From contig NC_087084.1 in the NCBI RefSeq assembly GCF_026151205.1, positions 1,712,312-1,776,311 of the forward strand: a stretch of 64,000 bases of DNA, written 5' to 3'. The notes under the pieces were generated by a model. It worked only from the letters and a program-made list of their open reading frames with translations. It did not search any database and was not told the origin of the DNA. Both the position numbers and the translations under genes were made by a program. Within the stretch, counting starts at the first letter, position 1; each line of letters opens with the position of its first letter. The DNA is from Bolinopsis microptera. Taxonomy: Eukaryota > Ctenophora > Tentaculata > Lobata > Bolinopsidae. Positions 1-64,000 of the stretch are shown one piece after another.

Positions 1-418
1 ATTAGGCTGGGGGAGGGTGGGTATTAGGCTGGAGGAGGGTGGGTATTAGGCTGGGCCCTGGGGTGGGTATTAGGCTGGAGGAGGGTGGGTATTAGGCTGG
101 AGGAGGGTGGGTATTAGGCTGGAGGAGGGTGGGTATTAGGCTGGAGGAGGGTGGGTATTAGGCTGGGCCCTGGGGTGGGTATTAGGCTGGAGGAGGGTGG
201 GTATTAGGCTGGGGGAGGGTGGGTATTAGGCTGGGCCCTGGGGTGGGTATTAGGCTGGAGGAGGGTGGGTATTAGGCTGGAGGAGGGTGGGTATTAGGCT
301 GGGGGGAGGGTGGGTATTAGGCTGGGCCCTGGGGTGGGGGTGGGTATAAGGCTGGGGGGAGGGTGGGTATTAGGCTGGGGGGGGGGAAGAGGGTGGGGGA
401 GGGTGCAGCGGAGGGTGT
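1..418. repeat. 22-bp G-rich minisatellite
   Basis: About 18 copies of a unit like ATTAGGCTGGAGGAGGGTGG (22 bp), some with the variant GGGCCCTGG. It is probably in the gene B intron after exon 25 (gene runs off the left edge). The G-rich strand is the plus strand. Confidence 0.9.
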
Positions 419-517
419 AAGGAATATTTAGAAATAGGTGGAACACTTGTTTATTACGTTTATTTTTTACGGAACCTCTAGGGCAAACAAACAAACAAAC
501 AAACAAACAAACCCCAC

Positions 518-3500
518 CTTTTTTGTTAGTGATGAGAGCGTTGGGAACGTTTCTCTGTCTGCACATGATAGGGGCACATTGTGGCTCGCTGTTGCTCCAC
601 ACTGTGGCTGTTCCGTTCCATTTGCACGTGCGCTCGCACGTACTCGTGCATGGGAAACTGCAGCTGTTACATTGCACGTGCAGTGTGTCTCCGCACTCCA
701 GGATTTCTCCTGATAGATATTAATATTTTTGGGTCATTTTATAAAACATCTATATTTGTGGGTACCGTAAAATTCATTAAGCTACATATTATTGTATTTG
801 TTAAATATTCAGCCTGTATAGTGTATATTTCCGGTTGCATTTAATAGGAATATATTGTTCCTAATGTTCCTAATGTTCCTAATGTTCCTAATGTTCCTAA
901 TGTTCCTAATGTTCCTAATGTTCCTAATGTTCCTAATGTTCCTAATGTTCCTAATGTTCCTAATGTTCCTGCTGTTGCGCCTACCTTGAGAAACCTCAGC
1001 ACCATTAAACAGATAGTTCCCATCCTCGTACGATGTAACAGCAGGACACTTCCTCTTCACACATGTTGGTAGCTCACCAGACCAGCTACCGTCTGGCTGG
1101 CAGGTTCTTGTAGCGTTACCTTCAATCTGGTGGAGTCTATGTTATTACCATGGTTACTGTGTTACTGTGGTTACCAGTAACTGTGTTACTGGCAGGTTCT
1201 TGTAGCGTTACCTTCAATCTGGTGGAGTCTGTGTTATTACCATGGTTACTGAGGTTACCAGTAACTGTGTTGCTGGACACCGGTTGGGAGGTGAGCGATG
1301 TCACGTATCGATATATATTATATATATAGCTCCTCGAAGTTAAAAATATAATAAACTAATAAAGAACAGTACCTCATAACAAGGACTGTCACAATAGTAG
1401 TTTATTTGGTAGGAGCAGTAGTGAGCTCCACCAGATCTGATGGATAAGTGAGCATCTCCGCTAGCTTCTACTTCCACTGCTGGGTCCGCACACTGTTTCA
1501 CTGTATAGGAGTTAGGATTATAATTAGCACACTATATGGTAGTACAATTAGCACACTGTATGGTAGTACAATTAACACACTGTATATTAGTATAATTAGC
1601 TTCTTCCATCGTTAAATATTGAATATTTTGTAATCAGGAGACTTAAAAGAGAGTACAAAGGAGAGTATAAGATGAGGAGAACTTTTTTTCTTTTCTTTTT
1701 TAAAGCCCCTCGTAAGGGGGTTGTCTCTAATGGACTAATTTATTGATTACAATCATAATAAGTAAAAAATAAAGACCCCAATGGGCACTCCTGAAGACAT
1801 AACTACTAGAAAATATATCAAAACTAAATAGAAAAAACTGAGGACAAATGTGATAAAATCGCATCAAACTGCAAATAATGGAAGATACATTTAGGATTCG
1901 TTATTTAATGGCACGCAGCAGATAATAAAAAACTAACGTCTGCACTCAGGTAGGGTCCCATCTCCCCACTTGTTGTTGCAGCACCCCACCTCCGGGGTCC
2001 CCGCTAGTTCATAGCACTCGTGACAGTGATAACTCGCTCGTCCGGAGCAGCAGGATTTGTCATCGAAATCCTGGTTAACATATGGTCATTACAACGTTAA
2101 CAGAGGGTCATTACAATAATTATTCCGATTGCAATGTTTACAATTACCATGATTTGATGTGTCAATGATCAGAGTTGAAGTTTATTTGGGATGTATATAC
2201 GGAAATTGTACATGAACCGCTTCAAGTGCTTGTAGGTGCAGAAAACCTGACAGTGGAAACTAATACCTGTCACGTGACCTGACAGTGAAAACTAATACCT
2301 GTCACGTGACCTGACAGTGGAAACTAAGCTGTCACGTGACCTGACAGTGGAAACTAATACCTGTCGCGTGACCTGACAGTGGAAACTAAAACCTGTCACG
2401 TGACCTGACAGTGGAAACTAAAACCTGTCACGTGACCTGACAGTGGAAACTAAGCTGTCACGTGACCTGACAGTGGAAACTAATACCTGTCACGTGACCT
2501 GACAGTGGAAACTAATACCTGTCACGTGACCTGACAGTGGAAACTAATACCTGTCACGTGACCTGACAGTGGAAACTAAGCTGTCACGTGACCTGACAGT
2601 GGAAACTAATACCTGTCACGTGACCTGACAGTGGAAACTAAGCTGTCACGTGACCTGACAGTGGAAACTAATACCTGTCACGTGACCTGACAGTGGAAAC
2701 TAAGCTGTCACGTGACCTGACAGTGGAAACTAATACCTGTCACGTGACCTGACAGTGGAAACTAATACCTGTCACGTGACCTGACAGTGGAAACTAAGCT
2801 GTCACGTGACCTGACAGTGGAAACTAATACCTGTCACGTGACCTGACAGTGGAAACTAAGCTGTCACGTGACCTGACAGTGGAAACTAATACCTGTCACG
2901 TGACCTGACAGTGGAAACTAAGCTGTCACGTGACCTGACAGTGGAAACCAAAACCTGTCACGTGACCTGACAGTGGAAACTAAAACCTGTCACGTGACCT
3001 GACAGTGGAAACTAAAACCTGTCACGTGACCTGAACTCACCACCCAAGAGAGGGGACTAGCATTGATCTGCTTGTCAACGTTGGGAACTCTCGGATCTGC
3101 ACACTCGGTAACTGAAAGAGCAATACTTATTTAACCATCACACCAGATCTGATTAAATCAATATATTTATAATATTAATCAGAGTAGTGATCGGTATTCT
3201 AGAGTAACTAATAATGACCGATAAAGGAGCAAATGAATAATGAATATCCTACGTTTGCAAGACGGAGGACTGCTACTCCACCCAGCAGTTTTGTCACCGT
3301 TAGAGACACACTGTATGTCTGAGCCCCCAGTCATCTCGTAGCAGTTACAGTTACACTCTGTTTTCGTGCACTCGTACCCCACCTGTAGTGATGTGGTTTG
3401 GTTTGTTTTTTGTTTTTCTGTTTTTTTATTATTTGTTTTTTTTTTTTTTTTTGTTTTTTAAAACTTCTCATTTTTATTATGGTATGGTTTGCTGACTTCC

Positions 3501-6500
3501 TTCATGCTAGGTGGTTGATAACCAACTGATATTGCTTTTTTAGAGAGTGTAAAAATGTTGTTTATACAACTAAGAATTACCTTATCTCCACAGTTGTAAG
3601 AAGCTTCACTGTCCAACAAGAACTCTACAAAGTCTGTTAACCCGGGGGTGGAACATGTCTTAACTGAAAAATTAAGTTATGAGTTTCCGTCGCTGCTCAA
3701 AGTAATTAATAACTGTGGTTTTGATTATTTCATCTCCGTGCACTTACAGGACCTTATTTGAGCGGACATTAATTGGACGCTTGATGCCGTACAGTTCTAT
3801 GAATGTCTGTTCAAATAAAGTCTTTCCGTCCAAGTCCGTGGAAATATTTTAATAACTTACCCTTGCAGTCGGAGGGGTCCTTGTTCCACGAACCGTCATG
3901 TTTACACTCGATAGAATCGTGCTCATCAACATAATGACAGTTGTCTGTGAGGAGATTGTTATTAATATTTGCAGTACTCAGTAGTAATACTGAAAGACTA
4001 CTGAAAAACTTATAGCTTTATAGTTTAGACGTGTTATAGAATATAGATGCTACGTTAACTTTTGAGCACATAACTCATAAGAAACTGGGGGATAAACAGA
4101 ATGTTATGGAAATACCTTTAGGGTCGTATGAGATGCTCTCTTTGTAGAAGAAGGATAACTCTTTTCCTGCGTCATCAACACACTCTTTGTCGGTGTCAGG
4201 CTTTATACAGGGGTCATCTGAAAAACCAAGCTCAACTTACTTACTAATTAAGTTAATTAAAGGTAATTAACTTACTAATTAAGCTCAACTCATCACTCAT
4301 CACTCATGATGTGTATTCAAATCAAAGGTTAAAAAACTTATTCTCTCGTCCCAGGGTAAAGGTGACCAGGATACCTGGGCCCCTGTGGCAAACTTCCTGT
4401 TTGTTTTATTCTGAATATTTGTTTTATTCTGAACTAACTTACTAATTAAGTTTGATGGTGATCAATGATCATGTATACATGGTTAATATAAAAGGTTGCA
4501 TCTTTTTAAAAACAATTTTTAAGATATTTAAAGTTATTTTAAAAATAAAAGTATTTATAAAATCTTTAAAACTAAGTCTACTAACCACAAGGAAGGTCGG
4601 CCTCACAGCCCTCCAGTAGTGCTGCAAACCAGTACTTCTCCTGCTCCTCACAGGAACACTTGCCTGTATCTACATCTGAGGGTAAAGGGAGGGTAACAAT
4701 CTACATCTGAGGGTAAAGGGAGGGTAACAATCTACATCTGAGGGTAAAGGGAGGGTAACAATCTACATCTGAGGGTAAAGGGAGGGTAACAATCTACATC
4801 GGAGGGTAAAGGGAGGGTAACAATCTACATCTGAGGGTAAAGGGAGGGTAACAATCTACATCTGAGAGTAAAGGGAGGGTAAAAATCTACATCTGAGGGT
4901 AAAGGGAGGGTAACAATCTACATCTGAGGGTAAAGGGAGGGTAACAATCTACATCTGAGGGTAAAGGGAGGGTAACAATCTACATCTGGGGGTAAAGGGA
5001 GGGTAACAATCTACATCTGAGGGTAAAGGGAGGGTAACAATCTACATCTGAGGGTAAAGGGAGGGTAACAATCTACATCTGAGGGTAAAGGGAGGGTAAC
5101 AATCTACATCTGAGGGTAAAGGGAGGGTAACAATCTACATCTGAGGGTAAAGGGAGGGTAACAATCTACATCTGAGGGTAAAGGGAGGGTAACAATCTAC
5201 ATCTGAGGGTAAAGGGAGGGTAACAATCTACATCTGAGGGTAAAGGGAGGGTAACAATCTACATCTGAGGGTAAAGGGAGGGTAACAATCTACATCTGAG
5301 GGTAAAGGGAGGGTAACAATCTACATCTGAGGGTAAAGGGAGGGTAACAATCTACATCTGAGGGTAAAGGGAGGGTAACAATCTACATCTGAGGGTAAAG
5401 GGAGGGTAACAATCTACATCTGAGGGTAAAGGGAGGGTAACAATCTACATCTGAGGGTAAAGGGAGGGTAACAATCAGTGGCGTAACGTTGCCTGTTGGC
5501 GCCCCCCTGCCGAAAAAAGTGCCCCCCTGTTGGCGCCCCCTCCCCTTTTGGTGCCCCTCCTTAAAATTGAACAAATTAGGTGATTTTAGAGAATACGCCG
5601 GTAAAATCTCTAAAAAAGTGTGTATCTAGAGCAAAACGCGCAGTTTTGCTAGTACTTTAGTTAAGTTTTAGAAATTGTCCCACATTCAAACGACTATTTG
5701 GCGCCCCCCTAAGACGGCGCCCCCCTGCACAGCGGGGTCAGCAGGGCCTTTCGTTACGCCACTGGTAACAATCTGCATCTGAGGGTAAAGGGAGGGTAAC
5801 AATCTACATCTGCGGGTAAAGGGAGGGTAACAATCTACATCTGCGGGTAAAGGGAGGGTAACAATCTACATCTGCGGGTAAAGGGAGGGTAACAATCTAC
5901 ATCTGAGGGTAAAGGGAAGGTAACAATCTACATCTGACGGTAAAGGGAGGGTAGCAATCTACATCTGAGGGTAAAGGGAGGGTAACAAATACAAGAGCTA
6001 GCTGCCTGTATCTACATCTGAGGGGAAAGGGAGGGTAACAAATACGAGAGCTAGCTGCCTGTATCTACATCTGAGGGTAAAGGGAGGGTAACAAATAGCT
6101 AGCACCTCTTTTCAAGATGTTTTCATCATGGAAAGTATCATCGACAACCCAGAATTTCTGACAGGTTTTTCATAGAAACTAAAATATATCTGATATGATT
6201 TATCTGTTAGTATTGAGACTGGTAAATAGCGGACTTACTGTTACAGCAGCACTCCTTGACTGCATCCACGCAGTTTGTATACCAGCTGGACGAATCCAGA
6301 ACCTCAAAACATTGGTTAAAGTCACCTGAAGTATTTACCTTCAACAACAGACAAAACAATAGCTACGATATGAAAAAATTAGAGCAAATACATATAAACA
6401 GACTAAAAACAGCTCCTAACATATATATATATGTTCCTGTTGCTTTTAAAACAATTTTATCTCAGATAACGATGTTTAATAAAATGATGCAAAGACTTAT

Positions 6501-9500
6501 TTCGAAGATCTAATCAACACCGACTTTTAATGTGTAGGAGTACAGCTACAAAATATATATATATATATATATAATAAATAGTTTTTGTTTGGTTTCCCAA
6601 AGAGAGTGCTCGACTGCAGTTAAGCAGGAGCATTTTGGAAGTTTTTTTGGAAATTTTGTAAATTTTGATAATTTTGAAAATGTTTCATGATCGATAAAAA
6701 TTATTTTATAAAGGAGCAACATGTCATAGCGCTACAATTCATTATTCTATTTGGCACTGATGATTGGTATTGTTTTTATACATATCATGAAACGGATCGT
6801 TTGCCCGCCAATTTGATTTGTTTCAATTGTTCGAATTATAATGCTCCTGCTTAACTGCAGTCGAGCACTCTCTTTGGGAAACAAAACAAAAACTATTTAT
6901 TAGTTATGCTCCTTCGACTCGTCGTTGTTGAGCACTCTCGTTTGATAACCAGAATCAACAATTAACTCTCAAATACGGATCCTAATTCTACCAGCTTCAC
7001 GGAACTCAGTAAAGAATTTTCCTCTACCACTACACGAAGGCCAACGCAGTTTACAACTTTAAAAGCCAAAGATATCTTACTACCTTACTTCATAGACAAT
7101 TTTAAAATTGGGACGGACACAATAAACTGTTTTTTTGGAAATTTTGTAAATTTTGATAATTTTGAAAATGTTTCATGATCGATAAAAATTATTTTATAAA
7201 GGAGCAACATGTCATAGCGCTACAATTCATTATTCTATTTGGCACTGATGATTGGTATTGTTTTTATACATATCATGAAACGGATCGTTTGCCCGCCAAT
7301 TTGATTTGTTTCAATTGTTCGAATTATAATGCTCCTGCTTAACTGCAGTCGAGCACTCTCTTTGGGAAACAAAACAAAAACTATTTATTAGTTATGCTCC
7401 TTCGACTCGTCGTTGTTGAGCACTCTCGTTTGATAACCAGAATCAACAATTAACTCTCAAATACGGATCCTAATTCTACCAGCTTCACGGAACTCAGTAA
7501 AGAATTTTCCTCTACCACTACACGAAGGCCAACGCAGTTTACAACTTTAAAAGCCAAAGATATCTTACTACCTTACTTCATAGACAATTTTAAAATTGGG
7601 ACGGACACAATAAACTGTTTTTTTGGAAATTTTGTAAATTTTGATAATTTTGAAAATGTTTCATGATCGATAAAAATTATTTTATAAAGGAGCAACATGT
7701 CATAGCGCTACAATTCATTATTCTATTTGGCACTGATGATTGGTATTGTTTTTATACATATCATGAAACGGATCGTTTGCCCGCCAATTTGATTTGTTTC
7801 AATTGTTCGAATTATATATATATATCTGAGATAAAATTGTTCTAAAAGCATATATACAGCTACAACATATATATTATATATATATATATATTACAGATAA
7901 CGATCATGTATAATAAATGATGCAAAAATAAACCCTGATGATTTGAGCCATACTAATGAGTCCTAATAGGACGATCTATGGATATATAATATATATAGAG
8001 ATACTGACCGGAGGGGTCCTTGAGAGGGTAGCACACTTGTTCAGCAGTTTCCTGACATTCAGATTCGTCTCTGCATAACTCGTCTACCTCTTCACCCTCC
8101 TGAAACGTTCAAATCTGCTGGTGATTTTTATATTTATTTATATTTATATCATTTGTTACTTACAGGTCAACACTTTTTTGTTTATCAAAAGTTGTGTGTG
8201 CTTAATATTTAGCTTGTATAGCAGAGTGTCAGAATAAAGAACGATGATATTTTATTGAGGCTGATAAACTTGTTCTGCAAAGTTTCAAATATTTCCGAAA
8301 TCTAACCAAATACACATTTACCAAAATGAAACATACATACTAACAAGTACAATAAAACAGAAAACTGCAGCACAAGTGTGCATGTAGTGTGCATGTAGTG
8401 TGCATGTAGTGTGTGCATGTAGTGTGTGCATGTAGTGTGTGCATGTTATGAAAACTCACACAAGTAAAGTCGCCTTCTTTCCATTCCTGAATATATTTCC
8501 TCTTGTTTTCCTTGAAGGTAAACTCCATGTCATTCTCATACCGGTCAACAAACTCACGAACATGACTGAAATATTATCAACACGTGTTATGACGTCATAA
8601 CACGTGGTGTGACGTCACACCACGTGTTATGACGTCACAACATACTCACGAACATGACTGAAATATTATCAATCTACATGGTCTGGATAATCAAAAAGGT
8701 TTGTAATATCATAGTCTTTTGACATGTAAAAATTTCGCTTATTGGTTTAATTCATTATCAAAGGAAGGTTTTAAATCCCTCAAATTCTCTTTTCACCTAC
8801 AAAACTTCGATCTGTTAGAATTTTTCTAGTTAGCTAGTAATAGTATGGGTTATCTACCTGTTGTCAAGGAAACCACAGATTCCTTTAGTTTTCTCACGGA
8901 ACAACTCCATATCATCCAAGTTAATTCTGATCTGCTGATGTCCATCAAACGAAACCTTCAATAAAATCATTTAAAAACTATTCACAATGCAAGTAAATAT
9001 TTCAACCCATTCAATAACGCTGAACGTTAAATTTCACATAAAATAGTAGAATAATTACCGTAATGTTTTCAGACAGTTTCACAGTGACGACCGGAACAAA
9101 TCTGCGGTCATCTTGCTGGGTTCGCACTTGGTGGTCTGCTAGAGAAATAATGTAGTCAGCTCCCTCTATAACAGAGCCCAGGTTCATTTCTATAGCGTCC
9201 ACTGTTACCTGGAGACAGAATGAAATTAACTTATATGGAGAAAAATTTAAATTAACTTGCCAAAATGACAGTTTGAATATAACTATAAGTACTGTATCCA
9301 GAATGAATGTTGTTAACTGTTAAGGCTGTACCTTTGGTCCAGATTCGAGGGTTATCACCGTACTAGCTGTTTTAATCGTGAACACAGTATCCATGATCAT
9401 CTCACCCTCCCTGCAAATTAGAAAACTATCGTCATAGGTTTTTAGGCTTTTAGGGGTTCTCATAGCTTTATGTTGTGACGATTATTGCATTTTCGAACTA

Positions 9501-12500
9501 AAATTCCAGCCTTTTTACCCATCCTCACATACTCCCTGCATGTCCCCTGTAAGGGGGTGGTGTTGCTCGTTCCAGGTTCCTGAAACTTCCCAGCAACTAC
9601 CCTACCCCTCAAAATAGGTTCCCCTACCCACCTCTCATGAGTAGCGGTAACAGAGTTGTTAGTCTCAGAGGAAGCAAACACCAGCACAGAAAGACAGTCC
9701 TCGTAGTAGTTGTAAGCCATGTCATCCCACGTGACCACGCTTTTAGCGGCTTTCTTCATCTTCTCGTTGTTGTCTGAGTTCACCAGCTGCTTTGTTTGGG
9801 CTACGTAACACTTGCCGTGGTCCGGCCGCTTGTAGACTGGGGGAATTACAGTTACCATAGTAACACTACCATATTAGGTCATGTTACCATGATATGTTAT
9901 TGCAAAGTATTAGGCAAAGTAACCTTTAAGGAATCAATAGTTTAGAAAATACCTCAACTGCAATGTATTGGTTCATTTTCATGAATACAAGCACTAGAGA
10001 AGTGTTATAGTCAGCTATTCCTTCTTTCTCTTTACTTACAAGGACAAATATCGAAGAGTAATCTGTTGGGGGTGGCAGCCCTGTTAGCAGATGGTGAGAG
10101 TGTGAGCGCTTCTTTAGTAGATCTGCTTAGTAGGACAGCCTTTAATCTGGCTACTTCTCCTGCCTGTTATAGTGACGTGTTACACCTTGAAGAATGTGAC
10201 GTCACAGCACGTGTTGTGACGTCACACAACGTGTTATGACGTCACACCACGTGTTATGACGTCACACCACGTGTTATGACGTCACACCTTGAAGAATGGG
10301 ATTATTTTTTAGATAAGGGAAATAAATTGGGGTCTTTACACAACGACAAGGAGGGGGGTTTAAAAAAACGTGAGGGGTCCCCAGTCTCCAGTTCACGCCC
10401 CCACAGCTAAGGACCCGGCATGTTAACTAACCTCTCTGATCATAAGGAGGTTCTGGATAGCAGCACCAGCGACAGCACCAGCCGCGTAGGGGGTGCCAGT
10501 CTCCTTTGTAATGCTGGTGTCGTCAGAGGAAGTTGCTACTGATACTTTCTCACCTGGGTACAGTGTATAATGCTATGTTGGCAGTACACTACAATTTAGT
10601 TGTTCTGAAGGGGTACCCTAAGAGTATTAGAATAATGAAAGATACATATTAAAATTCGGAATGAGACTGAGATTATATCCGCTAGCCTACGTTTTAAACA
10701 CAAAACACCCTCGTACCTGGAGCCCAAATATCAATACATCTGCCATAGTTAGAACTGGAGGACTGAGTGTCGGTCTTGGTGGAGGAAGCCACAACCATAA
10801 TACCAATCTCATCTGTCTGCGGGGGGGGGGGGGTTACAACGTTACCATAGTGACTATAGTAACCAGTTACTATCACAGTTACAACGTTACCATAGTGACT
10901 ATAGTAACTAGTTACTATCACAGTTACAACGTTACCATAGTGACTATAGTAACCAGTTACTATCACAGTTACAACGTTACCATAGTGACTATAGTAACCA
11001 GTTACTATCACAGTTACAACGTTACCATAGTGACTATAGTAACCAGTTACTATCACAGTTACAACGTTACCATAGTGACTATAGTAACCAGTTACTATCA
11101 CAGTTACAACGTTACCATAGTGACTATAGTAACCAGTTACTATCACAGTTACAACGTTACCATAGTGACTATAGTAACCAGTTACTATCACAGTTACAAC
11201 GTTACCATAGTGACTATAGTAACCAGTTACTATCACAGATACAACGTTACCATAGTGACTATAGTAACAAGTTACTATCACAGATACAACGTTACCATAG
11301 TGACTATAGTAACCAGTTACTATCACAGTTACAACGTTACCATAGTGACTATAGTAACCAGTTACTATCACAGTTACAACGTTACCATAGTGACTATAGT
11401 AACCAGTTACTATCACAGTTACCATAGTGACTATAGTAACCAGTTACTATCACAGTTACAACGTTACCATAGTGACTATAGTAACCAGTTACTATCACAG
11501 ATACAACGTTACCATAGTGACTATAGTAACCAGTTACTATCACAGATACAACGTTACCATAGTGACTATATTAACCACGCAACTATAGTAACCAGGCAAC
11601 CATAGTAACCAGGCAACTATAGTAACCAGGCAACCATAGTAACCAGGCAACCATAGTAACCAGGCAATTATAGTAACCAGGCAGCTATAGTAACCAGGCA
11701 ACTATAGTAACCAGGCAACTATAGAAACCAGGTAACTTAGTAACCATGCAACTATAGTAACCAGGCAAATATAGTAACCAGTTACTACCTCAGTTACAAC
11801 CTTACCAAGGTGAGGTTTAGTAATTATAAATGAGATCCATTGAGGTAATTAATTGATTAATTGATTAATTAAGCAAACAGAACTAACCGGAGAAATAAAA
11901 CTGCAGTGGTTGGAGGAAGAATCGCCAGCAGGTAGAACCACAAGTTGATTCTCAGCGAGTGTGTTCAGCTCACTAGGCACGGAGCCGGAGAGTGGGAAGG
12001 AAAGAAGGATTACAGCGCGGTGACCGGGGTTGGAGGATATGTGCTGCTGTACCCATTGTAGACCTGAAGTGCAGGATCAGGGTTTGGAATCTACAAAGAT
12101 ATTTGCTCCAGGAGTGATTATAGAGGACGTACTAGAAACTATTTTCCAGAAGCGATCACTGCCTTAAGTATATATTCGTGGCATCTAAATTCTCATCAAC
12201 AGTTATACTGTTCTTTAGCAGTGTTAAGTGTTGAAGAGGGCCTGTAGATCAATAACAAACCTCGAGAAAGAGCTGACGAGGAAACACTCGTGTGACACTG
12301 TGACACTGTGCCACTGTGCCACTGTGACACTGTGATAACTGTGACACTGTGACACTGTGCCACTGTGACACTGTGATAACTGTGACACTGTGACACTGTG
12401 ACACTATGACACTGTGACACTGTGACACTGTGACACTGTGACACTGTGACACTGTGAAACTGTGACACTGTGACACTATGACACTGTGACACTGTCTCAC

Positions 12501-13993
12501 TGTGACACTGTGACACTGTGACACTGTGACACTGTGACACTGTGACACTGTGACACTGTGACACTGTGACACTGTGACACTGTGACACTGTGACACTGTG
12601 ACACTGTGACACTGTGACACTGTGACACTGTGACACTGTGACACTGTGACACTGTGACACTGTGACACTGTGACACTGTGACACTGGCAGTGTGCCACTG
12701 TGCCACTGTGACACTGTGACACTGTGACACTGTGACACTGTGACACTGTGACACTGTGACACTGTGACACTGTGACACTGTGACACTGTGACACTGTGAC
12801 ACTGTGACACTGTGACACTGTGACACTGTGACACTGGTAGTGTTAAGTGTTGAAGAGGGCCTGTAGATCAACAACAAACCTCGAGAAAGAGCTGACGAGG
12901 AAACACTTTGTCCACAGCCCACTTTTACTGGGATCACATTAGCTCTTCTGGCTATACCGTTGTGGCCACCAATTGCTATGGAGGCAGCTCCTGGGTAGTT
13001 TGTTGTAAAACAAAAAATTTTTATTAAAGTGAACACTCGATACAAAATTTGCTATATTAAAGTGAATACTCGATACAATTTATTAACTTTTATGTTGAGT
13101 AGACAAAGACACAAAATTTGCTTCAATTTTTCAAAACTATTCGACTAACAAAATACCTGTTGCGTTATATTTATGATATTGATGCTTTTCATACAAAAAA
13201 GTTAAACCAAATTCTTTATGTCATGTATCCTGGGTAATTTCGACAGGATATGTCTGCTTAAAATACTTCCATCGCGTTACATTATATAATTCTCAAATTA
13301 TTTGTTATATAGTAGTGTTGAAAGTATTAAAACTAAAATTGAATATACCTGTGGAGACACCACCACTACAGTCCTCCCGACTATCACTCCCATCGTAACT
13401 ATACCCCTCCAGTACACGTGCCCCAAACTCCACGTGCGTCGCGCGCACACCACCCCCCACTACGTACACATCTCCCTCCGCTACATTCTCTATTTTACCA
13501 TCAGTACCGTCTGGATGCAGCTTGAGCTCGTTTAGTCTGGGGTGGTTGTTTTATAAAGGTTTACATCTCACTGCAGTTTATAATGTTTGAAATAAAGCAG
13601 GATTTAACGTGATTTTCTATTACAATCCTATTTGAAACACGTTTGTTGTGTAATGTGTATAAGTCACCTGTCTAAAGCCCAGTCCACACCTTCAATAGCC
13701 TGGCGTCGGCTGATCCGTTTTAGCATCCAGTCAGATCCAACTTCATGAAATTCTGAAATAGTGGATTTTTCGTCAGCGGTGATTCAGAAGTTTTTTCTGA
13801 TTTAAGATTTTTGTCGGAAATATTATAGTTTTTTACAAAATTTCACAATTTTTTTTAAATCGATAAATTTTACGATATATTTGACGAATCGAATAAGATT
13901 AGTGATAAATACAAATTTTTCAGCAAACTTACCACTGAAACACTCAGAAATCAAAAGCACCGCCAAGAACGTTGAAAAGGATTTCCTTGTCAT
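518..13993 (-). CDS. Gene B: paralogue of gene A, pseudo-subtilisin / vWD / CCP protein, 25 exons, 3' end outside the window
   Basis: Exons (high to low): 13993-13933, 13752-13668, 13536-13349, 12990-12880, 12063-11888, 10816-10717, 10553-10432, 10163-10040, 9836-9533, 9410-9332, 9208-9059, 8955-8858, 8565-8460, 8099-8009, 6325-6239, 4663-4586, 4217-4116, 3944-3861, 3663-3581, 3382-3253, 3111-3041, 2070-1938, 1500-1373, 1126-985, 709-518. All phases join, giving about 1,008 codons. The first ATG at 13993 begins a signal peptide (MTRKSFSTFLAVLLISECFSG). The order is S8-like domain, vWD domain, Cys-rich linker, then at least five CCPs and the start of a sixth (MCRQRNVPNA), so more follow beyond base 1. 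It is transcribed in the same direction as gene A, 864 bp downstream. It is likely a tandem duplicate of gene A, with a shorter propeptide. Confidence 0.8.
841..972. repeat. 9-bp CCTAATGTT microsatellite
   Basis: About 13 copies, 13 bases past the donor of gene B exon 24 (985). Confidence 0.95.
1127..1260. repeat. Duplicated acceptor of gene B exon 24 with GGTTACTG-type repeats
   Basis: GGCAGGTTCTTGTAGCGTTA and the following CTGGTGGAGTCT acceptor appear at about 1098-1138 (real exon 24) and again at 1191-1231, separated by ATGGTTACTGTG-like repeats. Confidence 0.85.
2255..3034. repeat. 30/32-bp minisatellite with CACGTG
   Basis: About 24 copies of CTGTCACGTGACCTGACAGT plus GGAAACTAATAC (32 bp) or GGAAACTAAG (30 bp). 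The array begins a few bases inside the intron behind the donor of gene B exon 21 (3041). Every copy has the TCACGTGA palindrome. Confidence 0.95.
4672..6090. repeat. 31-bp minisatellite, about 33 copies, split by a MITE
   Basis: Unit CTACATCTGAGGGTAAAGGG plus AGGGTAACAAT. The array abuts the acceptor of gene B exon 16 (4663). The acceptor-side string GCCTGTATCTACATCTGAG reappears at about 6003 and 6057 at the far end, so the exon junction brackets the array. The MITE at 5476-5764 interrupts it. Confidence 0.95.
5476..5764. mobile_element. 289-bp MITE, hAT-like ends, inserted in the 31-bp satellite
   Basis: Terminal inverted repeats CAGTGGCGTAACG and CGTTACGCCACTG. GTAACAAT duplicated on both sides (5468-5475 and 5765-5772). 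An 8-bp duplication plus a CAG terminus fits the hAT superfamily. The interior has repeated GGCGCCCCCCT motifs and no ORF of note. It was inserted after the satellite had expanded, because it splits a repeat unit. Confidence 0.85.
6572..6902. mobile_element. MITE-like element with 62-bp terminal inverted repeats
   Basis: 6572-6633 and 6841-6902 are near-perfect inverted copies (core TTTCCCAAAGAGAGTGCTCG). The inner part is also part of the 488-bp tandem repeat that follows. Gene B intron between exons 14 and 15. No ORF supported. Confidence 0.65.
6640..7817. repeat. 488-bp tandem repeat, 2.4 copies
   Basis: TTTCATGATCGATAAAAATT recurs at about 6683, 7171 and 7659, giving a 488-bp period. The copies are almost identical, so this is a recent duplication or a possible assembly artefact. 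The third copy stops in a TA microsatellite. It lies in a gene B intron and includes one arm of the neighbouring inverted-repeat element. Confidence 0.85.
8385..8450. repeat. GTGTGCATGTA short tandem repeat
   Basis: Six or so copies of TGCATGTAGTGTG a few bases past the donor of gene B exon 13. Confidence 0.8.
8460..9836 (-). other. Gene B vWD domain region (exons 9-13)
   Basis: Exon 9 (9836-9533) encodes a linker with a Cys pair. Exons 10-12 encode a vWD-type beta-rich module: MDTVFTIKTASTVITLE, an inserted segment, VKLSENITVSFDGHQQIRI, then the hallmark KGICGFLDN. The exon 9 donor (GA at 9533) was chosen because only that phase keeps exon 10 open. Exon 13 ends EWKEGDFTC, matching the Trp that follows the vWD core in gene A. 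The 3' part of exon 13's acceptor region is duplicated at 8643-8668. Confidence 0.8.
8549..8670. repeat. CACGTG/TGACGTCA repeat bracketed by exon 13 acceptor copies
   Basis: ACTCACGAACATGACTGAAA occurs at the real exon 13 start (8551-8570) and again at 8645-8664. Between them are three alternating ACACGTG and TGACGTCA palindromes. TGACGTCA is the CRE core and CACGTG an E-box core; regulatory use is unproven. Confidence 0.85.
10190..10286. repeat. TGACGTCACA-CCACGTG tandem repeat
   Basis: About five copies of a 21-22 bp unit with TGACGTCA and CACGTG cores, in the gene B intron upstream of exon 8. Same composition as the repeat at 8579-8640. Confidence 0.85.
10840..11560. repeat. 45-bp minisatellite
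   Basis: About 16 copies of GTTACCATAGTGACTATAGT plus AACCAGTTACTATCACAGTT and ACAAC. Since 45 is divisible by 3 it leaves long open frames, which are not genes. Gene B intron between exons 5 and 6, followed on the acceptor side by a G13 run. Confidence 0.95.
11575..11795. repeat. AACTATAGTAACCAGGC 17-bp repeat
   Basis: About a dozen imperfect copies continuing from the 45-bp array in the same intron. Confidence 0.85.
12222..12905. repeat. TGTGACAC octamer satellite bracketed by copies of the gene B exon 4 donor
   Basis: About 65 octamers (12293-12835). A 60-base block covering the end of exon 4, its donor and the following intron (CTGTAGATCA, ACAAACCTCGAGAAAGAGCT) lies at 12842-12905 and again at 12240-12290. 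The second copy encodes the same VSSSALSR but is separated from the rest of the exon. Confidence 0.9.
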
Positions 13994-14565
13994 TTCTGTT
14001 ACAGTTACAGTCAAGTTGCTTTAACCATAAACCTATAGCAATATGTTAGTTCACCCGTTATAATATAGATATCAAATATGAATTGAATAAAAATATTAGG
14101 GAAGAAAATTAATATAATATCTGGATAGTAACATAGTAACGGTAAGTTAAAAATATTTTTTATAATGATTCACAGTTGTTCTAAAGTTTATGCTAGATCG
14201 GAAAATATACCAATCTATGGACTGAAAAAGAAAACTCGAAATTAAATGAAATAAACTTAAAAGTTAATTAATTTATCACATGATTCAATTAATTTGATTT
14301 AACGCAAATCGACAATTTATTAATTACAAAATGAAATTTTGAACAATCAATAATCATCCTCATGTAAAGAATCTAAAATAATTTTTTTACTGTTTTTAGT
14401 TTCAGTTTTTCGCACTATTAATTTGTCTCATTATCATTCAGCTCTTGTATATTGTCAAACATAAAATTAGAATTACATCAAAGTTTAACAAAGGTAAATT
14501 TATGATTCAAGTCACTATGATTTGAAAATCTATCATTTCAAATTGAGGAGCAAGTATATCATGTC
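13994..14565. other. Intergenic spacer between genes A and B
   Basis: AT-rich, no ORF or RNA gene seen. It must hold the 3' end of gene A and the promoter of gene B. A minus-strand AATAAA lies at 14316-14321 and could be the gene A poly(A) signal (weak evidence). Confidence 0.4.
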
Positions 14566-14856
14566 CTTGTGACACTGTGACACTGTGACACTGTGACACT
14601 GTGACACTGTGACACTGTGAAACTGTGAAACTGTGACACTGTGACACTGTGACACTGTGACACTGTGACACTGTGACACTGTGACACTGTGAAACTGTGA
14701 AACTGTGTCACTGTGACACTGTGACACTGTGACACTGTGAAACTGTGAAACTGTGACACTGTGACACTGTGACACTGTGACACTGTGACACTGTGACACT
14801 GTGACACTGTGACACTGTGACACTGTGACACTGTGACACTGTGACACTGTGACACT
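14566..14856. repeat. TGTGACAC octamer satellite starting directly after the gene A stop codon
   Basis: About 36 octamers with a few GTGAAACT variants. The gene A TGA is at 14860-14858, so the mRNA 3' UTR would begin with the satellite. Same unit as in the gene B intron 2 kb away. Confidence 0.95.
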
Positions 14857-14857
14857 C

Positions 14858-17800
14858 TCAGTCGCACACGGAGTACTCCCTATCCTCCCACACTGTTACA
14901 GACCACACAGTCTCCGGTGTACAAGTACCCAGGATACACGAGGCTGGTTTCTTTATCTGCCGCTTTACTGGGATCTTCCGGACTTCCTTCCGGCAGTCTG
15001 GAGGGGAGGGGTCACGTGTTAGTTTAGTAAGAGTAAGCAACTTAGTTTCTATCTTCAGTTTAATCAGAGTAGATGTAACACTGTGACACTGTTGTTACCA
15101 TAGCTACACTACTAGTTACCATAGCTACACTACTAGTTACCATAGTTACACTACTAGTTACCATAGTTACACTACTAGTGTAGATATAACAAGCTTCTTA
15201 TCACTGTCTCTACTTCTCTACTATCTCTTCAACAAGAGATATTTGGCAGAATCTACAATGAAGTTTTTTTTTTCTACAGTGAAGTTTGACATTGAGGTTT
15301 ATAATTTTAGGGAAAGATTATAATTGGGTTGTGTTTAATTATCCCTGGTTTATAACTTGTATTTGATAATATCTGGCCACTAGGCTGTATTTGATAATAT
15401 CTGGCCACTAGGCTGTATTTGATAATATCTGGCCACTAGGCTGGTTTACTCACCACATCTCTCAGGTAGGTCACCTGACCAGAGTCCGTCTTCTTGACAC
15501 TTTGTGATCCACCCTCCTTTCAGATTAGGACACTTCACCTGACAGTGGAATAGGGGGTTGGCTGGGGAACCACTTATATATAATTATACATAATTATACA
15601 TAATTAACCACTTATATATAACTGTTATCTTCATTTCCTACTCTCTAAATGCAGAGAACTCTACAGACTGTAATCTGTGTGCAGACTGTAATCACTACAG
15701 TACACGGATACGGGTACATTTCCCATTCCTAAGCAAACTAATAACAAGCAAACCTCTACAATATCCTGGAAACTGTGACCAGTGCTCGAGTGGATCCGGC
15801 CTCCCTCGGGTACTCTGAAGTTCTGCGTGCAGTTCAGTCCTGAAAACATCAACCTGGTTACCTATAATTCTCAGAGGACTGTTACTCAAAAGTGATAATA
15901 GCATTACGAAGTACTAAGTATTTATTGGCTGAAAGTACTGAACTAAATAAGTACCAAAGTACTGAACTAAATATTAAATAACTAATAAGATTTAAGTTTA
16001 TTTGACGGCTGAAAGTACTGAACTAAATAAGACACGTACGTTTACAAAGAGGCTCGTCTCCACTCCAGACCCCCGAAGCAAGACAGTGCCTAGTAGCTTC
16101 ACCCACCACCTCGTAACCAGGGTAACATACGTACTCTACAAATGATTCGTACGAGTTGGAGTCCGTAGAGACTATGTATCCGTTAGTGGGTTGATTTAAC
16201 CGGGGGCATTCGTCACCTGGAGTAATATAGTGTTAGTAAAGTGTTAGTAAAGTGTTAGTTAAGTGTTAGTAAAGTGTTAGTGAAGTGTTAGTAAAGTGTT
16301 AGTAAAGTGTTAGTAAAGTATTAGTAAAGTGTTAGTAAAGTGTTAGTAAAGTGTTAGTAAAGTGTTAGTAAAGTGTTAGTAAAGTGTTAGTAAAGTGTTA
16401 GTAAAGTGTTAATAAAGTGTTAGTAAAGTGTTAGAGTAATGGTGGTGATACTGATAGTGATAGTCCTTCTCTTTCAATTAGGCTGCGCATTTCAGATTAT
16501 TTTTTCTATATTGAGGTAACAAATGATCAAGTTGATTGAAATGCCAATATATAAGATTTACAATAAAAGTTTCAACTTACAGACACAGTAGGGAGGCGCA
16601 TAGTCCCACTCTCCCTTGTGAGTGCACGTGATGGTCTTGGCCCCCCTCATCTGATAGCCGTCCTGGCACTTGTAACTCACAGTGTCTTGGTACTCGAAAC
16701 TGTCGCCCTCTCTCATTCCCCAGTCAGGTACACCTGTTAATGTAACACTTCTTTATAGTTTATGACTTAATTAATTAATTAATACAGTTATTTAGATACC
16801 ACATTTTTCAATTAATTATGTTATTTCGAGCCCGCCGCAAGATTTACTAATTTAAGATTTATTCACTAATACTATTACTTATAATACCAAAAGCCGCGCT
16901 CGCACTTATAAACTAACCAGGATCCCCGCAGTTATAATACTAAAAGCCGCGCTCAAGCTTTACTTATCAACTAACCAGGATCCCCGCAGACTTGTTTACT
17001 ACAAGTTGGCTCCACACCCTGCCACTGTCCCTTAACACAGAGCAAGTAACTATCCCCACTTTGTTGGTACCCCTTGTTGCACGAGAACTCCAGGTAGTTA
17101 GACCTGAGGGAGGGTTATCTGTTATCTGATTTCAAACACAAGGATTTATTTTTACCAGAACTCCAAGTAGTTCGACCTGAGGAGTGAGGGAGGGATATCG
17201 GGAGCAGGACTATTGAGCGGTGGACTGTTGAGCGTAGGACTGTAGGTCGGTGAAGGTCGGAAGTAGGACTGTAGAGCGGTGTCAAATCGCCAGGGTAGGA
17301 CTCTAGAGCGGCCGCCCTTATAGATCTCACAACATGAGGACTTTAGAGCGGTACGATCCTAAAATGAGGACTGTAGAGCGGTGGACTGTTGAGCGGTGGA
17401 CTGTAGGCCGGTGAAGGTCGGAAGTAGGACTGTAGAGCGGCCCTCCCTTATAGATCCCATAACATGAGGACTCTAGAGCGGTACCCTCCTATAACATGAG
17501 GACTCTATAGCGGTTGAAAATTTGAAGATTGAACACTCAACGAAGCTAAGTTATACATTGTAACTCGTGATTGATTATGGTCATGACATTCTAGGATGAT
17601 AACTTTATTAAAGAGTCATGGAGTTAATGAACATTTTCATTTACTTATTATAAATATTTCATTACTAATATTATAGTGTAACTTAATTTAAGATTATTGG
17701 TCGGTCTCAACGTCTTCCAAATGATTGAAATATTCCCCTGCTACTCAAAAATGTAAAACGTGTTTTCGGTATTTACCTACAATATGAGCGCTTAGCTCCA

Positions 17801-20800
17801 ATCAGAAGCGGAGATATTTTGAAATAAGTGTGATAATTGTTGCTTGCGAGGTCCTGCTAATATAGTAAAATCGGATTTTTGGCGATTTCTCAAAAACTAA
17901 GTCTCTTAGGCCTCTCTTAGGCCTTCATAGCACTAATATAAACATGCATCTTAGGCACATTTTGGTTCATGCCTGAGGTCTGTATCTCAATCAGAAGCCG
18001 AGATAATTTATAGTGGGGGTCGCGATATGGGTGCGGTCAAAAAGGGCGTGATTCCGAGAAATGCCCGGGCACTGGTGAAAAAGTGTACCCGAGTAATTAG
18101 TGTTATTTAGGACCATATAATTCGGATTACAGCGAGAAACTAAGCGGACCTCCCATTGTGAGCTGGAATTTTGCCTGGTCCAGGATTATTTATTCAATAT
18201 TCAAATTTTTTGGAAGACTTTGAGACCGACCAATAATCTTAAATTAAGTTACACTATAATATTAGTAATGAAATATTTATGATGAAAATGTTCATTAAAT
18301 CCATGACTCTTTAATAAAGTTATCATCCTAGAATGTCATGACCATAATCAATCACGAGTTACAATGTATAACTTAGCTTCGTTGAGTGTTCAATCTTCAA
18401 ATTTTCAACCGCTATAGAGTCCTCATGTTATAGGAGGGTACCGCTCTAGAGTCCTCATGTTATGGGATCTATAAGGGAGGGCCGCTCTACAGTCCTACTT
18501 CCGACCTTCACCGGCCTACAGTCCACCGCTCAACAGTCCACCGCTCTACAGTCCTCATTTTAGGATCGTACCGCTCTAAAGTCCTCATGTTGTGAGATCT
18601 ATAAGGGCGGCCGCTCTAGAGTCCTACCCTGGCGATTTGACACCGCTCTAGAGTCATACTTCCGACCTTCACCGACCTACAGTCCTACGCTCAACAGTCC
18701 TCTGCTCAATAGTCGGGATATCATCAAGTTTACATCGTGGTAATGATATGAAAGTTCCAATAATAAAAGGACTAAACTAACCCGATAGCCTGTCTCATGC
18801 CCCCGTTCTCAGGAGTATCTATCGAAGGACACTGAATGTCCGCACACACAGGAGCGGACCCTGACCATCTCCCCTCCTCGTCACAGGTCCTGATCCTTGC
18901 CCCGTGCAGGTTGTGCAGCTCCTCACAGGCGTACTCTACTGTATCACCACACGAGTATGTTGCCTGGGAAACGGGGGTCACAAACTCTGGCTGATCCGAA
19001 TGGTCTAGTAAAGAGGTAGGTAAAACAATTCTGTTGTTAAATATATATATACATATCACCGGAGACTCGCGGGCGGAACAAAATATTGCACGCGCACGCG
19101 CGTGCAATATTTCATATGTCCCCGAGGGCGCTAGCCCGAGGAGGACATATTTTCGTATAGCACGGAGGGCCCATCGGGCCCGAGTGCTATACGATTTTTC
19201 CGCCCGCGGGTCGAGGTGATGTGGATTATATCCACCAGCGGGCGTATTACAGTTAATATATAATTTTATAAATAAACAATGGAGCTTGTATAAAAGTCAA
19301 CTCTAGAAAAGGTCGCCACTAATTGTTGTAACCATGGTAACACGTTACGTGTTCAATGTAAGCCAATCATAAAGGGCTGTGTCGTATATAGGGGCTGGAG
19401 ATGCACTGTATTCCTGGGCCGTGGGAATAATGAATGTAATGTCAGTGACGATGAATATCAATAATATAGGGGGATTATAGTGCTGATGTGTATTATGTAG
19501 TGTGTTATAATAACGTTGATATAAATCAAAGTATCATGTCATCTGCTCACGAGCTGCATGAGCAGCCCTACCGGACACAAAAATAAAATGTATATATAGT
19601 CAGTGTAATAAGGAATTTCACATGGAGACGATACAGAAACTGAAAATATTTTAGAGAACTCCGGGCTATATTGCTACTGGTCAAATTAAATGTCACTTGT
19701 TAGCGGGCTATATCATGAGCGGGCTGTAGAGATATCGGGCCCTTTGACAGCGGGCTGGTGAGAGCCCGCTATGCGAAAAAGCGCACGCTGGTGGATATAT
19801 ATTTATATGCTTAGATTTAAGTTCAAAATTAAACTTTATGCAGTGCTACTTTTATTTGCGATTGTTATGAATCAATGCCAATATAAGAAGCATCACGATT
19901 CATGAGAGGCCCTACAATACAAACATTCTCACCTTTGTAGAGTCATATCCGATAATGTAACTGTTTGGCTCCTCACCAGGAGGGTAGCACACATTCTCCC
20001 TACAAGTGGGGGGTTGCTGTGGCAACCACTCCCCATCATAACACGTCAGGTCTCTGTAACCCTCCAGACTGTAACAGGTATCACAACTGTAGGAAGCTAC
20101 CCCGCCCTCCTTGAGGGAGCTGCTGTTATAAGACACTGTTCCGTTATCAGGTTGGGTGGGTGCCTCGCAGGTCTCTCTCGAGCACCGTGGTGGGGAGTCT
20201 GACCAGGAACCATCCTCCATACAAACCTGTAGGGAGCACATACTTATTACTTTATTAATAATGATATCGCTTGCTTGTAATAGAGCTGAGTAATAGGTAT
20301 AACATCTGATTAGGTTATTATAGTAGTTTGTGTAACGGTCGATATATAACTCAAATTATAGGCACTATCCGTCGCGGAGTCGAGTCCGCGGCGGAGCCGC
20401 CGGACTTCGAGCGGACTCCGAGCGGACTCCGGCGGAGCCGCCGGACTCCGAGCGGACTCCGGCGGTGCTCCGCCAAAATGTATTTACAGTGGACTCGAGT
20501 ACATTTTGGCGGACTCCGAGCGGAGCCGAGCGGACTCCGAGCGGACTTTAAAGTCCGCCGCGGACTCCGAGCGGCTCCGCGGCGGCTCGGTGGAGTGTCC
20601 GCCGCGGACTAAGCCACTAGGCGGACTCCGGTCCGCCGCGGACTCCGGCGGAGTGCTTGGCGGACTCCGCCGGACCTCTCCGCCAGACTTGAATCCGGCG
20701 GAGTCCGGCGGAGCTTGGCGGAGTCCGCCAGCTCGGCGGACTCCGCTCGGAGTCCGCCGGACTCCAACAGAGTCCACTGACTTCCGACTTCCGTCTTCCG

Positions 20801-23800
20801 ACCCTCGGCTAAATTTGTCACGTGACATACAACATAGAATTTTGCAATATTGTGGTCAGATGAAAAGGTCGCTAGTGATAAACCTTAACCATTACCCTCA
20901 CAATGTCAATAGTGTACAACTCTAGTCCTAACTTTGACCCTATAATGTATAAACGTTGACCCTAACCCTCCACCAAACCGTCCGCAGCGAAATATCAATG
21001 TCATTGACTGGTCACGTGACCAAAACAATTTTTGTCATATTATCTCATATGGGGAAGCGTTTTTAGTTTTACCCTACACGTTGCATGTGGCGTCATTCGG
21101 CCGGATCCCAGCAAGCAAAAATTTGACGGATGTTACTCGTCTAAATTTCTTCGAAGTAGCGCGCGCCGCTTTCTTCTCGACGGCACGAGCTACGAAGTAG
21201 CGCGCGCCGGGCCAGATCATTAACAATGGTCAAGCAAAAATACGTCGACCATCACAGGACGACGCCAGCCAGCACTCTCTACGCTCTTCGAGCTCCGATC
21301 GTCCTGTGACGAAGTAAGGACGAAGCCTGAGGTCCTCAGGTAACATTGACCACCGATTGAAAATTCAAAGATTTTTTGACATAAAGGTCAAATGTAAAAC
21401 TAAAATCTTGATGCTGATTGATTGACGACGTCAATTTTTGAGCACAGCGCGAGCGCATGCGGAAAAGGACCGCGTAGCTAGTCAAGATGTTGATAAATAT
21501 TTGGCTTGTGGCGCGATGTGTTGCTCTAACTATAGCCCTCTCGCTTGCAGTAGCGCGCGACCGCCGGAAATGACTTGTGGAACAAGCGCGCCCGCAGCGG
21601 CGCGAAAGCACCTGGTTAGCTAAATGAACGCGATGTGCCTTGCATTGTAGGATAAAATCCTACTAGCTGACGCCACTCGCAGCTGTGATGTTCGCTGTAC
21701 GTCAGCGATCGAAATTTATACGCGTATCATCCGTTAAGATGTGCCACCCGACGCGCCACGCAATTTTTCTCGTTGCTCGTCGCACGTCGACGCCCTCATT
21801 AAATTTTTGGAGAAAATCGCTCGCCAAAATTTCGATCGTGCTAAATCACTCTACAGTCGATCTTCGAGATTGTTCTAAAAGGGCCCCCGACGGTTGTAAC
21901 CAACTTCAATCGATGTATTTTCGGACGCTGATTCCGAATCACCCTCCATGACATAGGGTTAAAATGCTCCCCTGACGAGATATTGGCGAAAAACTGTCTC
22001 GATCACGTGATATGACCGTATAAGGAAGTTAATTTAATTTCTCATTAGGGTTAGGGTTTCAGCATATGTTTTTGTTAAGGATAGGGTTAGGGTTAGGGTT
22101 GGGATCAGATTAGAGGGTTAGGGTTTCGAAAAGTCGTTCAGAACCAGCTAGAGAACGGGTTGAAAAAGTCACGTGACAGTCGAGTGTAGAGTGATTAATC
22201 ATCATCCAAAATTTGTTGGACCAGGACGATGTCCTAGTCTGGCAGCTCATTGCGCGGCGCGTCGCAACGAGCTTCGTTGTTCGTCGACGTGCGACGAGCA
22301 ACGAAAAAAATTGTGTGGCGCGTCGAGTGGCACATCTTAACGGGGGATACGCGTATAAATTTCGATCGCTGACGTACAGCGAGCAGCACAGCTGCGAATG
22401 GCGTCAGCTAGTAGGATTTCATCCTACAAGGCACATCGCGTTTACCTAGCTAACCAGGTCATTTCCGCCTCCGGCGGTCGCGCGCTACTGCAAGCGAGAG
22501 GGCTATAGTTAGAGCAACACATCGCGCCACAAGCCAAATATTTATCAACATCTTGACTAGCTACGCGGTCCTTTTCCGCAATATGCGCTCGCGCTGTGCT
22601 CAAAAATTGACGTCGTCAATCAATCAACATCAAGATTTTAGTTTTACATTTGACCTTTATGTCAAAAAATCTTTACTGGGCCGCGCTCAGCCTGTCATTC
22701 CGCCAAATCTTTATTTATGAACATAATAGCCTGGGGTCCCCAGGTAAAAAAATCTTTGAATTTTCAATCGGTGGTCGATGTTACCTGAGGACCTCAGGCT
22801 TCGTCCTTACTTCGTCACAGGACGATCGGAGCTCGAAGAGCGTAGAGAGTGCTGGCTGGCGTCGTCCTGTGATAGTCGACGTATTTTTGCTTGCTAAAAA
22901 CGCTTCCCCATATTATGAGATAATATGACAAAAATTGTTTTGGTCACGTGACCAGTCAATGACATTGATATTTTGCTGCGGACGGTTTGGTGGAGGGTTA
23001 GGGTCAACGTTTATACATTATAGGGTCAAAGTTAGGACTAGAGTTGTACACTATTGACATTGTGAGGGTAATGGTTAAGGTTTATAGCGATTTTTATCAC
23101 TAGCGACCTTTTCATCTGACCACAATATTGCAAAATGCTATGTTGTATGTCACGTGACAAATTTAGCCGAGGGTCGGAAGACGGAGGTCGGAAGTCAGTG
23201 GACTCTGTTGGAGTCCGGCGGACTCCGAGCGGAGTCCGCCGAGCTGGCGGACTCCGCCAAGCTCCGCCGGACTCCGCCGGATTCAAGTCTGGCGGAGAGG
23301 TCCGGCGGAGTCCGCCAAGCACTCCGCCGGAGTCCGCGGCGGACCGGAGTCCGCCTAGTGGCTTAGTCCGCGGCGGACACTCCGCCGAGCCGCCGCGGAG
23401 CCGCTCGGAGTCCGCGGCGGACTTTAAAGTCCGCTCGGAGTCCGCTCGGCTCCGCTCGGAGTCCGCCAAAATGTACTCGAGTCCACTGTAAATACATTTT
23501 GGCGGAGCACCGCCGGAGTCCGCTCGGAGTCCGGCGGCTTCGCCGGAGTCCGCTCGGAGTCCGCCTGGAGTCCGGCGGCTCCGCCGCGGACTCGACTCCG
23601 CGACGGATAGTGCCAAATTATACAATAGAAGACGGGAAGCTACAAACCGTTTCTTCTCTCCCCACTAACTCGTACCCATCTTTACATTCATAATATATCA
23701 ACGTATGTAGAGGGTAGGAGTCCCTCTTCATAGGCTCCGGGGTAGGCAGCATGGAGGGGTCCATGTTGTCACTATTGGGGGTGCTGAGAATATATTTCAG

Positions 23801-26800
23801 CAATACTCATAGATAAAAATTATTCAAACAATATATACATAATTGTATAATATATTCCCTGTCTCAAAAATTTGGAGAAACATTTGAAAATCACCCTTGG
23901 CCTTGTGGCTCCAAATTCAAATCTAAACTATTGACAAAGTTCTTTCTCGCACCTGATAATATAGTAGTCTCCGTTTTTAATGTCCAGCTCATAAGCCGAA
24001 CAAGGGTTAGGTTGGCAGGTGGGTGGAGAGCCGGACCACTTTCCATTCTCCTGACAAGTAAGACTAGTGGGTCCGGTGAGAGTGTAGCCGGAGTAACACT
24101 GGAACGTTCTCGTGCTGCCGCAGTAGCCTGAGTAGCTGTTGTCGCTGTAGTTACCGTTACTGAGGAGAGAGACAGTTAGCTGCAGTAGTAGTGACGTCAT
24201 CAGGAGTAGTGACGTCACCAGGAGTAGTGACGTCACCAGGAGTAGTGACGTCACCAGGAGTAGTGACGTCACCAGGAGTAGTGACGTCACCAGGAGTAGT
24301 GACGTCACCAGGAGTAGTGACGTCACCAGGAGTAGTGACGTCACCAGGAGTAGTGACGTCATCAGGAGTAGTGACGTCACCAGGAGTAGTGACGTCACCA
24401 GGAGTAGTGACGTCACCAGGAGTAGTGACGTCATCAGGTTAGCTGCAAGGCGAACAACTTGTTTGATTTTGGCATCATGATTATAAAACATCTAATATGA
24501 AATATAGAACAAACATGTGACATGCACGGTGCACCTGAACTTGATGATATCACACTTAATGAGCTTGCAGTAAGGTAGCTCCTCTGACCATGTCCCATCT
24601 GCTTGGCAGGTGTGGTCCGAGGATCCTGGACTAACTCCGTTATATGGAGTATGCATCTCGTAGCAACTGAGGGAGTTACAGTGGTTTTATTAAGAATATT
24701 ATATTGTTGACTTTTTGAAAATAGTTACCCTCGCACAAGATTATTTTCAATTTTCTTGTTGTGTTCCACAACTCTGTGTTAAAAGTATCACCAGGATTAC
24801 TTCAGGAATACTTCATGAATAACTCACCTATCACACTTGACTCTCACCCGATCCCCATAACACTGAGTATCATCCAGCTCTTCTACCTGCGAGGATTTAA
24901 AATTACAAGCTTATCACAAAACAGTATATCCACCACGTGACACAAACCAACCAATCAGATCACAGTATTAGTACCACGTGACACAAACCAACCAATCAGA
25001 CCACAGTATTCACACCACGTGGCACAAACCAACCAATCAGAGCACAGTATTAGTACCACGTGACACAAACCAACCAATCAGAGCACAGTATTTACACCAC
25101 GTGACACAAACCAACCAATCAGAGCACAGTATTCACACCACGTGACACAAACTAACCAATCAGAGCACAGTATTAAGACCACGTGACACAAATCAACCAA
25201 TCAGAACACAGTATTCACCCCACTTAACACAAACTAACCAATCAGAGCACAGTATTTACCCCACTTGACACAAACTAACCAATCAGAGCACAGTATTCAC
25301 ACCACGTGACACAAACCAACCAATCAGACCACAGTATTTACACCACGTGACACAAACCAACCAATCAGAGCACAGTATTTACACCACGTAACACAAACCA
25401 ACCAATCAGAGCACAGTATTCACACCACGTGACACAAACCAACCAATCAGAGCACAGTATTCACACCACGTGACACAAGGAACTAACACAGGGTTACCCA
25501 CCTGTCCATTGAGGAGGAGTTGTCTCCGAGGGCAGCACTTCTTCTGGCACTGTGGTACTTCACTATTCCACTGAGAATTGCTTTGACAGAACAGGGACTT
25601 CACTCTCCCTCTTACCTGGTAACCTTCGTCACATTGAACTTCCTGAGAGCAAGTAGTTACAACGCTGGATCTAACTATGTATAATCTAAGAACAATTCTA
25701 CGCTCCATCAAATCGATTCCTCTAAAAGTCAAATCATCGAGATATATAAATGTTCAAAATTAAATGAAATTAAAATGAAAAGTCAAAACCTCAGCTACAT
25801 ATCAAAATATAAACCCTACCAAATGTTGACTGCAGTCAAATTCAGAAAGTGTGTAGCAAGTTCGTTCCAATCTGGGTCCGTAGCAAACTTTGTTACGGAT
25901 TGGAATGAGTTTACTGTTGGGGCCTGCTGTTACTTTAGGACATTGTATCCTGTTACACGTGGGAAGCTCTGTTGGTTCCCACAAGCCAGACGGGTTCCGC
26001 TTGTCGCTGAAAAGTTTGTTTTACTGTGCTCTGATTGGTTAGTTTGTGTCACGTGGTGTGAATACTGTGCTCTGATTGGTTAGTTTGTGTGTTTGCGGAT
26101 GGGTTCCGCTTGTCGCTGAAAATTTTAACTGTTTCATGATTTGTGGTGTAGGTTAAGTGTTTTAGTGAGTGAGTTTTTTTAAGCAATGAGCATATTTTCA
26201 ATCAAAACCACGATTTAAAAACTACCGAAAGAAGCCACTATTCCCCTAAAAAAGCGAGTATTCCCCAAACTACTAACTTATCAGTGCAGGTAAAAGTAAG
26301 CTCCTCCTTTGCCTGGTGACAATAATCACAGTCGTAAGTAACACTGCTCATATACACATACTCCTCCTCCTCCTCTAATACAGGGGAGTACTTGCCGTTC
26401 TGGACTTCTCGGGGGGTGTTGCAGGTCTTTACCTGTAAAAGGAGGGAGTGAGGGAGTGAGGGAGTGAGGGAGTGAGGGAGTGAGGGAGTGAGGGAGTGAG
26501 GGAGTGAGGGGAGTGAGGGAGTGAGGGGAGTGAGGGAGTGAGGGGAGTGAGGGAGTGAAGGAGTGAGGGAGTGAAGGAGTGAGGGAGTGAGGGAGTGAAG
26601 GAGTGAGGGAGTGAGGGAGTGAGGGAGTGAGGGAGTGAGGGAGTGAAGGAGTGAGGGAGTGAAGGAGTGAGGGAGTGAAGGAGTGAGGGAGTGAGGGAGT
26701 GAGGGAGTGAGGGAGTGAGGGAGTGAAGGAGTGAGGGAGTGAAGGAGTGAGGGAGTGAAGGAGTGAGGGAGTGAAGGAGTGAGGGAGTGAGGGAGTGAGG

Positions 26801-29800
26801 GAGTGAGGGAGTGAGGGAGTGAGGGAGTGAGGGAGTGAGGGAGTGAGGAAGTGAGGGAGTGAGGGAGTGAGGGAGTGAGGGAGTGAGGGAGTGAGGGAGT
26901 GAGGGAGTGAGGGAGTGAGGGAGTGAGGGAGTGAGGGAGTGAGGGAGTGAGGGAGTGAGGGAGTGAGGGAGTGAGGGAGTGAGGGAGTGAGGGAGTGAGG
27001 GAGTGAGGGAGTGAGGGAGTGAGGGAGTGAGGGAGTGAGGGAGTGAGGGAGTGAGGGAGTGAGGGAGTGAGGGAGTGAGGGAGTGAGGGAGTGAGGGAGT
27101 GAGGGAGTGAGGGAGTGAGGGAGTGAGGGAGTGAGGGAGTGAGGGAGTGAGGGAGTGAGGGAGTGAGGGAGTGAGGGAGTGAGGGAGTGAGGGAGTGAGG
27201 GAGTGAGGGAGTGAGGGAGTGAGGGAGTGAGGGAGTGAGGGAGTGAGGGAGTGAGGGAGTGAGGGACTGAGGGAGTGAGGGAGTGAGGGAGTGAGGGAGT
27301 GAGGGAGTGAGGGAGTGAGGGAGTGAGGGAGTGAGGGAGTGAGGGAGTGAGGGAGTGAGGGAGTGAGGGAGTGAGGGAGTGAGGGAGTGAGGGAGTGAGG
27401 GAGTGAGGGAGTGAGGGAGTGAGGGAGTGAGGGAGTGAGGGAGTGAGGGAGTGAGGGAGTGAGGGAGTGAGGGAGTGAGGGAGTGAGGGAGTGAGGGAGT
27501 GAGGGAGTGAGGGAGTGAGGGAGTGAGGGAGTGAGGGAGTGAGGGAGTGAGGGAGTGAGGGAGTGAGGGAGTGAGGGAGTGAGGGAGTGAGGGAGTGAGG
27601 GAGTGAGGGAGTGAGGGAGTGAGGGAGTGAGGGAGTGAGGGAGTGAGGGAGTGAGGGAGTGAGGGAGTGAGGGAGTGAGGGAGTGAGGGAGTGAGGGAGT
27701 GAGGGAGTGAGGGAGTGAGGGAGTGAGGGAGTGAGGGAGTGAGGGAGTGAGGGAGTGAGGGAGTGAGGGAGTGAGTGAGGGAGTGAGGGAGTGAGGGAGT
27801 GAGGGAGTGAGGGAGTGAGGGAGTGAGGGAGTGAGGGAGTGAGGGAGTGAGGGAGTGAGGGAGTGGGGGAGTGGGGGAGTGAGGGAGTGAGGGAGTGAGG
27901 GAGTGAGTATTTACACCACGTGACCCCTCACCTGACACTGGAAGTCCTCTCCGTCCCAGGTCTGATCGGTACCACAGCCCCTCACACTGTCCCCACTTGA
28001 GTGGAAGTAACCTGCGTAAGTTATTATTAAATAAGATTTAGTTGCTGACACAGCTTCGATTCAGCTGACGTGCGATATGAAATCAATATGAAACCCCGAA
28101 ATAAACGAGTTATACACTACTGCCACTTATACCCTTGCTATTTTTTATCTTACCTTCGTTACAAGTATATTCAATGTGGTCACCACAGTGAAACTCAGTG
28201 GAGTTAATGTCTGCATTTCCTGGAATCTCTGGTTTCCCACAGTACTTTCTCTGACAGACAGGCTCACTCCCGTTCCAGTTACCATGCTCCTCACAGGCTA
28301 GGATGTGGTACCTGGGGTACACAGAGCTGGTCTTCAAGATGGCAGGATCAGTCATAGAGTTAGGGAACTTGTAGCAGGAGTTACAGGAGAAGGTGACTAC
28401 AGTCCCGTAGTGGTGGTCTGGGGTGGAGAGGTACCCCTCATCTGGTGCTTGCAGCTGAGTGCAGTTCCGGATCCTACAGACTGCTTCCGAGCCAGACCAC
28501 TCTTTGGTGTTGCTGCATGTTCTGGTGAGGTCACCAGTTACCAGCTCGTAGCCGGTGTTACACTCAAACTGTGTAGCTTGGTTACACCCCGTGTTGCTGA
28601 TTACCACGTGGGCGTGTTCTGGCAGTTCCAGAGGTTCACATACCTTGGGGAGACAGGTGGGGAACTTGCCTTGCCAGGACCCCTTGGTGCAGTCAGTGGG
28701 GTGGGTTCCCTTGCACTCCACCTCAGCACAGTTGCAGTCTCCAGGATCCTCCATCTCGTAGCACTCATCACACTCGTATCTGATAAGCCGGCCACACTGG
28801 TAATCACTCCCATCTGTCACGAACGAGGCGTGGTCGAATTCTTGCGGAGGTTCACACTTCTTAACATTGACTACAGGTTCCTGAGTCTTCCACTCCCACT
28901 CCCTAGCCATGTTGCAGCGGACAGCAGTGTCCCTAGAGTCACCCTCTCTACACTTATCAGTGTAGAAACACTCCTCGCACTCCAACTGGCGAGTGCTACC
29001 ACAGGTGATGTGTTCCCCGGGAAAGGAGCACTGAGTGTCCACAAAGGGGAGCTCACTGCACTCTTTTAGAGAACAGGTTGGGATGTTAGCAGACCACTGT
29101 TTGTTGGGGAGACAGGTGTGGGTCAGCTCCCCATCCAGTGCTTCGTAACATTCCTTACACTCCAGCTCCACCTCCTTCCCGCACAGCACAGCAGACTCCA
29201 TTGAGGTGTCTGTGTATCTAATGTGTTGAGAGGGGTCAGGGGTTCTAGCTGGACAGGACTTCCTGGAGCACACCTCGTCCTGGTTAGTCCAGGTCCCTGG
29301 GTGCTGACACTCTCTTCGTGGTGCTGTCTCGTAGTGCTCCTCTCCACTGGGGAAAATAGGGAGTTAAACAAGTGAACACTTCAACAGGGTGATAAATATA
29401 ATATCATAGTATTGAAACGTTAATCATAGGGTCCAAGTTCAGAATCGAAATCTGTCCAGTATCCATTATCCAACTGCAAAGTTTTGTCAACTAATATATA
29501 ACTAACTACTACTACTATGTCAGAACTAAGTGTAAGCAAAAGTGTGATATTCCATCAAGATGAGTTACCTGTTATACTCATAGCACTCCTGGCACGCAAC
29601 ATCCACCCTCTGACACACGTGATCCCCTCCGCAAACTTCCCGCTGTTCCTCGTCCCCTACACTTGTGTAATTGTAAGTCATGATCACCACATCGTAGGTG
29701 GGGTCCCCACTTCTTATCTCCGATATAGCGGGGCAGCACACCGGCACACACTCGGGCTGGTCCCCATCAAACTGCCATTCCTCGTCCACTGTACACCTGG

Positions 29801-32800
29801 CTGAGGCTGCTCCACTCAACTTGAAACAGGAGGGGCAGGAGAACTGGATAGTGGAGCCGCAGGAGAAGGAGGGACCGTGGGAGACTAGAGGGTCGGATAG
29901 CATTGGGGGGAGGCACTCCAGGACTGAAATATTTATTGTTAGCCGCAGGAGAAGGAGGGACCGTGGGAGACTAGAGGGTCGGATAACAATGGGAGGAGGC
30001 ACTCCAGGACTGAAATATTTATTGTTGGCACACATTTGGGTTTAGATGTTGATTGCTACCACGTCAACTGTTTTTGTTTCTCTGGTTAATTTATATATTT
30101 GTATCATTTTAGACACCTGGATGTTTACAGGCTTACAGGGGTTTACAGGAATGTCTAGAGATCTCACAAGAACTGCCTATAATCTAAACTTACTGAAGCA
30201 AGTAGGAGGATCAGCAGGGAACCAAGATGTTTCGTTAGTCCCACTAACTGGCTTACAGGATCTCTCTGAACTTCCGTCCAACTCCCAGCATCTGGGAGTT
30301 TAGTAATCAATAACTACAGATTATTGGAATGAACTACCGTCCAACTCCCAGCATCTGAGAGTTTAGTTATCAATAACTACAGATTATTGGAATGAACTAC
30401 CGTCCAACTCCCAGCATCTGAGAGTTTAGTAATCAATAACTACAGGTTATTGGAATGAACTACCGTCCAACTCCCAGCATCTGGGAGTTTAGTAATCAAT
30501 AACTACAGGTTATTGGAATGAACTACCGTCCAACTCCCAGCATCTGAGAGTTTAGTAATCAATAACTACAGGTTATTGGAATGAACTACCGTCCAACTCC
30601 CAGCATCTGAGAGTTTAGTAATCAATAACTACTGGTTATTGGAATGAACTACCGTCCAACTCCCAGCATCTGAGAGTTTAGTAATCAATAACTACTGGTT
30701 ATTGGAATGAACTACCGTCCAACTCCCAGCATCTGAGAGTTTAGTAATCAATAACTACAGATTATTGGAATGAACTACCGTCCAACTCCCAGCATCTGAG
30801 AGTTTAGTAATCAATAACTACAGATTATTGGAATGAACTACCGTCCAACTCCCAGCATCTGGGAGTTTAGTAATCAATAACTACAGATTATTGGAATGAA
30901 CTACCGTCCAACTCCCAGCACCTGAGAGTTTAGTAATCAATAACTACAGGTTATTGGAATGAACTACCGTCCAACTCCCAGCATCTGAGAGTTTAGTAAT
31001 CAATAACTACAGATTATTGGAATGAACTACCGTCCAACTCCCAGCATCTGGGAGTTTAGTAATCAATAACTACAGGTTATTGGAATGAACTACCGTCCAA
31101 CTCCCAGCATCTGAGAGTTTAGTAATCAATAACTACAGATTATTGGAATGAACTACCGTCCAACTCCCAGCATCTGAGAGTTTAGTAATCAATAACTACA
31201 GGTTATTGGAATGAACTACCGTCCAACTCCCAGCATCTGAGAGTTTAGTAATCAATAACTACAGGTTATTGGAATGAACTACCGTCCAACTCCCAGCATC
31301 TGAGAGTTTAGTAATCAATAACTACAGATTATTGGAATGAACTACCGTCCAACTCCCAGCATCTGAGAGTTTAGTAATCAATAAGTACAGGTTATTGGAA
31401 TGAACTACCGTCCAACTCCCAGCATCTGGGAGTTTAGTAATCAATAACTACAGGTTATTGGAATGAACTACCGTCCAACTCCCAGCATCTGAGAGTTTAG
31501 TAATCAATAACTACAGAGTATTGGAATGAACTACCGTCCAACTCCCAGCATCTGAGAGTTTAGTAATCAATAACTACAGATTATCTGAACTACCGTCCAA
31601 CTCCCAGCATCTGAGAGTTTAGTAATCAATAACTACAGATTATTGGAATGAACTACCGTCCAACTCCCAGCATCTGAGAGTTTAGTAATCAATAACTACA
31701 GATTATTGGAATGAACTACCGTCCAACTCCCAGCATCTGAGAGTTTAGTAATCAATAACTACAGATTATTGGAATGAACTACCGTCCAACTCCCAGCATC
31801 TGAGAGTTTAGTAATCAATAACTACAGATTATTGGAATGAACTACCGTCCAACTCCCAGCATCTGAGAGTTTAGTAATCAATAACTACAGATTATTGGAA
31901 TGAACTACCGTCCAACTCCCAGCATCTGAGAGTTTAGTAATCAATAACTACAGATTATTGGAATGAACTACCGTCCAACTCCCAGCATCTGAGAGTTTAG
32001 TAATCAATAACTACAGGTTATTGGAATGAACTACCGTCCAACTCCCAGCATCTGAGAGTTTAGTAATCAATAACTACAGGTTATTGGAATGAACTACCGT
32101 CCAACTCCCAGCATCTGAGAGTTTAGTAATCAATAACTACAGGTTATTGGAATGAACTACCGTCCAACTCCCAGCATCTGGGAGTTTAGTAATCAATAAC
32201 TACAGGTTATTGGAATGAACTACCGTCCAACTCCCAGCATCTGAGAGTTTAGTAATCAATAACTACAGATTATTGGAATGAACTACCGTCCAACTCCCAG
32301 CATCTGAGAGTTTAGTAATCAATAACTACAGGTTATTGGAATGAACTACCGTCCAACTCCCAGCATCTGAGAGTTTAGTAATCAGTAACTACAGATTATT
32401 GGAATGAACTACCGTCCAACTCCCAGCATCTGAGAGTTTAGTAATCAATAACTACAGATTATTGGAATGAACTACCGTCCAACTCACAGCATCTGAGAGT
32501 TTAGTAATCAATAACTACAGGTTATTGGAATGAACTACCGTCCAACTCCCAGCATCTGAGAGTTTAGTAATCAATAACTACAGATTATTGGAATGAACTA
32601 CCGTCCAACTCCCAGCATCTGAGAGTTTAGTAATCAATAACTACAGATTATTGGAATGAACTACCGTCCAACTCCCAGCATCTGAGAGTTTAGTAATCAA
32701 TAACTACAGATTATTGGAATGAACTACCGTCCAACTCCCAGCATCTGAGAGTTTAGTAATCAATAACTACAGATTATTGGAATGAACTACCGTCCAACTC

Positions 32801-35800
32801 CCAGCATCTGAGAGTTTAGTAATCAATAACTACAGATTATTGGAATGAACTACCGTCCAACTCCCAGCATCTGAGAGTTTAGTAATCAATAACTACAGGT
32901 TATTGGAATGAACTACCGTCCAACTCCCAGCATCTGAGAGTTTAGTAATCAATAACTACAGGTTATTGGAATGAACTACCGTCCAACTCCCAGCATCTGA
33001 GAGTTTAGTAATCAATAACTACAGATTATTGGAATGAGCTACCGTCCAACTCCCAGCATCTGAGAGTTTAGTAATCAATAACTACAGGTTATTGGAATGA
33101 ACTACCGTCCAACTCCCAGCATCTGAGAGTTTAGTAATCAATAACTACAGATTATTGGAATGAACTACCGTCCAACTCCCAGCATCTGAGAGTTTAGTAA
33201 TCAATAACTACAGGTTATTGGAATGAACTACCGTCCAACTCCCAGCATCTGAGAGTTTAGTAATCAATAACTACAGGTTATTGGAATGAACTACCGTCCA
33301 ACTCCCAGCATCTGAGAGTTTAGTAATCAATAACTACAGATTATTGGAATGAACTACCGTCCAACTCCCAGCATCTGAGAGTTTAGTAATCAATAACTAC
33401 AGATTATTGGAATGAACCGTCCAACTCCCAGCATCTGGGAGTTTAGTAATCAATAACTACAGATTATTGGAATGAACCGTCCAACTCCCAGCATCTGAGA
33501 GTTTAGTAATCAATAACTACAGATTATTGGAATGAACTACCGTCCAACTCCCAGCATCTGAGAGTTTAGTAATCAATAACTACAGATTATTGGAATGAAC
33601 TACCGTCCAACTCCCAGCATCTGAGAGTTTAGTAATCAATAACTACAGATTATTGGAATGAACTACCGTCCAACTCCCAGCATCTGAGAGTTTAGTAATC
33701 AATAACTACAGATTATTGGAATGAACTACCGTCCAACTCCCAACATCTGAGAGTTTAGTAATCAATAACTACAGATTATTGGAATGAACTACCGTCCAAC
33801 TCCCAGCATCTGAGAGTTTAGTAATCAATAACTACAGATTATTGGAATGAACTACCGTCCAACTCCCAGCATCTGAGAGTTTAGTAATCAATAACTACAG
33901 GTTATTGGAATGAAAAGGTTACTTGTACTCCCAGCATCTGAGAGTTTAGTAATCAATAACTACAGATTATTGGAATGAACTACCGTCCAACTCCCAGCAT
34001 CTGAGAGTGTTGTAATAAATAACTACAGGTTATTGGAATGAACTACCGTCCATCTCCCAGCATCTGAGAGTTTAGTAATCAATAACTACAGATTATTGGA
34101 ATGAGCTACCGTCCAACTCCCAGCATCTGAGAGTTTAGTAATCAGTAACTACAGATTATTGGAATGAACTACCGTCCAACTCCCAGCATCTGAGAGTTTA
34201 GTAATCAATAACTACAGATTATTGGAATGAACTACCGTCCAACTCCCAGCATCTGAGAGTTTAGTTATCAATAACTACAGATTATTGGAATGAACTACCG
34301 TCCAACTCCCAGCATCTGAGAGTTTAGTAATCAATAACTACAGATTATTAGAATGAACTACCGTCCAACTCCCAGCATCTGAGAGTTTAGTAATCAATAA
34401 CTACAGATTATTGGAATGAACTACCGTCCAACTCCCAGCATCTGAGAGTTTAGTTATCAATAACTACAGATTATTAGAATGAACTACCGTCCAACTCCCA
34501 GCATCTGAGAGTTTAGTAATCAATAACTACAGATTATTGGAATGAACTACCGTCCAACTCCCAGCATCTGAGAGTTTAGTAATCAATAACTACAGATTAT
34601 TGGAATGAACTACCGTCCAACTCCCAGCATCTGAGAGTTTAGTAATCAATAACTACAGATTATTGGAATGAATTACCGTCCAACTCCCAGCATCTGGGGG
34701 TTTAGTAATCAATAACTACAGGTTATTGGAATGAATTACCGTCCAACTCCCAGCATCTGAGAGTTTAGTTATCAATAACTACAGGTTATTGGAATGAATT
34801 ACCGTCCAACTCCCAGCATCTGAGAGTTTAGTAATCAATAACTACAGATTATTGGAATGAACTACCGTCCAACTCCCAGCATCTGAGAGTTTAGTAATCA
34901 ATAACTACAGATTATTGGAATGAACTACCGTCCAACTCCCAGCATCTGAGAGTTTAGTAATCAATAACTACAGATTATTGGAATGAACTACCGTCCAACT
35001 CCCAGCATCTGAGAGTTTAGTAATCAATAACTACAGATTATTGGAATGAACTACCGTCCAACTCCCAGCATCTGAGAGTTTAGTAATCAATAACTACAGG
35101 TTATTGGAATGAACTACCGTCCAACTCCCAGCATCTGAGAGTTTAGTAATCAATAACTACAGATTATTGGAATGAATTACCGTCCAACTCCCAGCATCTG
35201 AGAGTTTAGTAATCAATAACTACAGGTTATTGGAATGAACTACCGTCCAACTCCCAGCATCTGAGAGTTTAGTAATCAATAACTACAGATTATTGGAATG
35301 AACTACCGTCCAACTCCCAGCATCTGAGAGTTTAGTAATCAATAACTACAGATTATTGGAATGAATTACCGTCCAACTCCCAGCATCTGAGAGTTTAGTA
35401 ATCAGTAACTACAGGTTATTGGAATGAATTACCGTCCAACTCCCAGCATCTGAGAGTTTAGTAATCAGTAACTACAGGTTATTGGAATGAACTACCGTCC
35501 AACTCCCAGCATCTGAGAGTTTAGTAATCAATAACTACAGATTATTGGAATGAATTACCGTCCAACTCCCAGCACCTGGGAGTTTAGTAAATTTTAATAT
35601 AGTCAAATTCCACTTATATTTGTTAATATTAGTATTATTATTATGGGGAGGGACGAGTTATTTTATTAATGTTTTTATGTTTTTATTATCTTGACAGTTG
35701 CTGTTGTAACTCAAGATTTGAAATTTGTATTCCTTGTATTCCTTGTATTCCTTGTATATCTTGTAGTAATCAATAACTACAGATTATTGGAATGAACGGG

Positions 35801-38800
35801 TTACTTGTAATATGTGGACAATTATACTGCTCAACAGCTTTATCACTTTATTGAAATGATGGAAACGCCAGATCTTACCACTTCTGAACAATATAACCTA
35901 CAGCAGGCTACGTGCCTGACCTACAGGCCCAACTTTTCACCCCCAAAATAACCCCTCAAAAGTACATCACCTCCAAAAGTTACAAAAACAACTACTTACT
36001 CGTCATCACAAGAATATTGTATCGGTTCCTTGCAGGAGTAGATCTCTCTTACTGGGTTCAGAACTAAATGGTCTGTTAGCTCCTCTGGTTTATTGCACAA
36101 CTTCACTGTTGTGGAGAATGTGGTTAGTAATCAGAAGTCTGTGGTTTAGATTCGGAACAAGTTGGAATGCTGAATTGGATATTTGTAAATGTTGTTATTC
36201 ATTAAGGTAAAATATTTATTGATTTGTGATCTGATTCTCACAGATGGGGCAATATTCGCGAGTAAGAAACTCAGAGAGCTACAATATTTCCTTTCATTTA
36301 CTTTGGTAGTAAATACAGTATATATTTATATATTTATTATATGATATATATTATACTTTATTAATATATAGTAAATATAGGCAGAGGTATTGCACAAGTT
36401 TACCAAAGAGCTATACATATATCCTAACAAAATATTTCCTTGTGTTTGACTTACGCTCGCATACAGGAGCAATAGTCCAGGTCTTATCTTCCTTGCACTG
36501 CACAGTCTTGTTACCCTTGAGGTTGTAGCATTGATCACACTCGTATTCGACCGGGTCGCCACACTTGTACGTCTTCACAGCCTGGGCCTGAAGGAAGGTG
36601 AGTTTGGTATTCTGTGTTTGTAACACGACATCTGTCCGACAGCACTATTTTCTTGTGTTTGATGTGATATCTCAAAATTGGCACATAGAAACTCGCTCAA
36701 ACTTACACAGATTATCCGTTCTATAACCACCATATTTAATGGAAAGTTTCAAGAAAATCGTACGGTAGGATCCGACATAAACTATTGTCCGAATAACCTA
36801 TTTTGGTATCCTGTGTTTGAATTGGTTGCTTACTTTATAACGGCACCATAATTTGATACCTTTGGTAACTTAATTTCTCTTATAACACTTCGACTTTTCT
36901 TCTGCTATAAAATCATACCTTTGTTGAACCATGCTAAGTTTTTAATGTAATTTGGAAGTTGACAAAATTAAAAAATTACTTTAAGATCAGAAAATATTAA
37001 ATATATGAGAATCACTTACCGCACTAAATTTAGACATAATCCCATCAATCTCCTCCACAATAAACGACAAATCCTCTCCATATCCTAGTCCAAAGTTCTC
37101 TGTAACATTAACCAGTTTGGGATAGCTGGGATGCTCGCACTGCTTGATGCCACACCCGGGCACCTCCCTCTCCCACCCCACCTCTCCTGCTGCATTCTCA
37201 GTGCAGTGGATATCAACTGCTTCCAGCTCAAAGCAAGGATCACATTTAACCGTGATATATTCACCACAGTTGTAGGAATCCTTATCAGGAGCTATCTCTG
37301 TGTTGCCAGGAACAGCTGGTTTCTGGCAGGTTTTGATAGAGCAGATTGGTTCAGGCTCACTCCAGCCCCCTCCATGCAGACACTCCGCACTGTTGGAGCC
37401 TGAGGTCCTCTGGTAGCACGTGTTGCAGGTGTACGTGACCTGGTCTCCACACAGATTGTAGTTGCTGTTAGATATCTGACCATTCTCTGGGTCCCCCCTC
37501 TTCTCACATTCGTACAGAGTACACTTGGGTACTGGTTTAGACCAGGACCTGGGGAGAATCAAGTTAGACTACAACCCGGGGAGTGGAGAAGCATCGTGTT
37601 GGACATTTTATGGGATAACGGGTCTTTACAAACAAGTGAAAACAAATTTTAGATACAGTATTATTCAGAACATTGCTGGTACTACACATGTTCGTCATTC
37701 CCCCTACATTCCCCCTACATATCCCCTACATTCCCCCTACATTCCCCCTACATTCCCCCTACATTCCCCCTACATTCCCCCTACATTTCCCCTACATTCC
37801 CCCTACATTCCCCCTACATTCCCCCTACATTCCCCCTACATTCCCCCTACATACCTATCATGGAGACACTGAGCGGACTCATCCCCCTCCAGATAATAAC
37901 ATTTGTCACACGCGTAGTTTACTACAGCACCACATTGTTGGGAGTCTACTGTCCCGGCTCCGTTTCTAGGTTGTCCTGGTGCTGGACACTCCTTTCCTGG
38001 GTGAGGTGCAGGTTAGAGTGATGATATCAAGTCTCCGTAGTGATTGAGCCTCTAGGATGAGGCCGGGCGGGGTTCCTTATACTCCTATAGCAGATGGTAG
38101 CAAAGAGACTTACACTAAAATGTTGTCAGTAAGACTCACAACTGATTCCTCATGAAACGAAGCTAGAAGATATTGTAAGATAAGAGATAACACGTGACTT
38201 ACTGACACACGCGGGCACCTCAGCTGACCAGGTCTTATCTGACTGACACCTCACCTCCTCCTCACCCTGCAGTTCGTGACACTCCTCACACGAGAACTTG
38301 ATGCTTGACCCACATGTTGTCTCCAGGGAGGTCATCATACCGTTTTCTGGCGCTTCTAGTGCTGGACACTGTTTTACTAGATAGAACCGATGTTAGAACT
38401 TATAGTGAATATGACTTATGATGACTTAGGATGACTTAGGATTAAAATGTAAAAGCAATTACCTCTTAGATATTAAGTTACAGTTGCTTGTTGGTTACAA
38501 GATTGCAGTTTGGTTGTGAGGATCACGGTACAATAGAATTACCAAAGAGTCAAGGGGACTATTTCTAGTATAGAAACCCTGTAAACTCAATTAAACACTA
38601 ACTTTTGCAGGAGTAAGATTGTCCGTCCCACTTAGCCTTACTCTGCCAGGGGTTGTAGTCATCAGGTTTATTTGGCTGGCATCTGTGGGTTTCACTTCCT
38701 GATATGGTTCATTGTTTCACTAAAACAACTATAAGTCTGGTATGTAAAAAAAGTAAATGATTAACATTCCTTCTATTCACTTTTACAATTGGTCCATTAA

Positions 38801-41800
38801 GTGTTTCACTAAAACAGCCATAAGTCTGGTATGTAAAAACGATGTGAAAGTAATTTGACCTTGTAATTAACATTCCTTGACCCTTGTATTCACTTTTACA
38901 ATCTGAGCCAAATTAAACCAAAGCAACTCCTAACCTGCATCGTATTCATAACAGTCGTCCTTGCACTGGAAAGTAACGGAATCTCCACAATCATACACTG
39001 ATTTAGACGGCTTGTAAATGGCATTAGATTGGGTATCATCATTCTCCGGCTTCCGGCAACTCCTTATTTGGCAGAGAGGTCTCTCTTGTCCCCAAGTTCC
39101 GTCGGGTAAGCAAGTTCTTTTGTCTGGTCCACAAAGATAGTAGCAATCCTCACAAACCTGACGTTACGGTTTTATATAAATTGAAATTTGACGCTATTTA
39201 TCACAACCGAGAAGAGGAAATAATACATGGTTGAAACATTTTGGATATATGCACTTTCGTTAAGACTTTGTCACTATATCGAATTTTGATAAAATGCTTC
39301 AATTACATATACTTCAATTACATTATTATTCGCCCAATTTAACAGATTTGTCTAGTACTTACATCTTGATCTAGTGGTGTTAATTCAAATGATTAAGATA
39401 TAGAAGGATAATTTAAAATCAATTTTATAATAATAACAAAAAATGATTTATATTATTATTATTATAATAAAAATAATTTAAGATAAAATTATTAAGTTAA
39501 ATCAAGCTTACAACGTCAACTTGAGACCCACACTCAGTAGGACTGTTAGATCCTGTGTCAGTTATCCAAATCTTCTTGTACTCGTCCTCCGCGCTACTCA
39601 GCTTGTCTGAAATGTGCATACTTTCATTTTGAATTTCAGTTTCACTTCTCTTTCACTTTCACATTCACTTTCACTTTCACTTTCGTTTTAATTTTAATTC
39701 AACTCCCAGTTTTATAAACTCACACTGATAGAATCCTTGTCCAGCAATATGGTTTGTTGTGAGCTCGGGGCAAGTTCGAACTGAAGGAAAAACCTATGTT
39801 AAAGAACATTCTTGAAAAGTGGTCTTAACAGGTTAAACGTATATTATTAAATGTAAAATTATTAAAATTATTAAATTTAAAATTGCAAGATTACAAAACA
39901 AGACTCACTAATAACAAAACTCGTTGTTACCAACAAGACTTACTGTTACAAGAAGGACGCTCGGAGTCCCAGTCAATAGAATTGTCATCATCCACCCTAC
40001 ACGTACTAGAAGGAGACCCCTCTAGATCATAACACTCGTCTCCTGCAGGATCGTTCTCTCTAAAAGGAGGGGATACGTTTAGTGGGGGGTTAGGGGGCTG
40101 GGGGGTTACAGTTAGGTGGGGGGATACGTTTAGTGGGGGGTTACAGTTAGTGGGGGGGTTACAGTTAGTGGGGGGGGGTTACAGTCAGTGGGGGGTTACA
40201 GTTAGTGGGGGGGGGGGGTTACAGTTAGTGGGGGGTTACAGTTAGTGGGGGGGGGTTACGTTTAGTGGGGGGGGGGGTTACAGTTAGGGGGTGGGGGATA
40301 CGTTTAGTGGGGGTTACAGTTAGGGGGTGGGGGGTTCGAAGTACAGTTAGGGGGGTTCGAAGTACAGTTAGTGGGGGGGGGGGAGTTCGAAGTACAGTTA
40401 GGGGGTTCAACGTTTAGTTAGTGGGGGGAGGGTTCGAAGTACAGTTAGGGGGGTGGGGGGTTCGAAGTACAGTTAGGGGGTTCAACGTTTAGTTAGTGGG
40501 GGGGGAGTTCGAAGTACAGTTAGTGGGGGAGGGGTTACAGTTGGGGGGGTGGGGGGTTCGAAGTACAGTTAGGGGGGTCCAACGTTTAGTTAGTGGGGGG
40601 AGTTCGAAGTACAGTTATTGGGGAGAGGTTCGAAGTATAAATTAAATTAAAGATTTTGTTGAATAAACCATAGAGATAAACATTAGAGCATTGTAATTTT
40701 GTTCACTGATACTTTATTGTATCATTGCAACTTACCGTGTTTTGCACTGATACTCTATGGTATCATTGCAAGCAGTTCGCACATTCTTTATCTCTAGTGG
40801 ATACTCCAGGGTAGGGCTCTTAGGGGTGATCACAGTATCTGAGTCTACATCTAGGAGAGTCAGTCCAGCGAGCATCCTCCTCACAGGTCACATGTGACCC
40901 ATCCTCAGGGTACATGTCGTAGCAGATATCACACTCGAACTCCACTGAGTCACCACACTCTAGTCCCTGCAGGGTGTATTGTTTCATCAGATATAATCTT
41001 TATAGTAATAGTCTTACTACCATTATTCGATTCAGTAAGATCCAGCCAATCATTTTATACCAGATCTTATCGGTTTTAAGTTCTTGCTATCATTTTCGAG
41101 AACAAATCTTCCACTTAAACCACTTTTGTTACCTGAATGTAGTTCAAAAAAGGAGCATGACATGACTTACATGTGGGACAGGGGACCTGATCCAAGAAAG
41201 TGGGTATTTTTTATTCTTATCGTCATCTATATCGGGCAGTGTCGGCTCCGGACAAGTTATTACTGAAAAGTATATGTTTATCAGACATTTGATACTATGC
41301 AGTGACTCAGTGAGCATTTTGGTGATTGTCAAAAGCTATAACTTGCTACAAAAAGATTCGTTTTGTCTTACTTTTGCAGGCGTCCACCCCCTCAGTCCAC
41401 CCTGCATCGTTCACTTTGTCTCCGTTACCTGGTCTACACTGGATCACCTGAATTACCATTATGTAATAGTGGGAACCTGGTAAGCAGTTTAGAGTAAAAA
41501 GTGAAAGTGAAAGGTACTTTCTCTCTCGTCACACGAAAGTTATTTTTATTATTTCTGTTTTCGATGGCAGAGCATTAAGTCAACAATCACATTCTAGTTC
41601 CAACCACAAAATCCACCAGATCACAGCCAAATCATTGCCAGTACAGGAACTGACCTGAGGTTCCGGGTTGATCTCGTGGCAGGTGGTGCAGGTGACTGTG
41701 ACCTTTTCCCCACAGTTACTATGGTTACTACACTGGTTACTATGGTTACTACACAGACGAGGAACTCACCTGAGGTTCCGGGTTGATCTCGTGGCAGGTA

Positions 41801-42100
41801 GTGCAGGTGACAGTGACCTTCTCCTCACAGTTGTACCACTCCTTGTCTGGAGAGATGATTGTTTGGTCGTTAGGAACAGCCGGTCTCTTACAAGTCTTTT
41901 CCTGGGGGAGTCAGGTCAGTCAGCTGTTTCAAGCAATATACTGATACAATTATAAACAAGTTTATTTTTTACGCTTCATGTAATATTTTGTTATTTTTTA
42001 AACTAAATTGTAACAATAAAACTTAACGTTAATCATAAGCTCTCTCTGTACCTGACAGGCAGGAACTGATCTGTCCCACATCAGATCGAAAATGAAAGAG

Positions 42101-42161
<61 letters not shown>

Positions 42162-45100
42162 AATTGAAATTGAAAGTGAAAGTGAAAGTGAAAGTGAAAG
42201 TATATGTACCTGACAGGCAGGAACTGATCTGTCCCACATCATGTCCTCGTTTCTAGGAGCAGTGCAGGTCTGAGTGTCCTGTTGGGGGACGAAGTAGCAG
42301 CAGTCCTGGGGGCTGTAGGTCACGCTCTCCAGGTAGTCGAATACAGTCCGCCCTATAGATAGGTGGTCAAATTAGGGGGTTTAAGTGTACTTCTTATCTA
42401 CTTGAATCACAACCCCTCATTGTCATGACAACTATTGTCATGGGATATAAAAGAGTGGAACTTCAACCTCTATAGCCGATCTGGAGCACTAAGATTAATC
42501 CTCATCGATATTAATCCTCACCGTTAGCATTGTCCACACAGTATTGGTGTGTCTCCTCTTTCTCACACTTGGGATCACTACAGAAACTGCAACCATCCCT
42601 GTTCCTCTCGAAGTTTCCAAGGTATGAGTTCTGACAGCAGACCTCACTGAGATTCGGTGAGGAGTTACCCCCATCTTTCTCCTGACAGCAGCACTTGGAG
42701 ACTTCTCTGATACAAGCCTGGGTTTCTTTGTAAACATTTACTCCTCTCAGACAGTCGTTGGAGGCTCCTGAGAGACAAAGAGATTAGCTGATTACTGAGA
42801 TACGTTTCAATTCACGTTACTATGCGAGCATCATAAATTGCATGACGCATTAAGAGTACCGACTCCCTATCCTTTATTTGATCTGTTGGTAACCCTAGAT
42901 ATTCGAACAAAGTATAGACCCTGGAATTTTTTGAAGCAAGGGAAAATGAAAGCAAAAGTTAAAGTATCACTATATACCCTGGAACTGTTTGGAGCAGTAG
43001 TCCTGCGCGTCCTGCTGACACTGGCTATCCTCACACTCACACCCCTTCTCCACACACTGTGTACACTCCTCATCCTCAGGGTGGGTGCTCCACTCCTTGT
43101 GGTACTGAGTGTTGTACGAGGTTAGCTCGCTTCCGTCCGGGAGTTTGTAGTCGTTTGTACCTGAGAGGGAGAGGATGTGAAGGGATCAGTTATAGTTATT
43201 ACACCAAATGGTCCTAAAATAAAAGATGAAACAGAAAGTGCGATACTGTCCACCCGGATTCCAAAAAAATACTGTGATACCAGTGTGATAGAAAACTTAC
43301 CGTCATTATCGTAGAACCCACACAGGCCCCCAGTACTCCCGCTGTATTTAGAAAACTTGACCAGTGTCACTGTCAACCTGCTCGTCCCATCAAATGTTAC
43401 CTGACGATAAAACATGATTAAAAGATTAAAGAGGTTATAAAATTATAATGTTGTAGTCCTGCAGTGAGGGTATATTAGAGGAAACTGTTTTGAGTGATAT
43501 GATGATGATGCAGATTTCAATGAACTTACCTTATCGGATTTTGTTCGGGCGGACATTGCGTGAACGGACATAATATTGGGTGGTCATAATTATGGACACA
43601 AAAATATCTTTGACCGTACATACTAACCCGACTTAAATTTGGGTGGACATTACGTGGACGCTGACCCCTCCAGTGCTCACGTAATTTCCGACCAAACAAA
43701 GTTTGATAAGTTAGTACTGGTTACTATGGTTACTACACTGGTTACTATGGTTACTACACTGGTTAATATGGTTACTACACTGGTTACTATGGTTACTACA
43801 CTGGTTAATATGGTTACTACACTGGTTACTATGGTTACTACACTGGTTACTACACTGGTTACTACACTGGTTACTATGGTTACTACACTGGTTACTACAC
43901 TGGTTACTAAGGTGGTAAGAAAGAATAACTATTAACTAACGGAGATCTCCTCCTCGCATCCCTTCTTCACACTGGTTACTATGGTTACTACACTGGTTAC
44001 TATGGTTACTACACTGGTTACTATGGTTACTACACTGGTCACTATGGTTACTACACTGGTTACTAAGGTAATAAGAAAGAATAACTAACGGAGATCTCCT
44101 CCTCGCCTCCCCTCTTTAGGGATATAACAACGAGCGGCTCCCTTGGTTCCGTGTCCTGTAGCACGTGTTTAATAGACATGTCAGCACTATCGTGATCTAT
44201 CTCTGCGGATTTAGTGTTCTGTTAAGTTAAGTTGTTACCTAATCTGTAACCTCTTTCAAAATTCTAAAAAATATTCAGATACGAAAAAGATACAAAAAAT
44301 AAATAAATAAAAAATAAGCTAACCATCTCTGATCATCTTGTGGCTGTTGACAATAACGACTGGCTCGGGCAGCAAAGTGACAATGTTATCTTGCCATTTG
44401 ATTCTGTACGCTCCCAAAGTGCACTTATGATAGTATCCTGAGTAGGGGAACTTTGTTATTCTCGTTCTGTTGAAAATCATACAATTTATATATAAATTGT
44501 ATATATTATATTAAATCATACTCACAGTGTAGTAATTAGTTCTGTCGACTGTGGATTGTCAAATGTAAAGATCACAAATAACATACCAAGATCGCAACCA
44601 AACTATAAGCAACTGCACCAGCATAGAATAATGAACCTACTGTACCTTCAATACTGACATCATTATCCTCTGACTTGAAGAGATGGAAGCCACACTTTTC
44701 TACCTTTTGTTGGAATAGGGGCACATTGTTGCCATCAAATGTGGTTACTTTGGAGTTGTTACAGGCAGAGGTGTAGGACACACAAGTGGGGGGTGTTTCG
44801 TTCTTGTAGTCTGGCGGGGTTATTACACTGGTTACTATGGTTACTGCACTGGTTACTATGGTTACTACACTGGTTACTACACTAATAGGTGTAACAAAAA
44901 ACACCCAGAATCCCGAATATGTTAAACCTTTAAACGTTAATGTACACTAGAGACTTACAGCCGCAGGCGTGATAGAGCAGCTTGCGAGGAGTTTGCGCCT
45001 TGAGAGTAGTCAGTCTGAACTCTCCATTGTCAGTAGGGAGAGTCAGGGGCACTATTGTAGCGCCGTTAACTAACATTGACTTCTGCACTTCCAGGTCCAC

Positions 45101-48100
45101 CCTGGTCAGACTATGGTTACTACACTGGTTACTATTGTTACTACACTAGTTACTAAGGTTGTACTATTGTAGCACCGTTAACTAACATTGACTTCTGCAC
45201 TTCTAGGTTCACCCTGGTCAGACAGTATGTTGTTAATGATAATTAACAATGAAAAAGCCTCCCTACGTTGAAAAAGCCAGAACTCCCAATTGAAACGTCA
45301 CCGTTCTCAGGAGATGAACTATCTACAGCTCTCAAGCAGACAAAGGACACGTACGGTCATGACGGAATTCCTTCTCTGCTGTACAAGTGTGTTGACTTGG
45401 ACACTACTTTACTATCTCTGTTCAACAACATGCTAGCTACTGGTAAAGCCCCGGAAGAGCTTCTTGTCACTGCCATTCTTCCTATACCCAAAGGAGCTAA
45501 AAAGTTCTGTCCTGAAAATAGCAGAGGCATCTCCATCCTCCCTGTTGCCACGAAAATCTACAACAGGCTGCTTCTAAACCGAATCAGGAGCCACATAGAA
45601 CCTCGCCTCCGATACAACCAGAATGGTTTCCGGCCTGGAAGAGGGACTCGTGAACAGATTCTGGCTCTTAGACGTATCATCGAAGAGGTTGTGAACTTCC
45701 AGCTTCCTTGTGTCATCTCCTTTATTGACTTCTCAAAGGCCTTTGACTGCATCTTCAGATCGCATCTTCCCGACATCCTGGCTTCTTACGGCTTTCCTAA
45801 AAAAATCATAAAAGCCATTATGTCACTCTACATCAACACCAAGGCTAAAATCATGACCCCTGAAGGTATAACCTTAGAATTCCTTACCAACCTCGGAATT
45901 CTCCAGGGCGATGTTCTTGCACCTCTCATTTTTATCATCGTCCTGGATTTCATACTAAGACTAGCAATAGGGCCACGTGATGGGTTTAAAGTTGGAAGTA
46001 ACTACATTGCTGATTTGGACTTCGCCGATGACCTAGCAACAATTACTGACAGCTTCAGCGAAAATGGCCGCCTTTGCCAAAGCATTTCTGACATAGCAGC
46101 CCGTTATGGTCTCCTTATTAACATCGGAAAGACCAAATACATGTCCTATAACATCCCGCGACCTGTCAACTCAGACGATAGAGTCTTTATTAACGGCAAC
46201 CCTTTAGAAGAAGTTCGTGACTTTAAGTACCTAGGATCCTTTATAGCCTCAACAAGCAGAGACATCAATGTCAGGAAAGGCCTCGCATGGAAAGCTTTAC
46301 AGAGTCTAGATGCTTTTTGGAAATCTAATATGTCCAGGAAGATCAAGACTAAGATTTTTCGAACTGCAGTAGAACCTGTTCTGCTGTATGGTGCAGAAAC
46401 CTGGACTCTTAAAAAGGCTGATATCAGAGCACTAGACGGTGTTTATACTAGAATGCTACGAAGGGTCTTTGGTATCTCATGGAAATCACATACACCTAAC
46501 TCCGTTCTTTACGGAAAGATTCCATCGGTGACAGATACTATAAAGACACGAAGACTTCGTTTTGCAGGACATGTCTACCGTCTACAGGACCAACCTGCTC
46601 AACAACTCCTTTTCTGGCAACCATCCTATGGCCAGCGTTATCGAGGACGACCACATAAGACCTTCCCGGACGTCCTACTTGAAGACACTGGAATGGAACC
46701 TGACCAGCTGCGTTTACTCATGTGTGATAGGGATAAATGGAGAGAAGCGTTGACACGAAACTCGTTCCAGATTTCATCTGGATCGATCTAGGCAGGACGT
46801 TGAGCAGGTGCATATTTCAAAATTTTGACGTTAAAAGTTTGACGTTAAAAAATGTTGACGTTAAAATTAAATAAATATTAAAACTAAGTACTTGCTGTTT
46901 TGCCTAAGACTCTCAGCTATAACTCCAGCAGCCAGGGCAGCAGCACACAGTGAACCACTGCATGAGGATTTAGCTGTGGTGTCTGTGAAACCTGTGGGGT
47001 TAGTTTGTGTCACGTGGTGTGGGTACTCAGGTCTGATTGGTTAGTTTGTGCCACGTGGTGCGAATACTGTGTTTTGATTGGTTTGTTCTACGAGAATGAA
47101 ATCCTTTTTTTCTTCAGATGAAATGTCTAAATAAAAACCTGCAGCTGGAATATCAGCTCCGGGGGCGAATAGGTCCACACACTCCCCAATGTTAGAGACT
47201 GTAGCGTCGTTTTCATCTGTAGCTCCCACTGTAACTACCCCATTTAGTGCTGTTCCTCCCTGGGCACAAAACTTACGTAAATGAAAGTACACTGGTTACT
47301 ATGGTTACTACACTGGTTACTATAATGGTTACTATAAAGTGTACCTGAGCGGAGGCGGGGTTGGAACTGGTTACTATGGTTACTACACTGGTTACTATGG
47401 TTACTATATAGTGTACCTGAGCGGAGGCGGGGGTGGAACTGGTTACTATGGTTACTACACTGGTTACTATGGTTACTATATAGTGTACCTGAGCGGAGGT
47501 GGGGTGGAACTGGTTACTATGGTTACTACACTGGTTACTATGGTTACTATATAGTGTACCTGAGCGGAGGCGGGGGTGGAACTGGTTACTATGGTTACTA
47601 CATTGGTTACTATGGTTACTATATAGTGTACCTGAGCGGAGGCGGGGGTGGAACTAGTTACTATGGTTACTACACTGGTTACTATGGTTACTATAAAGTG
47701 TACCTGAGCGGATGTGGGGGTGGAACTGGTTACTATGGTTACTACACTGGTTACTATGGTTACTATATAGTGTACCTGAGCGGAGGCGGGGGTGGAATGA
47801 CAAGAGTCCAGATCCTCATCGTCACCAGCTCCAGCGACCACTAACACTCCAGAGTTAGAGCCGTAGTTCAGCTCAGTCAGGCTCACTGGGAGGGAGGAGG
47901 GTAAATACTTATATATAATTATAGAGGATAACATTTTAAGCATAACTGGTGGAGTAGTAGCGCATTTGATGAATTAATTAGATTAGGATTTTAGGTTTAA
48001 TTTAATTAAGTAAATTAAGTAAATTAGGTTCTCACCTATCTTAGAGTTGATGTCTTTATGAACCCGGTGAATGGTAAAGCCAGCTAGCACCACAGAACGC

Positions 48101-51100
48101 CTATCTGACTTCAATATACTCTCTGTGGAGGGTAGGTTTGTTATAGAAACATTATAATAGGGGTAGTGTGGGAAACAAAACCACGATATACTGTCTTTGC
48201 GTACAATCCTCCTTAGAAACAAAATCACGATACTGTCTTTGCGTACAATCCTCCATAGGAACAAAACCACGATATTATCTTTGCGTACAATCCTCCATAG
48301 AAAAAAAAACCACGATACTATCTTTGCGTACAATCCTCCATAGAAAAAAAACCACGATACTATCTTTGCGTACAATCCTCCTTAGAAATTAAAGTTTAAC
48401 GCCATCGCAAAATTTTCTCGTTCATGATCAGATCAGTAATGAAATCGGTCATGAATAACAGATCAGCACGTGATAACAACCACGTGACAACCACGTGACA
48501 ACCACGTGACAACCACGTGACAACCACGTGACAACCACGTGACAACCACGTGACAACCACGTGACAACCACGTGACAACCACGTGACAACCACGTGACAA
48601 CCACGTGACAACCCCCATGACAACCACGTGACAACACCGTGACAACCCCCATGACAACCACGTGACAACCCCCATGACAACCACGTGACAACCCCCATTA
48701 AACGGAACCTCCGTGATAATTACCCTCGATATAAGAGATTCCTCGGAGGATGCTGGCTGCATCAGTGTTCCCATCACAGTCTATAATCTTGACTCCGATG
48801 AGTCTAGCGTTCCTTGCGACCCCCATTGTGCGACCTCCCACTAGTGAGGCTAGTACCGTGCCTGCAGAGAGGAAGATGAGGGGTAAGGGGTAAGAGGAGG
48901 TGAGGGATGAGGGTTGAGGGATGAGGGTTGAGGGATGAGGGGTAAGGGGTGAGGGGTGAGGGGTGAGGGGTGAGGGGTGAGGGGTGAGGGGTGAGGGGTG
49001 AGGGGTGAGGGGTGAGGGGTGAGGGGTGAGGGGTGAGGGGTGAGGGGTGAGGGGTGAGGGGTAAGGGGTGAGGGGTGAGGGGTGAGGGGTGAGGGGTGAG
49101 GGGTGAGGGGTGAGGGGTGAGGGGTGAGGGGTGAGGGGTGAGGGGTAAGGGGTGAGGGGTGAGGGGTAAGGGGTGAGGGGTGAGGGGTGAGGGGTGAGGG
49201 GTGAGGGGTGAGGGGTGAGGGGTGAGGGGTGAGGGGTGAGGGGTGAGGGGTGAGGGGTGAGAGGTGAGGGGTGAGGGGTGAGGGGTGAGGGGTGAGGGGT
49301 GAGGGGTGAGGGGTGAGGGGTGAGGGGTGAGGGGTGAGGGGTGAGGGGTGAGGGGTGAGGGGTGAGGGGTGAGGGGTGAGGGGTGAGGGGTGAGGGGTGA
49401 GGGGTGAGGGGTGAGGGGTGAGGGGTGAGGGGTGAGGGGTGAGGGGTGAGGGGTGAGGGGTGAGGGGTGAGGGGTTAATCTATATAACTAGTTTATTGTG
49501 CAATTAAACATTGCTTTGGACTGTCATGTTAGGTTTAAGATAATTTGTTTCAACATATTAGAAGTTGACAAAAAAGTTGAATTATTCAGCCAACCACCGG
49601 CTGTAATTTTTACACTGCATTTGTCTAGATTAGATTATTTCCAGGTTTATTATGATCCTTATCAAATTATCCTTTCTATCGCGTTCGATAACTAGAGTAA
49701 GTGACAGTAAAACTTGTATCACGTGACAGTAAAACTGGTATCACGTGACAGTAAAACTTGTATCACGTGACAGTAAAACTTGTATCACGTGACAGTAAAA
49801 CTTGTATCACGTGACAGTAAAACTAACCTGACCCCTCACAGTCCGTTTTGTCTCCGTACGCAGAGAACCCGTTACTCGCTCTACTCTCAAACTCTGAGTG
49901 GTCTACTTTTATACCCGAACCTGGGGAGAAGGGTTGTTCTGATTGGTTGGTTTGTGTCACGTGGTGTGAATACCGTGTTCTGATTAGGTGATTTGTGTCA
50001 CGTTGTGTGAATACTGTGTTCTGATTGGTTGGTTTGTGTCACGTGGTGTGAATACTGTGTTCTGATCGTTTTTTGTGTCTTGTGGTGTGAATACTGTGTT
50101 CTGATCGGTTGGTTTGTGTCACGTGGTGTAAATACTGTGTTTTGTTTGTGTCATGTGGTGTGAATACTGTATTCTGATCGATTTGTTTGTGTCATGTGGT
50201 GTGAATACTGTCTTCTGATTGGTTGGTCTGTGTCACGTGATGTGAATACTGTGTTTTGTTTGTGTCATGTGGTGGCAATACTTACCGAGAATGTAAACGT
50301 CCACATCAGCGTTATCTTTATAACTCCCGTCCAAAACTCCGCTCTGCTGGTTCAGTCTGTCCAGGTTCCAGGGAGCTGACCTCTTCAGAATCCTAGATAT
50401 AATAATTAACATTATGAGAAATAATATATCCTGATATAATCATTAATATTATGAGAAATATTAGTGAAAGAAGAAATTATGATATTTCCGATCAATGTTG
50501 AACCCGGAAACAATCACGACTCAATGTGTAAAGCGTCATAGTACAAAAAACACTTAAAGAAGTTGCTTACCGTCCGCCGGTTATCTTTGAAATGGTGCTT
50601 GTTGCCATGGTTTCCATTTCATCGATGTAATCTAACAACTCATCTTGTTGCAACAACTGAAATATTTCGTAAACGTCAAAGTAGTTTCTTCAAGAAAATA
50701 TTAAAAACGACAGGGTAAAAAATGTAATCAGAAATTAAACACAAAATAAACACAAAATTAAAAAACTGCGGAACTCACATGAACGCTATCTTTCTTGGAG
50801 ATGCCGTGACAGAAAAGCTTTAAAGAGCTTGTAGGACTCGTACACTTCTCGCTCAGCTCGGGTACTCTGTTTAATAGGCTCCACGCGGCCTGGGGTGGGG
50901 GTGGAAGTGGTACACGCCAATAACGCACAAAATAACTATAAGCTAGTTGCTGACAGTGACAACCAGATGAGCAGGTTTTATGATCGTGGCCACAGATTTC
51001 TTTAAACTTGGTCTATAAAAAAGTGTCGAACTTCCCAAAATCCTACCTAGTACTTGACTTTACTAACCTCTAAAGATTTAGCTTTCAGCTGATAATTGCC

Positions 51101-51178
51101 CTTGTCTGATTTGTTTTTGAAGGGCACGACTGATAGAGATCCGATTATCAGAGAGCAGATCAAAATAAGATTATACAT
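14858..51178 (-). CDS. Gene A: secreted pseudo-subtilisin / vWD / multi-CCP protein, 51 exons
   Basis: Spliced gene read by joining ORFs at GT-AG sites with matching phase. Exons (high to low): 51178-51068, 50889-50779, 50656-50571, 50392-50286, 49920-49828, 48861-48724, 48122-48036, 47885-47776, 47259-47139, 46991-46892, 45110-44959, 44810-44646, 44437-44324, 44202-44090, 43400-43301, 43160-42978, 42767-42522, 42352-42210, 41901-41770, 41447-41372, 41262-41171, 40966-40736, 40059-39944, 39780-39724, 39606-39512, 39157-38935, 38698-38603, 38376-38203, 37996-37855, 37548-37020, 36587-36455, 36105-36000, 30291-30194, 29923-29569, 29346-28154, 28011-27932, 26432-26278, 26006-25820, 25642-25502, 24886-24828, 24666-24535, 24159-23953, 23783-23648, 20226-19933, 18990-18782, 17103-16976, 16733-16581, 16216-16040, 15839-15754, 15538-15454, 14997-14858. 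About 2,831 aa after allowing one extra base at 40823-40826. The start encodes a signal peptide (MYNLILICSLIIGSLS). It is likely an extracellular binding or scaffold protein. No transmembrane segment was seen. Some borders, notably the acceptors at 44437, 44202, 25642 and 18990, were chosen by phase. Confidence 0.8.
15095..15180. repeat. ACTAGTTACCATAGCTACACT repeat
   Basis: Four copies of a 21-bp unit in the last gene A intron, related in sequence to the GGTTACTATGGTTACTACACT family seen elsewhere in gene A introns. Confidence 0.85.
15360..15442. repeat. 31-bp GTATTTGATAATATCTGGCC repeat
   Basis: Three copies next to the donor of gene A exon 50 (15454). Confidence 0.85.
16228..16436. repeat. 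11-bp GTTAGTAAAGT minisatellite
   Basis: About 19 copies immediately upstream of the acceptor of gene A exon 48 (16216). Confidence 0.95.
16905..17190. repeat. Duplicated donor and acceptor of gene A exon 46
   Basis: The donor side (ACTAACCAGGATCCCCGCAG) is present at the real exon end (16971-16990) and at 16914-16933. The acceptor side (AACTCCAGGTAGTTAGACCT) is present at 17089-17108 and, slightly changed, at 17159-17178. Confidence 0.8.
17200..18714. mobile_element. 1.5-kb foldback element built of GGACTGTAGAGCGG-like subrepeats
   Basis: Left arm 17200-17640 and right arm 18290-18714 are inverted copies. Each contains repeated GACTNTAGAGCGG blocks, then a shared unique section (TGAACACTCAACGAAG and its complement). 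The middle (17640-18290) is also largely inverted, apart from a unique core. GGGATATC occurs on both sides (17192-17199 and 18715-18722) as a candidate 8-bp target duplication. The left end has eight extra bases before the matching GACTATTGAG. No coding potential. It occupies almost the whole intron between gene A exons 45 and 46. Confidence 0.75.
19040..19811. mobile_element. Candidate palindrome-rich MITE in gene A intron
   Basis: Both ends are AT-rich and carry CACC/GGTGG next to TATATA. CCACCAGCG(G/T)GCG at 19230 and its inverse near 19780 point to inverted ends, and AGCGGGCT motifs recur at the right side. The left end contains the cloverleaf palindrome (separate entry). Boundaries and class are uncertain; no clear target duplication seen. 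Confidence 0.45.
19069..19207. other. Cloverleaf-forming palindrome: outer stem with three hairpin arms
   Basis: An outer 10-bp stem, GCGGGCGGAA (19069-19078) with TTCCGCCCGC (19198-19207), encloses three hairpins in a row. They are 19081-19112 (14-bp stem, loop CACG), 19114-19150 (ATATGTCC/GGACATAT plus GGGC/GCCC), and 19154-19193 (CGTATAGCAC/GTGCTATACG plus GGGCC/GGCCC). It is not a tRNA, since no tRNA motifs are present. It resembles terminal hairpin structures of some mobile DNAs only in shape. Confidence 0.75.
20361..23614. mobile_element. 3.25-kb foldback DNA element with 8-bp target duplication
   Basis: The ends are GGCACTATCC and GGATAGTGCC. AAATTATA flanks both sides (20353-20360 and 23615-23622), an 8-bp target duplication as made by hAT- or P-like transposases. 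The two arms (about 20361-21950 and 22150-23614) are inverted copies over nearly their whole length, so the element can fold into a giant hairpin. The outer 450 bp of each arm is built from GGCGGACTCCGAGC-like GC-rich subrepeats. The right arm has about 85 extra bases near 22670-22760. No transposase was seen. It fills the gene A intron between exons 43 and 44, 25 bp of unique DNA plus the TSD from the donor. Confidence 0.9.
24185..24440. repeat. 18-bp minisatellite with a TGACGTCA (CRE) core
   Basis: About 14 copies of AGTAGTGACGTCACCAGG (some CATCAGG) in the gene A intron upstream of exon 42. Open in all frames, which produces spurious ORFs on both strands. Confidence 0.95.
24925..25485. 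repeat. 41-bp minisatellite with CACGTG and CCAAT motifs
   Basis: About 13 copies of CACGTGACACAAACCAACCA plus ATCAGAGCACAGTATTCACAC in the intron between gene A exons 39 and 40. The same unit, in reverse orientation, recurs at 26033-26092, 46998-47085 and 49935-50275. Confidence 0.95.
26006..26131. repeat. Duplicated acceptor of gene A exon 38 bracketing a CCAAT/E-box unit
   Basis: GGGTTCCGCTTGTCGCTGAA is at the true exon start (25993-26012) and again at 26101-26120, with one and a half 41-bp repeat units between. Confidence 0.85.
26440..27906. repeat. GGAGTGAG octamer satellite, about 1.47 kb
   Basis: About 180 copies, nearly perfect in the middle, with a few GAAGGAGT variants at the left. 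It fills the intron between gene A exons 36 and 37. The pre-mRNA would contain (CTCACTCC)n. Octamers with no stop give a 566-codon frame, which is not a gene. Confidence 0.98.
27932..29923 (-). other. Gene A CCP modules 12-19 (exons 34-36, including the 1.2-kb exon 35)
   Basis: Exon 35 (29346-28154, about 1,193 nt) is by far the largest exon. It carries the end of one CCP, five whole modules and the start of another, in contrast to the split modules elsewhere. Most central blocks follow CGxxxxxxCxxCY: CGKEVELECKECYEA, CGSTRQLECEECFYT, CGRLIRYECDECYEM. Module 17 has the ordinary form CNTGYEL. Exon 34 (29923-29569) holds CGSTIQFSCPSCFKL. Exon 36 (28011-27932) ends the module opened by YCGKPEIPGN. 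The exon 34 acceptor and first 70 or so bases are duplicated at 29941-30024. Confidence 0.85.
29855..30024. repeat. 85-bp tandem duplication of the gene A exon 34 acceptor and 5' end
   Basis: 29855-29935 (real) and 29941-30024 (copy) share AGCCGCAGGAGAAGGAGGGA through ACTGAAATATTTATTGTT. Use of the outer acceptor would run into a TAA before the true exon. Confidence 0.9.
30275..35590. repeat. 63-bp satellite, about 84 copies, each carrying the exon 33 splice acceptor
   Basis: Unit (plus strand) GTCCAACTCCCAGCATCTGA, GAGTTTAGTAATCAATAACT, ACAGATTATTGGAATGAACT, ACC. On the minus (sense) strand each unit reads TGATTACTAAACTCTCAG then ATGCTGGGAGTTGGACGG: a branch-point-like TACTAA, a YAG acceptor, and the first 18 nt of gene A exon 33 (30291). 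The copy adjoining the exon is the functional one. Splicing to any other copy would meet TAA after about 10 codons. Confidence 0.95.
35591..35999. other. Intron remainder between the 63-bp array and exon 32
   Basis: AT-rich, with a TTCCTTGTATTCCTTGTA short repeat (35728-35765) and one detached fragment of the 63-bp unit (35764-35797). Nothing else recognised. Confidence 0.5.
36588..37019. other. Gene A intron between exons 30 and 31
   Basis: AT-rich unique sequence; no gene, RNA or repeat recognised. Confidence 0.5.
37697..37852. repeat. 11-bp CCCCCTACATT repeat
   Basis: About 14 copies ending at the donor of gene A exon 29 (37855). Confidence 0.95.
39158..39511. other. Gene A intron between exons 25 and 26
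   Basis: Very AT-rich (ATTATTATT tracts); no feature recognised. Confidence 0.5.
40075..40640. repeat. G-run-rich repeat (GTTACAGTTAGTGGGGGG family)
   Basis: Irregular 17-30 bp units with long G runs, many separated by TTACAGTTAG or TTCGAAGTACAGTTA, in the gene A intron between exons 22 and 23. Plus strand is prone to G-quadruplex formation; copy boundaries may be unreliable in assembly. Confidence 0.85.
40823..40826. other. Single-base frame disruption in gene A exon 22
   Basis: Upstream coding reads ...PRC, RLRYCDHP in one frame. The downstream part KSPTLEYPLEI...CNDTIEYQC is in the next frame. Removing one G of this G4 run restores YCDHPKSPTLEY and makes the sum of exon lengths divisible by 3. 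Probably a homopolymer sequencing error, possibly a real allele. Confidence 0.7.
41650..41840. repeat. Duplicated 3' end and donor of gene A exon 19
   Basis: CCTGAGGTTCCGGGTTGATC with the following 50 bases occurs at 41770-41835 (real) and 41656-41720 (copy). Between them are copies of GGTTACTATGGTTACTACAC. Confidence 0.9.
42048..42240. repeat. GTGAAA microsatellite bracketed by copies of the gene A exon 18 donor
   Basis: GTACCTGACAGGCAGGAACT and 15 further bases occur at 42205-42240 (real) and 42048-42083 (copy). About 17 GTGAAA hexamers lie between. Confidence 0.95.
42210..42767 (-). other. Gene A cysteine-rich linker (exons 17-18)
   Basis: Two exons between the vWD module and the CCP array. 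Exon 17 (42767-42522) encodes about 82 residues with many cysteines, including CCCQEKDGG and VCCQNSYLG. It resembles the Cys-rich C8/TIL-type stretch that often follows vWD modules, but I cannot assign a family. Exon 18 (42352-42210) ends MMWDRSVPACQ, which looks like the closing W...P.C of a degenerate CCP. The last 30 or so bases of exon 18 with its GT donor are repeated at 42048-42083 beyond a GTGAAA microsatellite. Confidence 0.7.
43540..43680. repeat. Dispersed GCGGACAT repeat, copy 1
   Basis: CCTTATCGGATTTTGTTCGG then GCGGACATTGCG. Related sequence is at 3755-3835 and, inverted, at 59395-59460. Possibly ends of an old DNA transposon. Confidence 0.4.
43715..44075. repeat. GGTTACTATGGTTACTACACT repeat bracketed by copies of the gene A exon 14 donor
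   Basis: 21-bp units on both sides of a copied exon end: AACTAACGGAGATCTCCTCC at the true donor (44083-44102) and at 43935-43954. Confidence 0.9.
44820..44885. repeat. GGTTACTATGGTTACT repeat upstream of gene A exon 12
   Basis: Three units of the same 21-bp family next to the exon 12 acceptor (44810). Confidence 0.85.
45046..45230. repeat. Duplicated 5' end of gene A exon 11
   Basis: The 5' part of exon 11 (about 45050-45110) recurs at 45164-45228, separated by GGTTACTA units. The copy lacks the AG acceptor, so only the inner one is usable. Confidence 0.85.
45235..46870 (+). mobile_element. 5'-truncated non-LTR retrotransposon (LINE) inside gene A intron
   Basis: An open frame from 45253 to the stop at 46791 encodes a reverse transcriptase: NGFRPGRGT, FIDFSKAFDCI, GILQGDVLAPLIF, the catalytic LDFADDLA, FKYLGSFI, and a C-terminal RRLRFAGHVYRL tail typical of LINE proteins. 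No endonuclease domain or true start is present (TGA at 45250-45252 upstream), so the element is 5'-truncated. The 3' end has three GACGTTAAAA repeats in 46829-46867, like the simple-repeat tails of RTE-type elements. It lies antisense in the intron between gene A exons 10 and 11. The frame is intact, suggesting recent insertion. Clade is uncertain. Confidence 0.8.
46998..47085. repeat. CCAAT/E-box 41-bp unit, reverse orientation
   Basis: Two units of GTTAGTTTGTGTCACGTGGT-type sequence in the gene A intron between exons 9 and 10, same family as 24925-25485. Confidence 0.85.
47283..47800. repeat. 71-73 bp minisatellite carrying the gene A exon 8 splice donor, 7 copies
   Basis: Each unit joins GGTTACTATGGTTACTACAC with GTGTACCTGAGCGGAGGCGG. 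The latter is the complement of the exon 8 end ...ACCCCCGCCTCCGCTCAG and its GTACAC donor. The true junction is at 47776; copies lie near 47345, 47417, 47489, 47560, 47632 and 47704. The sense strand stays open through several units, so use of a farther donor would add repeated 24-residue blocks. Confidence 0.95.
48170..48390. repeat. 41-44 bp repeat CGATACTATCTTTGCGTACA
   Basis: Five copies in the gene A intron between exons 6 and 7, each with AATCCTCC(A/T)TAGAAA. Confidence 0.9.
48478..48700. repeat. 11-bp CCACGTGACAA minisatellite
   Basis: About 13 perfect units, then mixed with AACCCCCATGAC units, next to the donor of gene A exon 6 (48724). Each unit has a CACGTG core. Confidence 0.95.
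48895..49474. repeat. 7-bp GAGGGGT satellite
   Basis: About 75 copies with a few GTAAGGG variants, in the gene A intron between exons 5 and 6. Strong G-quadruplex potential on the plus strand. Confidence 0.97.
49695..49825. repeat. 22-bp CACGTG repeat ending at the gene A exon 5 donor
   Basis: Six copies of GTATCACGTGACAGTAAAAC plus TT. The donor is at 49828. Confidence 0.9.
49935..50275. repeat. CCAAT/E-box 41-bp units, degenerate, reverse orientation
   Basis: About eight diverged units of TTCTGATTGGTTGGTTTGTG then TCACGTGGTGTGAATACTG, upstream of the exon 5 acceptor. Confidence 0.9.
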
Positions 51179-51214
51179 TTCTCTTCTCACAAAGTTACAA
51201 ATCACATCTGAACT

Positions 51215-51650
51215 TTAGAGTGGATGTTAGAGTGTTTAGCTATACAGATCAGACGTTACATCTGGTTACCTGGTTACCTGGTTACCTGGTTACCTGGTTA
51301 CCTGGTTACCTGGTTACAAATCACATCTAAACTTTAGAGTGGGTGTTAGAGTGTTTAGTTATACAGATCAGAAGTTACATCTGGTTACCTGGTTACCTGG
51401 TTACCTGGTTACCTGGTTACCTGGTTACCTGGTTACCTGGTTACCTGGTTACCTGGTTACCTGGTTACCTGGTTACCTGGTTACCTGGTTACCTGGTTAC
51501 CTGGTTACCTGGTTACCTGGTTACCAGGTTACCTGGTTACCTGGTTACCTGGTTACCTGGTTACCTGGTTACCTGGTTACCTGGTTACCTGGTTACAAAT
51601 CACATCTAAACTTTAGAGTGGATGTTAGAGTGTTTAGCTATACAGATCAA
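51215..51650. repeat. GGTTACCT octamer satellite with three copies of the gene A 5' flank
   Basis: A 60-bp unique block (AACTTTAGAGTGGATGTTAG and GTGTTTAGCTATACAGATCA) occurs at about 51211-51265, 51329-51383 and 51607-51650, with octamer arrays between. It lies 40-470 bp upstream of the gene A ATG, so it overlaps or adjoins the promoter. Confidence 0.9.
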
Positions 51651-51879
51651 ATGTTGAAAGGTTAAATGGAGAGATACCTAAACTAACTGAGCTTCATCTC
51701 GGTGAACAAATAACAATACTTTGTGCCGTAAAACAACAGGCCAGCATAGTTAAGACTGACAAGGCATCTACCAAGATACATCATCTACCAAGCTAAATCT
51801 GCGATAAGACCATGCTTCTTAACGAGGAAGAGCATCATTAAATATTAAAATCGCGCGCTCAACAGATGAAAAGTCCATT

Positions 51880-52785
51880 ACTAGTGAGATGAACAGTCCA
51901 CTACTAGTGAGATGAACAGTCCACTACTAGTGAGATGAACAGTCCACTACTAGTGAGATGAACAGTCCACTACTAGTGAGATGAACAGTCCACTACTAGT
52001 GAGATGAACAGTCCACTACTAGTGAGATGAACAGTCCACTACTAGTGAGATGAACAGTCCACTACTAGTGAGATGAACAGTCCACTACTAGTGAGATGAA
52101 CAGTCCACTACTAGTGAAATGAACAGTCCACTACTAGTGAGATGAACAGTCCACTACTAGTGAGATGAACAGTCCACTACTAGTGAGATGAAAAGTCCAC
52201 TACTAGTGAGATGAACAGTCCACTACCAGTGAGATGAACAGTCCACTACTAGTGAAATGAAAAGTCCACTACTAATGAGATGAACAGTCCACTACTAGTG
52301 AGATGAACAGTCCACTACTAGTGAGATGAACAGTCCACTACTAGTGAGATGAACAGTCCACTACTAGTGAAATGAACAGTCCACTACTAGTGAAATGAAC
52401 AGTCCACTACTAGTGGGATGAACAGTCCACTACTAGTGAAATGAACAGTCCACTACTAGTGAGATGAACAGTCCACTACTAGTGAGATGAACAGTCCACT
52501 ACTAGTGAGATGAACAGTCCACTACTAGTGAGATGAACAGTCCACTACTAGTGAGATGAACAGTCCACTACTAGTGAGATGAACAGTCCACTACTAGTGA
52601 GATGAACAGTCCACTACTAGTGAGATGAACAGTCCACTACTAGTGAGATGAACAGTCCACTACTAGTGAGATGAACAGTCCACTACTAGTGAGATGAACA
52701 GTCCACTACTAGTGAAATGAACAGTCCACTACTAGTGAGATGAACAGTCCACTACTAGTGAGATGAACAGTCGACTACTAGTTGA
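51880..52785. repeat. 23-bp minisatellite
   Basis: About 39 copies of AGTCCACTACTAGTGAGATG plus AAC. Contains the ACTAGT palindrome. Intergenic between gene A and the ABCA gene. Confidence 0.97.
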
Positions 52786-53290
52786 CTAATTGTCACTCCA
52801 CCGAACGAACAATCCTAAAATGAACTGCATTCATGCGAGCGGCCTGTTATACCGATCAATCTCGAAAGTTCCACTTTTGTTGAATTTTGCGGCAGTCAAT
52901 TGCAATCCCCCGCCATTGTCGAAGAGGATCACGTGATCTCGCCCCAATGTTGGGATTGGTGGAAGCCATGCATTCCTTTTCGCACCCTAGGCACATGAGC
53001 TAGGGGTCAAAGTGTGAAAATTGGGGATAATTATTCAGGAACAGGGGCTCTTTAGTTGTATTCAGGAACTTAAACGTCATCGTCACCTGATTTACCGTGG
53101 TATTTATTAATTCTTCTATTTTTCAACGAAAATTCAAGTTTTTAGCGGAGTCCCTAGGATGAGGTCACTCGAAAGTCGGAAGGCTCCGATTATTTGCACT
53201 CGAACTCGCTTCTTGAAGTGTTACTTCAGGCCCTAAGTCGGATGGTGGACGATTTAGTAAGCTAGTTAAGTTAACACGTTCTCTTCGTTT
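52786..53290. other. Intergenic unique sequence
   Basis: No gene, RNA or repeat recognised. Confidence 0.4.
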
Positions 53291-53294
53291 AGCT

Positions 53295-56200
53295 GTACCA
53301 CTTACCAGGGTACCAGGGTACTAACCTGGTATGGTAACAGCTATTGGACCCCCCACCACTTACCAGGGTACTAACCTGGTATGGTAACAGCTATTGGACC
53401 CCCCACCACGTACCAGGGTACTAACCTGGTATGGTAACAGCTATTGGACCCTCCACCACGTACCAGGGTACTAACCTGGTATGGTAACAGCTATTGGACC
53501 CCCCACCACGTACCAGGGTACTAACCTGGTATAGTAACAGCTATTGGACCCCCACCACTTACCAGGGTACTAACCTGGTATAGTAACAGCTATTGGACCC
53601 CCACCACTTACCAGGGTACTAACCTGGTATGGTAACAGCTATTGGACCCCCACCACTTACCAGGGTACTAACCTGGTATGGTAACAGCTATTGGACCCCC
53701 CACCACTTACCAGGGTACTAACCTGGTATGGTAACAGCTATTGGACCCCCCACCACGTACCAGGGTACTAACCTGGTATGGTAACAGCTATTGGACCCCC
53801 ACCACTTACCAGGGTACTAACCTGGTATGGTAACAGCTATTGGACCCCCCACCACGTACCAGGGTACTAACCTGGTATGGTAACAGCTATTGGACCCCCC
53901 ACCACGTACCAGGGTACTAACCTGGTATGGTAACAGCTATTGGACCCCCCACCACGTACCAGGGTACTAACCTGGTATGGTAACAGCTATTGGACCCCCC
54001 ACCACTTACCAGGTTACTAACCTGGTATGGTAACAGCTATTGGACCCCCCACCACGTACCAGGGTACTAACCTGGTATGGTAACAGCTATTGGACCCCCC
54101 ACCACTTACCAGGGTACTAACCTGGTATGGTAACAGCTATTGGACCCCCCACCACGTACCAGGGTACTAACCTGGTATGGTAACAGCTATTGGACCCCCC
54201 ACCACTTACCAGGGTACTAACCTGGTATGGTAACAGCTATTGGACCCTCCACCACGTACCAGGGTACTAACCTGGTATGGTAACAGCTATTGGACCCCCC
54301 ACCACGTACCAGGGTACTAACCTGGTATGGTAACAGCTATTGGACCCCCCACCACTTACCAGGGTACTAACCTGGTATGGTAACAGCTATTGGACCCCCC
54401 ACCACGTACCAGGGTACTAACCTGGTATGGTAACAGCTATTGGACCCCCACCACTTACCAGGGTACTAACCTGGTATGGTAACAGCTATTGGACCCCCCA
54501 CCACGTACCAGGGTACTAACCTGGTATGGTAACAGCTATTGGACCCCCCACCACGTACCAGGGTACTAACCTGGTATGGTAACAGCTATTGGACCCCCCA
54601 CCACGTACCAGGGTACTAACCTGGTATGGTAACAGCTATTGGACCCCCCACCACTTACCAGGTTACTAACCTGGTATGGTAACAGCTATTGGACCCCCCA
54701 CCACGTACCAGGGTACTAACCTGGTATGGTAACAGCTATTGGACCCCCCACCACGTACCAGGGTACTAACCTGGTATGGTAACAGCTATTGGACCCCCCA
54801 CCACGTACCAGGGTACTAACCTGGTATGGTAACAGCTATTGGACCCCCCACCACGTACCAGGGTACTAACCTGGTATGGTAACAGCTATTGGACCCCCAC
54901 CACTTACCAGGGTACTAACCTGGTATGGTAACAGCTATTGGACCCCCCACCACGTACCAGGGTACTAACCTGGTATGGTAACAGCTATTGGACCCCCCAC
55001 CACGTACCAGGGTACTAACCTGGTATGGTAACAGCTATTGGACCCTCCACCACGTACCAGGGTACTAACCTGGTATGGTAACAGCTATTGGACCCCCCAC
55101 CACGTACCAGGGTACTAACCTGGTATGGTAACAGCTATTGGACCCCCTCCACGTACCAGGGTACTAACCTGGTATGGTAACAGCTATTGGACCCCCCACC
55201 ACGTACCAGGGTACTAACCTGGTATGGTAACAGCTATTGGACCCCCCACCACTTACCAGGTTACTAACCTGGTATGGTAACAGCTATTGGACCCCCCACC
55301 ACGTACCAGGGTACTAACCTGGTATGGTAACAGCTATTGGACCCCCCACCACTTACCAGGGTACTAACCTGGTATGGTAACAGCTATTCTGTCGTTTCCT
55401 GAGAAAACGCATTAAGTCCATTTTTTCGAAATTTTGAGATATCGGTACCAAAATTTTCAGGAGAAGATTCTCTACAACTTAAGCTATGAATCAAGTTATG
55501 AAAATACTGTTTTAGCTGCCACGAAAGGCATTAAGTCACACAAAACGTAAATATTTAGCTCGTTATCCCAAAACCTTCCCTGAGAAAAGGCATTAAGTCC
55601 ATTTGTAATGCCTTCTCTGAGGGAACTTTTTCTGTTCCTTGAGATTCCCTGAGAAAAGGCATTAAGTCCAGACTTTATTTGCAGTTTTTATAGTTTTTGG
55701 CCTATAACTTCCACAGTTTTAGTTATATCGAAACAATTTTTATGTGGTCGTAATCAGCTCAGCAAGCAACAAATTTTGGTACTAATATTTCAAAATTTAA
55801 AGAATTATTATTTTCAAAATTTTTGAACCTGAACACAAGGGTCCCCCCTTGTGTGAATTATTGAAACATTTTTTGAAAAATTTGGTGCTTTAAATATTGT
55901 ATGTTTAAATATTTCTACCCAAATTAATGCGTCTGACCGAGCTGAATACGATGCTGTAAAAATTATTCCAAAATATTCGATATTTAAGAAGTTATAGGCA
56001 TTTTGAGCGAAAAAATTATCCATTTTTCGTCAATATTACTTACTTGCAATGCATAGGAGGCCCACATAATTATATTGCAAAGATATGATCAAAAATATAG
56101 AAATGTTGTATTTTCTGTGTTGACTTTATCTGAGAAAAAATGGACTTACTGCCTTTCTAGAGAGGAATCGGTTGAAATCGATCCTGATAAAAGGCATTAA

Positions 56201-57493
56201 GTCCGCAATTCCCTCAGAAAAGGCATTAAGTCCAATGCGGATGAGAAAATAGTTCAGTTATTCTGGAGGAAAATGGTTTTTGTAGATCAGTGTTGGTGAA
56301 TTTATGCTTTTAAGCATGTTTAGGACATATGACAATAATTTATTTACAGATATATGTCAAAATTAACCCTGTTTATGCGAATAAAATTACCTAAAAAACG
56401 ACGAACACGTTTGTCCCATTTTCTCAAAATGACATCGATGTGACTTAATGCGTTTTCTCAGGGAACGGCAGTATTGGACCCCCCACCACTTACCAGGGTA
56501 CTAACCTGGTATGGTAACAGCTATTGGACCCTCCACCACGTACCAGGGTACTAACCTGGTATGGTAACAGCTATTGGACCCCCCACCACGTACCAGGGTA
56601 CTAACCTGGTATGGTAACAGCTATTGGACCCCCCACCACTTACCAGGGTACTAACCTGGTATGGTAACAGCTATTGGACCCCCCACCACGTACCAGGGTA
56701 CTAACCTGGTATGGTAACAGCTATTGGACCCCCACCACTTACCAGGGTACTAACCTGGTATGGTAACAGCTATTGGACCCCCCACCACGTACCAGGGTAC
56801 TAACCTGGTATGGTAACAGCTATTGGACCCCCCACCACGTACCAGGGTACTAACCTGGTATGGTAACAGCTATTGGACCCCCCACCACGTACCAGGGTAC
56901 TAACCTGGTATGGTAACAGCTATTGGACCCCCCACCACTTACCAGGTTACTAACCTGGTATGGTAACAGCTATTGGACCCCCCACCACGTACCAGGGTAC
57001 TAACCTGGTATGGTAACAGCTATTGGACCCCCCACCACGTACCAGGGTACTAACCTGGTATGGTAACAGCTATTGGACCCCCCACCACGTACCAGGGTAC
57101 TAACCTGGTATGGTAACAGCTATTGGACCCCCACCACTTACCAGGGTACTAACCTGGTATGGTAACAGCTATTGGACCCCCCACCACGTACCAGGGTACT
57201 AACCTGGTATGGTAACAGCTATTGGACCCTCCACCACGTACCAGGGTACTAACCTGGTATGGTAACAGCTATTGGACCCCCCACCACGTACCAGGGTACT
57301 AACCTGGTATGGTAACAGCTATTGGACCCCCTCCACGTACCAGGGTACTAACCTGGTATGGTAACAGCTATTGGACCCCCCACCACGTACCAGGGTACTA
57401 ACCTGGTATGGTAACAGCTATTGGACCCCCCACCACTTACCAGGTTACTAACCTGGTATGGTAACAGCTATTGGACCCCCCACCACGTACCAG
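53295..57493. repeat. 50-bp minisatellite, about 61 copies, split by a transposon
   Basis: Unit ACCAGGGTACTAACCTGGTA, TGGTAACAGCTATTGGACCC, CCCACCACGT. About 41 copies left and 20 right of the insertion at 55389-56471. Each unit has the inverted pair TACCAGG/CCTGGTA. The order of variants (TTACCAGGTTAC, GACCCTCC, GACCCCCTCCACG) recurs in both halves, pointing to block duplication of several units at a time. Confidence 0.97.
55389..56471. mobile_element. 1,083-bp inverted-repeat element inserted in the 50-bp satellite
   Basis: The ends match as CTGTCGTTTCCTGAGAAAAC and, inverted, CTGCCGTTCCCTGAGAAAAC. TATT lies on both sides (55385-55388 and 56472-56475), a possible 4-bp target duplication. 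The motif GAGAAAAGGCATTAAGTCC recurs inside at about 55398, 55582, 55648, 56190 and 56215, and inverted at 56440. No transposase frame, so it is non-autonomous. Superfamily not assignable by eye. Confidence 0.8.
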
Positions 57494-58730
57494 CGACTTG
57501 ACGACGTCTCAGCAGTAACCTGGGCAACCATTAATGATGTGAGACGAGAGTATAATGTAAAGTACTGGTAGGCATTGGAACTATCAACCGTCAGTTTAAC
57601 GGGTGATACGCGCAGCCATGGTAACCTGGCGTTAACCATGGCAACCTGGTGCGCGCGTAAGTAGGTTACAAGCGTCAGTCACCATGTTATCAACTTTAAA
57701 AGTTTAAAGCACATGACACGGGTGAAATTGCCTGAAATAGGAGGAGATCTTGATCACTAGCTTGCTAGGATCGCACTATTCAGTCTATTCAATCGTAAGT
57801 AGTAACCATAGTGATAAGTAACCCAATAGTAAAGACCGAGCGATATACATTTACAATATCAGAATGATATCAATATGGTGCAGTGGTATTTGATAAGTGG
57901 TAAGTGTTCACACCCTCTGTCTGGTACACGCTGTAGTTATACTCGTAAGTTTTTATTGTTGTTGTTGATCACGGAATTGCCACAGTGCTAAATTAGAGAT
58001 ACCGAAATTAAATGAGTATTATTTTATAGTTACGATCATTTTAAAGTTTTAAGGATGGTCAAATTGGTGAAATCGGCCGGTTGAAGAGGAAAATAATGTT
58101 TTCGAATAAATAATATTTGTTGCTGAGTTCTCTGAATGTTCTTACCAAATAATTGATCCATAAAATAAACGGATCTCTGCAATTCTCCTAAAATTCCTAA
58201 GTTTCGGAGTAATCCAAGATACTACCACGCGTGGATACTGGATATGATCACCGTTTTAAACTAATTTCTTGGCATTCAGCCAAAGTGGAACTGGAATACC
58301 CAGTTCAAAATAACAATTCCTTCGATTGCAGTGTTTAATATCTCCGCTTAATGCCGCCACTCGTTTCTAGGTTTAAATAAATGTTATAGTCATCACAAGG
58401 GATAGTTATAGTATTACTACAACTAGTAGTACCCAATATATATACAGTGGTAGTAACTAGTAGTCACAAATATGACAGACTTTTTCAAAAATTAGCTTTT
58501 TAATAAATAAGTCATACTCATACTTCTATCGAGTATGACAGTTGTACAATGTACAATGTACAATGTACAACAATCTAGGTAACACTGAGTAGGATATTAA
58601 CCTGAATAGCAGACCCATTCAGCAGGGTATGCAGATTGCAGAGAGTCATACCCCTCTTTTGCTTTGCTCCCACATACATGCATTGCATGTAACATTTCCA
58701 TCACAGTCACCATTATATCTGCACAATGCA
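57494..58730. other. Intergenic unique sequence
   Basis: A short TACAATG repeat at 58546-58572 is the only pattern seen; no gene recognised. Confidence 0.4.
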
Positions 58731-59191
58731 CAGGTAACCAGGTAACCAGGTAACCAGGTAACCAGGTAACCAGGTAACCAGGTAACCAGGTAACCAGGTA
58801 ACCAGGTAACCAGGTAACCAGGTAACCAGGTAACCAGGTAACCAGGTAACCAGGTAACCAGGTAACCAGGTAACCAGGTAACCAGGTAACCAGGTAACCA
58901 GGTAACCAGGTAACCAGGTAACCAGGTAACCAGGTAACCAGGTAACCAGGTAACCAGGTAACCAGGTAACCAGGTAACCAGGTAACCAGGTAACCAGGTA
59001 ACCAGGTAACCAGGTAACCAGGTAACCAGGTAACCAGGTAACCAGGTAACCAGGTAACCAGGTAACCAGGTAACCAGGTAACCAGGTAACCAGGTAACCA
59101 GGTAACCAGGTAACCAGGTAACCAGGTAACCAGGTAACCAGGTAACCAGGTAACCAGGTAACCAGGTAACCAGGTAACCAGGTAACCAGGA
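58731..59191. repeat. AGGTAACC octamer satellite (reverse of GGTTACCT)
   Basis: About 57 nearly perfect units. Unique sequence with ACAATG(C/T) motifs sits on both sides (58717-58730 and 59193-59222). Confidence 0.97.
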
Positions 59192-60715
59192 GGTTAACAA
59201 TGCCAATACATTGTACAATGCCAATAAGGACGTAGTACACAGGATCAGATTTCGTTTTCGAGCCTGTTTCTTTCACAGTGTTTGAGTAATAGTAATTTCA
59301 GTGTTGCAACTTTACTCTCCTTTGTTTTCTTGACTGATCTATGCGGCAAATATTGGCAAATTTCCAATCTTCACCTCCGTCAAGATTAGCGAACGGAACG
59401 TTAAAATGACCGCTAGAGCAGCGTCCAATTCATGTCCGCTCAAATAAAGTCCGCGATAAGGTAGTTACGTATTATGTAACAGGGCGTTAGACACGAGGGC
59501 GTAGGACACGTGTGATGTTACAAGTAATAAACTTGTAACATCAAAAAATAACATATTTTTTCCTTTTCACCCTTTTGAAAAAAGGCAATAGTGAAAGGTT
59601 ACGAATGGACGTTTTTGCAGAAAAACGTGGATTTTGGAGATAGCGGTAGGTGGGTCAAATATATGTCGTGTTCCTTACTTGCTTGCTTCCGTTCGTTACC
59701 ATGTCAACTTGCCGCGCGCACGCGCACGGGGATTGCTTGCGGAGATGTGGTGTATAGCTAGTCTGTGGTCAATGAATGCGCGGCACGAGCGTATTTTAAT
59801 GTATACTAGTAATGTATAGTATTTTGTAATAAGCCCAACTTGAATGTGGCACGCGTAGTCTACTGATGTTTCAATATTATTATTATAAGGTGAGCTGATT
59901 AGAGCTTATATTAATAGTTATAGTGAAATGGAAATCTATCGTCCGCCAAAACGAAACAACGGGCGCAATTCTTGTTCACTTTGTCGCATATACGAAATTA
60001 TCAGACATTTTCATCATAATGATAAACATCACAACAATGCGACTCATAATGTTTCTTTCCGGATATTACACGTTCAAGTTCGCTTCCAATTACTGAAATT
60101 GAAATATCCACTGCTTTTCCCACTAAGGATGATGTATTTCCGATGTTATATAGTAGACACGATTATTACTCTGGTAAAAAAAATTTCTGAAGAATGATTT
60201 GTAAATCTTTATCCGCTTACTTTGCAGCCCTTAGGCGTTCTTTATATCATAACCTCATCATATTTCAGAGCAGCAGAGCAACAATCTTTTATTTACAATG
60301 TAATTGCTTCTATAGAAGTCAAATGTTTGCTTCTAGTAGTCATAAATATAATTTCAAATAACACATATATATTCATGATTATGATTAATATATTAACATT
60401 TAATATAAATATAACGCTACGTTATATTAATAATAAAGTAGTAACGTTACAAAGGAAAACGCTGTTACCTATAGTAATATAGCAGCTACAGTTAATGTTC
60501 GTCAGAATCGTATCACAATCACGTCATGTTACAGTATATATTACATATAATATATTATACATAATTCCTTTATTTGAACAACCTATTGAGGATAATAAAA
60601 TAATAGCTCCTGACCGATCGTAATTTCGGAGCAATATTTATTACTCACAGTACTCTAACATTGTGTGTAGAGACCGTTGTAAACGTGTTACAGTAAACTG
60701 TGTGTTATCGACATT
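59192..60715. other. Intergenic AT-rich sequence
   Basis: Includes an inverted GCGGACAT-type repeat at 59395-59460 and a palindrome TGATGTTACAAG/CTTGTAACATCA at 59513-59543. Short open frames here have no recognisable protein features. Confidence 0.4.
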
Positions 60716-61545
60716 GTGTATTCGGGGATAACCTGGTTACCTGGTTACCTGGTAACCTGGTTACCTGGTTACCTGGTTACCTGGTTACCTGGTAACCTGG
60801 TTACCTGGTTACCTGGTAACCTGGTTACCTGGTTACCTGGTAACCTGGTTACCTGGTTACCTGGTAACCTGGTTACCTGGTTACCTGGTTACCTGGTTAC
60901 CTGGTTACCTGGTAACCTGGTTACCTGGTTACCTGGTAACCTGGTTACCTGGTTACCTGGTTACCTGGTTACCTGGTAACCTGGTTACCTGGTTACCTGG
61001 TAACCTGGTTACCTGGTAACCTGGTTACCTGGTTACCTGGTAACCTGGTTACCTGGTAACCTGGTTACCTGGTTACCTGGTTACCTGGTAACCTGGTTAC
61101 CTGGTTACCTGGTAACCTGGTTACCTGGTTACCTGGTAACCTGGTTACCTGGTTACCTGGTAACCTGGTTACCTGGTTACCTGGTAACCTGGTTACCTGG
61201 TTACCTGGTAACCTGGTTACCTGGTTACCTGGTAACCTGGTTACCTGGTTACCTGGTAACCTGGTTACCTGGTTACCTGGTAACCTGGTTACCTGGTTAC
61301 CTGGTTACCTGGTTACCTGGTTACCTGGTTACCTGGTTACCTGGTTACCTGGTTACCTGGTTACCTGGTTACCTGGTTACCTGGTTACCTGGTTACCTGG
61401 TTACCTGGTTACCTGGTTACCTGGTTACCTGGTTACCTGGTTACCTGGTTACCTGGTTACCTGGTTACCTGGTTACCTGGTTACCTGGTTACCTGGTTAC
61501 CTGGTTACCTGGTTACCTGGTTACCTGGTTGTGTATTCGGGGACA
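60716..61545. repeat. GGTTACCT octamer satellite bracketed by GTGTATTCGGGGA
   Basis: About 100 octamers. The left two thirds alternate GGTTACCT GGTTACCT GGTAACCT (24-bp higher-order unit); the right third is pure GGTTACCT. GTGTATTCGGGGA lies on both sides (60715-60727 and 61531-61543). Confidence 0.95.
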
Positions 61546-61774
61546 ATGGTTGTTTTTATCAAATCTTCAATACTGTCGTTAGCTTCAGTTGCTACTACTA
61601 GCAACGCTGCTCATGTCACTGTACAAAGAGCTTCTGTTTTTTATTGGTTTTTACAAGCGAGCAGTAATTATGTAGCGGCTAATAACCATTAATTATGTAG
61701 CAGCTAATATAAACCATTTTATTAAACTTGCCGTATTGAACCCTTTTCTTTGTTTTTAATTATACCAGAGTTAT

Positions 61775-62450
61775 TTAGAGTCACCCTTCAGACAAGCTGC
61801 CTCCCTGGTTACCTGGTTACCTGGTTACCTGGTTACCTGGTTACCTGGTTACCTGGTTACCTGGTTACCTGGTTACCTGGTTACCTGGTTACCTGGTTAC
61901 CTGGTTACCTGGTTACCTGGTTACCTGGTTACCTGGTTACCTGGTTACCTGGTTACCTGGTTACCTGGTTACCTGGTTACCTGGTTACCTGGTTACCTGG
62001 TTACCTGGTTACCTGGTTACCTGGTTACCTGGTTACCTGGTTACCTGGTTACCTGGTTACCTGGTTACCTGGTTACCTGGTTACCTGGTTACCTGGTTAC
62101 CTGGTTACCTGGTTACCTGGTTACCTGGTTACCTGGTTACCTGGTTACCTGGTTACCTGGTTACCTGGTTACCTGGTTACCTGGTTACATGGTTACCTGG
62201 TTACCTGGTTACCTGGTTACCTGGTTACCTGGTTACCTGGTTACCTGGTTACCTGGTTACCTGGTTACCTGGTTACCTGGTTACCTGGTTACCTGGTTAC
62301 CTGGTTACCTGGTTACCTGGTTACCTGGTTACCTGGTTACCTGGTTACCTGGTTACCTGGTTACCTGGTTACCTGGTTACCTGGTTACATGGTTACCTGG
62401 TTACATGGTTACCTGAGTTGTTTAGAGTCACCCTTCAGACAAGCTGCCTC
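61775..62450. repeat. GGTTACCT octamer satellite bracketed by a 30-bp direct repeat
   Basis: About 76 octamers between two copies of TTTAGAGTCACCCTTCAGAC then AAGCTGCCTCCC (61775-61806 and 62421-62452). Confidence 0.97.
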
Positions 62451-62452
62451 CC

Positions 62453-63119
62453 CAGACGCAACTTATCAAATGTCACGGTTACAAACCGTCCTGATCGTAG
62501 TAATAGTATCGTACTCATTGTCCTTTATTATAATCTACCTTTCTTTATCAAACTTGCACTTTAGAGTTAGAAGCCATTAATAAGGTCTTATCAAATCATA
62601 AGATAAGAGGTATCAAGATAAGAAGTATCATTTCTACTTTACTTTAACGAATTTCGTTGTTTTTCGCTTATCAATCTAGTAATCTCGTTTACGGCGTTTT
62701 AACGGCTTTTTCTCTTTTTTAGAAAAGTGTTTTCGAAATTTGAAAGCTCTGCAAGTTAAATGATAATATATATATACTGCCGATTTTATTACATTTAGAG
62801 TCTAAGAAACGTGTTAACATTTTGATTAATAAAATTCGGTGAACCTTCAATCTCTGTTGAATAAATTAGGGACTTGTTTTTCAGGGAGATCAGTAGTTCA
62901 GTGAGTCTCTGCCGTTTCAACTGATTAAGGGAAAACGTTTAAATTACTTGCTTAGATTTGTTATTTGTGGTATCAATAAGGTGACACTTTGCCTGGGAAA
63001 TACTTAAGTACTTAGATTTGTATGTATGAAATTGATATTTGCTACTTTATTTTAAATTTTCTCATTTTTCTAAACCATAATTACTCATTTTTAACGTTTT
63101 TTATTTTCGTTAGCATCGT
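62453..63119. other. Presumed promoter and 5' UTR region of the ABCA gene
   Basis: AT-rich, no repeat. Must contain the transcription start of the gene at 63120. An ATATATATATA tract at 62766-62776 is the only TATA-like stretch; start site not determinable. Confidence 0.3.
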
Positions 63120-63927
63120 ATGAGATTCATACAAATAAAACTACTATTGTGGAAAAATGCTATCTTGATCAAGAGAAAACCAGTAAGTGAAGTTTCAATT
63201 AAAAATTTCTTTTTTTACCATAACTTTAAAAGGAAGAATTTTAGGGTGTTTTGTTGTAGACAAGAAGATGGAAGGAAAAAGATCCAGCTGAGGTCAGGTC
63301 AAAAAGTGATGAAAAACTAAATAGAAAATATCTGTTGCTAGTGTCCTAGATTTCAGTCAGCCATTAAATAATAACAAATAACTTGTATTTCAGTGGGTGA
63401 CTCTATTGCAGATACCCAATAAATAATAACAAATAACTTGTATTTCAGTGGGTGACTCTATTGCAGATACCCATTAAATAATAACAAATAACTTGTATTT
63501 CAGTGGGTGACTCTGTTGCAGATACCCATTAAATAATAACAAATAACTTGTATTTCAGTGGGTGACTCTATTGCAGATACCCAATAAATAATAACAAATA
63601 ACTTGTATTTCAGTGGGTGACTCTATTTCAGGCACCCATTAAATAATAACAAATAACTTGTATTTCAGTGGGTGACTCTATTTCAGGCACCCATTAAATA
63701 ATAACAAATAACTTGTATTTCAGTGGGTGACTCTATTTCAGGCACCCATTAAATAATAACAAATAACTTGTATTTCAGTGGGTGACTCTATTTCAGGCAC
63801 CCATTAAATAATAACAAATAACTTGTATTTCAGTGGGTGACTCTATTGCAGATCCTCCTACCTTTGGTCCTTTTCCTCGTCCTACTCGCAGTGCGACTAA
63901 AGCTGCCTCCTGTCAATGTTTCAGATA
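63120..63927 (+). CDS. ABCA-type ABC transporter, first two exons (3' end outside the window)
   Basis: Exon 1 (63120-63182) encodes MRFIQIKLLLWKNAILIKRKP and ends in a strong GTAAGT donor. Exon 2 (63834-63927) continues in frame as WVTLLQILLPLVLFLVLLAVR, then KLPPVNVSD, with a GTAAGT donor. The LLLWKN box, basic cluster, first hydrophobic helix and R..PP at its end are the characteristic N-terminus of the ABCA family (full-size lipid exporters with a long first extracellular loop). The helix would be transmembrane segment 1. Only about 52 residues are visible, so the subfamily member cannot be named. Eight upstream copies of the exon 2 acceptor with the first 18 exon bases lie in the intron. 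Confidence 0.75.
63361..63833. repeat. 55-bp minisatellite carrying the ABCA exon 2 acceptor
   Basis: About eight units of AATAATAACAAATAACTTGT, ATTTCAGTGGGTGACTCTAT, TGCAGATACCCATTA. Each has TTTCAG then TGGGTGACTCTATTGCAG, identical to the last intron bases and first 18 nt of exon 2 (63834), except that later units read TTTCAGGCACCC. Splicing to an upstream copy would reach TAA within 11 codons. Confidence 0.95.
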
Positions 63928-64000
63928 GTAAGTTGTATATTAATCTAATAACTTAATTTCCTAACCAAGCGGTATAATCTATTAATTTTTCATAGTAATT

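Follow-up and report, generated by a model that had tools for sequence, protein, structure and literature searches.

The window analysed here is a 64,000-nt stretch of the Bolinopsis microptera genome (NC_087084.1, positions 1,712,312 to 1,776,311), whose minus strand carries a long Sushi-domain gene. A minisatellite lies in the intron between exons 32 and 33 of this gene (Table 1), and TRF reports it with a period of 63, 84.6 copies, and 97% matches at 30267-35590. Each unit joins 38 nt of intron end, including the AG, to 25 nt of exon start. A preliminary description of the sequence had put the array at about 84 copies of a splice acceptor. The array is real, and counting on the minus strand gives 85 acceptors, with 84 inside the array and one joined to exon 33. 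The composition given there for the 63-bp unit was also borne out, since CTCTCAG occurs in 76 of the 85 copies and 79 reproduce the opening 18 nt of exon 33 exactly. The AG itself is present in every copy, the remaining forms being CTCCCAG (eight copies) and CCCCCAG (one), and CTAA is retained in 84. Immediately after the shared 18 nt the two differ at a single base, with A in the exon and T in the repeat, before agreeing again over AGTTCA.

The array is regular in its spacing. Successive copies lie 63 nt apart in 80 of 84 steps, the other four being 60, 60, 65, and 59, and unit parsing revealed no gap of two units among these steps. When the genome was searched with two adjacent units as query, by a tool that may under-report repeats, the only match outside the array was a 34-nt relative of the unit's intronic portion, located just upstream. 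It is very improbable that faulty assembly created the array or its length. There are 29 distinct units with scattered variants, and adjacent units are slightly more alike than in shuffled arrays (0.9743 versus 0.9703, with 5 of 2000 shuffles as high). In addition, a single Sushi domain is divided between the flanks of the array, and similar but smaller duplications are found elsewhere.

Exons 32 and 33, when joined, encode one complete Sushi domain with the junction CDDE/CWEL. With an HMM built without this domain, the joined sequence scores 29.4 bits over positions 1-56, compared with 15.8 for exon 33 alone and 12.0 for the other half. The predicted start of exon 33 at 30291 is therefore independently backed by completion of the domain, in agreement with the earlier placing of the true acceptor at the end of the array.

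Table 1. Features of the Sushi gene and boundary-spanning repeats that apparently belong to it, in window coordinates (slashes mark junctions)
Feature	Positions	Strand	Basis
63-bp minisatellite, 85 acceptor copies	30267..35590	(-)	TRF and unit parsing
Exon 33, 98 nt, beginning at the true acceptor (30291); completes a Sushi domain	30194..30291	(-)	HMM, boundaries, and frame
Exon 32, beginning of that Sushi domain; donor GA/GTAAGT after 36000	36000..36105	(-)	HMM, frame
Lone upstream relative of the unit's intronic part (source sequence)	35764..35797	(-)	34/34 nt identical
Odd unit with second junction type GGGAG/TACAAGTAACC, reaching further into the source sequence	33860..33950	(-)	Unit parsing, junction reading
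Most upstream unit and unique intron flank, presumed pre-array intron end; first exon-like base 35575	35525..35625	(-)	Acceptor weight matrix
2 x 86 bp duplication over exon 34 acceptor; true exon start 29923	29855..30026	(-)	TRF and reading
Acceptor and exon start in two copies; true 17103, decoy 17176	17103..17176	(-)	By eye, missed by automatic rule
Acceptor-spanning duplication, period 92, 98%; true exon start 1126, decoy 1218	1097..1251	(-)	Repeat and boundary reading
Exon end and donor duplicated, period 115; first donor after 41770	41653..41799	(-)	Repeat and boundary reading

As had been stated for the inner copies, an in-frame stop is reached from all 84 of them, and splicing to a decoy would in silico bring a stop codon within about 20 codons. 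One decoy, at 30857, matches the true acceptor at every position of an 80-nt stretch comprising 62 nt of intron and 18 nt of exon. This means that only the exon body or position could discriminate the true acceptor, and accurate splicing, if any occurs here, must rest on one of these. The locus is a natural experiment in spliceosomal choice among numerous 3' splice sites that share their immediate sequence.

The branch site originally suggested, TACTAA, is probably wrong because it lies just 8 nt from the exon. In seven of 17 sister introns [CT]TAAC is found 15-18 nt from the exon, and five of the 17 have no branch-like match within 60 nt. Judged by spacing, the TTGAT of the array, 15 nt from the exon, is the likelier branch site. 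We scored splice sites with gene-specific matrices built from 17 acceptors and 13 donors, which were hand-picked from domain patterns and some of which may be a few bases off. By the acceptor matrix the true copy ranks 81st of 85 and scores -2.5, under all 17 sister acceptors (-1.6 to 13.0). The best score in the array, 5.6, belongs to the most upstream copy, which is nearest to the donor, so a rule of proximity or of strength would select the wrong site.

A true acceptor that is the weakest of 18 scored, and that is outnumbered 84 to 1 by decoys, could mean that exon 33 is mostly skipped or mis-spliced, and that the gene, being non-essential or in decay, tolerates the array as a lesion. We consider such decay quite unlikely. 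The reading frame is open throughout exons 32-34, a 417-aa frame with four Sushi matches follows downstream, and skipping the 98-nt exon 33 would break the frame.

The sequence at the true acceptor can form a hairpin, AACUCCCAG-AUG-CUGGGAGUU, with a predicted energy of -12.5 kcal/mol, compared with -9.5 for the common decoy form. Over positions -9..+12 it is the strongest of the 18 acceptors, the other 17 ranging from -6.3 to 0.0, but folds over 61 nt stand out less, with z values of -2.65 and -1.42. As a discriminator between true and false sites the hairpin was rejected, because the AG is paired alike in the true copy (~0.97) and in the 84 decoys (mean 0.97, range 0.15 to 1.00), and within this wider window seven of the other 17 acceptors also show pairing above 0.9. 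We speculate that the hairpin may have aided expansion of the unit.

The interpretation that we favor, with moderate confidence, is that the array is a "mirage," an intron-exon-spanning minisatellite in a long Sushi-domain gene that is tolerated rather than used, with mRNA made from the last copy. Productive mRNA would join exon 32 to this copy, since near-identical weak 3' splice sites occur throughout but a complete 98-nt exon with its GTAAGT donor would lie behind the last one only, each decoy offering merely a 25-nt exon stub. Messages spliced to a decoy would meet a stop and probably be degraded, which argues for tolerance rather than use, and the array probably reduces the efficiency of splicing. 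The matrix scores described above count against this explanation. Exon length alone is also insufficient to exclude the three copies nearest the true one, which would define exons of just 161-287 nt. Under equal competition among all 85 sites, the last would be used once in 85 times. This is arithmetic rather than measurement, and by the same arithmetic a bias of about 84-fold is required for half of the transcripts to be productive.

Published experiments with globin pre-mRNAs bear on the choice of copy. When the 3' splice site was duplicated, exclusively the distal site was spliced, albeit inefficiently, and this choice held whether 14, 55, or 205 nt of exon followed the proximal one (PMC5389562). 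These results support the view that the distal site wins, not that stub length decides. The β-globin constructs resemble our array in that a single intron contains identical 3' splice sites and the exon is cut short behind the upstream one, although the duplication was artificial, had two copies, and was studied in cell extract. One of two alternatives offered in the preliminary description was that downstream exon signals restrict splicing to the copy adjoining the exon. The choice of the last copy is favored by the globin study and by the amphioxus study discussed below (PMC5389562; PMC3087553), and exon signals may be the reason.

The same paper also lends some support to another reading. 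In pre-mRNAs with two alternative 3' splice sites both could be bound at once, concurrent occupancy was reported to be inhibitory, and such routes were considered possibly disadvantageous or non-productive (PMC5389562). The array might act as an attenuator, in which 84 decoys bind U2AF and U2 snRNP and delay splicing, so that copy number becomes a length-variable rheostat of productive mRNA. Splice signals are intact in nearly all copies, and the copy number of several neighboring arrays shifts fast between recent paralogues (3.1 versus 21.1 for a 28-bp unit, 14.2 versus 5.2 for an 18-bp unit, and 18.7 versus 10.7 for an 11-bp unit). Nevertheless, we judge attenuation unlikely, as the array copies are weak sites and selection on the acceptor signals is unsupported. 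No AG was lost where about two losses were expected (P about 0.13; hand arithmetic at a variant rate of 1.2%, which leaves out the three columns that vary most). Variation per column is 1.14 in the 14-nt TACTAAACTCTCAG stretch, 2.46 in the upstream intron part, and 1.44 in the exon-derived part.

A fuller version, in which decoys titrate U2AF/U2 on the nascent transcript and array length sets the output of the Sushi gene, varying between individuals and perhaps cells, is more doubtful still. In this version some decoys may also capture a spliced leader. Spliced-leader trans-splicing has been reported for the ctenophore Hormiphora and described as common in the phylum (PMC8527503). For regulated splicing, which the preliminary description had raised as an alternative, our sequence-based analysis found no evidence.

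Inner units could also be read as 17-nt micro-exons (AG/ATGCTGGGAGTTGGACG/GTAGTT or GTAATT) that permit alternative or recursive splicing through the array. The donor-like ACG/GTAATT of seven units scores 6.2, within the range of the 13 gene donors (4.2-10.9), but the common ACG/GTAGTT (71 units) scores 3.8, just under all of them. An exon of 17 nt would shift the frame, and micro-exons near this length usually need special enhancers, all of which makes this reading very unlikely. In potato, duplication of an intron-exon structure led to use of a cryptic GTAAG and so to a new intron (PMC4974935). Our array is like such intron gain by tandem duplication in that an intron end and an exon start were duplicated, but there a new intron and exon arose and here there is no indication of a new exon.

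Literature searches on splice-acceptor arrays as such, and one on the scanning model, returned no paper; the described class is that of the amphioxus mirages. These are minisatellite-like tandem duplications of exon-intron boundaries in Adh3 and the globin genes BflGb6 and BflGb9 (PMC3087553). In BflGb6 the 3' end of an intron and the 5' part of the exon form a repeat of 150-160 bp, present three times in one haplotype and six times in another; BflGb9 carries a 157-bp duplicate, and the Adh3 units measure 10-72 bp. Both exon boundaries can be affected, AG or GT is retained in many but not all units, and array length is unstable, differing between haplotypes and even somatically. RT-PCR suggested that regular splicing is left undisturbed (PMC3087553).

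The ctenophore array is most likely a member of this known class, at an extreme copy number and as a new case in a ctenophore. Like the amphioxus examples, its unit appears to span a real exon-intron boundary, located here by the Sushi domain, and at 63 bp has the length of a minisatellite; 5' and 3' boundaries are both hit at the Sushi loci of this genome. It differs from them in comprising 85 x 63 bp, in its phylum, in affecting at least five boundaries of apparently one gene, and in being known from DNA, whereas RNA evidence exists for amphioxus. The human IFI6 (6-16) gene likewise has an exon-boundary minisatellite that offers multiple copies of one splice site. Those copies, however, are donors, and further repeats are reportedly used to give different isoforms (PMC4526556; PMC3618361), whereas ours are acceptors whose decoys lead to stops. 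Coding logic argues against IFI6-type use of several copies here.

The array was most likely seeded by a microhomology-mediated duplication over the intron-exon boundary. The source segment and the microhomologies can be read directly. The junctions suggest that the start of the exon was fused at GTTCA, by tandem duplication, with a part of the intron further upstream that bears the same GTTCA, and that the unit was then trimmed to 63 bp by deletion between two copies of TTACTA. Slippage or unequal exchange would have amplified it.

Boundary-spanning duplications recur in what is apparently the same gene, with three smaller acceptor-spanning cases and one donor-spanning case (Table 1), and three further donor-spanning duplications lie at other Sushi loci. 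Altogether the Sushi loci of this genome hold four acceptor and four donor cases, six flagged automatically and two recognized by eye, the latter being the case at 17.1 kb and a 91-bp array, both of which the automatic rule missed. Seven flagged rows, representing six events with the focal array included, fall among 68 Sushi-coding segments, a set that includes recent paralogues. No boundary-spanning duplication accompanied any of 20 fibronectin type III (fn3) and glutamate-receptor matches, a weak control from which we claim no difference, since some of the 20 loci overlap and the receptor hits come from long reading frames that no intron breaks up.

Units of the sister cases are 65-115 bp long, and at all three further acceptor-spanning exons the upstream copy runs to a stop. 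These repeated occurrences in apparently one ctenophore gene suggest that mirages are not confined to amphioxus, and their spread and cost become testable in ctenophores. A recent segmental copy of the gene ends near window position 24850, before exon 33, which leaves the focal array outside the duplicated segment and led us to reject the paralogue as a control for it. The acceptor case at 17.1 kb has two copies in the window and three in the recent paralogue, a comparison of paralogues rather than haplotypes.

Exons between about 42 kb and 1 kb, read on the minus strand, encode Sushi domains and probably belong to a single gene; of five frames scanned, two matched the Sushi family PF00084 (E 2e-22 and 1e-11). 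The same five minus-strand frames yielded one weak VWD match, under the curated cut-off, and two of them were without any domain match. Exon 32 (36105-36000, donor after 36000) and exon 33 form the halves of one Sushi domain. With a Sushi HMM made from ten domains of the window, the domain in question being left out, scores were 12.0 bits for exon 32 by itself (HMM positions 1-30), 15.8 bits for exon 33 by itself (positions 32-56), and 29.4 bits for the joined exons (positions 1-56). The joined score therefore places the splice at CDDE|CWEL, in a codon split by the intron. The reading frame remains open through exon 34, whose donor follows 29569. Thus, the acceptor that the preliminary description had placed at 30291 is backed by the HMM join, the bounds of exon 33, and the open frame.

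This acceptor is the last unit of a minisatellite in which each unit combines 38 nt of intron end, including its AG, with 25 nt of exon start. On the minus strand, 85 units carry the exon-start core, spaced 63 nt apart in 80 of 84 steps and never by a two-unit step. An AG lies ahead of the exon-like part in every unit (CTCTCAG in 76, CTCCCAG in 8, CCCCCAG in 1), and CTAA is kept in 84 of the 85. When a two-unit query was compared with the genome (264.65 Mb, 232 contigs; the window is C13:1712312-1776311 on NC_087084.1), it matched the array itself, a 34-nt relative just upstream, and nothing else, in a search that may under-report repeats. Separately, a 9-bp perfect inverted repeat with a 3-nt loop (30273-30300) is centered on the acceptor and forms the stablest local hairpin among 18 acceptors compared.

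Coordinates of exon 33, the minisatellite, and boundary-spanning duplications in the window and at other Sushi loci of the genome (L007, L011, L015)
Feature	Position	Strand	Size and copies	Remark
Exon 33	30291-30194	minus	98 nt	second Sushi part
Focal minisatellite	30267-35590	minus	period 63, 84.6 copies	TRF; 97% matches
Tandem duplications over acceptors	1126, 17103, 29923	minus	2 copies each	window
Tandem duplication over donor	after 41770	minus		window
Donor-spanning duplication	L007		65 bp x 2	paralogue L011: one copy in stretch read
Donor-spanning duplication	L015		79 bp x 2	
Repeat, donor reading probable	L015:1683-2031		91 bp x ~4	unit has taken in GTTACCATAGTAAC-type minisatellite: one repeat family nested in another

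Joining exon 32 in silico to each of the inner copies produced an in-frame stop after 5-17 codons in 84 of 84 cases, most commonly giving CWELDGSSFQ-stop. Over 80 nt, 62 intronic and 18 exonic, nothing distinguishes the decoy at 30857 from the true acceptor. By a weight matrix built from only 17 hand-picked acceptors of the gene, the true copy scored -2.5, under all 17 of those acceptors (leave-one-out -1.6 to 13.0), and the array median was -2.2, a value reached by 31% of 701 other AGs. The same matrix gave 5.6 to the copy furthest upstream, which lies 425 nt from the donor, and ranked the true copy, 5709 nt from the donor, 81st of 85. The TACTAA proposed earlier as a branch-like motif is indeed present, but it lies only 8 nt from the exon, versus 15-18 nt for the [CT]TAAC found in 7 of 17 sister introns. 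Five of the 17 have no branch-like match within 60 nt of the exon, and in the array TTGAT lies 15 nt from it.

Because true and decoy copies are inseparable by local sequence, accurate splicing must depend either on the exon body, whose GTAAGT donor follows after 98 nt, or on position. When a 3' splice site was duplicated in beta-globin pre-mRNAs, with 14, 55, or 205 nt of exon behind the proximal copy, the distal site was used exclusively and very inefficiently (PMC5389562), a result that favors the last copy. Exon length was irrelevant in that system, so a short stub is not demonstrated as the reason for distal choice. Both duplicated sites can also be bound simultaneously, reportedly with inhibition (PMC5389562). 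An attenuator, in which decoys would slow splicing so that copy number sets output, is our second reading and seems rather improbable. In amphioxus, RT-PCR suggested that regular splicing was unharmed by mirages (minisatellites spanning an exon-intron boundary), even with AG/GT signals present in many units (PMC3087553). Together, the globin and amphioxus findings favor a tolerated mirage, for which productive splicing would be predicted to use the last copy and to carry some cost; we regard this as the probable reading, if by a modest measure.

The array resembles amphioxus mirages in that its unit crosses an exon-intron boundary and is of minisatellite size, and here too both boundary types are hit. 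Among 68 Sushi-coding segments, an automatic scan picked out seven rows, or six events including the focal array, and two further cases were found by eye. The same scan flagged none of 20 fn3 or glutamate-receptor matches, a weak control. Of the glutamate receptors in this genome, L029 aligns with the PDB entry 4yki (ML032222a iGluR, a Mnemiopsis leidyi name) at E 9e-121 and 407 bits, against 243 bits for the next different protein; L026 gave no comparable match among the 60 listed of 246 hits. In all four acceptor cases, the upstream copies run to a stop, so the frame is kept by the most downstream acceptor alone. The literature searched mentioned no such repeats in ctenophores and none that exceeded a handful of acceptor units, a weak negative because most subscription papers fell outside its coverage.

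The unit shares TTCATTCC...GATTACTA with an upstream source segment (35797-35764). Its exon end meets the source at GTTCA, which both exon 33 (GAAGTTCAGAG) and the source (CCCGTTCATTCC) contain, and its intron end meets it at TTACTA, shared by the source and the most upstream unit's flank. The unit would thus be explained by a duplication at the 5-nt microhomology and a deletion at the 6-nt one, events whose order we infer from sequence. At 33936, a unit with another junction, GGGAG|TACAAGTAACC, extends deeper into the source, which suggests a second event. In the most upstream unit the old intron flank survives; the former, higher-scoring acceptor context would therefore now be that of a decoy 5.3 kb off. 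Adjacent units resemble each other slightly more than after shuffling (5 of 2000 shuffles reached the observed value), which is what local turnover would be expected to produce.

The gene also exists as a recent segmental copy (window 4234 to ~24850 versus C13:1526822-1541640, the lower end being the edge of the stretch compared), and comparing the two shows that several arrays turn over fast. By TRF, copy numbers in the window versus the segmental copy are 3.1 and 21.1 (28-bp array), 14.2 and 5.2 (18-bp), 18.7 and 10.7 (11-bp), and 26.1 and 42.0 (31-bp); others are nearly unchanged (17-bp, 12.8 and 12.1; 21-bp, 4.1 and 3.6; 10-bp, 3.3 and 3.3). The 20-bp (10197), 45-bp (10833), and 488-bp (6641) arrays of the window are absent from the TRF rows of the segmental copy. 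The focal array lies outside the duplicated segment and is without a counterpart. Amphioxus mirages are polymorphic in length; here the comparison covered paralogues, in which the acceptor repeat at 17.1 kb is present as two copies in the window and three in the segmental copy.

TRF rows cover 25,672 of the 64,000 bases (40%), and many arrays lie between Sushi exons. One 8-bp array (26442-27907; TCACTCCC on the sense strand, ~183 copies) directly precedes the acceptor at 26432, and a 1.4-kb pyrimidine-rich repeat thereby stands in the place of a polypyrimidine tract. An 11-bp array (37696-37852; GTAGGGGGAAT on the sense strand, ~14 copies) starts at the donor of the exon ending near 37860, and every unit repeats GTAGGG. 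On the plus strand, opposite the Sushi exons, 45253-46788 holds a 512-aa open frame that, by eye and from its FADD motif, resembles a non-LTR reverse transcriptase.
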